This document shows positions 1-64,000 of a stretch of 64,000 bases of DNA, in pieces. Numbering within the stretch: the first letter of the stretch is position 1; the number at the start of each line of letters is the position of its first letter. The notes under the pieces are model-generated. The model was not told the origin of the DNA. It saw only the letters and a program-made list of their open reading frames with translations, and ran no database searches. Source of the stretch: Gautieria morchelliformis (taxonomy: Eukaryota; Basidiomycota; Agaricomycetes; Gomphales; Gomphaceae); the NCBI GenBank assembly GCA_015179125.1, contig WHVA01000325.1, positions 62,001-126,000 on the forward strand, written 5' to 3'. Both the position numbers and the translations under genes were made by a program.

Positions 1-2764
1 CCCTCGGTCGTGTTATTAACGCCCTTGTCGAAAAGTCCTCCCATGTCCCTTACCGGTTTGTGCCTGCTTCTCGGTGTATACCATGACTCACGCCCTACAT
101 TGCACCACAGCGAATCCAAGCTCACACGTCTACTCCAAGATTCACTCGGGGGTAGAACGAAAACGTGTATTATTGCAACCGTTTCCCCGGCACGATGTAA
201 TTTGGAAGAAACGCTTTCAACGCTGGAATATGCTTTGCGCGCGAAGAGCATTCGTAACAAACCCGAGGTCAACCAGCGCCTCACCAAGAACGCGCTCATC
301 AAGGAGTACGTTGTCGAGATCGAGCGCCTTAAAGCTGACCTCCTCGCTGCACGCGAGATGAACGGCATATACTTTTCACAAGACTCATGGGATCAGATCT
401 CTTCAGAGAATGAGGCTCGGCAGGCCCAGTATGATGAGGCGAAACGTCAGGCTGCGATTGCGGAATCGCAATTGAACTCTGTTAAGGAAGAGTTTGAGCA
501 GTGCATGACCTTGCTCACAAAACGCGAGGGGGAGCTCTCAGCTACTCAAGAGATGCTCCGGATTACCGCAGAACATCTTCATGCCAAGGAAGATGAACTT
601 GAGACTGTCACAGAAGAATTGGAGGAAGAAGTCATCGTACGAGAGGCACATCAACAAACTGAGGCATCCTTGAACAGCATCGCTGAGGAACTCAAGACCG
701 CATTAGAGCAGAACGTGCAAGATGTACATGGACTGTTTGACAAACTTGGTAATTACTACCTACGTCCTATCGTCTTGGACTGACCTATGGATCCGCCAGG
801 CCGCAAGTCTGCTGTAGCAAGTGCCAATGCTCGGGTAGTATTGAATTCTGGCAAGGCGTTGGATGCAGGGGCGGCTTCCATGAGCACCCATCTCCAGGAA
901 TTCATAAGCATGCACAACCAACTCAATGCCAAGCTGCGGGTCGGTGCCCAACAATACCAGGCAGCAGGAACTGAGGTAAGTTTATTATACTATCAGAGTT
1001 GCCAACTCCAACTTGTCCGTGTCAATTAGATCCTAGCGGCACAGTCGGATGTGATAGAAGGCCAGCTCCAGAAGCTAGCAGGATACTTACAAGTCATGCG
1101 ATCTGGGGAAGCTGCATCCAGCGACGCGATCGACGATGTACAGGCTGCAGTCAAGAATGCTGGTGAAGCCATGAAAGACAATTTCAACATATGGTCCGTC
1201 AACTTGAAGCAAATCTGCGAGTCCACGTGCAACGAAGTCCAGCTGTCGGGTCTCAGAAGTGCAGGCGCTGTCGAGAAGGCGTTCAAAGTGATGGCGGCGA
1301 TGTTAGATACTGTTATTCGTGAAGCTCGGGAATATGTCAGCCAGGAACGGGATGCTGCTGTCGAACTCGACATTTTAGCGAGAAACCATGCCAAAACAGA
1401 GGTGAGACTTCTCATGCCTTGCGTATCACAATCCCAATACTCCCAGCCTAGATCGACCATCTTCGTCAACAGAATGCACGACTGTCGCAGCTGCTACACG
1501 TTGAAAAGGTCAAGTCAGAGCGAGCGCGTGACGAGTTGATCCAACAAATCTCTGGTCTGCTAGGTGAATACACTGATGCACGAGACCAGAGCCTCCGTGA
1601 TAGCGTCTCAGACATACGTCAAAATATGTCGACGAGAGAAGTAATAGTCGGGGAGCTTCTTGGTGCACATACAGGCAAAGTTGAGGCTGGCGTGAAACGT
1701 AGAAGGGACTGGGATGAGTCGTTGGAGAAGCGCGGAGCTGATGGCAATGATGCTCGAGAAATAGGAATCAAGGTATTTTGCCTCGAAGTCACTATCACCT
1801 GGAATACTCATTATAATATAGACGATGAAGGGTGTTAGTGATGCGTGGACTGGCGGGGTAGCGACTGTGCAAGCCCGTGTTATAAGTTCCGTTACGCTGC
1901 AGATGACGGAGATGGACAAGCAGGCAGCAAGTATAACAGGTGCTTGCTCAGAAGGTGAGCGAAAGACTTCTACCAGGATGTCGCTCATCCCTCACAGCTT
2001 TCGACAAACTGAGTCGCGTGAAAAGAGCTCGTATTAGTGCAACCGAAGGCCTAGGAGCTAACTCACAAGGTGGTTATTTGTCTCTGCAGCGCGGAGTCGG
2101 ATCCCTGGCAAACGACATGGAGCAAACCATGAGTGTGGTTATGAATGAGGTATGCAGAATTTCAGCATGTTTGCCATCGGCTGATATTTTTCTGTAGGCC
2201 TCTAACCTTGATACATCGACGCGAGCGTACTACAATACAGCTACTACCGAGCTTTCGAATCTTGGAAATACATCACAAGTGCTTATGGAGAGAGGAGCCA
2301 GGGAGGACACCCCCACTGGCGTAACTCCTCGCAAAAAGCGTTGGGAGTATCCACATCAGTGGGCCCTCACTCAGTCAAGAGATGAGGTTATTGGCCAGTG
2401 GAGGGACAAGAGAAGCAAGTGTTCCACCACATCAAAGACTGTAGCTGCTCCTCCGTCCCAGGTGAAAGCGGAAAACTCTGAACCAGACCTCCCAACCATG
2501 GAATCTCCGCGTACACATCCTGACTTCGCCATGGAGCTGGACATGAAGGTGGAAGACGAAGAAAACGTACTCCCACCTACGCCATCCTCAGAGCTCTCCT
2601 CTTGCTCCATGTCTGCCCTTCAGCATGTACCACAAACGCATAGAAGCACAGGCGCAAACGGATACGAGAAAATCATTTCCAAGGCACCTAGAATTGGGCA
2701 ACCAAACGCCCTAAAGGAACGGTCCACCAACTTGTTCCCCCCAGGGTCTAGACGGCTACGATGA
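1..2764 (+). CDS. bimC: Kinesin-5 (BimC/Cut7-type) motor, C-terminal part, 5' end outside window
   Basis: Plus-end-directed mitotic spindle motor that cross-links and slides antiparallel microtubules. The window opens inside the motor domain. Reading frames and splice motifs give exons <1-55, 111-748, 800-975, 1030-1401, 1473-1772, 1822-1954, 1998-2149 and 2198-2764, all frame-consistent. The first join restores the motor signature [19 protein letters not shown], followed by the neck ([10 protein letters not shown]) and a long acidic and glutamine-rich coiled coil. The last exon carries a BimC box ([13 protein letters not shown], around 2309-2350) whose threonine is the conserved CDK site in this family, which separates kinesin-5 from other kinesins. 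The protein ends in a basic tail. The stop is at 2762-2764. Introns are 43-71 bp. The N-terminal catalytic part, including the P-loop, lies upstream of the window. Confidence 0.93.
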
Positions 2765-2994
2765 CATTCATTCGCTCTCTGTTAATTAAATGTACATTAG
2801 TACATTAGTACATGCAAGATTGCGCAGATGTGTCGATCGTAATTTAAAATGTAGTGAATCTCTGCACTCTTATGTGTCATTTCTCGCGTTCTCGCGACGT
2901 CTATCCAGCCCGACCACCTTGTCTATATACCTCCACAGACTGCAGTTTTTCCGCAGTAAATACGTCGTTTGACGCTTGGCTCACTAAGGCCACA

Positions 2995-5900
2995 TTAGAC
3001 ATAGCCATAGGTGGTTCGGATATACTGCGTTGTGCACGGGCAAACTGATTCACGAAATGAGATGACTGCAGTAATAGCGTAAGGAATTAATAACGCTACC
3101 TTGCCCCCGGCAACCTCGCCATGACCCAATACTCGCAGCTTGTCAAGAATCGACATATGAGAAGAAGAAGTGTCCAACGCGACAACCGAACGGGCCTGTC
3201 TAACAAAAAGTATCAAGTCTAAAATACAACCCACGATGAACGTCATAAGGGGCTATTCCACATAATTCAGTTCAGTTGGTCTGGTGTTACCAATGATCTA
3301 AAGACTCACTGGCTTCTCTGCATTTGGACCATCAGACAGAGATTGGACTAGCAATCTTTCAAACGTAGGCCATAGTTCATTCCAAACCATACGTTCTGCG
3401 TTATCCGAATTTGGGGCTCCGGTTGCCTCATGCATGCACGATGTACGGGCAATAAGTAACCATAGCTTGACCGAGGCAAAAGCATGGCCAACGCTCAGTG
3501 CAGCAGAATCGTTCAGCACTCCAGACATTGGAACACGAAGCAAAGAGTTATAAGCCGCCACAAAATGGGGCAAAAGCGTCAACAGCTTTTGTGCTGCATC
3601 GGGCATCGGGCTCTTCAGCATCCCTAATATTACAAGGTTCCACACGCGAACAGCAGTCGAGCTTCGTGTCTCCCCACCCAAGGACTGCGTTAAAAACGTG
3701 TGGACATGAGTGGATGCATGTAAAACCAACTTGACGACTGCGAGAGATGCGGCGAATTCTACCTGACCGTAAGTTTCACGGTAAGTTGGGTTTGAAAGAT
3801 ATAAGATGGCATCCGAGCACGCTCGCAACACCGCAGAAGTCGGTAAATACGAGTTTTGGTCATCGTGTAATGAGACCACCGCCTTTTGTTTGACGAATAG
3901 TGGTCAGAAGAATAACCGAAAACAGCAAACCACAGACCTCTATCATCGCAGTCATTGTCGAAGGCAAGGCCCGCACTTTGCCCTTGAGAGAGTCAGATAA
4001 AACATCCAAAACACCCATCGCAATGTGGTTTGTGGGAACTTCGGCACCATTGATGTCTACCGTTTTGGAGCGTCGATATATTGTCGAAGTGACCTGCAGA
4101 AGACGACTTAACGTGCCAAAGTGGACCTCAAACCTTACTAAGGCCGCACGGAGTAGGGTTTCGGCATGCAGTAATAGATCCTATGGCGAGACTAAAAGTC
4201 ATGTATGCAATTTGTTAAAGGCAAACGAAAAACGCACGACACTCTGCGACTTATTGTGTTGTACTATGGTTGCAGCCATAAGAAGCAACGGATTGGGATC
4301 AAAGCCAGCACGAACGCTCGACGTCATTACAACGTCAGCGGTTTGCCTTGCAATCGCCGTGACTCTGAGACCGATGTCTAAACTAATGTAAGTTCTGCGC
4401 CGGTAACATGTATGACACTCACGTTGGATGAGGCTAATAGGAAAAGACTGGTGGTGGCAAATAGCCACATATCTCTCAAGATTGTGTAATACATCTGGGA
4501 TAGCACGATCGCTGGTGTTCGCGGCAACCTTTGACAGCGTATCTCGCACGATGGAATCACGCAAATACTCCCCCTCTATGGCTGTTGGGGTAGTTGCGCC
4601 ATTCACAACGTGACGTATCATTACGAAAAGATCTTCCGACATGCGCCCTTGCTACAAAATAGAAGAAGTAAAGCTTAATCAGGGATCGGGTGAGCCACCG
4701 AACCTTAGATAACAACCAGAAGAGACCAGACACTTCATACCTACACGAAGCCATAAAACATACCGAAGAGCAGCTAAATACTAGATAAACTCACTGAGAG
4801 AAAGCAGTTTCTAAAAAAACTCTGGCCTCTACCACAAGGGAGTCATCTGTGTTGAACTGGAGGGAGGCAGCTAGACGTGTCAAAACGAGGACCTGATGTC
4901 TGTATGTGAATACTAAGCGGAGCCTTCGTGATCAAAAGTATAATTGTCACCCTAGAATCTTCAACGCCAGGCTGGGGTAGGCTTGCATAAAGGCAAGCAT
5001 TACGGCCAAACATAGGTGGCGGACATCATAGCTAGCGTCCAAGACTATCAGGTCAGTAACGGTTTTCACTGCTCTACACATCAATTCATCGAGATGCTTC
5101 AATGATGGGCTATTAAGCTCGTGCTAGATCGAAAGCTGATTATCACATCCAGACGTTTATTGCCGATGCATACCTTGACGATAACTAAGACCATGGATTC
5201 TAGTAAACCCCTTAGGGCCGAGTAGGGTAGCCCCTGAACATTTTCCACATTATCCCACAATTTTGCTACAAGATCCACGAATACATCTCCCAATAAACCT
5301 GGGACAGGCAATTCATTCCAAATCACACCCATTGAAGACGGCGAGAGCGTCAATGGGTGAGGTGCGTCAAGTATACGCATAAGAGGGTTGATGCAGGTGT
5401 AAGATACGTCATGTATCTTGTGCAGCTCTTCAAACTGAACATGAAAGGCTTGCCCATTGGGAGTAGGTTGGAGAGTGGTTTTAGAGAAACCAAGAACCTT
5501 TGCAAGGATAAGCTTGATCTTCAACAAGTTGACCAAGTCGATCTGGACCCCATCAGCGAGTAGTTGAAGACTCAAATTAACCAAAGAGATCTGTATGTGA
5601 ATCAGAACGTATAGGGGTGGGATACGCGGATAATGACCCACACGCAGAGCAACAACCTCTAGGTCATCCCCTTTAGGCAGCTTTTCTTCCTCAGCGGGCG
5701 TAGATGGGTAGCCATATACAGACTAGGCAAAGGCTGAGCACCTGTACAGTAACATCTTAGACCACATACCAAATGCGCGGCTGCCGCGTAGCCATCCTCG
5801 CCTGCTCCATTAATCTGCAAGAAATCATCATCGAGTAGAGACTCCACTATGGTCTCCCAGGCGAGAACTTCATGCCTCTCATTAAGTCAACATCGGATGG

Positions 5901-8900
5901 CGAGATGAAGGCTGGACATGCCTTGCCAGGAAGGGAAATGGGGATGGAGCTGCACCAAGAATGACGCCATTCTCGCACGGTCCGCGACGGGCGCTTTGCC
6001 CATGTACTCATTCCAGCACCCGCTGATGGCCCGTAAATGAGGGGGCAGTAATGTACGAGCCCAAGTGTCAACGGCAAGTCGAATCTCTTCCTAAAATAGC
6101 ATGTTTGACGTGTAAGTGGCCATATGGTACCACAAATCTATATCCGCTCACACGATCGTCCACCCAAAGTGAACTGAAAAAGTGGCGGAAAATATCTGTG
6201 ACACTTGTCTTCCATTGCCTGTCTTGCACTCCAAAGTAGGGACTAGTCACGTCCAACAAAATTCGAAACAACCGGGTGACAGCCTGAAACCTGCGTACAT
6301 AGTGTTAAGATAAGATCGTGACATCTGACTGTAACACACCTGATCTGCCACTTGCCCGTAACTTGAAGGATACTACGGAGCAAAGCGTCTAATGGTTGAG
6401 AATCTACGACTAGAAGCCTCAGCAATAAGGTGATCCGAATATTACTAATCTCTAGCAGATGCACATCGTAAAATCGCCAGGCGCTGGAGATCCATGAGCG
6501 AGCGTACAGTAAAAAGTTTGGAATACAGCTTACCATTGAGCCAAGGCATCCCCGTTCATAAGGATAAATTGATCTATTTCGTGGGACTCCAAAAGTGCTG
6601 ATTCGGACACTAGAATATGCAGAAATTTGGCGACAATGGCGCATACAGGTTCTGGGCCTTCTGCTACATAACGCGAAAGGATGGTGACAAGTTGTGGATC
6701 AATGTCCAAGACGGCAGGGGCAGCTGAAGTACGAGTAGCTGCTCTGCGTCTACGATCGAATTTATGGGTAAGGTTTAAGGTTTACTGAAATAAATCATAC
6801 CTCCGCGGCATATATCGCAGCCTTTCCGCACTGATCAAACCGAGTGACACGATTGCATCACGTTCACAGCCATACACTAAGAGGCAGCTGACCAGAGAAT
6901 AGCGGAGGAAATCAAGACTACAGCGTTGAACAGGTGAAAAAAATAGCTATAAGTCAGATGCGTCAGAGCGTGATAGAGACTCACATCTCCTCAACGTCAT
7001 CCTCAGACTGCATCCGGAATAAAAGATCATCCGCCCAGATGACATTAGTCTGGACCATAGTGATATCAAGGCCTTCATTCCGAAATGTCTTCAGCCACAT
7101 CGAGCACACTGTTGATTCGAGAAGCGAAACCGTCGTTGCCAAAGGGGCACGAAAATCGCGAGCAAGGGTGAAAATTTGCTTAAGAGTTTGAGCTGGAATA
7201 TCGACAGCGGAGTACGCCATGACACGAAGCCACAGTACGCTCCGTTCGAGGCCATGAATGCCTTGGGACGCGATATCAACAAAAACCTTCCATGGGTCAA
7301 TATGAACCGATTCCGGTAGAGCGAGAGCGCCATCGTTTATAGTACTTGTGCGGCGTGAGGCGCCAGCGTCATGGTTGAACAAACGGGGAAGCGACTTAAA
7401 TGTCATAGACTGCGAAGCCAACGTTGGCTTCGAAAATATAACAAGGAAGTAAATCACCTACTCCGGGCGGGATTCCTGGAGGGGTCACGAAATCGAACCA
7501 TCTCACCAGAATTGGCTCGAAACATGAAAAAGTAACGTTTGCCTGTGCAAGCTTGATGATTGAGCGAAGCATAACGTCTCCATCATTGGACTCCTGAATT
7601 ATTTGCGTCTAAATCGCACGAGAGTATCAAGAGTATAAGCGATGAGGTACGCACCATTTCCACCTTTGACTCGGCATTAGATAGACATAGCGGTCCGGCA
7701 ACGTTCTGAGACACCTCTGCCACATCAGCACAGTAGCCGTAAAGGTAGTTTGAATACAGTGTGGCATCCAGCCCATGCACGGAAAACAGCCAAGGGATAG
7801 CGTGGCGCGCGAGCAATTGCTTTCGACAAGAAACATATTCTCCACCGCTATTAATCGTTGTCTGCGTATTGTAACGAGGTGTTGGTGTGGGTGGCCAAGG
7901 GGACGGGTCGGATGCCGACCGAACGCCAGGTAGACTGTGTTTGTGAGTAACATGCTCGCGAGCTATGACAACCAGCCGGTCGTCTTCAGCGAAGATCCAT
8001 GAAAGAACCATCTTAGTCAACCGTGATAAAGCATATTCAGATGCGGCCCCTGTCGATGCAAACCGACGGACAAGTAAGAGGAAGCCGTATTCATTGATAG
8101 TGATGTCGATGTCCCGTAGACAGGCATCGATAGCCACCACCAAGGTCTCGACACTGGTAGAGAGATCCAGGCCTGACGGCAACGGGAAGGAGCATAACAC
8201 GTCGGAAGGAGCTAGACCATCAAATAATTCTCTTGAAGCATCGACGCGGTCAAAGAATCCAACCTGATGGATATGTGAAAGAATATATTGTGCTGCATGG
8301 TCCAAATAGATATGGAACTCGTGCCCTAACGCATCACGCAGGTGTGAGAGCCTCACGATTTCATACGGGTGGAGAGTAGCATCCACGGGCCCGGCAGCCT
8401 CTTGATCAGCGACATGTAAAAGATTCGACGGTGTTGAAAGCGGTTGTGGGCGGGATAAAGGCATTTTGATGAAGGAGGTGACGCTGGATAGCAGAGACCA
8501 ATCAAATAAGATGCAGTGTTCATTGGGGCAAGCAAGCTTGTTGAATTCAAGGAATTCCTGTAGTGCGGGAGAGATGGCTAGCCTATGCGATGACAAGTAT
8601 GCTTCATAGAGCCGGACGAAGTATTGCAATTCGAAATCGTCCAGGAAATTCTCCTTCATCAGGACCTTTGGATCTTTCTGACTTACGATAATAGACCTAT
8701 AGCTGATCCCGTTATCAAGGATGCGTATTTGCGCCCATAGAACACTGTAGTATATGGAAATTTCCTCGTAAGTCCTCTTGGTGAGATCTTCCTCAGGAAG
8801 GAGGACTTGTCGATAGTGTTCCACAAATGTTTCCCTAAGGACAGACCAATCAATGAATACATTGCCAGAAGACAGGGATTCGTCCTCGCAACGGGGGAAT

Positions 8901-10950
8901 ACACCAAGATCTGCAACCATGCATGATGAATGGACGAACTGATGGCATCCGGCGCATTTCCACCCTTGCATGACATATCCCCAGAGTGGTTTGTGACAGA
9001 TGAGACATAATGCAATACTGAAAAGATTAGCCAGCCTAAAGCTGTGCTCAGCCTTTCGGGTGACCTGAGGTTCGTGGTCCTTCCGAGGGGGCAAAATATT
9101 TGAAAAGCTGAGAAAATACGGCCGAGGGTCAGTTTCCGAAGGAGGGAAATATTGACCATGAAAAGTGCCATCCGGGGTATCGTAGCAGTTCACGTGGACA
9201 CAAACGCAACAAAAAGGGCAAAGAAGGCCAAAGCCAATAATGGGGGTTGAGCAAGATTGACAGCAATTATGCAAGACCCCATAATCCAAAGAGGAAGAAT
9301 CTAAGTGGGAGAACCGCCATGGCATAAACTCATGCGCATAAGGGTGATCACGATTTGTCTTGTCAAACCAGAGCTTTGAAGAGGGTTGGGTTGAAAGGGT
9401 GTCGGAGTAACCAAAGACGGGAAGCGGTTTCCCTGTGATTATATGCCCCAACGCCTTGGGCCAGAAGGTAGCAAGAACCGACATCGCTTTGCGCCTTGTG
9501 AGGGCGCCATTGTAAGCTATGACTTCCAGCACGTCTAGATACACGTCCTGTTTCATAGATACAATTGTCTGGAGGAGCGTATGGAAGCGGTGGAGCCTCG
9601 GAATGTTACTTATGCCATCCTCGAACGGGTCTATGGCTTCGAAGATAGCTACAAGCAAGGGAGGTATAAGACTCGAGAGGTAGTAGACGGTGAGTGGCTG
9701 TGATGGTGCGACGGAGGAAAGAAAGCCTGATGGAGGTGAAGTTGCGGAAGACCATTGTAACCAACCTTGCTGACCAGAGGCTTGAGAATCATCGGCAGCT
9801 GCATCGACCTGAATGGCAACAATGGGAGTCTCGGGCATGGGATCTGAAACGGGATCTGGGCATATGCTTAAGCGCCAGAAAATAACAGTGAACGATAGAA
9901 TCTACCTTTGACATGCGGGATTTTTAGGCCCTGCAACGATTGTAGATCTTCCAGCATCCCTCGCAAGACTCCATTCTCAAAAAAGACTAATAGTCTGGTG
10001 TGTAAAGCAGAGTCAAAACTCGCAAACGCAGGTATGACCGCGAACCCAATCATGGAGAGTATCTTTGCGTCATGGCAGTGTGTTTTGACCAAGATTTGGG
10101 CTATGTCTAAACAGACGGCTTGCAAGCTATACGGCGGACGTGTGAGGCGGGTATTGGAAGTTCTGAAACGACAATCTTCAGACACCACGGAAGCTAAGAC
10201 ATTAATGCAATCATGAAGAAGGCCTGGTGGTTGGGGGCTCCCGCTAGGCGACGGGGAGCGGGACCTCTGGCCAAGATGTGGACTGGCTCTGCGCAGCCTA
10301 CGAAGAGAAGAACTATCTCGCTGCGACATAACTGCGTCGGCATCCCTGAGAACAAACTATCAGGGATGGATGATAGCATGAAAGAGATTTCAAACGAACG
10401 TTGTGTCTAAAATGCGCCAATCACGTTTGTCCGACAGTATGAGAATATCCCGCAGTTGTACCATGTAATCGTAGGTGACATCAGTGGAGAAGCCCTGCTC
10501 GTTCTCGAGGGTACCGTCATCCTCTGCGATTCGTTCTGCTATCTGCGGTTCTGAGAGCTCCCTGGCGCCCTTTAACCGAACAGCACTCCTGACAGTCTCC
10601 ACAACAACTCCCAATCTATGCGAGTCCTTTCTCGCTGAGGCTGTTCTTAGCTCGTCATATACCGATGGCGCCTGTGGGCGTGCCAAAAGCCTGGAGAGTA
10701 AATGTGCCAATAAATTTCGCGGCTCCCCAGGGGCTTTGTTCCGATTCGACCCCACAGCAGACAGGAGGGCTGGAGAAGACACGGCCGTGGGGGTCGTAGA
10801 GATACGCAAAGACGGAAGCGCTTGAGATATTGAGCGTGCACGTGAGCGTGCGGTACCACCTGAAGACGGAGTGAGCGAACTGAGATCAAGATGAAGAGCC
10901 TGACGCTGTTGAGGGTCAGACGTTGGAGGAGCCCCATTCTCCATCGTCAT
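2995..10950 (-). CDS. Very large uncharacterised protein (over 2,000 aa) with two C1-like zinc fingers in a helical-repeat body
   Basis: I do not recognise a named gene. The start is ATG at 10950 and the N-terminus is Ser/Pro-rich. Open segments follow on the minus strand at about 10950-10402, 10326-9880, 9850-7600, 7580-7450, 7455-6985, 6930-6700, 6640-6250, 5640-5100, 4640-4200, 3879-3310 and 3195-2995. They join with short introns into one long protein. Most of it is leucine-rich amphipathic helix resembling a HEAT/ARM-type scaffold. Near 9,270-9,170 and 9,030-8,900 are two Cys/His clusters with C1 (phorbol-ester/DAG-type) spacing: HNCCQSCSTPIIGFGLLCPF, then C-x2-C, C-x2-C and H-x2-C elements around LCLICHKPLWGY. 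The second hit is preceded by HSF, as in canonical C1 domains. Interior exon borders are approximate. One possibility, from memory only and not tested, is a fungal UNC80-like channel-complex scaffold. Two adjacent genes cannot be fully excluded, but no start or stop context splits the run. Confidence 0.7.
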
Positions 10951-11083
10951 CAGCGAGCACTACTGTACAAGTAGCTGGTCGGCACGGCGCAATGTGAGAT
11001 TCCCACGCTGTTTCCAGAGATTTCCAAAGAAATATCGACAAACTAAAATATTGTTGTATACTTACTTACAGTACTGTACATGT

Positions 11084-11812
11084 CTACAATTCTACCGGGA
11101 CCTGCTCCTCGAGCTCCTTTTCTTCGGTCGAGAACTGCTTCCTCGCTCTTCGTATATCGTCCTGCATGAAAAGCAACTCTTCTAGACGTGCCAGTTTCTT
11201 TCCGTCAGCGTGTCTTCCCAGCGCACGTCTAAGGTCTTCGATCTGCATTCGCGTCTTTCGGGTCGGCGACAGTGCGGTATGACACTGAAGGACTGTAAGG
11301 AATGCGCCTAAAACATACTACATGACGGCTCACGACGTCAATCAGATACTCTATCAGGATCTCTTCCATGACATCAACGGTGTCATTTGCAGGCTCCTTC
11401 ACGTCTCCAAAGGCATACATCATGCTCCTCACTGGCAACGGCATATATAAACGTGAGGCTTTGAGACTATATACAACGTACACTCTTTGGTAAATGTGCC
11501 TTTGAGACTCTGTGGCTTCTTCGGTGCTCGAGCGGCGGGCGGCGCTGTGGCATGGACTGGTGCAGATTGCGAGGTTGGCTGCTGGCTTGAAGGGGTAGGA
11601 TGGGATAATGACAGAGTTGGAAGTTGCGGCTTGGGCGCAGTATAGGAAGGGGGCGGCTGTGATTGCGGATAATATTGGTACGGATATCCAGCAGGGTTCT
11701 GGGCATAACCTTGAGCGTAGGCGGGATATTGCGCGTATGGAGCTTGAGGCTGATAGGAGTACTGGGTTGCATATGGGGCAGACTGCGACGAGGAGCCATA
11801 AGGTTGTGACAT
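11084..11812 (-). CDS. TAF13: TFIID subunit TAF13 (histone-fold) with a long Gln/Pro/Tyr-rich N-terminal tail
   Basis: General transcription factor subunit that pairs with TAF11 through a histone fold in TFIID. Exons 11812-11482, 11431-11334 and 11284-11084 total 630 nt (209 aa), and all phases close. The first intron begins GTACGT and its splice creates KGTFTKELRSMMYAFGD, the start of the TAF13/SPT3 histone fold. The second splice gives IEYLIDVCHTALSPTRKTR, followed by MQIEDLRRALGR, an RLEELLFMQDDIRRARKQF helix and a short acidic tail. The order and length of these helices fit TAF13 rather than SPT3, which is longer. The first ~108 residues are low-complexity Q/P/Y/S/A sequence (YAQYPAYAQGYAQNPAGYPY), absent from short TAF13 proteins. 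The gene is transcribed divergently from the kinase-like gene at 12405. Confidence 0.92.
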
Positions 11813-12404
11813 CGACGTCTAATTTGGATTTGGCGCCGGCTGACGTCACGCATGGGACGATTCAGGGTTGCGCGCAAATCGTGCGAAACGAAGAACTCGA
11901 ACAAGCAGTCTTTTCATCCTGCATGATGGGTCTGGAATTGACTTTTCTTTCAAGGCCTTCAGCTCTCACGACGTTCGCTGCGGCCTTAGCCAGGATCTCA
12001 GGTGGAGATCTCTTGTCTTGCTATGGCCTTCGGGCAACCACGCTAGGTAACTGAACCAGAAATTTGTCGACACGCAATCACCTTTTATGAACTGCCATCC
12101 TGCCACCCCTGGAGCCTGGGTTAAGGGTACAGTTGCACCGCAAAAGGGTCTATATTTCCAAAACTCAGGCTGTGCTGTATAGATAAGTATTGAATACACA
12201 AAAAATCGAAAATTTGGAGAATTATGCTGAAAACATCCCACTTGTCATGCAATGCAATCGTAGACTTTGGTGGCCTACACTCCATCAGTTGCCCGGCTTC
12301 ATTGTTGATTTATCGACATCACGGGCGTTGCTTCCCGCGGCTCCCTCGCAGTTTACTCGCGTTCGAGACTCACGCAAATACCTTCCTCCCTAGCTCTCGC
12401 TGAT
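11813..12404. promoter_or_regulatory. Shared intergenic region between the divergent TAF13 and kinase-like genes
   Basis: These 592 bp separate two divergent start codons (11812 minus, 12405 plus), so they must hold both promoters. Short open frames on both strands here have no recognisable protein features. I could not pick out a convincing TATA box or RNA gene. Confidence 0.5.
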
Positions 12405-13581
12405 ATGCATGAAGCCCCTCTCTCCCCCAGTTCATCTGTGGCTACAGACGATGACGACCTCGATTGCAAAGTTTCTCCAGAGTGGAGCCGTTATCGACCC
12501 GTCCTCGAATGTCACGGATACCATCTGGACACCGTTCGTGATGTCAAGGCGTTTTACGAACGGTTAGCTCAGGTTTGCCAGGAGATCCCTTCGAAACATG
12601 TTTCAGGGGCCCAGCCATGGCTGGGATACCCCAGCTCGGACGGCGATGATGACGACCTCTGTAAAGACCGTGGACTTGTGAGTGAACCCGATACCGGTTT
12701 AGCCATTTAATCGAAGAGTCGGAAAGCCCGACAACTTGTTTCGAGGTACACGAGCGCGAGACGGGATGAAACTTCTCGTCAAGGCAGTGGGCATACATAG
12801 TCATGAACTGGATGTAATTCAATACCTATCTTCTCCAAGTCTAAGATGCGATCCGGCCAACCACACCATCCGTAAGCTGGTGGATGAGAGTTAGTTGGAA
12901 GTGCACTCATCTTATCTTTCTAGCTATATTAGATATTATCCGAGTCCCTCTGGACGGGCTAGCGTTTGTCATTCAAGAGGAATGGACATCGAATCTTGCT
13001 CATTGTGCCCCTTGTTCACTGCGCGGATTCCTGCAAGCTATACGCCAGTGCATCGAGGTTGTACACATCACATTCGGTTGTAAAGTCGTTGCTAATCGCA
13101 TGTCTCTAGGGCTTAGAGTTTATGCATTCCCACTATGTGGCTCATCTCGATGTCTCCCTTTCGAATATCTTGACAAATTCTACGGGTTCATACGCATTCA
13201 TCGATTTCGAGCTATCTCGCCGCTTTCAACCTGGTATGATTCCCCTAGTACGTTGCGCTCGGGGAACCGAACTTCCTCCGGAATGTGAGAGAGGGGAGGA
13301 TTGCTGTCCTTTTAAGGTCGATATTTGGGCCTTGGGTGTCATTATCCTCCGTGCTTGCAAGGCCAGTCGCCTCTGGTTTACACAGAGCAGGCATTGATGC
13401 TTCCGGTTCATAGGCTGCAGGCTTCGACCTCGTCGAGTTAGTAACTCTCACTGAACATATGCTGAGGGCAAGGCCACAGGATCGAGCATCCGCCAGAACA
13501 CTTCTACGGGAATTCGATCGTTTCTTCGTGCCACAGAAGGCCAGAGGGTTTAGACGAAAGTCTGGAGCACCAATCAACTGA
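12405..13581 (+). CDS. Degenerate protein kinase-like protein (agaricomycete type)
   Basis: A protein-kinase fold is visible across about five exons. The N-terminus is acidic (MHEAPLSPSSSVATDDDDL). Then come GTRARDGMKLLVKAVG (putative beta-3 lysine), a hinge and helix region (SLRGFLQAIRQCIE), and, across an intron ending at about 13109, GLEFMHSHYVAHLDVSLSNIL as the catalytic loop (HLD in place of HRD, with the downstream Asn). YAFIDFELS lies where DFG is expected, TELPPE resembles an APE motif, and VDIWALGVIIL is the alpha-F helix. The last join (around 13361-13435) leads to LRARPQDRASARTLLREF and a stop at 13579-13581. An intron near 12661-12718 gives DLFGKPDNLFRG; a 25-bp alternative at 12678 is too short to be likely. 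Replacement of the DFG glycine by Glu suggests altered or lost catalysis. Agaricomycetes have many such kinase-like genes. The substrate is unknown. Confidence 0.75.
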
Positions 13582-13710
13582 ACGCAGATTTCTGGCGGAA
13601 TAATATATTTTCTGGCACGTTGGCGTGCATATGAGTCCATAGTTACTTATACATCTCTATATGCAGAGTACACCTATGCACATCCTCGTACAAATATCAG
13701 CATCATGTTC

Positions 13711-14952
13711 TTATGCTACTTCCCCTGTCACTGCAGTCCCGTCTTCAAGTTTCCGACGTTTCCTCTCTAGATATCGAAAGCGAGCTTTCTCGATCGCTTC
13801 ATCGTTGTTTCTCTTTGCCACAACCCGCTCCATCTCCTCCCGTTCTTCGCGCTCCTTCTGTTGATTTAGTCTTTCCTGTTCTTCGGCGATCTGTCTTTCG
13901 AGCTCCCTGGCCCTGCGCTCGTTAATTTCTCGGCGACTTGCTGCTGCTCCAGTCGCTCGATGGGCTTGAACCTCTTGGCTCTCAGCCGCTACCTTTATTC
14001 TGGAGGCTCGAAGTCCTCCCAACTGACGAGTGTTAGGAGCAGCGAGATTTAAACCAGCAGAAAGTAATTCTCGTTTGTCCACGATTTGATTGTCATCATT
14101 GAGTTCCACCTCCTTTCCCTCCGCTCTTGCAGCGTGTGCAAGCTCTAGGTCTGACTTGGCCGCGAAACCAACGGGCTTCGTGATAGTTAGGTTAGGTCCT
14201 TGGGGACCAATCACAGGTTGTGACGACTGTGTAGTGGCAGTCACTGTAGCTGAATGTTCCTCCTCGGAACGCTCCAGTAACTGGCGATAAAAGTGAGCCA
14301 TGCCCGTTGATGGCCCTTTCTTTGCCTTCGTCAATTCTGTCAGGGCGACCATAAGAAGAACGCCGAGGCCCAAGAAGAATTACACACCTTCTCGTCGTTT
14401 TTCCTCTTCCTCCGCCCTCCGTACTTCAGCCATTTGATCCTTGTATGCTTGTGTCACGAATTGTTCTTTGTCCGCAAACTCGTCCCCTTCTTGTTCTCGT
14501 TCTCGCTGGATCATCTTCTCCTCCGCTCGTATATAGTCCAATTTTCGAGTGGCCGCCGATGTTAAGAGTGAGCCTATGTATTTGGGCTTCCAATCGTGCA
14601 TGTAAGTGAGAGAGCGTCATACTAAGATCTTGCACCTCACCTTTCGCTCTTGTGCTTCGATATCTCGCTTTTCTTTACTTCGTTGCTTAGCTTGTTCCAT
14701 GACGTCGTAGACCTCATCATATTCGAATATTGTCTTATCTAATTTCTTTTCTTCTTCGAGTTTTTTCCTAGTTGCTCGTGAAGTTGCACTGGAGCTCTGT
14801 GCAACGAGGTGCTTCTGGGCTTCAGCGCGGCTAGTCAATGCCGTAGGAGCTGCATCGAGTATATCATCTTCAAGTGATGCGAAAGGAGTAGCTGGTTTCA
14901 ATGACGGCGCAGTGCCTACTGCTTTGCCCTTGAGAGAGAAAGAGAGTTTCAT
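13711..14952 (-). CDS. NSRP1: NSRP1/CCDC55-like nuclear speckle splicing regulator (DUF2040)
   Basis: Putative nuclear splicing regulator. Exons 14952-14641, 14586-14388 and 14336-13711 sum to 1,137 nt (378 aa) with consistent phases. Family hallmarks appear in order: MKLSFSLKGK at the N-terminus, then FEYDEVYDVMEQAK, then across the first splice ERKPKYIGSLLTSAATRKLD, and a highly charged coiled coil (KMIQREREQEGDEFADKEQF, VTQAYKDQM). This is the conserved DUF2040 block of NSRP1. After the second splice comes ELTKAKKGPSTGMAHFYRQL, a less conserved linker, and a C-terminal Arg/Glu coiled coil (about 13,950-13,760). No RS domain is seen. It is convergent with the kinase-like gene (129 bp between stops) and divergent from the DUF4211 gene. 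Confidence 0.88.
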
Positions 14953-15026
14953 GGAACAACCGCTACACTAACTTAGTTCATACTCAGACTGTGACTCTGA
15001 GGTTACGGACACAAATCATTACTGAC

Positions 15027-16958
15027 ATGCCTTCATCTAGGAAGAGGCAACGAACACTATTCGATTATGCGAGCAGTTCATCTCCTACGAAGTGCTCACC
15101 AAAACGAAGAAGGACATCTATTAGACCCAGCTCTAGCGATGATGGTACCGATCCTGAGAAGATTCAGTTCGAGCACGGAGTGAATGAGGTTGAAGAGGAT
15201 TTACCTCCGAGTTCCGTGAAAGCTACAGATGAAGAAGATATTCGCCCTCGTCATTACTCCACGCGCAGACAGAAAGCACAGACCTCACTTGTGATCTCTG
15301 TGGACTCATCTTCATCGGAAGATGGAATGACTCTTAGAACACACCCAGCTCGTTTTCGGCAGTCTCATCATCATGTTGTCGTCTCTGACGAGAGCGAATC
15401 ACAGCAGCCTCGTAAGAAGCGTCGGCTTGTCAAAGGAAAGAGGCCCCAGGATCCAGAACTTGAAGCAGAGGATGAAGATGGAAATTTGATAGACGAGGTG
15501 GATGAAGATAGTTCGTGTCAGTCAAGATGTTGTTCCCCAATAACCTCACAAGTCTTGTTATAATCAGTGATAATCGACTCACGTCTGCGAGATCGGTCTA
15601 AGAAGAGTGCGTTTGCTAAAAATTTGGAGCGACTCCAGCGTGGGTAGCGCATTGATCTCGCGGTTGATCACTCTCATGTTATAACTTTGCTTTAGGTCGT
15701 AGGCGAGGCCAAATAGCTATTTCCGAAAGTGAACATGACTCCGATGGTTCAGAATCGACCGATCCACGAGGTCCAGCAGAATCTGAAGTCTTTGCTGGTG
15801 CACGTCCAACACGGATCATACTGGACCATGACGACGATAATTTAGACGAAGGTGCATCGGAGGAAAAAAACGATAGCGATTTCATTGTTGAAGACGATGG
15901 TGCGGAAGGTGTCCCTGAGCTACCTACTATGTTCAGCATGGGTACCTTCCAAGTACATCTCGTTTCAATCTAGGCATCGCGTTGAGCTAATGCGATCTTC
16001 TTTCAGGATCTGTCGCACCATTTCAAAGTAATCTGTCAACTATTTGTGCATTTAGCGGTGAAGGAGTCACCCGGACGACAATCTTTTGTGACAAGAGCCT
16101 TGAAAAGCGAGTTCATTCCAGACTAATCGCTACTCAATCTCACCCTATCTAAGAGGACTACTTTTCTGTGCCTCTTGCCATTACACGACGAAAACTGTTT
16201 GGGATAAGAGATTCACTGGTGACTTCGTCTATCTGGAAACCAGAATTCAAAACCCCTCTAGAAACGTTTCCTATTTTTCGGCTTGAGCGCCTGGAATTCT
16301 CCATTCCTACTTGCGATGCTTGTCATATAAGTAAGCGTGTTGCGACACTGCGTGGCGTCTTGTCGGGCCACGCATATGGCTCACTCACATACGAGGTTCC
16401 TTTATTACCTCCATCTTATGATGACCCGGCTGACGGATTCCGCACTACTTAGCCCCGTGACGACGTAGAGGAACCTGAGGAAGAAGGACATACGGCTGCC
16501 AACTGGAACCTCGGACGTTTTTGTGCTGCGCGTGCCCAAGTCTTGTGAGTGACAGCCTGCCTCCATTCAAGGGGTGTTGACCAACTGCAAAGCCACGCGT
16601 TCACACACTGGGAGGTATGTTGTCTTCCTGGATCTGATGTGCCACGTGTATTTAGGCTGATTTGATTGACGATCGCAAGTTCATTCTTTATCACGCTCTC
16701 CGCCAGGAAGTGGATCACCTCCGAGAAGCCACCACACAACTACGCATCGGGAAAAAGGATGGCAAGAGAGTTTTCGTTCCGGCGACCAATGGTCCGGCCC
16801 CACCGGGCGACCTGGATGACGCTGACGGGATGATGGACTGGCTGGATGGGCGAGGTGTAATTAATGTGCAGTGGACAAAGGTTAAGGAGATGATGGAACG
16901 CGCTCATAAGCTTGAGGCTAAAGGCAGAGGAGGCGATGAGTATATTGAACTGGAATAG
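15027..16958 (+). CDS. DUF4211-containing nuclear protein
   Basis: Conserved fungal protein of unknown biochemical function, likely nuclear. The first ATG in good context is 15027 (MPSSRKRQRTLFDY); an upstream frame from 14991 starts with GTG and is not needed. The N-terminal third is basic and serine-rich with NLS-like runs (SPKRRR, PRKKRR), followed by long acidic tracts (DEDGNLIDEVDED; DDDNLDEGASEEKNDSDFIV). The DUF4211 core begins around 15,900 (VPELPTMFSM) and continues through DLSHHFKVICQLF, YFSVPLAITRRKLFGIRDSL and the Cys motif IPTCDACHISKRVA to about 16,440. The last exon (about 16,650-16,958) encodes LIDDRKFILYHALRQEVDHL and a charged C-terminus. Introns are short; several exon ends (15,510-15,700 and 16,110-16,160) are uncertain. 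Confidence 0.82.
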
Positions 16959-17144
16959 AGTCGCGTGCGACAGATGGAACATGTACCTTCTGGGTGACCT
17001 GCTTCATTATTGCTCTGGTCCATTAATGTACAACTAGTCCCGGGTACCTTTATCAGGAACCTTTTTCTTGAATTATTTGAGCGATGCTGCTTATAAAGTG
17101 ATTAGTCATCATACCTTTGGAGGTTTACCCTTCTTCTGTGAACC

Positions 17145-20100
17145 ATGTCCATTCCAGATCCCGTCATGCTATCTTCAGAGGTAGGAATGGATCATAATAT
17201 ATCTTATGAGGCACAGGAGGGCCAGGAAATGGCAACAGCTGGGTCCGATGCAGATAATGGCGAGGCCACCATGGTGTCCGACGACAGCTCTGAAGAGCCA
17301 GACGAGGACGAGGAGGAGGCACGCAGGGTCAGGGAAGGATTCATCGCCGATGATGACGAAGATGATGAAGACGAAGGAAGTGGCGAAGAAGCTACACAAC
17401 GCCGCCGACGCAAGAAACGTAGGCGGCGGAACAGAGGTTGTCTATGGCATTCCATCGCTTGTTGATATTGCTGACCTCTTCACACAGCTCTCGAAGAAGA
17501 TTTAGAAGAGGATGATCTTGATTTGCTTGAAGAAAACACAGGCACCCGTATAGCACGCAAAAACAAGCTTACTCGTCTACGGCGAGGTCGTGAATCCGAG
17601 TCGCCCGTGGAGTCTAAAACTAAACCTCTCAAATCCCTTCTTGATGATCAATTCTCTGAAGATGAAGATGACCTCGGAGTGGAACCACCAGCTGCAGACG
17701 ATGTGCGCGGGATTTGGGATGATGAGCGTGGTGCGGGTCGAGACTTGGACGATGAGGTGGACATGGATGATGACTTTATTGATGACGATCTCGAAGAAGA
17801 TGGAATGGGAGACCTTGGTGAGGAAGAACGCGAAGAGCGTAGGAAAGAGCGGCTTAGGGTCGAGAGGGAGAGACGAAAGGCATTAGGCAGGCCGGATATG
17901 GTTGGTATAGACGCAAGGTGTGTTGTACTAATCTACAGGCGAATATATCTGACGCCCACTTTCAAGTGCCTGGGATGAAATTTTTGAAGTCTTTGGTGAT
18001 GGCACAGACTATGATTGGGCGCTCGAAGAGGACGATGTCGCTGCAGTAGATGACATTGTGCCCAAATCTGAGATGCGATACCAGGATGTGAGTCGCCTTA
18101 TGTCCTCTTCTTTGTCCCTTGAGTTTAATTCGCCTAGGTCTTCGAACCCTCCGAAATACGCGCACGCCTTCTTACAGAAGACGATGATTGGATCCGTGCA
18201 AAGGATATTCCTGAGCGCATGCAACTCGTGACATCGTCGCTTTCTGAGTCGACAACGATGGTCAACAATCCACCTTTCCCCCAGTCTGAGTTGAGTGCTG
18301 CGTCTGAATGGGTTGCGTTGCGTATATCCCGCCGAATCGAAACTGAGTTCTTTGTCCCCGAGTCCAAATTCTCTCACCTCTTGCAGCCGCTCATTCTTGC
18401 CGTGCAACGGTCTCTGAATTATCTTCTATGCCAGAACCTCGAGGTGCCATACATTTATACTCACCGCAGGGATTATATTTCCCATTTCGATCCGACACTT
18501 GCTAGAGGCAGTGTCGAACTGCTCAAGAGAGACGAACTATGGCGCGTCTATGCACTTGGACAGAAGTATCGAGCTCTTGTGGAGCGGAAAAAGCTGCTCG
18601 AAGGTGCTTATTCACGACTTGGCGTCACGGATGAGTACTTCGAACACAGTGTACGCCCTGCTATCGACAGCATCGAGTCCGTCGCGGATGCGACGGAATG
18701 GCTGAGCATGACATACAAGGATCAGAGAGCAGACGCCACGGCCTTACGTTTCCACGATGATGAGGAGCCTGAAGAGAGGAAGATGAAGATGCCCAGCCGC
18801 ATTTCTGCCTATGAAATTGCGAAAAGGACACCCTTGGCTCGGTTGGCGGGAGAGTTCGGCATTGCTCCACACCACATTGTACTGAATTTTTCTTCGGAAC
18901 AGAAGCTGACCTTCCCTGAAGACCCTGATGTCCCACCTTTGGTGTACGCGGAACAATACACTGATATGGACGCAACTCGAGGCCTACCTGTTGATGAGGT
19001 TCTTAAGAGGGCGCGCATGATCGTCGCAACCGAACTCGGCCGAGATCCATTACTTCGGAAAGCCATCAGGGAGACTTTCAAGACGGATGCACGCGTCTCT
19101 GTCTCACCGACGGAGAAAGGTATCAGCAAAATTGATGATCATCACAAGTATTATGTACGCGTCATGCGGTATTTTAAGGCTTCCTTCATGTTTTAACTTC
19201 TTTGCAGAACTTTAAATATTTGAATGACAAGCCAGTCACGCTCATGACGGAGTTGCCTCAGTTCCTCCACATTCTTGCCGCGGAAGGCGACCACCTCGTG
19301 ACAGTAGACATCCATCTACCTCCGGAGAAGCAGCACGAATTCCAGCAACGCCTACTTGATGCGTATACTTCAGATAGCTATAGCGATACCGCTAAGGCAT
19401 GGAATGACCAGAGAGCTGAAGTCGTGCGTGAAGCCATGGAAAAGTACTTGCTGCCGGCAGGTAGCAAGTGGACACGTGAGTGGATCAGGGAGGAGGTTGA
19501 AGACTTCCTTGCTGCAAACTGTGGGGATGTGCTCGAGGAGGTGTGTTCATTCCCATGCACCCTCTACCACTTCATAATGTTGGTTATATTATAGCGAATC
19601 AATGTTCAACCCTTTAGAACACCCCAAATGGAGAAAGGCCAAACTCCATCGGTACTTGCTGTGTCATGGGGTAAGGGCGACCCTCAAGTCGATGCCATTT
19701 CGCTCGTGTTTATGGATGATGGTGGCCGTCTTCGAGAGCACTGCAAATTGGATAATCTTTCCGACGGAGACAATCAAAAGGAATTCGAGAGTTTATTGGA
19801 GCGCCGGACCCCCGACGTCATTGTTGTAGGCGGGTTCAGTGTTCAGACTACGGTGCTCGTTAGCAAGTTAAAAGATGTCGTCAACGGTGAGCTCGGGGAT
19901 CCCCTTCCGAGCAATGGCGTATCAGCTGCTCCAAGTGCATCTCAAATGTTGGGTTGGAATAACCCTAGCCAAGATACAGCTGCTCCAAGTGCATCTCAAA
20001 TGTTGGGCTGGAATAACCCTAGCCAAGATACAGCTGCTGGTGGCGGTTGGGGTGGGGATTCTACATGGGGTGGATCCCATGGCGACGCAGGTGGTAGCAG

Positions 20101-22601
20101 TGGTGCATTGGGGGACGGTGCTGGCGTGGGATCCTGGGGAGACGAAAATCAAGCCAATGCAGGCAGCCGACCACCCCCACCAATCAGTCCTACTCGCAAA
20201 GAAGGTCCACCCGTCATTTACGTACATGACGACTCAGCGCGGATATATCAACACAGCAAGCGCGCATCAGAGGAATTTAGCGCCCTCTCTTTGACTGCTA
20301 AGTATTGCGTTGGGTTGGCACGGTATACTCAAAGCCCCATGAATGAGTACGCTGCTCTTGGGCGGGACATGGCTGCCATCACATATGATGAAGACAGCCA
20401 ACAACTGGTTGGTCCCTTCCGTGGTTTGCTAAACGAAGCCTGACACCCGTGAGCAGATACCTAAGGAGAAACTTCTCACTGCGCTAGAGCGGGCCTTGGT
20501 CAACATCGTCAATGCTGTAGGAGTTGACATTAACAGAGCCGTCAATGACCCATACTATCAACTTCTTCTGCCCTACATTTCGGGTCTTGGGCCGAGAAAA
20601 GCTCAAGTTTTAATCAAGAAGATTGTCAAGTTGGTTCGTCATAACCCCCTGTTCGCTGATTCCCAAATTGACGCACACTGCAGGGCGGGACATTGGTTAA
20701 TCGAGACCAGTTCATTAAAAACGCACTACTGACGACACAGGTCTATTTGAATGCTGCTGGATTTCTTCGTATACGTCAAGATCCCGAGTTGAGAGATATC
20801 CGAAAGCATGACGTTTCCGAGGTAGGGGACCCGCTAGATGATACTCGGGTACACCCCGAAGACTACGAACTTGCACGCAAAATGGCAACAGATGCCCTCG
20901 AACTTGATGACGAAGATGTGCATGACGATCACCCTTCTCATGTTATATCGCTCATCATGCAGGACAAAGACAACGTGTCTAAACTTGATGAACTGAATCT
21001 CGACGACTTTGCCGTCAACATGTATGAGAGTAACGACGATCTTAAACGGCACACTCTTAATGTTATCAAGGACGAACTTTTGCGACCATTCCGCGAGGTG
21101 CGCAAAGAGTTCAGGCTTCCGTCATCATGGGATGTCCTCACTATGCTCGCCGGAGAGACGGAACGAACCCTTCGTATCGGGCTTATCGTATCAGCCATGG
21201 TCGTACGAATTCAAAATAGCTGGATTGTGGTCAAACTTGACTCTGGCATCGAAGGCATCATTAATGTCACATATCTGTCTGATCATCCTGACGCCAAACC
21301 GGGTGATCTCGTCAAGAAAGGTCAGACGATACAGGGTGTCATCATTCAAGTCAATGTGGAGCAGTTTCAGGTGGAACTCTCATCCCGACCTGCGGACGTG
21401 GGCGTTGGTGACGCAAGTTTCCGCCGCATCAAACCTGACCAAGAATTCTACGACATGAACCAAGCCCAGAAAGACCAGGACCTTCTCGCGCGAAAGAAAC
21501 GTCGGGAAGTTGAACAAGCCAGACGTGTCATCAAACATCCTGATTTCCACAACTTCAACTCAGCGCAGGCTGAGGCGTATCTGTCTAAGCAACAACGTGG
21601 GGATGTGGTCATTCGTCCATCCTCTAAGGGAATGGATCACCTTGCCGTCACCTGGAAGGTTGACGATGGCGTTTATCAACACATAGGTATATATAATCTT
21701 CGCTTCATAAACTATCAACTTCTGAATGGATTGTCTTAGACGTCGTGGATGAAAATTCAGATCCAAATCTGCAGGCTGTCGGGAGCAGTCTCGTGGTTGA
21801 TAACGGCAAATCGAAGCAAACCTTCTCTGACCTGGATGAACTTATTGTTAATTACGTGCAAGCTATGGCACGTAAGACTGAGGAACTCATGGCTCACGAG
21901 AAATTCAAGGGGGGGAGCGAAGACGAGCTTCGTACGCAATACTTACATTTATTCCTGAGAGTGCCTGACGACGCTGTCTAGATGCCTACCTCAAAACCTA
22001 CGTTACCATGAATCCTAATAAAAGTGTCTATGCCTTTGGGCTGAACCGAAAGAAGCCCGGACACTTTAATCTGGCTTTCCTCGCCAACAAGACCTCTGCC
22101 ATTCAGACTTGGGTTAGTGGATGACATTTCCCTGCGCCTGTTGTCATTGGGCTTACTCGTCTCAACAGCCGGTGCGAGTTTCGAATGAATCCTACTTCCT
22201 GTTCGACACACAAGTCCCAACAGTGCCAAGCTTGTGCGATGCTTTCAAGTATAGGTTGGTCACGAATGTCTGTTACTTGTCTGGCAGTGCTGATGATTCG
22301 TTTCAGACACATGCACGAGTCCCAAAACCCCAGTGGTGCAGGGGGTAAGACCCCGTATGGGGGTCGAACTCCCGCACGTACACCAGCAGTTGGTCGTACC
22401 CCTGGCCATACTACCCCTGGCCACCACTCTGTTCGAGTCCCTCCCCCAAGCACATACCAACCGCCTGTTCAGAGCTATCCATATAGCCAAACACCGTATG
22501 GTGGTTATCCGCCTTCCGGCCCTCCTGGTGGAATGCCGCCGCCTCCGAGCGGTGTAATGTTACAAAAGACTTCTGGATGGGGACAGTCAAGTAACTGGTG
22601 A
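17145..22601 (+). CDS. SPT6: Transcription elongation factor and histone chaperone SPT6
   Basis: Associates with elongating RNA polymerase II and reassembles nucleosomes. The order of domains is complete. There is a very acidic N-terminus with a basic patch (about 17,145-17,900), then a helix-turn-helix/Tex-like core starting near 18,130 (LSESTTMVNN; RRIETEFFVPE), a YqgF-like segment around 19,620-20,440, and a helix-hairpin-helix (LPYISGLGPRKAQVLIKKI, near 20,570). An S1 domain follows near 21,180 (LIVSAMVVRIQNSWIVVKLD), then tandem SH2 domains from about 21,640 (HLAVTWKVDDGVYQHI onward). The tail is a Gly/Pro/Thr-rich repeat (GGRTPARTPAVGRTPG), as in SPT6 C-termini that recruit partners. 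The end is at 22599-22601. Exons are separated by introns of about 45-70 bp. Unusual: the YqgF region holds an insertion with an 18-aa direct duplication and a Gly/Trp-rich stretch (see repeat). Confidence 0.95.
19928..20035 (+). repeat. In-frame 54-bp tandem duplication inside SPT6
   Basis: Two adjacent 54-bp copies (19928-19981 and 19982-20035) differ at one silent site (GGT/GGC) and encode APSASQMLGWNNPSQDTA twice. They are followed by a Gly/Trp-rich run (GGGWGGDSTWGGSHG) and then the conserved chain resumes (PPVIYVHDDSARIYQ). The near identity suggests a recent duplication within an exposed loop. Confidence 0.93.
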
Positions 22602-22738
22602 ATATCGTAGTAACACTGTAGAATTCTTTTTGTACTTGTACGTGGGCATAGGCTACTTGTAGAAATTTCGCCAATAAGGTCACGTGCCGATAATACTTTG
22701 CCACTTCTACTCAACTGTATGCCCTGTATAAGTTCAGT

Positions 22739-23576
22739 ATGGAGATGGAAGACTTGTCGAAGATGGCAAGAGTCGCAAAACCAAACAAGACCCTAGCTGA
22801 CAATAACAGTGATCCAAGTAATTCCACCGTCGAAGACCCTCGTGATATGACGACGGACAGTACAATCACATTATGGACGTACGCGACAGCGACCTGGTAC
22901 GCTTGGAACTTGGTATATTGAGGTGCAATATGCTAATTCAGCTGCGCCAGGTTTGTAATGATGTCAATTCCATTCCTCGCCTTCCCTCGTTTCCTGTTGT
23001 TCTTGTCTTCTACTGGCGAAGGGGGAGACCACCGTGAATACAAATTAACGCCGCTTGAAAGGTTTTTATCGACACATTTCGCTATACTCGCACTGTCCGT
23101 AGCTGTTGGGATCATAATTTCGGTAATTCATTCTGAGGAAATGAGCTATGTTCTACAAATTGATGCACGCCACGAGGAATAGCTCCCTTCAGATTCGCCC
23201 ATTACAGTTCCAAGCTCGAGTCAAACCCGTTCATATGGACACCCTCTTCTCGTTCCAATCACCCTTGGCTTGCTCATCAGTGCATTTCTCTCCTATAATA
23301 CATCGATATCTCAGGTTGGACCCTTGGCGTTTTTAATGGCCCTGGGTGCAGGCACAGCAGGCTTGTGGGGCGTATTCGCAGTGTGTGATGTCTCTTATAG
23401 TTGACTGTGGCATTAACCTGTTCCACGATATGCAGCTGCTCTTCGGGGGGTCGTCATCGACTTCTCGTAAGACCGGAGCAGATAAACACACGTCACGCTT
23501 TCTCTTTTGGAATCGCTCGGCCTCCAGTGCCCAAAAAAGGCAATGGAAAAAGGGACAAAAGGCATATGAACGTTAG
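22739..23576 (+). CDS. Small multi-pass membrane protein, function unknown
   Basis: I do not recognise a named family. Four exons join cleanly. Exon 1 starts at ATG 22739 and ends near 22,896 (TYATATW). Exon 2 holds a first hydrophobic helix (FVMMSIPFLAFPRFLLFLSS) and a second (FAILALSVAVGIIIS), ending near 23,120. Exon 3 (about 23,183-23,380) holds helices three and four (LLVPITLGLLISAFLSY and PLAFLMALGAGTAGLWGVF). Exon 4 (about 23,436-23,576) encodes a polar basic tail, LLFGGSSSTSRKTGADKHTS to KGQKAYER. The tail looks cytosolic and conserved rather than random. Length is about 190 aa. Likely an endomembrane or mitochondrial protein; the compartment cannot be told from sequence. Confidence 0.65.
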
Positions 23577-23838
23577 ACGACACTTTACGTTGTAAAATGG
23601 ACTCTACGATTGACGGACTTATTTTTGCGAATATGTAATTACACTTTGTATTGATGTTTCCAATTCTATGGTGAGTGTATTTTATGTTTACTCAGCTAGC
23701 AAGGCTGTATGCCGCTTCGTCCGAAGATCTTGTCTGAAGTTTCATACCACGGGAGACCTACCAAGGCTATCGAAAAACCGAAGACTCGGAGGAGCCCTAT
23801 GATAAGGATACTGAGTACTGATGTGTCAATCGCTCCCG
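23577..23838. other. Intergenic stretch upstream of the TIR element
   Basis: AT-rich, with no supported gene. Its last bases (GATG, 23839-23842) form the left copy of the direct repeat flanking the transposon that follows. Confidence 0.5.
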
Positions 23839-23842
23839 GATG

Positions 23843-23872
23843 CACTGTGGATAGCGGAACCACTGAAAACCT
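23843..23872 (+). repeat. Left terminal inverted repeat of the 2.57-kb element
   Basis: Thirty bases matching the reverse complement of 26382-26411 at 29 positions; the only difference is C versus T at position 21. It starts CACTG. Confidence 0.93.
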
Positions 23873-24200
23873 TTAGTTTCAACCATTGAAATTTCAGTGG
23901 CTAAATCACTGCGTTCTGTGCATAATCCACTGAGTTTCCGAGATAAAGCCACTGAATTGTTTTCAGTGGAAAAGTGTTCATACCCGTGAGTTTATTTCAG
24001 TGTGCATATCATGTAATTTCAGTGAGTTATTATGGTATTTCCATGTTTAAATCATTGGATTTAAGTAGTAATATCATACAAATTCAGTGTTTATATCATG
24101 GACACTATAATGAGTTATCACCGAGGTTTCATGGGGTAATCATGGAATGTCGGCTCAAATACACCAATAACTCAGTGTAACAAGAGTGGAAATACCCATG
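23873..24200. repeat. Left subterminal CAGTG motif cluster
   Basis: AT-rich zone in which TTTCAGTG or its complement CACTGAAA, or one-base variants, recurs roughly every 20-50 bases on both strands. Examples are near 23,896, 23,950, 23,964, 23,996 and 24,018. The motif matches the end of the TIR, as expected for repeated transposase-binding sites. Confidence 0.7.
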
Positions 24201-24793
24201 GGTGGCTCCCCGCATTCCCGTGATTTCTTCACCGTTTTTCATTTGTTAGAGCCTGAGCTAGAAGGCGGATTTTTTCTGTGACTTGGGCACCCAAAGCCAG
24301 CGGAAGATCCAATGAAATATAGTGAAATAGCAGTCTATTTCTGGATGATATTCTAGTAATAACAGGCATATAAAATGTAAAATACCTGCCAAGTCATTGA
24401 ATTTCTACGGAGATACCACTGTATTCCAGCGTCCGGCGGGTCGGGGAAGGCGGCCGCGAGCGTGGCGTGCGGATAGCGCTCTGCGAGAGACGTGTCCGGG
24501 GCGCACGGCATCGTGGCGCGGGGTGGCGGACGCAGACCTGGTGTGGGTGTTGGGGAACGGCCACCGAGAAATACTGCAGCTACCAGCGCAGGAACTTTGC
24601 ATACAGCTTCGGGGTGTGCATCTCGTTGACCAATGCCGCGGGTGACAAGAGCACCTAGACGAAGCGCGTGCTGCTCCATGTCCAACAATGCCGCAAACTT
24701 GGGGTGCAGCATCCACAACAACATCATTCAGAACACCCGCAGAAAAAAAAACGGCAGCCAACGCACCTTGAGCAGGAACACGCGCAGAACTCA

Positions 24794-24899
24794 CCCATCA
24801 CGAAGAAGCAGTCGAGCGCATATCGGAGGATCTCCAGCGGCGCATGCATGTCGATCAAATGCTTCACAACTGCGGTTGCGGCTTGCAGACACTAACGAG
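24794..24899. repeat. Internal direct repeat, copy 1 (106 bp)
   Basis: Matches 25260-25365 in the same orientation over 106 bp with scattered substitutions and no length change (roughly 80% by eye). It contains the transcription-factor segment CLQAATAVVKHLIDMHAPLE on the minus strand. Confidence 0.85.
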
Positions 24900-25259
24900 A
24901 GAGAAAGACGCGCATTAGTCCAACCAGCCCATCCCGTCCGCCCCACGCACCGTTGCGAAGATGTCCCCCGGCTCGACGCCGCAGCGCTTCCACGCCACCT
25001 CGAAGCCGAACGAGTACATCACAAGACGCATATAGTAAGTTTACAGCGTCGGGAAAAAAAAACAAAAACACGACGACTCACCGACAGTGGACAAAAACGG
25101 ACACCGCTCATACACGCTGGACACCTTATGCAGCACCGACACGAACGGCTGCGTCGTGTCATCGTCACTTCGTCAGTCCGCAGTCCCAACACCCGGCACC
25201 GCACGTGCTGGCAATCAAGCATAAGTGCGAGACAGAGCAGAAACGCGCCACAGAAACCG

Positions 25260-25365
25260 CCCATCACGAAGAAGCAGTAGGGCGCATACCGCAGGATCCC
25301 CAGGGCCGCATGCACGTCGATCAGATGATTCACGACCGCCATCGCGGCTTGCAGACACTAGCGAG
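25260..25365. repeat. Internal direct repeat, copy 2 (106 bp)
   Basis: Second copy of 24794-24899, about 466 bp downstream. The divergence between copies indicates either an old duplication or capture from two paralogous genes. Confidence 0.85.
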
Positions 25366-26059
25366 GCGCGCAGGCCAGCCATTATCCGCACACACACAAG
25401 GACAAAAAATAAAATAAAATAAAAGCAACATTGGCACGGCGGAGAAAACAGCATGAGAAAATAGCAAGCAACTTAGACCCACCACAATGGGCGGGGTTGG
25501 TGTGGATCTGGAAACCAGAGACGGGTTGCCAGCGTGCATCCATGGGTGGTCGTTGCAGAAGGTAAACGAAATGTCACGTGCTTACATAATCACGTTCTTG
25601 TTACCACAGCGAACCTATGATAATGAATTGCTGCGTCAGATTCTCCCATCCATCTCATAGAGAAAAATGCCCGCCATAGAAGGCGCGTCCCAGAATGTGT
25701 CCTATAGGCAGCTTGACTTCATTGTGGTTCGCACTCTGCCTGCGTCGCGTGCGATTGGACTGGAGCGCCCCGCTACGTACATCCTCAATTGAACTTGTGC
25801 AAACATCAAGAGTGAGCCACTTGACGGAGATGTCGCTAGGGATGCGGTGTCGAACGGGCTCGAGGCTAGGTGTAGGACAGAGCCGGTTAGTATTGTGAGT
25901 TATCAGTTGATTTTCATTTCCTTACCTTGGGATTTTCAGTGACCTTATCACATCCTCTCTCTATGAAGTACCGCCTATATATATTCCATGCCCAGTCACA
26001 GAATATCAGGTACTGACTCATGACAGCCAACATCCCTCTCCCATAACTTTCCCGGTCGA

Positions 26060-26381
26060 CCGCACGGAGTTTCAGTGAGGTTTATATGGACTTTTCATTG
26101 AAAAATTCTTCTTTTCCGTTCAAAAATTTACATGGTTATACCCTTGAGTTCCTGTGCATTGTTCACTGAAATTTCATAAGGCTTTGCATGTAAATTACTG
26201 GTGAACATTGCACCGAAATGTCGTTAAAATATCATGGAAATATTCAATGGCAAAATCACTTAAAAAACTTCAGTGATAATTTCAGTGATTGAATTTATTG
26301 AATTTTTTTCAGTGGGTTTTTCAGTGGGTGCTGTTTCAGTGGCAGAAGCATTGAAAATTGAAACCTAGTGGGTCGGCCTAT
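26060..26381. repeat. Right subterminal CAGTG motif cluster
   Basis: Mirror of the left cluster. TTTCAGTG and CACTGAAA variants recur near 26,070, 26,166, 26,268, 26,279, 26,309, 26,319 and 26,334, closest together next to the right TIR. Confidence 0.7.
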
Positions 26382-26411
26382 AGGTTTTCAATGGTTCCGC
26401 TATCCACAGTG
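26382..26411 (-). repeat. Right terminal inverted repeat of the 2.57-kb element
   Basis: Partner of 23843-23872. It ends CAGTG and is followed at once by GATG, the repeated flank. Homology to the left end stops sharply inside the 30 bp. Confidence 0.93.
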
Positions 26412-26415
26412 GATG

Positions 26416-28114
26416 TTGACTCCAAGCTTGTTGGCCATTGCCTGGCGACCACCCAAAAAGCCATCGGTATGATATCCTCGTCAGCAGTTCATATGTCATC
26501 GAGCAGCATATCGCCCTGTCCGCTTGTTCAAATCGGGCCTCGGAATGTTGAAGAGCCAGGCCTCTTGAAGGCAAAAAAAAAGCTGATATTCGGATGCGTT
26601 GAAATCCCAGTGAGGGTTTAGCTTCTAGGAAACTGCCCCCGAGTCTCAAAACTCTACAGCATCAATGTATGAACACCTTGTTTGCAGTATACAATGAATC
26701 ACGGTGGAGCGTCAACCGGCTGGTCGTCCTAGGTTGGGATGGCGACCTTGGAGAGTGAGGAAAAGCTTCTGGCAGTTTTTGAGGAAGTCAAGCAAACGAC
26801 AGTGGGGATAGACTTGTGCTAGAACCAATATGGAGCAGTAGGCAAGGAAAGTAATTCGATGAACAGCTCCAGCGATGAATTCAGTCTATATACTTACTAG
26901 ACGTACGCCAGCTTACATCCTTCTAATGCAGTTTGCCTCGGATAATGTCCAAGATGTAACAATCACATGAATTGATCTACCAAGGGTGAACACATGTATC
27001 CCAAATTTCTCTCGTGAGGGATCGGTAGGGTTGAATCTACTACTGTAGCTGATCCGGAACTGTGACAGGTTATCATCCCATTTAGAATTTTTGTATACCT
27101 GTTCTATCATAGATACATTCAGATTATAATTACAGTAACCGGTCCCTAGTAAGTTGATGACATCTGTCGCAGGCTCTGGGAACAATATTAGTCAGACTTC
27201 TTGGTGCCTGAAGTAAAACTCCCCCAGGACAGGATAAAGCGAACTGGAGAATGTCACTACTTCAGTGCATGGGACCTTGCTGTGCGAGAGAACGATTCGT
27301 CATCTGGGTGAACAATTGGGCTAAGGGCGTCCATGGATCATCGAGATGCTGCGCAGAATAGCTACGGTGTCTGCGGCCAGGTTCACATGAAAACATCTGA
27401 GAACATCCCAATTATAAGTAGGTTATGGGTCAATATCCTTAATAATACGATGCAGGTTATTACTGGCCATACAGTGAAATAGACGTACGAGGCGTGTAAC
27501 AAGCAAAAACCAAGACCTCGTGGAAGAAAATTAGAGTGCTTCGATAAGCGGGCGAGTGACCACTGAAACTTACTTCGATCGATCACCTGATATTAGTCTT
27601 CTATTAAGCATACGACATGTAGAAGTTTGCATTGCTTTGCGTATGTTTGACAGCATGAACCAGTTCACCATAATATAATCACAGTGCCATGGACATTTAA
27701 TGAGTGTGAATACAGCGAAGATCGTATCGTCAAGGCAACCCCGCGTAACATTAGTATGGGTTTCTCCACGAAATGCAACGTCACCTGTGGCAAGACCACT
27801 CAAAGCTGCGAGATGCTGTATCGACTAAGTATAGGTTTTCTTCCAGTGAAACTTTGCTCAAGGAAAAATTGTTCGAGAGGACCAACCATCGCGCGGAGAT
27901 GTGCCTTTTGTCGCCCACTGGTCCTCCATGAAGAATGTTCAGAAGGGCGCGCCATACAGCTGGGTATTGCCAACCGCCTAACGCGGCGGTGCTTCCTCCA
28001 GTTCGCGTAGAAGTCTTTTACCTCCGCTGATAGCAACGGGCGTCCAAATTCCTGGACACAGGTGCACAAAGGCGGCAATGGGTCCTTGTGGTCAGCAGTA
28101 CGATCACTTCCTTC
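26416..28114. other. 1.7-kb intergenic stretch, no supported gene
   Basis: Small open frames occur on both strands (for example minus 26,913-27,185 and plus 27,684-28,010), but none shows family motifs, membrane segments or splice-supported extension. It may include regulatory DNA of the transporter gene downstream. Confidence 0.5.
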
Positions 28115-30568
28115 ATGAGTGCGACCACTTCACCGCGAGGTCAATATGCCCCGATGAAGCCTCCATTAAGCGTTCGGGACGGATACCCATCTCCTCCCCA
28201 TTCTCATTCGTCATCAGAGGCTTCTTTGCGAGCCCTCGAGCTCTCTCAAGGCGCGGAGCCGTTGAGCCTGCATCTGACGCGCTCAAGGCGTTCAAGTTCC
28301 ATCGGTGCCTTCCAATTCCAAGCAGATCTTCTTCCACTTAGCCTGAGCGAGGCAGAGCGAGATGACGGTAATGTCGTTGAGAAGACAGTGGGTTTATATA
28401 AGGGTAAGTCTCCTGTCTGGTTCTCTCAGCCATTGCCCTGCCTTCAAGTGCCGCACATCAGGTATCGCTTTAGTTGCCGGCTTACAGATTGGCTCGGGTA
28501 TATTGTACGTTCTCATGTATTTATTCAAGTGCACAGAATCAACGCAATGATTGTGTATAGCTCCTCTCCAGGCGTGGTTCTTGCAAATACGCAGTCTGTA
28601 GGGGCAAGTCTTCTGGTATGGTTAGTGAGTGGAGTTCTCGCGTGGACTGGTGCATCCTCTTTCGCAGAACTTGGTGCTGCTATCCCTCTGAACGGGGGAG
28701 CTCAGACGTATCTAGCATACGCATACCACCCTCTTGTTTCCTATCTTTTCGCATGGACTGCCATCTCCGTTTTGAAACCTGGAAGTAACGCTATAATCGC
28801 ATTGATTTTTGGGTGCGTCACATTTCCATGCTCGATTGGCATTTCTTCACACAATATTTGTTGTTTGGTAGGGAATACACGAGCAGACTTTTATTCCATG
28901 CGACACGTTCAGAGGTATCGGCGGATGAGATACCAGGGTGGTCCATCAAGTTGGTGGCTTGTATGGCAATCATGCTTGTTACGATTCTCTGCGCGGCGGC
29001 GGCCACGCTTGGAACAAGAGCCGCGGTGCTCTTTACTGCCGTGAAGGTATGTTTTGCCGACATACTAGGTGCCCTGATCATGTACCGTTACACCGTTACA
29101 GGTAGCCGCTCTGGTATGTCCGGCAACCAGTTGAATTGTTCTTAAGGTGACCGGGTAACGAAGCTGGCGATTGCCATCCTGGGCATTGTCCAATTAGCCC
29201 GAGGGCAGACTTCGACGTCTCTTACAGACCCTCTGTTTTCTGGGACTACAGAGAATATTTCCTCATACGCCCTGGCACTATATTCCGGTGAGATCCACCC
29301 GTACAATGTCATGTTTGGTTAGGAGACTCAGTTCCACAGGTCTTTGGGCCTTTGACGGCTGGGAACAGGCCAACTACATTGCGGGGGAGATGAAAAACCC
29401 AGAGAGGAATCTCCCTCGTGTGATACACATGAGTATGGCAATCGTCATTGTCAGTAAAACCAGTCTATAGCCGTTTTCTTTCATAACAACTTGCATAGAC
29501 TCTTTTTCTGTCGGCAAACGTGTCTTACTTCGTCTTGCTCGACAAAGTGAGTAGCCCGCTGTCTCACCAGTATTATAGTTGATTGCCACGGAAAGACCAC
29601 TGTGGAAAAGAGCAACACCGTCGCCCTAGATTTTGGACATGCGTTGTTCGGGAAAATAGGAGGTGTGGTCTTCGCGTGCATGGTGGCTTTCTCGTGCATA
29701 GGGGCTTTGAACGGTTTGTTTTTCGCTGTCCGTCTCAACTGACTGTTAGTTATGGACTGTCATTAGGCTCGTTTTTCACGTTTTCACGGCTCATATACAC
29801 GGCCGGTCGCGAACGTTTCCTGCCTAGCATGTTTGGTCGGCTTCACAAGACACGCAAGACGCCTGTCAATGCGATCTGCTTGCAGGCACTATTGACGATA
29901 GCTTTCATTCTGGTAGGAGGCGGATTCCGCACGCTCGTCAATTTCGTCAGCGTGGCATCTTGGAGTTTCTATTTTCTCACCGTAAGTCGCTTTCCCGCAA
30001 TGTGGCGCTTGGAAAATGTCTACTAACAAGGTCACCAGGTTTTGGGTGTGGTGGTTTTACGGATCAGGGAGCCTAACTTAGAGAGACCGTACAGAACATG
30101 GATAATCACACCACTGGTGTTCTGTGCAGTGAGACATGCATTATACATTCTGCGAGTGCAAAATGTCAATGTCTTATAGGTTGCTTTGTTCCTACTCTCA
30201 ATGCCAGTCGTTGCCGCGCCGCTGGAAGCACTGGCGGCTATCGGTACGTCGTCGGTACATTTACATGCTATGCTGACCGAGAATCTGTAGCTTTCATCGG
30301 ATTTGGCATCCCATTGTACTTTGTCACACAGCGACCTAATTCACGAATGGCGGGTAGTCATCGGATGGAGTTGATTACGGGTGAGCCAAGATCCGGACTG
30401 TCGTCAGCCATCAGAAATATTGCTAATGGTGCTCCAGCTTGGGTCACGTCTTGCTTCCCACGATTACTAAGTCGACAGGCAGCTGGATGGGTACCAGTCA
30501 ATACCGATGAAGATGAGCGTGTCGAAATGTTGCAGACACGGGGAGATGGCACGGATGACCATAGATGA
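28115..30568 (+). CDS. APC-superfamily L-type amino-acid transporter (LAT/methionine-permease-like)
   Basis: Plasma-membrane or endomembrane amino-acid permease with about 12 transmembrane helices. ATG 28115 gives a Ser/Pro-rich cytosolic N-terminus; the longer frame from 28088 starts with GTG. TM1 carries the APC unwound signature IALVAGLQIGSGI across an intron. Then come SSPGVVLANTQSVGASLLVW, GASSFAELGAAIPLNGGAQT, YAYHPLVSYLFAWTAI, a 12-nt exon at 29102-29113 (VAAL) leading into LAIAILGIVQLARGQ, and the LAT-diagnostic GLWAFDGWEQANYIAGEMKN followed by PERNLPRVI. Later helices include VFACMVAFSCIGALNGLFF, SRLIYTAGRERFLPSMFGRL and LVNFVSVASWSFYFLTV. The C-terminus is hydrophilic and ends at 30566-30568. 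There are at least ten short introns, and several exon borders are approximate. Specificity cannot be read from sequence. Confidence 0.88.
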
Positions 30569-30796
30569 CCTTGCGGATGTATACCTCTGCATGTGATATC
30601 TTGCAGTCCCGGCAAGTGGCGAAGTGGAGATTTTAGTCTACACTACCCAGATTTAGGCTGATCAGGGCGATCGCGTAAGCTGTGCTTTGTACGACCAGAT
30701 ATAAGGCGACCGTACGGTAGCCGAACTACTCGAGACACACATACACCAAAGGAACAACCGATCTCTACCTAACCTCGTCTAAGTGCATATAATACC

Positions 30797-31217
30797 ATGT
30801 CTGTGAGTGAGGTTCGCAGAGAGTGCTTGGTGTGGCTGACTCTGGGAAAGGACCACGAGTACAAATTCGACGTCAAGGTGAGGAGAGGCAGGAGTGGTGA
30901 CCGTGTTTGGTCTAGCTCAATGATGTGTAGATGACCTGCACTGGCTGTTCCGGTGCCGTGACGAGAGCCTTGTCGAAGATGGAGGGTACGCATTGCACGA
31001 GCGGCTACTGACTCCGTCCTGAGCCTTGCTTCATAGGCGTCACCGAGTACACGGTCAGCTTGGAGAAGCAGGAAGTTATCGTAAAGGGCCCCGTCGAATA
31101 CGAGACGGTTCTCGAGAAGATTAAGAAGACTGGCAAGGAGGTGGGATGACCGTTCCCTTGCACTCTCGATGCAGGCTAACGACGCTGCAGGTCCGCTCGG
31201 GAACTGTTGTAGTGTAG
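30797..31217 (+). CDS. ATX1: ATX1-type copper chaperone
   Basis: Cytosolic copper chaperone that delivers Cu(I) to P-type ATPases of the secretory pathway. Exons 30797-30802, 30851-30877, 30931-30985, 31037-31140 and 31191-31217 sum to 219 nt (72 aa) with consistent phases. The chain begins MSDHEYKFDVKMTCTGCSGA. MTCTGCSG is the MxCxxC metal site of the HMA fold, followed by VTRALSKMEGVTEYTVSLEK, a KGPVEYETVLEKIKKTGK helix and a short tail. The size matches yeast Atx1. The first coding exon holds only six bases (Met-Ser). It lies 260 bp upstream of a ferric reductase on the same strand. High-affinity iron uptake needs copper loaded into the Fet3 oxidase, so this neighbourhood suggests shared metal homeostasis; co-regulation is inference. 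Confidence 0.95.
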
Positions 31218-31477
31218 CGACTTAAGTAGGGTGTACCGCTTTGTCTCTCTGAGAAGTCAATAGATCGTGTTGGATTGTCAGGGTCACTTGGCGTAGGCTG
31301 CGGATGAGGCTAAACATTAGTTCCATCGATACCATCCCCGCCTAGGATATGCACCTCTTACTTTCATCGCCATCAACTTTATTTCGCTTAAAAGAAAGCT
31401 CTTTACAGTAAAGGCCACACTGTTCGTTCCAGCCCTCCACGTTGCGTCCGTCGACACTTGCCCGCTAGACTGCTGCA

Positions 31478-34400
31478 ATGATCGTACAACTGTCGTTAAA
31501 CACCGTATTGCTAGCAGCTGCCATAAATCCGAATCCGACAACTCCTCCTGCACAGGATGATCACGAGTGGATTACCGCGTACCTGACCATTCATCAGTTG
31601 AGCACGCCAAGCTACCTCTACACCTACCTCTTCTGGCTCGCGGTTGTGCTAGTCGTTCTCGTGTTCGCAGTGCTGCACTGGACAGGCGGAAGAGGTGGTG
31701 TTATAGGGGGTATTTGGAGTAAATGGAGCTTGAGGAGGAGGACGTGGAGAAAACAACATAGTTTGGCTGAGGCCCGTCGTCAAGGAAAACCTCACAAGCA
31801 GCCCCTGTCATTGCCTTCGAATGCTCAACTTCTCTCCCTTGCCGTTCTGTATGTCGCCACCATTCTCTTGTGTTTCCTTGGGCCGGACTATATTGCCCCA
31901 GGCACACGTCTATGGAGTTTAACAAGCAACCCGGATCCCACCCCGACCAACTCCACAACTTCTCAGCCCGACTTCACCATTCCAAAGGCTTGGTGGACGT
32001 CAGGTGGTCGGACGGGCACCCTGGCATTTGCGTTGTTTCCCTTATGTGTCCTCCTCGCACTCAAATCGCCCCCCTTTGCATTATTTGCCCTCCCATTCTT
32101 AATTCAGATCTATAACGACAAGCTTGCGTTTTTACACCGTTGGACGGGCCGTCTCATCTGGTTCGTCACTGCCCTGCACGTGGCTCTTTGGGGGGTACAA
32201 TTGAGCAGAGACAAGAGGAGCTCGGATGACCCCTCATCTGTTTGGAACTTTGCATTTGGATACGACAAGTTCGTGTTTGGCTGGATTGTGTGTTCCATAT
32301 TCTCATTTTCGTCTGCATTTTGTTGAAGTACGATCTAGGGATTCATCTCTCTAACGACGCTAACCGCATTATCCCTCCGTCCAATCCGAACCGACTTCTA
32401 CGAAGCATTTTATATCCTTCACGTGTTACTTGTGCCCCTAACCCTCGTTTTCTCGGCATTGCACTTTCCCCCAGTTGGTTGGTGGTGCTGGGCTGCGCTG
32501 GCTGTATGGGGAGCAGAACGCTTTTGGAGGCTGGTTCGATTCTTAAGAATCAATGATATTATCGGAGGGAACCATAGCGGCAGAAACAAGCGTTATGTCG
32601 CTTTAGTGGAAGAAAAGACCACGGATGGCGAACCTGTTCCCTTTGGATCTCATAACGAACACCACAGCTACGGCACCCCAGAACATGCTCGAGGCGTATA
32701 TGACACCAATTGGGGGAGAGAGTTTTTTGCCTCCCCAGAGACGGGAACGGTGGATGTTACCGATGATCGTGGGTTTGGGCCCCAAGTTATGCCGGTCCAA
32801 CCTGGACACTTAGCTGAGAGGCAAGAGACAGCCAAGTCACTTAGTCCCCGCAGCGTCGTACCTAAACCTGAGTTTCCACCCTATGGATTTGTGTCAGGGT
32901 ATCCCACTCACACACAGTTCCCTTCTCAGTCGAGAGCACCGGAACATAATGCGAAGGGATCCTATCTGCCTCCCCCAGGCTATGCCCATTGTACTCTTCT
33001 CCCGGGACGTACAATTCGACTTAAGCTTATTCCTTCTCGTCACTTTACCTGGGCTCCAGGCCAACATATTCTTCTGAACATACCTTCCGTCTCTAAATTC
33101 ACCAGTCACCCGTTCACCATCGCGTCCATATGCGATAAGGAAGCATCGTCAGATGATGGCCAAGAAGTTATAATCCTTATCCGCGCCCGACTTGGATTTA
33201 CGAAAGAGCTCTGGTCATACATAGAACGACACGAGGACTTGGGGAAGATCGGTGATACACCACCTCACTCATTCTCCCCTCCAAGAGGGGGCATCTTATT
33301 ACGGACGTATATTGACGGACCTTTCGGATCTTCCATCAGAGCCCGATGGACATCGTACTCCACTGTGCTGGTCATAGCTGGAGGGTCGGGCGTGAGTTTT
33401 GCCGTTTCTGTTCTCGAGTATGCGTGCATGTGTATGGCGGGCAGAAATGGTGCAATGCTTGGGGGGGTAGCGGGAGGTTGGAGCCAGGATGCGATTTCCC
33501 AGATCAGTCGTGTTAGGTTCGTTTGGATCATCAGGGAATTCTGTGAGCTCTTTTAGCAGGTATATGGCCCCCGTACTCACTTTCCATAGCCCACATACAG
33601 TGGGTTGCGGCAGTATTACGAAGATGCATGGCCATGGTCCCGACATCTGCATTGCAGGTGGACATTTTCGTGACAAACGTAGTATCAAGGGCTGTGCCCG
33701 CACCTTTAGAGCACCATTCACATCGGGGCGGAGGTGATACACTAGCGCCACCATCGCCTTACTTCGCGCAATCAATGAAAAGCAGACGACAGTCCAACGC
33801 GTCAGATATCAGCATGGATTCCAGCATATCATCGAGTACCTTTACTGATGCTCCGTATATGATGGCGCCTGAAAGCGAATCTGGGCATGAGATAACCGAC
33901 ATTGTGGATATGTACGGAGAGCTTGGCCATGAGGAGCATGTGCTTGACCTCACGAACTTCGACGGGGAGGACGACACTCGCCTTCCTGGTGAAAGCCAGC
34001 TATCATATAGATTAAGAAAGGAAGGTAAGGTGAGGCGGGCGAAAACAAGGCAATCCCAAAGATCTTTGTTACCCAAGTTGGATACCGGCCGTCGTACCGC
34101 TCAGGCACGGCTGTCTTCACAGCGGCAGCATAGCCATCTCAACCCCGCCTGTGAGGTTTCAGGATCTCATCCACAAGCATTTCCTGGAGACCTTGCACAG
34201 TGGTCTGAGATTCCCCCCGATTCATTTATGAATGAGCTACCCAATCCGTCGAGTCCCGGTGGTAACGTGGTGAACCCGCAGTCCTTATATCCTGACCCAG
34301 GAGATACTTCGAAGAAGTTAGACGGCAAATCGGAAGTCTCCCGCCCTCAAGATTCAGAATCAAGACAAAATGGGTATCATCCTCGAAGGTCGTCGCGGTT

Positions 34401-34704
34401 CGGTATGGATGAGGCAGAAGCCGAAGATATGCCTATTGTTGCTGAACGCGCTCGTCCTGGCAAAGCGAAAATCGACCGAATCGTGGCTGAAGAAGCTGGC
34501 ATTTCTCGGGGAGCCATGGTAGTCGCATGTAGGTTTTACTCGGGAAGCGATGGTTGGTGCTTCTAACGAATTTATTTAGGCTGCGGCCCCACGTCACTCA
34601 ACGCGATGGTTCGGAAGAGCGTGGCTGCACAAATCAACCCATCTCGTCTCTTTCGAGGTGACCAACCTAGTATTACGCTTGTCTCTGAAGACTTCGAGTG
34701 GTGA
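31478..34704 (+). CDS. Ferric reductase (FRE/NOX superfamily), membrane NADPH oxidoreductase
   Basis: Transfers electrons from NADPH through FAD and two hemes to extracellular Fe(III) or Cu(II). ATG 31478 is followed by several hydrophobic helices. The ferric-reductase core carries two His pairs with 13-residue spacing: FLHRWTGRLIWFVTALHVAL (near 32,130-32,190) and, across an intron, FYILHVLLVPLTLVFSALHF (near 32,405-32,465). After a ~110-aa hydrophilic insertion come the FAD-binding lobe (RHFTWAPGQHILLNI, then HPFTIASICD) and the NADPH lobe (YIDGPFGSS, TVLVIAGGSGVSFAVSVLEY). The NADPH lobe is split by a Ser-rich acidic insertion of about 240 aa (33,730-34,530) before the terminal CGPTSLNAMV and ITLVSEDFEW. 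The stop is at 34702-34704. Short introns lie near 32,310, 33,520, 33,600 and 34,530-34,580. Substrate choice (iron or copper) is unknown. Confidence 0.92.
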
Positions 34705-34938
34705 TCTTTCTTTATTGATCCCATCTTTCGACGTAAATCGTAATATCGACCTCGGACCTACACTATTGTCTAATTATTCAGTGCGTCATTAGTTGCCAGC
34801 ATATCGTTCGGATTCTTTCTCTTACCACGGTGTTCATTTTCGCGCATGGACCCACGCATTTCTAACTCAGTACACGGACATTGACTGTAGATTACTTACA
34901 GTAGTACTTTAGACTAAGAAGGGTGTATTCTTGACCGC

Positions 34939-37473
34939 ATGTCACGTTCTAGTCACATCTCCCCCATCCTGCGCCGCCAACTAGGTCGATCATCGCGTAT
35001 AGTCTTGCAAAAAATTGGCAGAACAATGAGTTCTATTGTTACACCCGAAGGGTACCGCTTGCATTGCGAAAATGGGGCCAAGCTGCTTCTACCAGCCTCC
35101 AACGAAGCGTTTCTCAATCCCGTACAAGAGTTCAATCGTGATTTAAGTGTAGCTTCTATCCGAGTATGGAGCGAGCAGTTTAACGAGATCAAAGAAAAGC
35201 GTTGGGACGATAAACGCAAACGGAAAGGACAAGGTGCTACCCAGCAGCCGGAACCGAAGCGCAAAAAAGGTGTGATTTACTACTTTCAGACGTCCCCACA
35301 TCCTCTCGTGCATTCCTTGGTAAATATTGCTTTTGAAAGTGGATGCAGAACATACCCCTGGCACCGCAGATTTGGGTTCAGGTGAAACTATTTCCAACGG
35401 GAGGGGTGCTCCAGACGAAGGAGACCGTGACGATACCATAGAATCCAGTGTATCGAAGAGTAGCACTGGACTGCCAAAACCGCGGGAGGTCAGGAGGTCA
35501 TACCGTGAGACCTGTTCAAGTTTTTTAATACCATTATTGCCAGTATGTTCCTCACAAAGTGGTGATCTTGGAGCCACTTTCTGCCACAGGCCTCCGCTCG
35601 ATCCGCTATGCACAGGAAATCCCACTTGTGAAGTCGGTACCCCCCTTTCCACCGTTAACATATGTTCTCAGAGCGACTTCGGTTTAGATATGTTATTGCT
35701 AATGATCTTTCACCTTCTGCTACGGAAATCATGAAGCGAAACGTCCTGTTTAATGAACTTGGTCCCCAAGATCCCCCGAAGGCGACGGGTCCCGAAGAGG
35801 AAAACACCACTTCATCTACTCCGACTAGAATCCCCAAAGGACCTTCCTTAGGAAAAGTCAGAGTCAATGAAGGCGATGCGTGGTCGGTAATCCGTACGAT
35901 TTATTTCCATATCGTCGTTTACAGTTCACAGTTCGCTCATGTATGCACATCGCGCTGAGCGGCAACGGGTGGACGTCGTGGACCTTGATCCATACGGCAC
36001 AGCTGCACCATTCCTCGATGCCGCCGTGCAGTGCGTCAACGATGGAGGTACTGGCTGATACCCTATATCGAATTGTATTTTGACTCGCCATTGTCGGTAT
36101 ACAGGATTGCTCTGCGTCACCTGCACAGATCTCTCTGTCCTCGGCAACACAAATTATCCTGAAAAATGGTGAGCAGGGGAGGTCGCATTCACGGTTCTAT
36201 GTTTTATCCTCCGGCAGTTTTGCAAATTATGGCGGCGTGCCTGTGAAGGCTGAATACTGTCACGAAGTGGTATGTGTAGTTCAGGCTAACAAGGGACATC
36301 TGAACTGCATGCCTTTCAGGCGTTGCGGCTCGTCCTCCATGCAATCTCGACCTCAGCCGCCCGCTACGGTCGATACATACACCCTGTCCTTTCGCTGTCC
36401 ATAGATTTTTACGTCCGCGTGTTCGTGCGAGTTCACGCAGCACCTATAGAGGTGAAAAAAGCGTACAGGTGTGTGCTCTTCCTCGCCCTTACCATGGTAC
36501 CGATGGCCTGGTATCAGCAAAACTTCAGTCTATTATGTCTGCGCGGGCTGCCAGTCCTTCCACGCGCAGCCGCTTGGCAAGATAGTTGAAAAAACAACAG
36601 AGTCCTCAAGCCATGTTAATCTCCAGTACAAAACCCATGCAGGGCCCCCGGTTTCACAACACTGTGACGAGTGTGGCGGGATGTTTCATGTAAGATGCTG
36701 GCAACAGGCACGCTCGCAGTCGCCGACCTTTCTTTTTATTATAGGTCGCGGGACCCATGTGGTCGGGCTCGCTGCACGACAAGGATTTCACAGGGCGGTT
36801 GCTCAGACATATCGAGAGCGAGGAAGCCAAGTATGGGACCTGTAGTAGAATGAAGGGCATGATAACCTTAGCTGATCAAGTGAGGTCTCGAGCATCACGT
36901 CACATCCCTGAGACCTTATCTAGCGCTACCAACAGGAGCTCGACACGCCATTTTACTTTACCCCTTCTAGGGTAGCAGGCTTTTTTCACAGCACATGCCC
37001 TTCGCTCGACCAGGTCGCGTGAGTGCCATATGTACTATTACTCTTGCACAGGCTCAGGCCACCGCGCAGGTCTGCCCTCCTGCACAACGGGTTCCTGGTG
37101 TCACGCTCGCATGCCTCCCCGGCTCCATCAAAACGACAGCCAGGCGCACGGTCATCCACGATATCTTCCGATGCCATGTGAAGGATCACCCCGTCAAGAT
37201 GGAAAACATAAAGGACGGCTCACCAGCGACGGCGTTGCTGTCAAAGACAGCTAGGTGGGTGCACGCGCTGCTTCTCAACTTACCATCACGTGCCTGATGT
37301 TTTATCTCAGCTTTGAGGCGAACTTCAAGCGGCACCCAGACGTGTCTGCACTTTCAAACGTCAAGCTCGTGCGCTACCAGCAGAACCCGACAGCCCACTG
37401 GGGACCAGGGGCCAAGGCACAGCCGGGCCCGGGCGGCGGCAAGAAGCGCAAGCGGGACCGCGGGGACGAGTGA
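34939..37473 (+). CDS. TRM1: tRNA (guanine26-N2)-dimethyltransferase TRM1
   Basis: SAM-dependent enzyme making m2,2G26 in nuclear and mitochondrial tRNAs. Recognisable blocks in order are [27 protein letters not shown]-like entry and [28 protein letters not shown] (SAM motif region, near 35,600), [40 protein letters not shown] (DPYG catalytic motif, near 35,970), [55 protein letters not shown] with [10 protein letters not shown] (zinc-binding Cys pairs, near 36,540 and 36,665), and [18 protein letters not shown] Lys/Arg-rich C-terminus ([10 protein letters not shown]) ends at 37473. Two in-frame ATGs (34939 and 35026) give a 29-residue Arg/Ser-rich, acid-free extension resembling a mitochondrial presequence. 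Convergent with the STE11-type gene, 148 bp between stops. Confidence 0.94.
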
Positions 37474-37621
37474 CGAAGCTTGCATGCAGTGTCAAATTGA
37501 GCGAAGTAACGTACTACTACCAACACTGGATAGGTTTATATAGTCTGCGACTGTTGTGGCAATGATGATGATGAAAGACGGAAGCGATAATAATAGGTCA
37601 GCGGAAAACACGGGGGACAGG

Positions 37622-40600
37622 TCACGCCGTGACGGTGACGGTGGGAAGGGTCTTTGCTGTCTTGGGTTTCGAGGCGGACGCGGGGTTCGCGGGATCCTTG
37701 GTGATCCACGGGTGGAGGAGGAGCGTGGAGGCGGAGGGGCGGAGGTTGTGGTCGAGCTCGAAGGTTTGGTTGAGAAAGTCCTCCGCATCGGCTGAAATGT
37801 CGGAGGGACACGCCGGCTTGGCGGATGAGCCAATCTGTACAGGAAGGGTAAATACATATATTATTATTGTTATTACTCTGGCCGCGCACCTTGAAGATCG
37901 CCTGCATCTGGGTCAGCTGCGCCCACGGATGCTCCCCGGTGAGCATCTCGACGACAAGACAGCCGACGCTCCAGATGTCCGCCTTGAGTGTGTACGACGT
38001 CTGCTTGACGACCTCGGGCGCCATCCAGAACACGGAGCCCTGCAGTGAGGGGCGGTGCATGCGCGCGCCGGAGAGGATGCTGTCCTCGACCTTCTTCGAG
38101 ATGCCAAAGTCCGAGATCTTGATCCCGCCCTTGTTGTCGACGAGGATGTTCCCGCCCTTGATGTCGCGGTGGATGATCTCGCGCTCGTGGAGGTAGTTCA
38201 GGCCCTGCAAGATCTGGCGCACAAAGTTGCGCACCAGCGCCTCCTCAAACGCGCCGTAGTTCTTGAGGAGCGCCGCGACGGACCCGCCGGGGACGTACTC
38301 CAGGAAGATGTTGAGATGGACGCCGTCCGACGAGGAGTCTGCGCCGTGCGTGTGTGCGTGGTCAGTGGGAAACGGGGGCGGGGACGGGAGATGGACACAC
38401 CGAGGTACTGCACAATGTTCTCGTGCTGGAGCTCCTTGAGCAGCTCGATCTCGCGCTCCAGCGCGCTGAGCATGCTCTTCTTGCGCTCCTCGTTGGGCGC
38501 GGAGCCTGTGGGGAGCTCAACCTGCTTGACGGCCATAAGCAGGCCGTGGAACGCGTCCATGCCGAGGTACACGCTGCCGAACGAGCCAGCCCCAATCAGC
38601 GCGCCCTTGATCCACTTGAACGCGCGTTTACCTGCAGAGGGGGTGAGCGGCGCGGGTTAGATCACAGGGACGGACATACCGCCATTGGACGTCACAGCCT
38701 TGTGCGCCTCTTCCTCGCCCTCGCTCGCATCGTTGACGGCCGTGTCCTCTGCCTCGTCCTCCTCCACCTCCGGTTCCTCCACGGCCGTATCCTCCTCAGT
38801 GTCCACCGCCGTGCTCGTTCCAGTGTCGCCGTCCTCCGCGCCCTCCGCGCCAGGATCGCGCCCCTCCGCCACCAGACTCGCGCGGCGACTCTCCACCTCC
38901 TGGGTGATCTCGTCCACGGTCAGCATGCTCGCCGTATCCGAGCGGTCTCGCTTGCTCCTGAGCTCCATCAAGTAGCTCACGCGGCGCGACATGCGCGACG
39001 CGTTCGAGCTCGTGCGGGCGAGCCCGCGGCCGAGGTTGCCCAGGCTCTCGGAGAGGCTCTCGGACGGGAACTGCACGGGCGGGAGGAGGTGCGGCTCGGC
39101 GGACACGGACACGTGGTCGTCGTCGTCGGTGATGTCGATCGCGGTGCCGTCCGCGGTCTCGACGGACATGCGCGGGGGCGCGTCATCGCGCTCCACGGAG
39201 AGGCCGGACGCGTTCGAGCGGATGGAGAGCGCGGCGGAGCGGGTGGAGGCTGCTGTGGAGCGGACGGACTGGGCGTCGGGTTGGGACGTGAAGGGCGGGG
39301 ACGACGTGGACTTGCGGGACGGGGAGCCGCAGCCGGTGCCCGTGCTCGCGCTGAAGCGGCTCTCGGACGGCTGATTCCAGCTTTGGCGGTCGAAGCGCTG
39401 GCTGTCAGGGCGGGGACCGGTGCTGGTATGCCCCGCGCGGAGCATCATGCTCTGGCGCTGGGTGCGCTCGAGGACGCGCTTCTCGGTAAAGGGAAAGTAC
39501 TCCTGGAGGTGGGTGGTGATAAGCTCGGAGGGCGGGCGCTGGCCGAGGAAGTTGCGCAGCTTGTTCTGGGTCTTGGCGCGGAAGGAGGGTGTGGGGGACG
39601 CGGGCTTGGAGGGGGACATGACGTCGGGGAGGGGCGGGGCGAGGGCGCGCTCGGGGTCGGGCACGCCGAGGCCGCTGAGGATGGAGATGGAGCTGGCGCG
39701 GTTCATCTGCTTGACGGTGCGTGGGTCGGGGGGCGGAGGGGCAGGGGGGGTATCGACGGGACTGGGCGTCGTGGCGCGCAGGGGTGGGGCCTCACCAAAG
39801 TAGCGGGAGAGGGCCTTGGAGCGCTTGGGCTTGCCGATGCGGCGGAGGGTGAGGCCATGCTCGCGGGCGGGATTGTCGGGCTCGGCGTGGCAGATGAAGA
39901 GGAGCTCGGACTCGCTGAGGTGTTTGCCTGGGGAGAGTGTGAGGGGAGTGACAGGATGGGCGGCGTGCTACTCACCTGGACTATCGGCAAGACCGTCGTC
40001 GAGGAAGACGCCCCAGCCGTCGACGACGAGACCCTGGTCCGGATCAGTGGAATCGAGATCATCGGGGTCCATGGAGGGAAAGCCGATTCCGCCAAACTTG
40101 CCGAACTTGCGGAGGACGGTCTCGAGGACGTCGGAACCGCGGGGTATGTCCTCGACGTTGACGACGCGGGAGTGGCCGTCGTCGGCGAGGATGAACTTGA
40201 GACATTTGCGGCGGATGTCCTCCGCGCTCATGGGTGCGCGACCGGCGGGGGTGGTGGGGCGGAAGGGCCCGCGGCCGACGGAGTAGCCGGTGGAGGGACC
40301 GGCGGTGGGAGGGGACGGGGTGGTATTTCCGGGGGGATGGTGGGCCATGAAGGACTCGGCGATGGGGGAGAGGACAGGGCCGGCATTTGGGGGCGGGTGG
40401 AGGGCGGGTGTGGAGGAGGCATACGGGTGGTGGACGGGGTTGGAAGGGGAGCGGGAGTGGGCTGCCCCGGGCTGGAGGGCGAGGGTGCGGGAGCGGGGCG
40501 GGGGGAGGGGAGAGGTGGAGCGGGCAGCGATTGCGGGGGCGGGGGTGCGGCCGCCGCCGAGGTTGCCTGGACTCGGGCCGCGGGGGAGACCGTACTCGCC

Positions 40601-41473
40601 GGTCCAAGGGGTGCCGTTAGGGGTGCCGGGGGCAGGAGGGGCGGGGGGAAGGGGGTCCTTGGTGAAGGGGGGCGGGGGCTCTAAGGGGGTCGGTGTGCGG
40701 CGGCCGGGGAGATGCTGGGGATGCTGGGACGGGTGGAGTCCCCGGACGGGGTTGGGGGCGGACGGGGTGCGAGACTGGGTGGGGGGCGCCGGGGGCTGGG
40801 CCTTTGGCGGGGGCGGGAGCGGGGGCAGGCCGCGGACGTTGCCGTTGAGGTCCTTGATAGACGAGCTGGAGAGGGTATGGGTATGGCCCTGCGGCTGGGG
40901 CAGGGGGCGCTGGCGGGCGTTTTCGCGGACGAGCTGGGGAAGGTCGCGGGACGCAGCGGGGGCGAGATGGAGGGGCGGGGGCCGGCCGTTCTCCAAGCGT
41001 CGGGGGAGGGCGCTGCGGACGGGGGACGGGGGATCTTGCGGGGGCTCGATGTGGAGGGTCATCGGGAGTCGCTGGAGGTCGCGCTGGTGCGACTTGGAGG
41101 ACCGTTGCCGGAGGCTCTTGACGGCGTTCAGGATTTTGATGCGGTCACCGACGGAGGCGATGCCCATCTCGCGGAGGGTCTGCTGGTCGAGGTCGAGGAG
41201 AATGTCCCCGCGGATGTCGTGGTTCGCGAACGACTGGGCGTGGTGCGCGCACTTGTTGTCCGCGAGCCAGCGGGCGACGTGGCCGTCATTCCACTGGCGC
41301 AGAAAGTCGAGGAAGGGCACGCCGGGCGGCGGCTCGAGGGGTATGTTCTGCAGGGGCGTCTCGGGTCGGGCTGCGCGCTGGCGGGCGGCGGGGGCGACAT
41401 TGAACGAGGGCGACGTCGGCGTCAAGCTGTGCGGCGAGCCGCTCTCGAGGAGCGTCCCTTCCATGGAGATCAT
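37622..41473 (-). CDS. STE11: STE11-type MAP kinase kinase kinase (SAM, RA and kinase domains)
   Basis: Top kinase of the fungal pheromone/filamentation MAPK cascade. ATG is at 41473. A SAM domain lies about 41,330-41,080 ([20 protein letters not shown], then [20 protein letters not shown]), and a long Pro-rich linker follows. A Ras-association-like region lies about 40,240-40,050 ([20 protein letters not shown]). An acidic Ser-rich stretch precedes the C-terminal kinase domain (38,630-37,700), which carries [20 protein letters not shown] (P-loop), VKQVEL (beta-3 Lys), [14 protein letters not shown] (HRD loop), ISDFGISKK (DFG), [11 protein letters not shown] and [20 protein letters not shown]. 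All catalytic residues are present. An intron near 37,889-37,840 leads to the final exon ending TLPTVTVTA, stop at 37622-37624. The region is very GC-rich, so long open frames on the opposite strand here are shadows. Confidence 0.93.
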
Positions 41474-44400
41474 CGCGGGCGGCGAGCACCAAGAGCGTCA
41501 AGGACGTAGGAAGCAAGAACGTAGACGACGGCGAGGGTGTCGATGACGTTGGATGACGACGAGCACGTCTCAGCCGTGCTCCGCGATCGAGGTCGGAGAT
41601 AACGGAAGCAGTCACGCTTGTCACAAACGTGACGCTGGCACAGTTGCATGTCCTGCTCCCGACCCACCAAGAAGACACCCAAGTTTTCTCCTCTGAAGTC
41701 GCGTCACTGGACAGCCTTTTAGATATGAACTCTCGCCTGTTTCCACTCTCAATGACTGCCATATCTTTCCCTCGTCGCGGGCGTCAACCCTCATTCAGCG
41801 AGCCACCCGGCCTAAGCGTTCAAAGGTTGATCCCAATTCCTCTGGCACCGCAGCTGTCGGCACTTGGTTATCATCTGATTAGAAACGCGCAATCAGTCAT
41901 GTACCTCGCTTGAACCCACGCAATCTCCAAAGGAAAGGTTCTGCCTGAGTTGGTGATCTCGATGAGCTGCATGCCATGCAACAGACCGGGGCAAGCAAAC
42001 TGGTCGTCCATGTCCGTCATCATCCACGTCGTCTGGATCTGCTATGTATCCAGCACCGTTGGCTGCCACACTCTCGGTGCCTTGTGCCACCCAAAGCCTC
42101 GGTGAATTTGCGTGAAAACGTGATCCTTGGTTGTTGCTAGCACAACTCACATAACGCACTCCACGGCCGCAGCCTTCATCCGTCTCGTGCCCTTCGTGTT
42201 TGCCTCAGTATTCCCAGCTAGTGTCGACTTTAGACGATGCCTGGGATCCAGCAACCATGTGCATGTCAGCATCGAAGTTGCAGAAGTTCCGCGCCGCTGG
42301 GAGACTACTGGACCATAGTCGTGCTCCCATACAGACACATAGCGCGTACACACATAACATGCTGACGTGTATAGAATTACCATACAGATGTGAGGTTGGA
42401 AAAAATGCTGTTCGTCGCTTGATCCCCGGTGAGTTCATCCAATCCAACATCTGGCCAATGCAGCCTGTGCAGCCTCCACCTCTATCACCAACTTCCTCGG
42501 TTGCTCAAAGCCGCATATTGCCAAGTATACCACGCTCTTCAGTATGGCGTCTTCAAGTGATTCAATCCTAGAATATCTGAACACACCCGTTCGTCAGCAA
42601 CACTCGAGTACTCACGGCCTGACGTCCAAGCAGCGCGTAGACATGAAACTTGATATTTCCTCGACCTTCAGAGGCAGCCCGAGCCAGACATAATCCATTG
42701 GATGCTTCAGACAATCTCGTCCTCGGGCAACGAGGAGCGGAAAGTCTCGAGCAGTCGGGCTCTGGAAAATCATCAGGAAGAAATCATGATATACGATTAT
42801 AGTCAACTAACTCATATGTGACCCGGCAAAATTCCTCTCCCCTGGGGATCATTTCGTCAGTAGGTGAAGTAAAACGAGCTAAGTTGAACTAGAGTCGCTC
42901 TGGCCGTCTGCTCACCGCAACATGCTATCCTACATCGACTTGTCCCCTCTATGAACAGACACACGCGCATGATGCATCACCAGATGCACAGCACCACCAG
43001 CATCAGACAGTGCTGCGCACGTCCCCGTCACTATCCCTGTCCCGCTGATCGTATCGGCCGCCTCACACCAGGGCGGAATCCCTTTGTGTAGCAACACGCC
43101 GAGGAGTGCTCGATATCTAATGTCGCTGTACGCACAGTCTGCGCTCCCTTTGGAAGCAGAGGGACATCGGCTTCATTTCGAAAGGTTTGTCTGGATGCAA
43201 ACAGTGAGGATGTGGTGACAGTATGCAGGAGCTGTATTATAGCTTAAAAGGGGCACACAGACCATGCCCTCTCTCGCCAACACATTTTATTGCTAAGTAT
43301 GTTTGTGTGTACATGTGTACCGGTGAAATGCAACGCTATATCCTACCGCACGGATGTCCAAGATCATGCAATCCTTGCTGCACTGAGTTCCGGTCCAGCA
43401 GTGGCGGGGCAGCCTCGGTGGGTTGATGAAGACAAGCCTAAGGTCGGGATGAATGGAAGCTCGACGTGTCTACTATGGGAGCGCGTATCACGAAAATGGC
43501 TGCAATGTGCATTATTCCAATGACCTGCCGGGGAACACTTTCACACTGGCTGAACAACGCTTCGAGATGTTGACGGCCATGCGACACCGGTTTGCAACGA
43601 CGGGGCTTGACAAAATCTCGGGACTTGGTTGCCTATTGCGTCCACGGCTCATACCAGCATACGACGAGACACGGCTATGGAGGCGATGCCTGAGCAGTAG
43701 CGGGGTGACTTCGGAAAATGGGGTGCAGGACTAGGAGGGGTGATAACATCCTTTTCTTACGGCGACCTCGCTAGGCGCCAGGACCCACTACACCTTTCTC
43801 TAACCCGCCCCTGCCTAAGGATTCTTAACGTGATTATGCAACGGCCACTCGATGCATCTACCAGTGTGGGTATTGGCCTGCCATAAGATAATGCGTGGCG
43901 TCAGATTCGGGGGTGAACGTAACAGTTATGGAAGGGAGGCCCGTTCAGCAGAGGCGTATAATCTCGTGATTACCACCGACGTGCTGCGTTGATTCAGGGG
44001 TGTCCCGTTATGGAAGGGTCGCCAGCTTACATAAGGATTTGTGCAACCCACATAAGTTGATCGCAACCAGGCGCCAGGCCCGTTATGCAAAGTGTGGCTG
44101 CGCCCGCGCCCGGCAATTTGCTGCGCTGTGTCGAAGCAACTTTTAAGTAGTGCTAAAACTAATGTATAACCAGATGTGGCAAGTACTTTTACAGTAACCC
44201 GGAGCCAGTCCTGCATGGTTGGAGACGCGTCCGGGTATGCAGCTGGACCGGGGCATCATCGTGCCAGCCATCGGCATCCGCATGAGTTCCTGAGATCCTA
44301 CAGTACCTTCTACTTTCGAAGCTCTTTTGAAAGTTCATACAACGCCCTTATATCCGGGACAAGATGCATTCTTACGTAAGGAGTTGATCCTTCCGGAGTC

Positions 44401-44497
44401 CGAATGAAGTTCAGGTGTATTTAAGCAAGCAACTCAACATGGCTGCCACTCACACCCCACACAACTCTCACTGTCCTAGGTAAAACTCCCGACTTTC
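41474..44497. other. 3-kb region without a supportable gene
   Basis: It begins with the promoter and 5' leader of the STE11-type gene. Beyond about 41,900 both strands hold only short open frames (longest about 90-125 codons), with no family motif, membrane helix or convincing splice-linked extension. A frame at 43,453-43,734 (plus) is the most protein-like, but I cannot support it. No tRNA or rRNA signal was noticed. Confidence 0.5.
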
Positions 44498-45381
44498 ATG
44501 GACGACTCATCCCATTTCACGATGGACCTCAACTTCCTGGACCCCACCCGGGCGACTGTTGGAGCTACCCATGCGACACCATGCCCCTGCCTCTCAAGTA
44601 TCAGTCTGGATTATCTTCGTATTTTACTCACCGACATACACCCTCCTACCGATGGAGGCATTGCTTCCTCCAATGCCCCCACGGAGGCCGTCTGTACGTA
44701 CCTTGCAGCACCATACCAAACAACAATTAACCATACACGCCTCGACTCTACTGCAGCACCCGCATTCACCATCCATTCGCCACTGGTGAGTCGTCCATCC
44801 AGTGTCCTGCCTCACTAGCCATCACGACACTGATGTGGCATGCAGAACACTACTGTTCATCCCATGGCTCCATCACAAGCCTCGGCCCAACCTCTCCTTC
44901 CTCCGTCCCAGTTTCCTCAGCACACGTTCAGCCAGGTCGGCACTCTCACAAGCTTGTCCGACCTCAAAATTTACATCATCAAGACCAATGATGAAGGCAA
45001 CACATACCACCGCTGTGCATATCCAAACTGTTCGGACAAGGCTCGCTTCCCTAGCGGGAGACACGCCATCTCTCACATTCGTCGTGTCCACCTTAAAGAG
45101 AAGCCCTTTATATGCAGCTGGTATGTAGATGCAGAGTGTGAGCCTGGCACACTTACAGTCTCTACAGCGGGAAGGTGTATGCTTACGCCCAGGATGCGAA
45201 ACGCCACGTCGATACGAAGAACCAGGGCCGTATTCACCAATGCAGCATCTGGTGAGTGCATTCTCCCAATTCTGTTCCTGCACCGTTAGTCAATGCGTCA
45301 GTCTCCAGTAACAAGCGGTACGCCCGCCAGGACTACCGAGACCTACACGAAAAGCGCTGCACTCTGAAAGAGCGGGTCTGA
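44498..45381 (+). CDS. C2H2-type zinc-finger protein
   Basis: Likely DNA-binding regulator, target unknown. Four exons are supported. Exon 1 runs from ATG 44498 to about 44,785 (low-complexity, Pro/Thr-rich). Exon 2 (about 44,846-45,120) carries NTTVHPMAPSQ and a first C2H2-like finger (YHRCAYPNCSDKARFPSGRH, AISHIRRVHLKEKPFICS). Exon 3 (about 45,162-45,251) encodes CLYSGKVYAYAQDAKRHVDT and KNQGRIHQCSIC, and exon 4 (about 45,309-45,381) NKRYARQDYRDLHEKRCTLK. The exon 3/4 splice falls inside the third finger, completing C-x2-C-x12-H-x4-C. The stop is at 45379-45381. Splice phases agree (TG|T at both joins). The exon 1 frame is less certain because of its composition. Confidence 0.72.
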
Positions 45382-45914
45382 AATTCGGCTTGCGCCATTT
45401 GATCATGACCATGTATGGATTGCTGTATCACAACCATGTAGGACTAGCGGTGTGTTTGAGCGATAAATATCAAGTATTTCACTGCCATTGGCCGCGAGGA
45501 TGACTGGAAAGAAATGTTGGAAATACCTGGATGAAAGTAAGAATGGCAGCGCTCTACAACTGACTCACTAAATTCAGCGTCCACTGCATCAAGAATAATA
45601 TATAATCGAGAGACGTACCTGCGGACAGGTTTGGCGGTACCGCGCCGTGTGAGCTATAAGCGCCCTTGATGCCATCCCCGACGCTTTTGACCTCGCTCTC
45701 TGTTCCTTTGGAGCACCTTAGCTTTTGCGCACTGTTTCTACACGTGACGGGAGCAACGACGTTGGTTTCCCCATATAGCTGTGCGGATCGCCGCCGGTGA
45801 CCCGGGACACGGCTCTCTAAACCGACGGCCAAACCCATTTAGGCACGTGCTTGGGAAGACTAACCGGAAGCAGCCGAGAGACGGTATGAGTGGCAACTGA
45901 TGTCTGTGAACACT
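45382..45914. other. Intergenic stretch left of the composite transposon
   Basis: No supported gene; several short open frames without motifs. It ends at the 8-bp direct repeat CTCCGGGC (45915-45922) that also follows the right end of the element (55288-55295). Confidence 0.5.
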
Positions 45915-45922
45915 CTCCGGGC

Positions 45923-46020
45923 TACGGCTGGCCGGAAGTCCACGCTTCAATTTTCGATTTCTATAAGCTAAAACTAGACGCCATGGCACCAAAGAAGCAT
46001 CAACAACCTCTTACCGCGTT
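45923..46020 (+). repeat. Left TIR of the outer element, including the integrase start
   Basis: 98 bp, matching the reverse complement of 55190-55287 at 94 positions with no gaps. It contains the start ATG (45983) and the first codons of the integrase. Confidence 0.95.
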
Positions 46021-47663
46021 CAAGCTCAGAAAGCGCTCGTGCATCCGTGATCCATTGCGCCCGCCAATGCCCAACATCGCAGGTAAAAACCAGTATGGGG
46101 AGAAGCTCTGTGAGTAATGAAGAATGGTAGCTTTAGCCTAATCTAATATTCAACACCAACAGACCCTCCAGACAACGAGCTTCGAGCCGAATTTGACCAA
46201 TACACCCGTGAAAGTTTGCCTGCACCTGACCAGCTCGCATGACTTGAGGCAAAGTTTGGTCTTAAGATAAAGTATGTGGCATTTAGTTTTACTCAAAATT
46301 GTTATTCTGACAATGTGCAGGCGAAGTGTTCTATATCAATTGCGCAAGCGGCTTAGCAACTCGACTGTCCGCAAGAATGAACTCGATGAACTTGATATGT
46401 CACAAGCAGTGATTAATGTGAAGGAAAATGATATTATGGGCTTGTGGGGTGTTGGGCAAGTGAAACAAAGGCTAGCGGAACAAGGCATACATATATTGCG
46501 GTATGATCTCTTTTACGATCCTCATGTTATGATATTAAGAAGCTGTCCCAGCCGCGAGTGTAGGAAGATTCTCCATGACCATTTTAATGAAGAATTTGAA
46601 TACAGGTTTGCGGAAAGCCGGAAAATCAAGCGAAAGCCGCTTTTGGCAGTTGGACCGTTCCATAAGTTCCATTGGGATGGGCACGAAAAGCTTGGTGGAC
46701 AGGCACTTGGAATGGGACCAATTGGACTCCCTATCTATGGTGGAAAGGATGAGTGGTCAAGTTACCTCGTTAAGCTTGTTGTCATGCCAAGTGTTCGGCT
46801 TGCTCGTGCAATTGCGCATGTTAAACTTGACGTTATTGAAGAAATGGACTGTAAGATTGCTTTGGCTTCATTTCATTCTTGTGCACTCACAGTTTACCTA
46901 GATCGTATTGCTATTACTGATGTAACGGACATGGGAACGGAGACGGGAGAGATGCTTCATATCCAGGAGACATTATGGTTAGTAGCTCGGCTGCATCATT
47001 TATTATATATTTTGATATGTTGATACCGTTCAGGATGGATGTGGCTCCTGAATTTTCCCTTGAAAAATGGCCAAGTGGTATGCGTCTGCGTAGTGTCCAT
47101 AATACACCAATAGAAAGTTTTTGGCGGTGGAAGTGCAATGGTGAAGGCCATAGCATTCGCCACGTCCTTTCTCTTGGCTGTGACAGAGGGATATTCCACC
47201 CTAATGATGGAATTCACATGTAAGTAATTGCAGAACACAGTAAGTAATTTACTCACCTTGTAACAGCGATGTCTTCAATTGGCTTTGGCCACTGCTAGTT
47301 CAAGACCGCCTTGATCGCTTCCGTGATTACTGGAATTCACACCATATCCCTTATCAGAAGGGCAAACCGAATGCATCGGGAACATCCCCACGCAACGCAC
47401 TTCTCGTTCCAACAAGTGTGTCAACTACTGCACGTGATTGCTCAATCCACATACGTCCTGAATTGGTAGACCATTTACAAGAAGCTTATGGTGGGGATGA
47501 GGGACATGAGGCCGCTTTTCGGTTTGTTTCCTGTGAGTTTCAAGCTGAAGCCGACAACGCTTGGCTTGCTCTCAGACGGCCTAGCATCATCTTAGCTACG
47601 GCATGGGATGTGTTTACTGCGGTTGTTGATCACATTAGTACTGAACGGGCAACTAATATGTAG
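45983..47663 (+). pseudogene. Outer-element rve-type (DDE) integrase/transposase, with a nonsense codon
   Basis: Transposase of the retroviral-integrase fold. ATG 45983 lies inside the TIR (MAPKKHQQPLTAFKLRKRS). Exon 1 ends at 46109; exon 2 begins at 46163 and the join gives GKNQYGEKLYPPDNELRAEF. An in-frame TGA at 46240-46242 interrupts DQLA_LEAKFGLKIK, probably an old CGA codon changed by C-to-T. Downstream the chain is open: a helix-turn-helix-like region (VLYQLRKRLSNS), LLAVGPFHKFHWDGHEKLGG (first Asp), DVTDMGTETGEM (second Asp, near 46,918-46,955) and RSVHNTPIESFWRW (catalytic Glu, near 47,090). The C-terminal part is FNWLWPLLVQDRLDRFRDYW, ending ATNM at 47663. Small introns lie near 46,271-46,320, 46,977-47,032 and 47,220-47,267. 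All three acidic residues are present, so the nonsense codon is the only clear lesion. Confidence 0.82.
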
Positions 47664-47794
47664 AATTAAAAACAAAGTCTAATTCAGCACATGCGGAGAT
47701 AGATAAAATAGATTAGACAGAACAATCATGTTGACGGAACCTTTGTATGCATCGTCTTACATAGGGCACGGCCCCAAAAGACATAATTGGATAT

Positions 47795-47817
47795 AAAAAA
47801 AAAAAAAAAAAAAAAAA
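47795..47817 (+). repeat. A23 homopolymer between the converging outer genes
   Basis: Twenty-three consecutive A on the plus strand, between the integrase stop (47663) and the alpha-kinase stop (47865-47867). The nested element has a comparable A33 tract in the equivalent place between its two genes. Confidence 0.9.
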
Positions 47818-49684
47818 GTCTAATTCAAATATCTTGTTGCTCTATACCGGTAGCACACATTTATCTAAGTATTTTCAATAGTGGGAGGCTGGAGAAACCC
47901 CTCTCGCTGTAACTGTTCTCGGTCTCCAGGGTACTCATCAACTGCCAAACCGTGCTCCTGTGCTATCTGATCTTCATATGCGTGATCATCTACGTTCCGC
48001 TGCAGAATTGTACGTAACTCTGGAAGGCTGATTAATTTCATTGCCTTGCAAACCGTCGTACAGATATGCGATCCTAAGAAAGCATATATGCCTTTCGGGC
48101 CATGATCGCCTGCACAGGATGTTCTACAATATGAAGTTAGATATATATCACAGTAGATTGAAGTGACTCACTGGGTATATGAGTGAGACATCGGATCAAA
48201 TAGCATAAGTATTCCATCACCATCATGCTCTGTGATAGTACCTAGATCAGCCACAATTCGGTCAGTGACATACTAGTTTGAAGACAGACACTTCATACCT
48301 TGCAGATCCACAAACAAAAACTTTCCCGCTGTATTCTGAAGGACCCAATGCGCAAAAGCCATGATGCCTGCTTCCCGTTTGCCAATTGCTTCTCGGTTTG
48401 TAAGCGTACCAGTGAATTTTGTAGTAGCAGTAGAAGATCGCATTGGTTCAACGAGGTATGTCTGGTCAACTGTAGGATCGGTTTCATTTTCATAGCGAAT
48501 AATAAAGGCATCTGTGACAGTGAATACTATGCAAATGGCAGATGAAGGACAATGGCAAATAATTAGTTGTCAACATACCTTCAACTTCAGCACCGCTAGA
48601 ACGAATCTCTTCGAAAAAATCCTGAACAAATGAGGCAAGGAGCATGCATGCTACGCATGCCAACTCAAATAATAAAGCATTATAAGGTGGAGAAGTGAGA
48701 CCATGTTTGATGAATTTCTTTGCTGCGAAGATTTCATCGTTAATAGAAAGCTGTGATTAACATTAGTGTCCGTGATATAATGATAGACAGGGAGGATTTA
48801 AATGCAAACCGTAAACAATTCTTTTGACCTTCCCCTGTCTGCAGCCGCAAGAACCACTTCCTTTGAGCTTATTTTACCTTGGATTATTTCAACATGTTCG
48901 GTAATCTTCGGAAATTTGGTACGTTTATAAACTACACATGTTGTTTTTGTAAACCTGATGTCAATGTCTGCCATTGGTGGTGTGGAGAGGATACTAAGTT
49001 CAGATTCAAGAAACTCGCTCTGCAGAACTATGCGATGCTCAGTTAACATAGTTGTTAAGTAGTAAATAGGACATTACCCCGAGGTTTTTTAGAGGGCCGT
49101 TCACTGGTCATCCTTTTTCCACCGCGGGCTCCACCTGCTTGTGACTTGCTGGACCGTAAAGGCAGAGACAGAAAACCATCGGAATCCTCATTGTCAACAC
49201 TAGTCCGTGTCAAATACTATGCTAGTGTGTTAGTACACAATCAGAGCCGCAAACAAAGGCTTACTTTGTTTTCGTTCACGAAGACTTCAAGACACATGAA
49301 AGTGCCTTTAGTAAGCCGAGTAGCTTCTTTCGTAGTAGTTAAGAAGTAAGCACGATCGGCACCCTTTGCATAGGTGTCATAGAATTTCTGGATGGAGAGG
49401 AAGAGATGACTTTGTTCTTTGAATAACTTTTTGCCACGAAACTGGAGCTCGCAATCATCGCTGTAGAACCGTTATTTAACTATGTGAGTGTTAGGGGAGA
49501 CACGCACACATGAAGGTCAAACATGTGGCTGAGACGGCCTGTCCACTGGGGACTGATTTGTGCCACAGCAGCTCGGAGAACCTCTGTAAACAATTACAAA
49601 TGAGTTAAATTGTAATAAAGTTTTATGTACCTTGCATGGTCTGACTTCCTGTAAATGTTAGAGATGCGCTCCCAAGCTCTGGAC

Positions 49685-49726
49685 TACGGTGCCCGAGCAG
49701 TACCAGGTCTGTTTCAAATGGCGAAA
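49685..49726 (+). repeat. Left TIR of the nested element (42 bp, perfect)
   Basis: Identical to the reverse complement of 54471-54512 over 42 bp. Identity stops at the next base on both sides. CTGGAC immediately precedes it. Confidence 0.95.
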
Positions 49727-50105
49727 TAGAAATCAGCTGACGGAAATTGAACACAGCTTACATATCATTGTCTCGGAAGCTTAGTTGTAAGTCCGATGTC
49801 GTCTTCGCCAGCAGTCCTTCATGAAGTCTTCGTGTAATCCTTTAGTTGGTCAGTGCACTCCTGTTGCCTGAATGTTACCTAGAATCTCTTGGACTGACTC
49901 AGTACCCCTGGGAAGTTACAAACGAAGGAAGTAACATTTTTACACCGATTACGCAGCATATCCGGTGTTTCAGTGCGCCTCGCCCTCGCGGGGTTGGAAT
50001 GAATGAAAAAAATTTACAGCGAACGCCAACCAGCTAAACCGGGCTAATTACGTTAACTTTCTATCTCGACGTGTCCTCGGTGCTTATCTTCGACTACTGA
50101 ACAGA

Positions 50106-52595
50106 ATGCAATGCCATTTGTGTGGCTGCATCTTCGTCTTCTGTGATCACCCTGCAACATGTGGTAAGTGCATGAAGATTGAAGCCGCAACGCTTCCAGA
50201 GGAGAAGAACGCTATCCAGGTTAGCACCACCTCGTTAATCATATTTAGACCTGAGTATTTCTACTATGGCAGGAAACTCAACAATGCGAAGGATGCGGAG
50301 CAGTGTATCCTCGTATGCAAGGTGTCCTGTGCGGCTCTTGCAAAGTAAAAAGTAATAATCCATTTATATACCGAGTTATTCTACTGAACAATCTACAAGC
50401 TGGTGACGATGCCGGACAGGTAGGAACCCGTCCGGTCGTCAGCAGCATTATCAAGAGTGTGGCGACTCACCAGTCCGAGGCTTCGCTGCATCGACTCAAC
50501 CGACAGCCAGCTAAACAAACCTTGAATCGGGGTTTGTTGAATGCCTCACAGGCACGTGTGCGCAACCAGGCCCTCAAAGAACTTAGTCGCACCGAAACAA
50601 ATGTTTTGACAGGGACATTATGGATTTATCCTGCAAATGGGAATAAAGCTCGCGCCGTAACTATATCCTAGCCTCGTTGTCAACAGGTATTGATTCAGCA
50701 GACTCGCAGATTCAACACCCAACAGTTAGATATACGGTTACATCGGCTGTCCCTGTAGAGACCGCATTTAGAGCATTTGTAGAGTTACTTCAATCTGCTT
50801 ACATGACGCTGCCGGTCGACCCAGATGAAAAGGAAGAACATGACCGAATGACTGCAAGGATCACTTTGTTAGTAATGTTTATTTCTTCTACCCTTCCGCT
50901 CGTTCTACCCTTCTGCTCGCAATGACACAGTCAAGTACTAATGAAGTGTGCACAGGGAATATGTGACATTCGCTGTCCAGAAGGATAACAGCAGCTCATA
51001 TCAGCTCAACATCCCCAGCGGCTCTATCGGGACTCTTCACAATCGGCTCAGTCAGAGCGATGGGATCTCGAAAAAAGATGCAGCTGGAAAGTCAATCACA
51101 CTCTGGGTTTATGTGTGGGAGATTCTTCATAACGCAAAGCGGTCAAGAGAGGTACCTTAAAACCTTCACTTTCTATTCAGATGATTAAATTTCTTTTACT
51201 CTAGAGTGACGATGACTCTGGTGGATCTAACAAGGAGGATGCTTCGCCACCATCAAAACGTTCAGTTGTTGAAAATAGTTACAGGCATATTATGAATATT
51301 TCCACCCGTAGTACTAGTTTAACCTCTCAACGCTCAGTTACAGCTAGCTTGCAGCGATCTATTGCGAGCCATGTCTTAACACCACTAAAGTACACTAGCA
51401 TGTATCGGCCATCCATTGCAGGCCCGTCACTTTTACCCTCAACACCTGCAGTGCGATATGATGCCTACCCATTTGAGCGCATCAATTGGACTATTGATAA
51501 GTGGGGCACAATTTCACTTATTGAAGGGTCACCAAAGGAAACTATACTCGTTGCGAAGGATTGGCCAGAACATAAATATCAGAGTAAACCACGGGGTGGG
51601 TATTTGGGAAGGGGTGTCGAGAAGTATGCATTCAAGGTATGCTATTCTATCGTAATGATATGTCCGACGTCCATTGATTTACTGCCAGGGACAAGTTGGC
51701 GGTGCAGATGTTGCAGTATTTCAAATCAACCCAATTGCCTCGCTATTTATAATCCAAGAGGACGAGAATAATAACATGCTTCGGCAGGGATTGAAAGCCC
51801 TTGTCCTGGCTGACTATTTTATGAAAAGCTTTTATCAGCATGCCAAGCAGCTTAATTTTGATGGCCTTCCCAGTAAGTATAGAAGTATCAAACTGCGGCA
51901 AATATAGTTCACTAATGATTCCTATCAGGAATGCGAGTCAATGCTAGTGGTGCCTTCCTTGGCGTAATAAATGCAGAAAAGATTCTTCCTCATCCAGTCA
52001 CAGGGCCAGATAATCGCACACTCACACACACACTATTCCTCTCGACACCTCTTCTTTTAGGTGACTTTCGCAAATACTCAGGTTCATTACAGACAGGTTA
52101 AAGTGGTGAAACTGGGTTCGGAGCAGCAGTGGATACATTCGCACACCACGTAGTTGTTGATAGCTTGAATTCGGTCTTCCTATGCGACCTTCAAGGTAAG
52201 TATAGCACACGAAGGCCTTTTATAAGACTAAATCATGGTCTAACTAGGGTTCATAACCAACAATGAATTCATTCTCTTTGATCCTCAAGCCCGCATGTTA
52301 GTGTTCACCATTTATGTTGATTACTATGTCACGCTGAACATTTGTCTACAGAACCGCAGACACAACTACGAAGACCACATTATACGATCTATCACCTGCC
52401 GATGCAATCCAAAAGTTTCTCAGAGAGCATGTGTGTAATGCCTTCTGTAAGGGTCTACAGCTGCCGTCTACCAACCCGACACAATACGCACCTAAAAGTA
52501 TATTACCCGATAAACTGTGTAATGGCCCATTGAGACATGGTATGTTACAATTTTATCAGCGGTGTATATTGCACTCACATCCAGCTGGGCCTTAG
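50106..52595 (+). pseudogene. Nested-element alpha-kinase with N-terminal zinc ribbons; in-frame TAA in the kinase domain
   Basis: ATG 50106 opens MQCHLCGCIFVFCDHPATCG, continues CGKCMKIEAATLPEEKNAIQ and, over an intron at 50220-50271, ETQQCEGCGAVYPRMQGVLC with CGSCK. This Cys-pair layout matches the leader of the outer kinase. A middle region (SRTETNVLTGTLWIYPANG; VRYTVTSAVPVETAFRAFVE; REYVTFAVQKDNSSSYQL) and a Ser-rich linker precede the alpha-kinase core: YPFERINWTIDKWGTISLIE, GGYLGRGVEKYAFK, VAVFQINPIASLFI, GAAVDTFAHHVVVDSLN, VFLCDLQGFITNNEFILFDP and the C-terminal zinc element FLREHVCNAFCKGLQLP. A TAA at 52099-52101 falls between KYSGSLQTG and SGETGFG, so this copy is probably dead unless a tiny intron removes it. 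The stop falls at 52593-52595 with or without the last possible intron. The natural substrate is unknown. Confidence 0.8.
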
Positions 52596-52657
52596 GATGG
52601 GATTAGTGTACCTTTTACCGTTCAGTACTTCTCTCTAGCATTGTGGAAATTATTTAG

Positions 52658-52690
<33 letters not shown>
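52658..52690 (+). repeat. A33 homopolymer between the converging nested genes
   Basis: Thirty-three consecutive A on the plus strand, between the kinase stop (52595) and the integrase stop (52751). It parallels the A23 tract of the outer element, although its strand relative to the integrase is reversed. Confidence 0.9.
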
Positions 52691-52691
<1 letters not shown>

Positions 52692-52750
52692 CATTTATAA
52701 TTGTAGTCCGAAGGTGCCTGTTATGATTATCGCTGAACACAGCAGCACAA

Positions 52751-54361
52751 TCATGGATACATTATGTGGAGCATGGTTTGGAATACTAGCCATATGTTCT
52801 CTATCGTCAGCTGGGTATTCAAGGCGCTAAAGGTGTCCTGAGCATGGGCTGCGTACTCCAGATCTACAAAGCGAATGAGGTCGTCACCTCCGAGCTCATC
52901 CTTAAGCCTTCGAATGATAGCTACATCAACAGGCTGCAAGCAATTGAGACCGCCATACTCTTCAGGCATAGCAATGGCTACATTCGGTGCAACCCCTGAA
53001 GGATTTTTCTTGTGACGATCGGTACGCACAACATGGTTATTGAAGTTGTCCTTCAACACATCAAGTTCCTGTTTAATGAACATGGGCCAGAGCCATTGAA
53101 CCAGCTCACTGAACAAATAAGCACGCATTGGATAAAACTAGCAAACTACGCACTATTGGTGTGCGTTATTGCTATCATAGTTATACGACTCTGCACCCTT
53201 CCTCCATATCTCCTTGATATTATCACCCCATTGAAGGTGGACACGAAGCCACCCTCTTTCTATCGTTGTATTGTGGATACTCTTGAGGAATTGATGAGCC
53301 GAGAGCTCTGCCACCGGCAGGTCGGGCGAGAATGCCTCACTGGTAAATGTATTGATTAAGACAGATAACTATAATCTGTTTAGTGACATACCGAAGTGCA
53401 TTGGCAAAGCCGTACATCTTTGTAGTCTCCGAACCACAATCAGTGGTTGACTGAATCGGCATCCCTGTATATAGATGATTCTTGTCATTTATTCAACGAA
53501 TAACAAACATACCTCCGAGTTCCTCAACGAGACTAAGATAGAGGTACGCAATAGCCTCCCCAAGGCGATTATTTGGTACGACCCACAACCCTAGCCACTT
53601 ACCTGACCATACATCACGTAACGCCCAGATGGGAAAGCCGATTGCAGTTAGCTTGTCATGACCATCACCGCTCCATTCATAGTGAGGACCTAGGACAACG
53701 AGTGGGACCCGATGCACCTTCTTTGCTGTAGGATCTCGGTCTGAGAACCCTTCGGGATCTTGCAGGTGCATTTCCATTTCTACATAGTCTCTGGTCAAAG
53801 ATTGAGATGGTCGTCTAATATAAAGCATAAACAGAACTGACCGTGTTAAGTGAATGCCAGTTTGCCTGGAAATGTCCTCTTTGATGAGGCGTGGGCCGTG
53901 CCGTCTCGTCGGATCCTTCGCCATTTGGTCCATAACAAGCTGTCGCTTGACAACCTCTGGTATCTCATGGGTAGTAAGTTTACTTCCTTTGAGTCCCATC
54001 TTGGAACGACATCTCGCCACCGAGGTTGGACTAAAGCACGTGCATGTGCGCAGAGTCACTTCAGTAAAGTACAAGTGAATAGCGGACAAACAAACCTGAT
54101 GGTAATGTCATGTTCCACCTTGAGCAATTTGCTCAGAGTTATGCGGTTAGTTATACCACGCCGATGGTATTCTGTGAGGAAGGCTTGAAGGTGAGGGTCG
54201 TTGGCCGACGCTAGGCTCGTAGCAAATGTTATCGTGACCTACAGTTCTAAGTGGAGAAACTTACGGCAGCTTTTGTGCTGGTTTTTACCAGTGGGGTTGC
54301 GATTGTGCAAGCCTGAACTACTGTCGAGGACAGGCTCCTGGCGGTCATCCTCGTCGTACAT
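52751..54361 (-). CDS. Nested-element rve-type (DDE) integrase/transposase, apparently intact
   Basis: ATG at 54361 (MYDEDDRQEPVLDSSSGLHN, then NPTGKNQHKSC), chosen because it leads straight into the family's N-terminal motif. After a short intron comes NDPHLQAFLTEYHRRGITNR and ITLSKLLKVEHDITI (helix-turn-helix-like), then GLKGSKLTTHEIPEVVKRQL and RRHGPRLIKEDISRQTGIHL. The catalytic core has YEWSGDGHDKLTAIGFPIWA (first Asp), MPIQSTTDCGSETTKMYG (second Asp) and SIHNTTIERGWLRV (Glu). The C-terminal part has HQYELVQWLWPMFIKQELDV across an intron at about 53,143-53,100, then GVAPNVAIAMPEEYGGLNCL and ENIWLVFQTMLHIMYP. Every exon is open and each splice is GT..AG, so this is the best candidate for a working transposase here. 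Length about 430-450 aa. Confidence 0.83.
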
Positions 54362-54470
54362 CGCGTCAACAAGCACGTGATAAGGAGTACGTACAGATAT
54401 ACAGATCGAAGCCTGCCAATTGCATCCATATTGTATGACTAAAGTTACTAGTTTGCCTCTGGCGTTTACG

Positions 54471-54512
54471 TTTCGCCATTTGAAACAGACCTGGTACTGC
54501 TCGGGCACCGTA
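54471..54512 (-). repeat. Right TIR of the nested element (42 bp, perfect)
   Basis: Partner of 49685-49726. It ends CCGTA and is followed directly by CTGGAC, the second copy of the target site. Confidence 0.95.
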
Positions 54513-55189
54513 CTGGACTAAGCTTCCCTCCGATACGGATCTCGTAGATGATGGTCCACCTGGCCTTTCCAAGGCCGCTCCTAATATCGTCCAACTCTTT
54601 CTCGTTAGTAGTAGCACCAGGTTGATTTTTCTTGGGTGATAAGCTAGCGTTAAAACTGTCCTTGCGAACGCGCTTTGCCATCTGTACTGCCCGATCATCG
54701 GAAAGGGCCATTTTGTCAACGTCGACCAACCCTTCGATCTCAAGAGCTAAATAACATGTTGCGCTGAACTATGTGCAATGAACAAAGAATTAATGGCTTA
54801 CTTTTGGCCTTACAAGTACCGCAGGGGCTTGTAACATGCGTTCCATAGATGCCGCAGTCCTTACACTGTGTCAAATTCTATTCTAGCTAGTAAGCAGACG
54901 TGTGGTGAACTGTGAACCACAAACCATAATACGCTCCTTGTCCATGTCAGACATCGGTGCTTGAAGCACGACACATTTCTTGCACAGGAGATTTTTTTTC
55001 AAGCTTCTCCGGAATGTCGTCTGACAGCCATCGTGCTCGTTATCGTGCCCGCCACATGGAGTGACGTTGTCAGTGTGGAGGCCATGGTCTGGCATGGGAG
55101 ATACTAGTAAGACAAGGGAAATATACCATGCTTTATACTCAGTGCCAACGACCATGACGCATACTCTGCGCGGTCCGTGCACTAGATGA

Positions 55190-55287
55190 AACGCGGTAAG
55201 AGTTTGTTGATGCTTCTTTGGTGCCATGGCGTCTAGTTTTAGCTTGTGGAAATCGAAAATTGAAGTGTGGACTTCCGGCCAGCCGTA
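55190..55287 (-). repeat. Right TIR of the outer element, including the alpha-kinase start
   Basis: Partner of 45923-46020. Its ATG lies at 55227-55225, exactly the same distance (60 bp) from the element end as the left one. It is followed by the direct repeat CTCCGGGC at 55288-55295. Confidence 0.95.
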
Positions 55288-55295
55288 CTCCGGGC

Positions 55296-55674
55296 AATAT
55301 ACTAATCCATTTCGAGTATTGTTTCAAAATTTTACTTGTCTCAGCAAGGTTACATTCTGGGAAAAACCTGGGGCAATGTCGATATCTGCATCGGGACGAC
55401 GGTCCTCGACATAAAAAGAAAAATTAGATTTTTTTCTTCTGGGAACTATACATGCAGAACGGCATCCACTTCTGGTGAAATCTGTTGATAATCACGATAA
55501 AAACATGTCCGACATCGTCCTAGTTACAGGATTCCGGTACATAAGGTGTGTCAATTCCGATGCTCGATTTCGGATAGGCAACTGACGCCGGTTGTATTTG
55601 GACCGTACAGCCGGCTGTAAATACATGTACGACCTGCTGTAACATACACGCGCGCTTAGACCAAGCGCGCATTT
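55296..55674. other. Spacer between the composite transposon and the minisatellite
   Basis: No gene supported. It contains a perfect hairpin at 55650-55670: an 8-bp stem GCGCGCTT/AAGCGCGC with a 5-base loop, just before the satellite starts. The hairpin could be cruciform-prone, but nothing shows a function. Confidence 0.5.
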
Positions 55675-56950
55675 GCCTACGGTGCACATGCCCCGTCTCC
55701 CAACTCCAAGCACACTACCGTGCACACGCACCGTCCCAGCAGCCTCCATGTACGGTGCACACGCGCCGTACCCGGTGTCCACGTACGGTGCACACGCACT
55801 GAAACCACCTCACAGTACGGTGCACACGCGCCGTCCCCGGCCTCCACGTACGGTGCATGCGCACTGAAACCACCTCGCAGGACGGTGCACGCGCACTAAA
55901 GCCACCTCGCAGTACGGTGCACACGCACCGTCCTGGGCAGCCTCCACGTACGGTGCACGCGCACTGAAACCACCTCGCAGGACGGTCCACGCGCACTAAA
56001 GCCACCTCGCAGTACGGTGCACACGCACTGAAGCCGCCTCGCAGTACGGTGCACACGCGCCATACCCGGTGTCCACGTACGGTGCACACGCACTGAAACC
56101 ACCTCGCAGTACGGTGCACATGCGCCGTCCCCGACCTCCACGTACGGTGCACGCGCACTGAAACCACCTCGCAGTACGGTGCACACGCACTAAAGCCACC
56201 TCGCAGTACGGTGCACACGCACCGTCCCGGGCAGCCTCCACGTACGGTGCACACGCGCCGTACCCGGTGTCCACGTACGGTGCACACGCACTAAAGCCAC
56301 CTCGCAGTACGGTGCACACGCACTGAAGCCGCCTCGCAGTACGGTGCACACGCGCCGTCCCCGGCCTCCACGTATGGTGCACACGCACTGAAACCACGCA
56401 GGACGGTGCACGCGCACTAAAGCCACCTCACAGTACGGTGCACACGCACCATCCCGGGCAGCCTCCACGTACGGTGCACACGCACCATCCCCGGCCTCCA
56501 CATACGGTGCACACGCACTAAAGCCACCTTGCAGTACGGTGCACACGCACTGAAGCCGCCTCGCAGTACGGTGCACACGCGCCGTACCCGGTGTCCACAT
56601 ACGGTGCACACGCACTGAAACCACCTCGCAGTACGGTGCACACGCGCCGTCCCCGACCTCCACGTACGGTGCACGCGCACTGAAACCACCTCGCAGTACG
56701 GTGCACACGCACTAAAGCCACCTCGCAGTACGGTGCACACGCACCGTCCCGGGCAGCCTCCACGTACGGTGCACACGCACTGAAGCCGCCTCGCAGTACG
56801 GTGCACACGCGCCGTACCCGGAGTCCACGTACGGTGCACACGCACTGAAGCCACCTCGCAGTACCATGCACACGTGCCGTACCCGGTGTCCACATACGGT
56901 GCACCCGCACTGAAGCCGCCTCGCAGTAGTCCACCCCCTCCAGTGCACAT
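55675..56950. repeat. GC-rich minisatellite with TACGGTGCAC core and higher-order structure
   Basis: About 1.28 kb in which the core TACGGTGCACACGC (or GCACGCGC) recurs roughly every 27-37 bases, more than 35 times. Spacers between cores come in a few types: ACTGAAACCACCTCGCAG, ACTAAAGCCACCTCGCAG, ACTGAAGCCGCCTCGCAG, CGTACCCGGTGTCCACG, CGTCCCCGGCCTCCACG and CGTCCCGGGCAGCCTCCACG. The order of spacer types is itself repeated: about 56,051-56,250 matches about 56,573-56,770, an offset of about 522 bp. All minus frames remain open because the units lack stops, which explains long reading frames (MCTVLRGGFSACAPY and similar) that I do not regard as genes. Confidence 0.93.
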
Positions 56951-57635
56951 GCACCGTATCTAGAACCAAAGTGGCGTCCCCAGGGGTTCCTCCTCATCTG
57001 AGAGAGCGCGGAAAGGGCGGCGCTTGGGCAGACCAGTTCGGACCAGCCACGGATCCCGCCCCCTCCTGCTGCGCGAGGCGGAAGGGGGCAGCTAACGGAC
57101 GTGAGGTCATTACCGAGGGGATGCCTCCTAAGGCGGGCATGCTCGTGCTCATTGGATTGATGCGCCGTGGGGGTACATCCTTGTGGTCTGGCCCCTGAGG
57201 GATTTGACATATCCATCAAGAATCACGAATTAGTGAGTCCCCTTGGGTCTTACGGTCCTTGAATAAACTTGTCATACCGTTGACCGTACCAAAGACGGAG
57301 TGGAAGGCAAACATGCGACGCGTGTCGCTGAGTGATCACGTGACACGGTGGGGACACCCGCATTGACTTGTGCATGTCCGACGGGGCCGCCCCAGTTGTT
57401 CAGCCACGGGCCTTGTCCGCACGCACGTCAGGGCCTTGATGACACTGGTCCACAAAGACCAGATGCCAACCCAAGTAATAGGTTTGTATCCCTCGCGACC
57501 AGGATCATATCGCGAGGGATATCTGGTCCCAGCAGATGGGCGGCATATGCTATTGTGGGAGATGTATGTATGTCTCTTCAGTTGAATAATAAGTTGTTAC
57601 ATGACACGCTGACTACTTGATCTATGTAGGTCTCT
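56951..57635. other. Intergenic stretch right of the minisatellite
   Basis: No gene supported. Short open frames occur, without motifs. An inverted pair around 57,489-57,519 (CCTCGCGA...TCGCGAGG) can form a short hairpin. Confidence 0.4.
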
Positions 57636-60600
57636 TCAGAAGGATGATGCCACGCTGGCTACTTGGGAATCACATAACACCCGGTCACCGTAATCACCTT
57701 GCGTCACGCGAGGGCGCACTGTCAAAGTCCGCGTGAGACGGGCAGGTGGAGGTGTCTGGTAGAGCAGGCTTACATCAATTTGCTGGTCAGATTGTTCCGA
57801 GAGTGATGTGAGTTTGCCCTCATAGTACTCAATGACTTTGTGATAACGGGCGTGCACGGCTTCAGCTTGCGTGTGGGTGCCGGCCCACCAATCCTCTAAC
57901 TCCAAGCCTGTATCTCGCTCGTACGCGGTCTTCACGAAGAGTCGCATGCGTGGGTCCATGACTTGGCCTCGGAGTGACTCACCCAGTGTCTGGGCTTCAT
58001 CCGAGGCACCGGTCACTACTCGCCATCGTTTCCACATCGCGAATTCAAACAATACAGCATCTTCCTCGCAGCCGCAATGGCAATAGCCATCCTCGTGGGG
58101 GATGCCCTGCCGCCTCGTGCGGTTTACAGCGCGTCCAGATGTATCTGTACCTGTGACCCAGTACCGTCGCCCCCCCCCCCTTCGAAAACGTTCTTTTTTT
58201 GGCATACTTGCCATGCAATGGGCACAGGACATTGCCGTGACTTGTGGTCAAGAAGGCCAGCGAGACCTCACGGCTTGTCAGGGCAGCTTCAGGGAGAAAC
58301 CCTTGGACGGGGCAAGCCAGCTGGCGAATCTTCCCCGGTATAGTCACCCCGCGGGGTTCAGGGCAGTTGAGGTCGGCGACGTATTTCCGGATGGCTAGAA
58401 GGCTGCGCACTGCGAGCATGAGCATCAGTAGGACAGAGCAGGTAAGTTGCTCACTGGTGTAGAGCGACATGTCTCCCATGTCTTTTTCCAGGTCGGGGAT
58501 GAGGATCGCGTGGGGTGGCCCGGGCTCTGCACATACCAAGGCCAACTCGTATGAGCCTCTGGGCCATGCGAGTTGGTCAGAACCTACCTCTTTTGTTCAC
58601 GGGCCTCTGGCTGTCATGTTCTTCGTCGGTGTCCTCGTTTGAGGATGTGGTTGGACAGCTGTCACCTGCATCTGCCGCCGACTTGATGCTGGACCGGTGG
58701 GTGGCCCCATCGTCCGTGTCCCCAGTGGTTTCTGGTGTTCCACGGCGGCGCTTTTCTGGGGTCGCGGGACCTTGGTCAAACAAACATGCTGGGAGTGGTT
58801 GTTGCACGCACCTGCACCTGCACTCTGGGCCGAGGATGAGGGGCTGTGCGTGGCACGCTTGCCCAGACCATGCAAGCCCCCGCTGGTCACCGGGGGCATC
58901 ATGGCGTCATAAAGCGCCTGAGTGTGCCTAAGGGCTTGGGCTGCGTCATCAACAGCCTCTGGAGGATGGGAGGGTGGTCAGGATGGGGCCTGGCGATGGT
59001 TAGGGCGTGGGGCATACACACTCTTTGAGCCCCCTTTCACGCGTCGCCGTCTCTTGTCTTGCACCTCCTGTACGTGGTCACGTGTGGCTACCAGTTGCCT
59101 CTCGATGTCCTCAGGGCTATGTGAGGTGTTGGGTTGGGACATCTGGGAGATGTCAAGGGGATGCAGACAGGCGGTGGACATGGGCGTATGGGGAGTGGGA
59201 GATGGCGCCAAGGCGGCGGGCTCCTAGGCCACGTTAGGGAGGTATGGAGCAGAAATTATATCTGTTTCTTTCAACGGTCTACAAACACCGTCGCTCGTCA
59301 TTGTTTGTGGGATATGGAGCAGTAAAATCAACATATGCTATTTGTGGAGGGGAATGATGGGGGGCTCATATGTCCATGGTCTGCAAAGGCCGCCAATCAA
59401 CATCAAGAATGGCAGGCGAGTCCTGATCAGGCTCAGCCTAGGCCCCATGAGGGCGCCTAGTGCACATTGGGAGGTGGCCAAATTCGGCCTCGTAGGCTGA
59501 GACGAGAGCCTCAGCACGGTCTTTTTCGAGCACCACTTGCTCCTGCTCACCCTCCAGCTGCCTCAGAGCCTTGCTGAGGTCCAGGGCCTCCCGCCGCCGG
59601 GATTGCCAGAGCGCCGTGGTGATTTTGAGGAAAGCCCCGCCTAAATCATCTGCGCCGGTGGCATCATCCTCACGAAGCCTGGGACTGGAGTAGTGAACTG
59701 GGGGCAGGGTGGCCCCAGGGTGGTGAGCACCAAGGAACAACCAGCACCCAGTCTCCGCCGCCACACTTTCGGACTGGGGTGCAATAGTGAGTAGCAGTCC
59801 GGCCTTGTGCAAACTGGACCTACCCTGATGGCGAGGTCCTCTATCAGGCGGGCAAAGCGTGCACTGCATTTTGTCCCATCAGATTTGGGTGGGTGGATCG
59901 GACGGGACCGTCGGAGGGCTGAACGGAAACGGGTTAGGGACCCTGTGGGCCGTGACATAGATATTCAACCACTTACCCCATGGAGCATACCCACGCATGA
60001 GCCCCTCCACGTGGCCATATGCTGGGTTTGCACGGGTCACGCGGACCCGTTGGCCCGATCGCCCTGCATAGGATGAGGGAGAACCCACGCCCATGGTTCT
60101 CTCCGCGGTAGACTCGGACACTTCAGGCCCATGGGGTGTGTGGGTCACTGGGGGCGTGTGTGTGGCATCGGCACCCATCAGGGGGCCAGGCAGGCCCCCG
60201 GTGGTCGCTGAAACGGGGAGAGGACCTGGGGCCACGAATGGGTCCCAGGTCTGTATGTGCACTGCAGGGGCCACGGGGCAACCACTGGCGGTATCTTGCA
60301 AGTGTGTGGGACGTCCAGGAGGTGAGGGCTGCTCGGGGGTTAGGGGATGATCTGGCGACATGAGACTGCCCGGACATGGTGACAGGGTGGGCTCAGGCGC
60401 CCCTAACGACCTCATGTCCAGCCACCTCTGGGTTGGCGTGCGTGTGGGGCGGAGGTTGTACGTGCTTGGGCGGTGACCAGGGCCCAAGGGAGATGAAAGT
60501 GGGCCGCAGGTCATGCGGGGGGTGGTTGGGGGGGCAAGGCCTTCGCCATCTGGGAGCGTGGCAATGACAGTGGGCGGGTGATTCTAGGCCCAGGCCCTGG

Positions 60601-60906
60601 AGTCGGTGTGTGTTGAGGCTTCATGAGCCGCAGGTGGACCAAGGGGAGCCACGCGAACTCACCTGCAGGTAGACACGACCTGTCTTCGTATGGGGGCATT
60701 GGTTGCGCAATGGCCGCCCAGGGCAGATGCGGCACCGGTGGGGCATGGGCCGCGTCGTCTCTTATCCGTGTAGTTGACACGGCAGAGAGGGAATGGGAGG
60801 GCGGGGTTGGGTGCAGGGTTGGTGCGGTCCGGAGGCAGAGGTCAATAGGACAAAATGTGCTCATGGTCAAGACAAGCGAGCCGCCAAGTGCAAAGGGTAC
60901 GCACAC
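57636..60906 (-). CDS. Unrecognised proline-rich protein, possibly one multi-exon gene, exon borders uncertain
   Basis: A series of minus-strand open segments (about 60,906-60,511; 60,514-59,960; 59,958-59,438; 58,902-58,577; 58,545-58,200; 58,232-57,636) could be exons of one gene. The first two are Pro/Thr/His-rich and disordered-looking. The third has a coiled-coil segment (DLSKALRQLEGEQEQVVLEK) and the fourth is low complexity. The last two are more globular: LAIRKYVADLNCPEPRG, CHCGCEEDAVLFEFAMWKRW, ERDTGLELEDWWAGTHTQAE and AVHARYHKVIEYYEGKLTSL. I recognise no domain. A run of C/G near 58,173-58,182 could break a frame. Its position among mobile fragments suggests a lineage-specific or element-borne gene, or a relic. 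Treat the joined model as tentative. Confidence 0.35.
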
Positions 60907-60940
60907 TTAAAAGTGCCAAAAGCAGGGCGGTCGAGCGAGG

Positions 60941-61087
60941 GCCGCAGAGCTGGACACGGAGGCTTCATTGGCAGGCCCCGGGTGCGAGCTGGGTGGTCCC
61001 GCAAGGGCGGCAGAGCTGTAGATGGAGGGAGCAGCCTGAGGTCCCGGGTGCGAGTGGGGCGGTCCCACGGGGGCGGCAGAGCTGTCC
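60941..61087. repeat. Short GC-rich tandem repeat (about 67-bp unit)
   Basis: GGGCGGCAGAGCTG recurs at about 61,003 and 61,071, with a variant (GGGCCGCAGAGCTG) at about 60,938. The repeated CCGGGTGCGAG...GGTCCC lies between. Two full imperfect units and a partial third. Confidence 0.75.
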
Positions 61088-61343
61088 CCAACGGCACCCC
61101 GATTGCTCGAGATAGAAATTCCACACCGAGATATGTCACGGGATTCAACGCCGGCGAACTGAATATCCTGCCACCTTCGAAAATAGCCGAGGGGTTCAGT
61201 AATGCAGTGGACAGACAAGACATGGTGCATGAAGACCATTGGGATGCACGCCATGCATCCGAGTCAGTAGCGATCACAGGAAGCTCGACACCGAACGTGA
61301 CCGCCGTGGGCTATGGAGTGCTTGTCTGGCAAGCACGATCATT

Positions 61344-62000
61344 CATATGCTGAGGTCATACGAACAACAGCTCGTTGCCACTGGGAGCGGAGGCGCATCC
61401 TCAACGTTAGGAAGTGCACTCTTTTCTCCAGTGGATGGATTGGCGTCTAGCCATTGATCCATCTCGTCTGAGAGACCAGCGAATGGTCGCTTTCCAAGCA
61501 ACGAGATCCTATCCTCTGTGCGAGCAAACTCGGCGTGAGCTAGCTATATAAACAGTTGACGTCTGGACCTACCGCGTTAATATCTCCTTTTCTAATAACC
61601 GCGGCGCAACTTTCTCGACCGACGAACATTTATCCGTTAGTAATTCTGTTGTTTGACGATATGCAAGGCTGCCAGGACCGCCGGTTAGACAGGCAACGAC
61701 ACAGGATAAGCTCAACAGAACCACATACTTGATCATCTCCCGCACTTCATTGTCCAGCATCTCCCCAGTCTTCTCACTGAAAGGCTTCTGAAATGTCTCC
61801 CGTTGGCCCTCACCTCCGCCATAACTTACAGGTCCAACGATAGCGTTCATGCCATAATTTGCTACTGCCTCGAACACCATGCACGTGATTTTCTGCAGAT
61901 CGTCCTGCGTGCCTGTGGTGATCTGATCTGTACCAAAGAAAATCTCCTCGGAGATCTGACCGCAACTATCTCGAAGGCCATCATACGACAGTGCGCAATC
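61344..62000 (-). pseudogene. 5'-truncated mitochondrial m-AAA protease (AFG3/YTA12, FtsH family), C-terminal fragment
   Basis: Inner-membrane AAA protease; only the end of the M41 peptidase domain remains. On the minus strand from about 61,990: an MMAF/GQISEEIFFG-like start, then DQITTGTQDDLQKITCMVFE, AVANYGMNAIVGPVSYGG, QKPFSEKTGEMLDNEVREMI. After an intron (about 61,725-61,660) comes RQTTELLTDKCSSVEKVAPR with LLEKEILTR. After another (about 61,570-61,505) comes LLGKRPFAGLSDEMDQWLDA and a short tail, stop at 61344-61346. Family features (ITTGxQDDLQKIT, ANYGMN, FSEKT) are clear. The segment just before QISEEIFF is out of frame, the Walker and HEXXH parts are missing, and homology ends near 62,000 where an unrelated plus-strand ORF begins. 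Confidence 0.82.
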
Positions 62001-62004
62001 CCGA

Positions 62005-63127
62005 TTGTCAGCGCCGACCCCGACGACGACAACAACGGAAGGGCAGAGCGCACCTTCCGACTCTGTGTATGGCGTCCCAGATGGATGGGAGTCCGACTCA
62101 TCCGTCTGGAAGACATACGACCCCGAACGGGCACAGCGGCTGGCGGAACAGCCAAAGAAGAAGCGCAAGAAATTGCGGGGCTCCCCCCACGCCATCAATG
62201 GGCTAGCCATTGCGAAGGAAAGCGCAATTAGCGCTTACCTAGCGGCGTCACCGTCGCACACCATCAACGACTCCGCCCTTCAGCGGCGGGTAGCACAGAT
62301 CGAGGCCCAGTACATCGGGCCTGGTGTGGCCCTGCCTCCACCGGCGGGGACAGTTCGCCCTCCCTACCCGGGGGAGGGAGTGATCATACCACTCGGAGAC
62401 CCGCCGATCTCTGAGATGGGCCTCCTACCACGGCCGGTAGGAAAGGCCCAACAGCGTCGTACTCAATGGTACAACATCTGCCCGCTCGACGACCCACGCT
62501 TCGTTGAACTCATAGCACGGGCAAAAGAAACGCCGCAGCTCGCGCATACGTGTGAGATGATCGGCGTATTCAAACACGTTGAGCGCGAACAACGCGCTCG
62601 CAATCCCAAAAGGGATTGTCTCGTGATAGCGGACGGCACCCCGTACGACATCGTGGCCATCCTGAAGGGTTGGATACACAACCCTGAAGGGATCCCATCC
62701 GCCATCCGTGACAACGCGGACGGCACCTTCAACCTAGACGACATGGACGTCTGGATGTGGTTGAAGGCCCTCGCACCCTGGGTCAAAGGGGTCGCATCAC
62801 CACTCAGGGCGAGGTTACTAGACCTCTTCGGCTCGACAGACCAATGGTCGAGCCTCATCGACGCCAGGGAAGTGCTGACGCCTCAGAGCACCACCCTGCG
62901 GCGCTCAATCACGGGCCCATTCCCTGTGGAGGGCCGAGTCGGCCACGGGCCCCAACACCCAAGCGGAGACCACCGCTAGTGGTGAGGCTGACCAGCCTCA
63001 CCCAATCACCACCGATGACGTGGAGGTGCCCCTGGAGGAGTCACGTGCTCCTCCAGCCCCGTACAACGACGACATCGTCGTATCGGCCACTCTAGAGGAC
63101 TCCCTCATGGATGACCTCTATGAGTAA
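62005..63127 (+). pseudogene. Mobile-element-like ORF of unknown family, start lost and frameshifted near its end
   Basis: A 324-codon open frame (62,005-62,979) encodes a hydrophilic basic protein with a disordered N-terminus, a KKKRKK NLS-like patch, a central QRRTQWYNICPLDDPRFVEL region and a folded-looking C-terminal part (VIADGTPYDIVAILKGWIHN, NLDDMDVWMWLKALAPWVKG). It begins at TTG (L-SAPTPTTTTTEG) with no upstream ATG in frame before stops, so the start looks mutated or lies in a lost exon. At the 3' end the frame stops at 62,979, but the +1 frame continues as a coherent acidic tail (PITTDDVEVPLEESRAPPAP, to MDDLYE, TAA 63125-63127), implying a frameshift around 62,920-62,950. I suspect a gag-like or accessory protein of a retroelement, without family proof. 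Confidence 0.5.
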
Positions 63128-63241
63128 TAGTTAACCCCTATAGTTGTCTATAGAGGGGGAGGGTGTAAATAACCCATGTACCTACATGTACATTAGTTAT
63201 TATATAATCCCAGTGGGCCCCTTAGGGACCCACTGTATAGT

Positions 63242-63974
63242 TTATGCATGGGAACCGGCTAGTGGTCCCCATCGCATCTTACTCTTACCTGTCACTACGT
63301 AGCATTCAGAATACCACTCATTGGTCAAGTTCTGCAGTGCCCTTGTGATACAAGGTCCTAAGATCGACATCTTTTCAGACATCCTGTCCGGTCGTTGGGG
63401 CGCATCTGGGTGGATCTGCGTGGGTGGTTGCAAAGAGGCCAAAAGGTGCTTCTTGTTGTAAGCAAGGGTTATGCCGTCCCATATCGTTGCCGCGGGCGAC
63501 GGCCCGCACACGGGACAGGCCTTGGGTGAAGTCCATGCCTGCAGATGAACGTATGAGAACCATACGTTACGGAAGACTTCGACCGACACAAAGGGTCTGC
63601 TGGAACCATGTATCATGTACCTTCTCACGACTCCTTGTGTCCATGCACTGAATGGAGTTTCAGCGAGTGTGTACGCACTAGTGTATTCATCTAGGAGTTC
63701 ATGCGTAAACACGGAGTGATTGTTGTAATTAAACAGGCCCAGTGTGCCCAGGTCTGGGCCGCAAGAACGCCGTCCGCGCGCAGGGCAACTGGGGCATCGC
63801 ACCACCTGCATGACACGGTCCAAAGTGCATGTCAGGGTGTAAATCGTGCACTCAAGGGGTTTGATGCCCTGGTGTCCCGGCATGACTGTTATCTGAGGGT
63901 GCCATGCGCACCGTGAGCTTGCCTCTAGTGCCAACAGGGCCGGGGGACAGAGCGCTGTGCGCGTGAGCGAGTCA
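63242..63974 (-). CDS. CxC-type cysteine-cluster protein associated with KDZ transposons, partial
   Basis: Minus-strand frame open from about 63,934 to the stop at 63242, without an ATG, so an upstream exon probably lies towards or beyond the window end. Recognisable motifs are RCPSCPARGRRSCGPDLGTL (Cys pairs), GLFNYNNHSVFTHELLDEYT, AYTLAETPFSAWTQGVVRRY, SSRPFVSVEVFRNVWFSYVH and ACPVCGPSPAATIWDGITLA, then YNKKHLLASLQPPTQ. This combination resembles the CxC5/CxC6-like cysteine clusters found next to KDZ transposases in agaricomycetes; that comparison is from memory. The Cys pairs suggest zinc binding. The role in transposition is unknown. No KDZ transposase core is visible in the window. Confidence 0.6.
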
Positions 63975-64000
63975 CGGCTATCCTCGCCCGGGAGGGCCGC

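What the first reader, a model, noticed from the sequence alone, without database searches (positions are those of the whole stretch)
45915..55295. Transposon lineage pairing a DDE integrase with an alpha-kinase, seen twice in one locus
Two separate TIR-bounded units, the outer at 45923-55287 and the nested at 49685-54512, each contain exactly two recognisable genes: an rve-type integrase and an alpha-kinase with N-terminal Cys-pair ribbons. The genes converge in both. The two integrases are only distantly similar, so the pairing appears older than the split between the elements and is unlikely to be chance capture. A kinase kept as a resident transposon gene could regulate the integrase by phosphorylation, modify host targets, or act as a selfish or defence component. 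It could also help explain alpha-kinase expansion in mushroom genomes. Known: each protein family. Seen: TIRs, direct repeats, gene order. Inferred: functional partnership.
Basis: partly seen in the sequence, partly recalled or inferred. Interest (0 to 1): 0.93.

Follow-up and report, generated by a model that had tools for sequence, protein, structure and literature searches.

The report
Fungal transposons carrying integrase plus alpha-kinase
Two nested jumping genes in a false-truffle genome each pair their own integrase with an alpha-kinase-like gene; the pairing is old and recurs across many relatives, it was already noted briefly for one named transposon group, and one branch seems to have lost the kinase's usual ATP-binding residues.

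Summary
Outer element 45923-55287 has 98-bp TIRs and an 8-bp duplication. Inner element 49685-54512 has 42-bp TIRs and a 6-bp duplication, and sits inside the outer kinase gene. Each has a DDE integrase and an alpha-kinase, tail to tail. The genome is Gautieria morchelliformis. In its 122 Mb, 53 of 73 kinase loci have an integrase of this clade within 12 kb, 45 of them convergent; about 1 is expected by chance. Other rva_4 integrase places show 0 of 64. Kinase and integrase distances co-vary (Mantel r 0.76, 9 families). So the pairing is resident and older than the split.

It is not new as such. Termini TAYGG..CCRTA, 6-bp duplications and an alpha-kinase opposite to the transposase are reported for IS3EU transposons (Kojima 2025). 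The inner element fits IS3EU; the outer is IS3EU-like, with 7-8-bp duplications.

Two points that my paper searches did not bring up: (1) the inner clade lacks the ATP-site Lys and Glu in 13 of 13 loci (five families) yet mostly keeps both Asp and the zinc motif, so it looks like a conserved pseudokinase, while the outer clade keeps them; (2) a separate alpha-kinase family sits tail to tail with a KDZ-associated (CxC6) gene at 9 of 10 loci. Function is inferred, not shown.

The parts
45923..55287 (.). outer IS3EU-like transposon, flanked by CTCCGGGC direct repeats (45915-45922 and 55288-55295)
45923..46020 (+). outer left TIR; contains an ATG at 45983
55190..55287 (-). outer right TIR; contains an ATG at 55227 that opens nearly the same peptide, MAPKKHQQ[P/T]LTAF; start codons not proven
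45983..47663 (+). outer DDE integrase gene (approximate exons), one early in-frame stop; triad motifs WDGHEKL, TDMGTE, HNTPIE
47865..55227 (-). outer alpha-kinase gene with N-terminal Cys-pair ribbons, interrupted by the inner element; FAAKKF, LVEPM, VDLQG, LFDPM, HICTTVC present
   Evidence: domain scored in copy L009
49685..54512 (.). inner IS3EU-type transposon, flanked by CTGGAC direct repeats (49679-49684 and 54513-54518)
49685..49726 (+). inner left TIR, 42 bp
54471..54512 (-). inner right TIR, 42 bp
50106..52594 (+). inner alpha-kinase-like gene (ten approximate exons), two Cys-pair ribbons, one in-frame stop; lacks ATP-site Lys and Glu, keeps CDLQG, LFDPQ, HVCNAFC
52751..54361 (-). inner DDE integrase gene (relative of rva_4/PF24764 proteins); triad motifs DGHDKL, TDCGSE, HNTTIE

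Best explanation
Both units are cut-and-paste DNA transposons of the IS3EU kind (outer: IS3EU-like) with two resident genes. Shown: TIRs, target-site duplications, tail-to-tail gene order, recurrence of the pair across the genome, co-divergence, and constraint on both genes over deep splits. Inferred: the integrase binds the TIRs through its N-terminal helical, HTH-like domains and moves the element; the zinc-ribbon alpha-kinase-like protein is a dedicated accessory factor that works in trans with the integrase or on the host chromatin and silencing machinery it meets. In the outer clade it probably phosphorylates a partner. In the inner clade, which lost the ATP-anchoring Lys and the adenine-contact Glu but mostly kept the rest, it more probably acts by binding (pseudokinase) than by phosphorylation.
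For: TIRs, duplications and empty sites. Kinase-integrase pairing 53 of 73, 45 convergent, chance 1.05; control rva_4 integrase places 0 of 64. Of two-ended elements over 4 kb, 8 of 8 outer-family and 3 of 4 inner-family hold both genes. Mantel r 0.76 (9 families) and 0.90 (18 loci), p 0.0001 each; shared deep tree splits. Between families the kinase has dN about 0.5-0.6 with saturated dS. Catalytic residues: outer clade Glu 8 of 8 loci, Lys 6 of 8 (2 not read); inner clade neither, 13 of 13 loci in five families; Glu faces Thr against 4kuj. Integrase-like model.
Against: No expression, binding or transposition data. 20 of 73 kinase loci have no such integrase within 12 kb, and 20 of 73 integrase loci are not the nearest partner of any kinase. 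Eight paired loci are not convergent. 14 of 25 inner-TIR and 11 of 22 outer-TIR loci show no kinase. Some recent pairs give omega 0.6-1.07, not clearly below 1. The trees conflict at one inner-clade node and inside the outer family. Residue roles are recalled, the Lys column rests on an ungapped comparison made by eye, and L010 and L014 have a stray LVEPL about 30 residues before the aligned site.
Confidence: 0.6

Rival explanations
1. Passenger capture: the kinase is a host gene picked up by chance and carried without a role.
For: 20 of 73 integrase loci are not paired with a kinase; recent copy pairs show weak constraint, e.g. L024/L028 omega 0.85, not significant; the window copies are broken.
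Against: Co-divergence, mostly convergent order (45 of 53), constraint over deep splits and in L010/L014 (omega 0.28, p 7e-5), presence in 22 of 27 gene-bearing TIR loci.
Confidence: 0.15
2. Anti-silencing effector: the kinase acts on host chromatin or silencing proteins, not on the integrase, as proposed for transposon-borne TET/JBP dioxygenases.
For: Kojima 2025 proposes this for TET/JBP genes, which lie between transposase and alpha-kinase in TET+ IS3EU. An alpha-kinase family also sits beside KDZ-associated genes, as expected for a tool useful to unrelated transposons.
Against: No target known; the inner clade lacks the ATP-site residues; no Tet_JBP match in this genome, although that search had no positive control.
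Confidence: 0.3
3. The transposons merely insert next to host alpha-kinase genes, or the association is an artefact of clustering.
For: Both gene families are multicopy in this genome.
Against: Both genes lie inside the same TIR pair, with target duplications, in independent copies; chance expectation 1.05 against 53.
Confidence: 0.02

Closest known systems
IS3EU DNA transposon superfamily (Repbase; Kojima 2023 PMC10045372, Kojima 2025 PMC12730594; passages read)
   Same: TA..TA ends of the form TAYGG..CCRTA, TIRs over 30 bp, 6-bp duplication (inner), DDE integrase, alpha-kinase gene opposite to the transposase
   Different: Outer family makes 7-8-bp duplications; no TET/JBP gene seen between the two genes; host is a false truffle, whereas the TET+ alpha-kinase families I read about are in rusts and Tuber; Repbase sequences could not be compared
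KDZ (Kyakuja-Dileera-Zisupton) transposons
   Same: A separate alpha-kinase family lies tail to tail with a CxC6 gene (PF18721, associated with KDZ transposases) at 9 of 10 loci
   Different: The window elements themselves have an integrase, not CxC6; ends of the CxC6-kinase units were not determined
Styx of Zymoseptoria (PMC10853768; passages read)
   Same: Fungal multi-gene element with 36-bp TIR and a 6-bp duplication setting; its authors link its transposase to IS3EU
   Different: Four coding sequences, two of them found only in Zymoseptoria; no alpha-kinase mentioned in the passages I read
Alpha-kinases (PF02816: ALPK1, TRPM7, MHCK A, eEF2K)
   Same: Domain scores above the curated cut-off; DLQG, DPQ/DPM and HxCxxxC motifs
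   Different: Inner clade lacks the ATP-site Lys and Glu; N-terminal Cys-pair ribbons added

Membership tests
IS3EU | Termini TAYGG..CCRTA (TA..TA) | tested here: met
   TACGG..CCGTA on both window elements; the outer-clade relative L012 has TAGAG..CTCTA instead
IS3EU | TIRs longer than 30 bp | tested here: met
   98 and 42 bp
IS3EU | TSD usually 6 bp: inner element | tested here: met
   CTGGAC; relative L028 CCCAGG; L014, L023 and L032 gave only 5 bp
IS3EU | TSD usually 6 bp: outer element | tested here: not met
   8 bp in the window, 7 bp in L009, L021, L030 and L012; hence called IS3EU-like only
IS3EU | IS3/IS481-type DDE transposase | tested here: inconclusive
   DDE motifs and integrase-like model of homologue P0013 with low TM-scores, best PDB hits Tn7/TnsB, foamy virus integrase, IstA; kinship to IS3/IS481 in particular was not tested
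IS3EU | Transposase clusters with Repbase IS3EU in a tree | not testable with these tools
   Repbase is not held
IS3EU with alpha-kinase | Alpha-kinase gene in opposite orientation to the transposase | tested here: met
   compared with the text of PMC12730594 section 4.1
Active alpha-kinase | ATP-site Lys, Glu and two Asp: outer clade | tested here: met
   Glu 8 of 8, Lys 6 of 8 loci (L021, L025 not read), VDLQG and LFDPM/LFDPQ where read
Active alpha-kinase | ATP-site Lys and Glu: inner clade | tested here: not met
   13 of 13 loci (five families) lack both; Phe/Leu for Lys, Thr/Ala/Val/Gly for Glu; activity itself not testable here
KDZ (L020/L026 only) | KDZ-associated CxC cluster next to the kinase | tested here: met
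   PF18721 E 7e-21; 9 of 10 loci
KDZ (L020/L026 only) | KDZ transposase catalytic core and element ends | not tested
   Only CxC6 was matched; termini not determined

The most novel reading that the evidence does not exclude
An alpha-kinase fold with zinc ribbons is a module traded between unrelated fungal transposons (IS3EU-type and KDZ-associated), usually set tail to tail with the transposase, and in one IS3EU branch it has become a conserved pseudokinase that serves as a non-catalytic subunit or regulator of transposition.
Probability: 0.35. Interest if true: 0.8.

Novelty: new variant of a known kind. Interest (0 to 1): 0.58.

Why it matters
Alpha-kinase expansion is reported in rust genomes, and one member was listed among genes under diversifying selection (PMC4469406, PMC5295586, PMC4150398), with no transposon link in the passages I read. 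If many such genes are transposon genes, those counts partly measure transposon load. A kinase-like protein kept by transposons for so long, in one branch without its ATP-site residues, gives a concrete system for asking how transposons regulate themselves or escape silencing.

Tried and rejected
Single-sequence structure prediction of kinase P0125 gave pLDDT 31 and was discarded. The first splice models over-ran the genes and were replaced; exon borders stay approximate. Host-gene proximity and coincidence were rejected (see rivals). TET/JBP: no match in the genome, but the search had no positive control. A string search for the empty site found nothing because the site differs by a base; one search shows it by alignment. 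Protein searches for the kinase found hits only in Gautieria (4 and 3 hits); that search needs shared exact words, so nothing follows for distribution. The shared TIR-encoded start peptide holds in the outer-family copies but not in L012, so no general claim is made. In one search, 9 of 20 loci gave no duplication of 5 bp or more, some being cut or one-ended, and in L022 and L024 the hits were not at TACGG ends. Array-ended element L033 holds neither gene.
Full report
Observation. The outer runs 45923-55287 between 98-bp TIRs (96%) and CTCCGGGC repeats; the inner runs 49685-54512 between 42-bp perfect TIRs and CTGGAC repeats. Seven other outer copies (C145, C179, C200, C493, C622, C898, C1004) run unbroken through the insertion point with the 6-mer once, as CCGGAC in six and CCAGAC in one, so the inner element jumped into the outer kinase gene.

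Genes. Outer integrase and inner kinase are on +, outer kinase and inner integrase on -, tail to tail in each unit. Alpha-kinase domains pass the PF02816 cut-off of 21.3 bits: outer 67.8 (read in L009), inner 49.6. The integrases carry D, D, E motifs in both window copies. The inner one has 150 homologues at E 0.001 or better, 120 listed, many named from Agaricomycetes, part of them labelled PF24764. An alignment of 48 of these 120, headed by P0013, gave a model with pLDDT 83.8: N-terminal helical, HTH-like domains and a core whose best PDB matches are a Tn7 transpososome chain, foamy virus integrase and IstA (E 1.8e-5 to 7e-5; TM-scores by query length 0.35 or lower, so the fold match is partial). 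The window copies are damaged: an early stop in the outer integrase, the insertion in the outer kinase, and one stop in the inner kinase.

Genome-wide pairing. Merging PF02816 hits and inner-kinase hits gave 73 kinase loci; merging both integrase searches gave 73 integrase loci. Of 73 kinase loci, 53 have such an integrase within 12 kb: 45 convergent, 5 divergent, 3 tandem; 20 have none. 20 of the 73 integrase loci are not the nearest partner of any kinase. Random placement predicts 1.05. Of 64 other rva_4 integrase places (merged by eye from the 152 matches, itself scoring 150 of 565 candidates; a few are still fragments of one gene), 0 have a kinase of this list within 12 kb. Some kinases without a partner are explained: L010 keeps an integrase remnant, L011 is a truncated inner copy, three (C162, C208, C547) belong to the CxC6 group below. 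The rest are not.

TIR families. Outer TIR: 33 places make 22 loci: 9 with both genes, 2 kinase only, 2 integrase only, 9 neither. Inner TIR (up to 3 mismatches): 29 places make 25 loci: 7 both, 4 kinase only, 3 integrase only, 11 neither (gene fragments count; one-ended loci were looked at for 9 kb). Among loci with either gene, 11 of 13 and 11 of 14 have the kinase, and two-ended elements over 4 kb hold both genes in 8 of 8 and 3 of 4; the gene-less outer loci are three short elements (0.6-1.7 kb) and six single ends.

Age. Peptide pieces from 19 elements were aligned; one (L010) gave no usable integrase piece, leaving 18. Kinase and integrase distances correlate, r 0.90 for 18 and 0.76 for one per family (9), p 0.0001 each. 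FastTree topologies share 10 of 15 splits for 18 and 6 of 8 for 11. Shared in both: outer versus inner clade, window outer with L012, L018 with L022, L024 with L028, L014 with L016 and L027. Conflicts: in the 11-element trees the kinase groups the window inner element with L023, L024 and L028 (0.92) while the integrase groups L024 and L028 with L014, L016 and L027 (0.85); and inside the outer family the two trees disagree with high support (0.995 against 1.0), where the kinase rows visibly mix reading frames at introns, so that part is not reliable. The kinase pieces of L018 and L022 are only 66 and 88 residues.

Selection. Inner-family kinase copies: omega 0.29-1.07 on few changes. Other pairs: kinase 0.28 to 0.85, integrase 0.15 to 0.75; between families dS is saturated while kinase dN is about 0.5-0.6 and inner-clade integrase dN about 0.2. 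I read this as constraint on both genes over long times, with the kinase evolving faster. Outer-family values may be inflated because some tblastn pieces read through introns.

Catalytic residues. Roles are recalled knowledge of alpha-kinases. Outer clade: Glu (L[VI]EP) in 8 of 8 loci, Lys (AAK[KT]F) in 6 of 8 (not read in L021 and L025), and VDLQG, LFDPM or LFDPQ, and HxCxxxC in most. Inner clade: in 13 of 13 loci, five families, the Lys position is Phe or Leu and the Glu position Thr, Ala, Val or Gly. The Glu column is set by alignment with 4kuj, where Glu-Pro faces Thr-Pro, the Lys column by an ungapped 21-residue match made by eye. DLQG/DIQG, FDPQ and HxCxxxC remain in most. L010 and L014 carry a stray LVEPL about 30 residues before the aligned Glu site. 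This looks like a pseudokinase, but unusual nucleotide use cannot be excluded.

A second carrier. In L020 the alpha-kinase (PF02816, 27.9 bits) lies tail to tail with a gene bearing CxC6, a cluster associated with KDZ transposases (E 7e-21; L026 CxC6 E 2e-20). Ten loci of this kinase were found and 9 have CxC6 about 3 kb away, all convergent (26 of the 85 CxC6 places, chosen by eye for shared contigs, were given to the script). Its ends were not defined.

What is known. Kojima 2025 (abstract, passages and section 4.1 read) describes IS3EU in rusts with 6-bp duplications, TIRs over 30 bp ending TAYGG..CCRTA, and says all TET+ IS3EU families have a TET/JBP gene between transposase and alpha-kinase, which lie in opposite orientation. 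Kojima 2023 (passages) gives TA..TA ends and TSDs usually 6 bp. A meeting report (passages) records Kapitonov's multi-gene fungal transposons derived from En/Spm and IS3EU. Styx is linked to IS3EU (passages). Rust alpha-kinase expansions are noted without a transposon link in the passages read. Searches listed no other paper that I recognised as joining alpha-kinases with IS3EU or KDZ elements; most were seen as listings only. Of the six papers I looked into three. Repbase entries and subscription papers, including the original KDZ paper, could not be checked.

Verdict. The inner element fits IS3EU in every feature tested except those left inconclusive or untestable; the outer is IS3EU-like with 7-8-bp duplications. 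The pair is resident and old. The mechanism, an accessory factor for transposition or against silencing, is the best guess, with catalysis likely in one clade and unlikely in the other.

Noticed in passing
window 55678-56958: Minisatellite of 32/33-bp units starting GTACGGTGCACACG: 33 copies of TACGGTGCA against 0.53 expected, sharing the first eight bases of the inner TIR; the 17-mer GTACGGTGCACACGCAC occurs 119 times in the genome (part listed), in arrays that form inverted pairs about 6-11 kb apart on C169, C185, C207, C337, like fold-back elements. One such unit, L033, holds neither gene.
   Followed up: partly
L022 4457-4970 and 7332-7826: Similar TACGGTGC arrays lie on both sides of the divergent-orientation kinase of C194.
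   Followed up: no
window 47795-47817 and 52658-52690: In both elements a run of A (23 and 33) lies in the short gap between the two convergent gene ends.
   Followed up: no
L020 582-1496: An insertion of about 0.9 kb with perfect 44-bp inverted ends inside the CxC6-kinase unit, absent from L026.
   Followed up: no
L026 2-391: NB-ARC-like fragment (PF00931, E 0.0056, under cut-off) near the CxC6-kinase unit.
   Followed up: no
window 18138-21739, 31469-33556, 37536-41497: Long host-like frames that look like Spt6, a ferric reductase and a MAP kinase kinase kinase; names are recalled from reading, not from a family search.
   Followed up: no
L018 and L022: A third integrase-kinase family in tandem (L018) and divergent (L022) order, so orientation is not fixed in every lineage.
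   Followed up: partly
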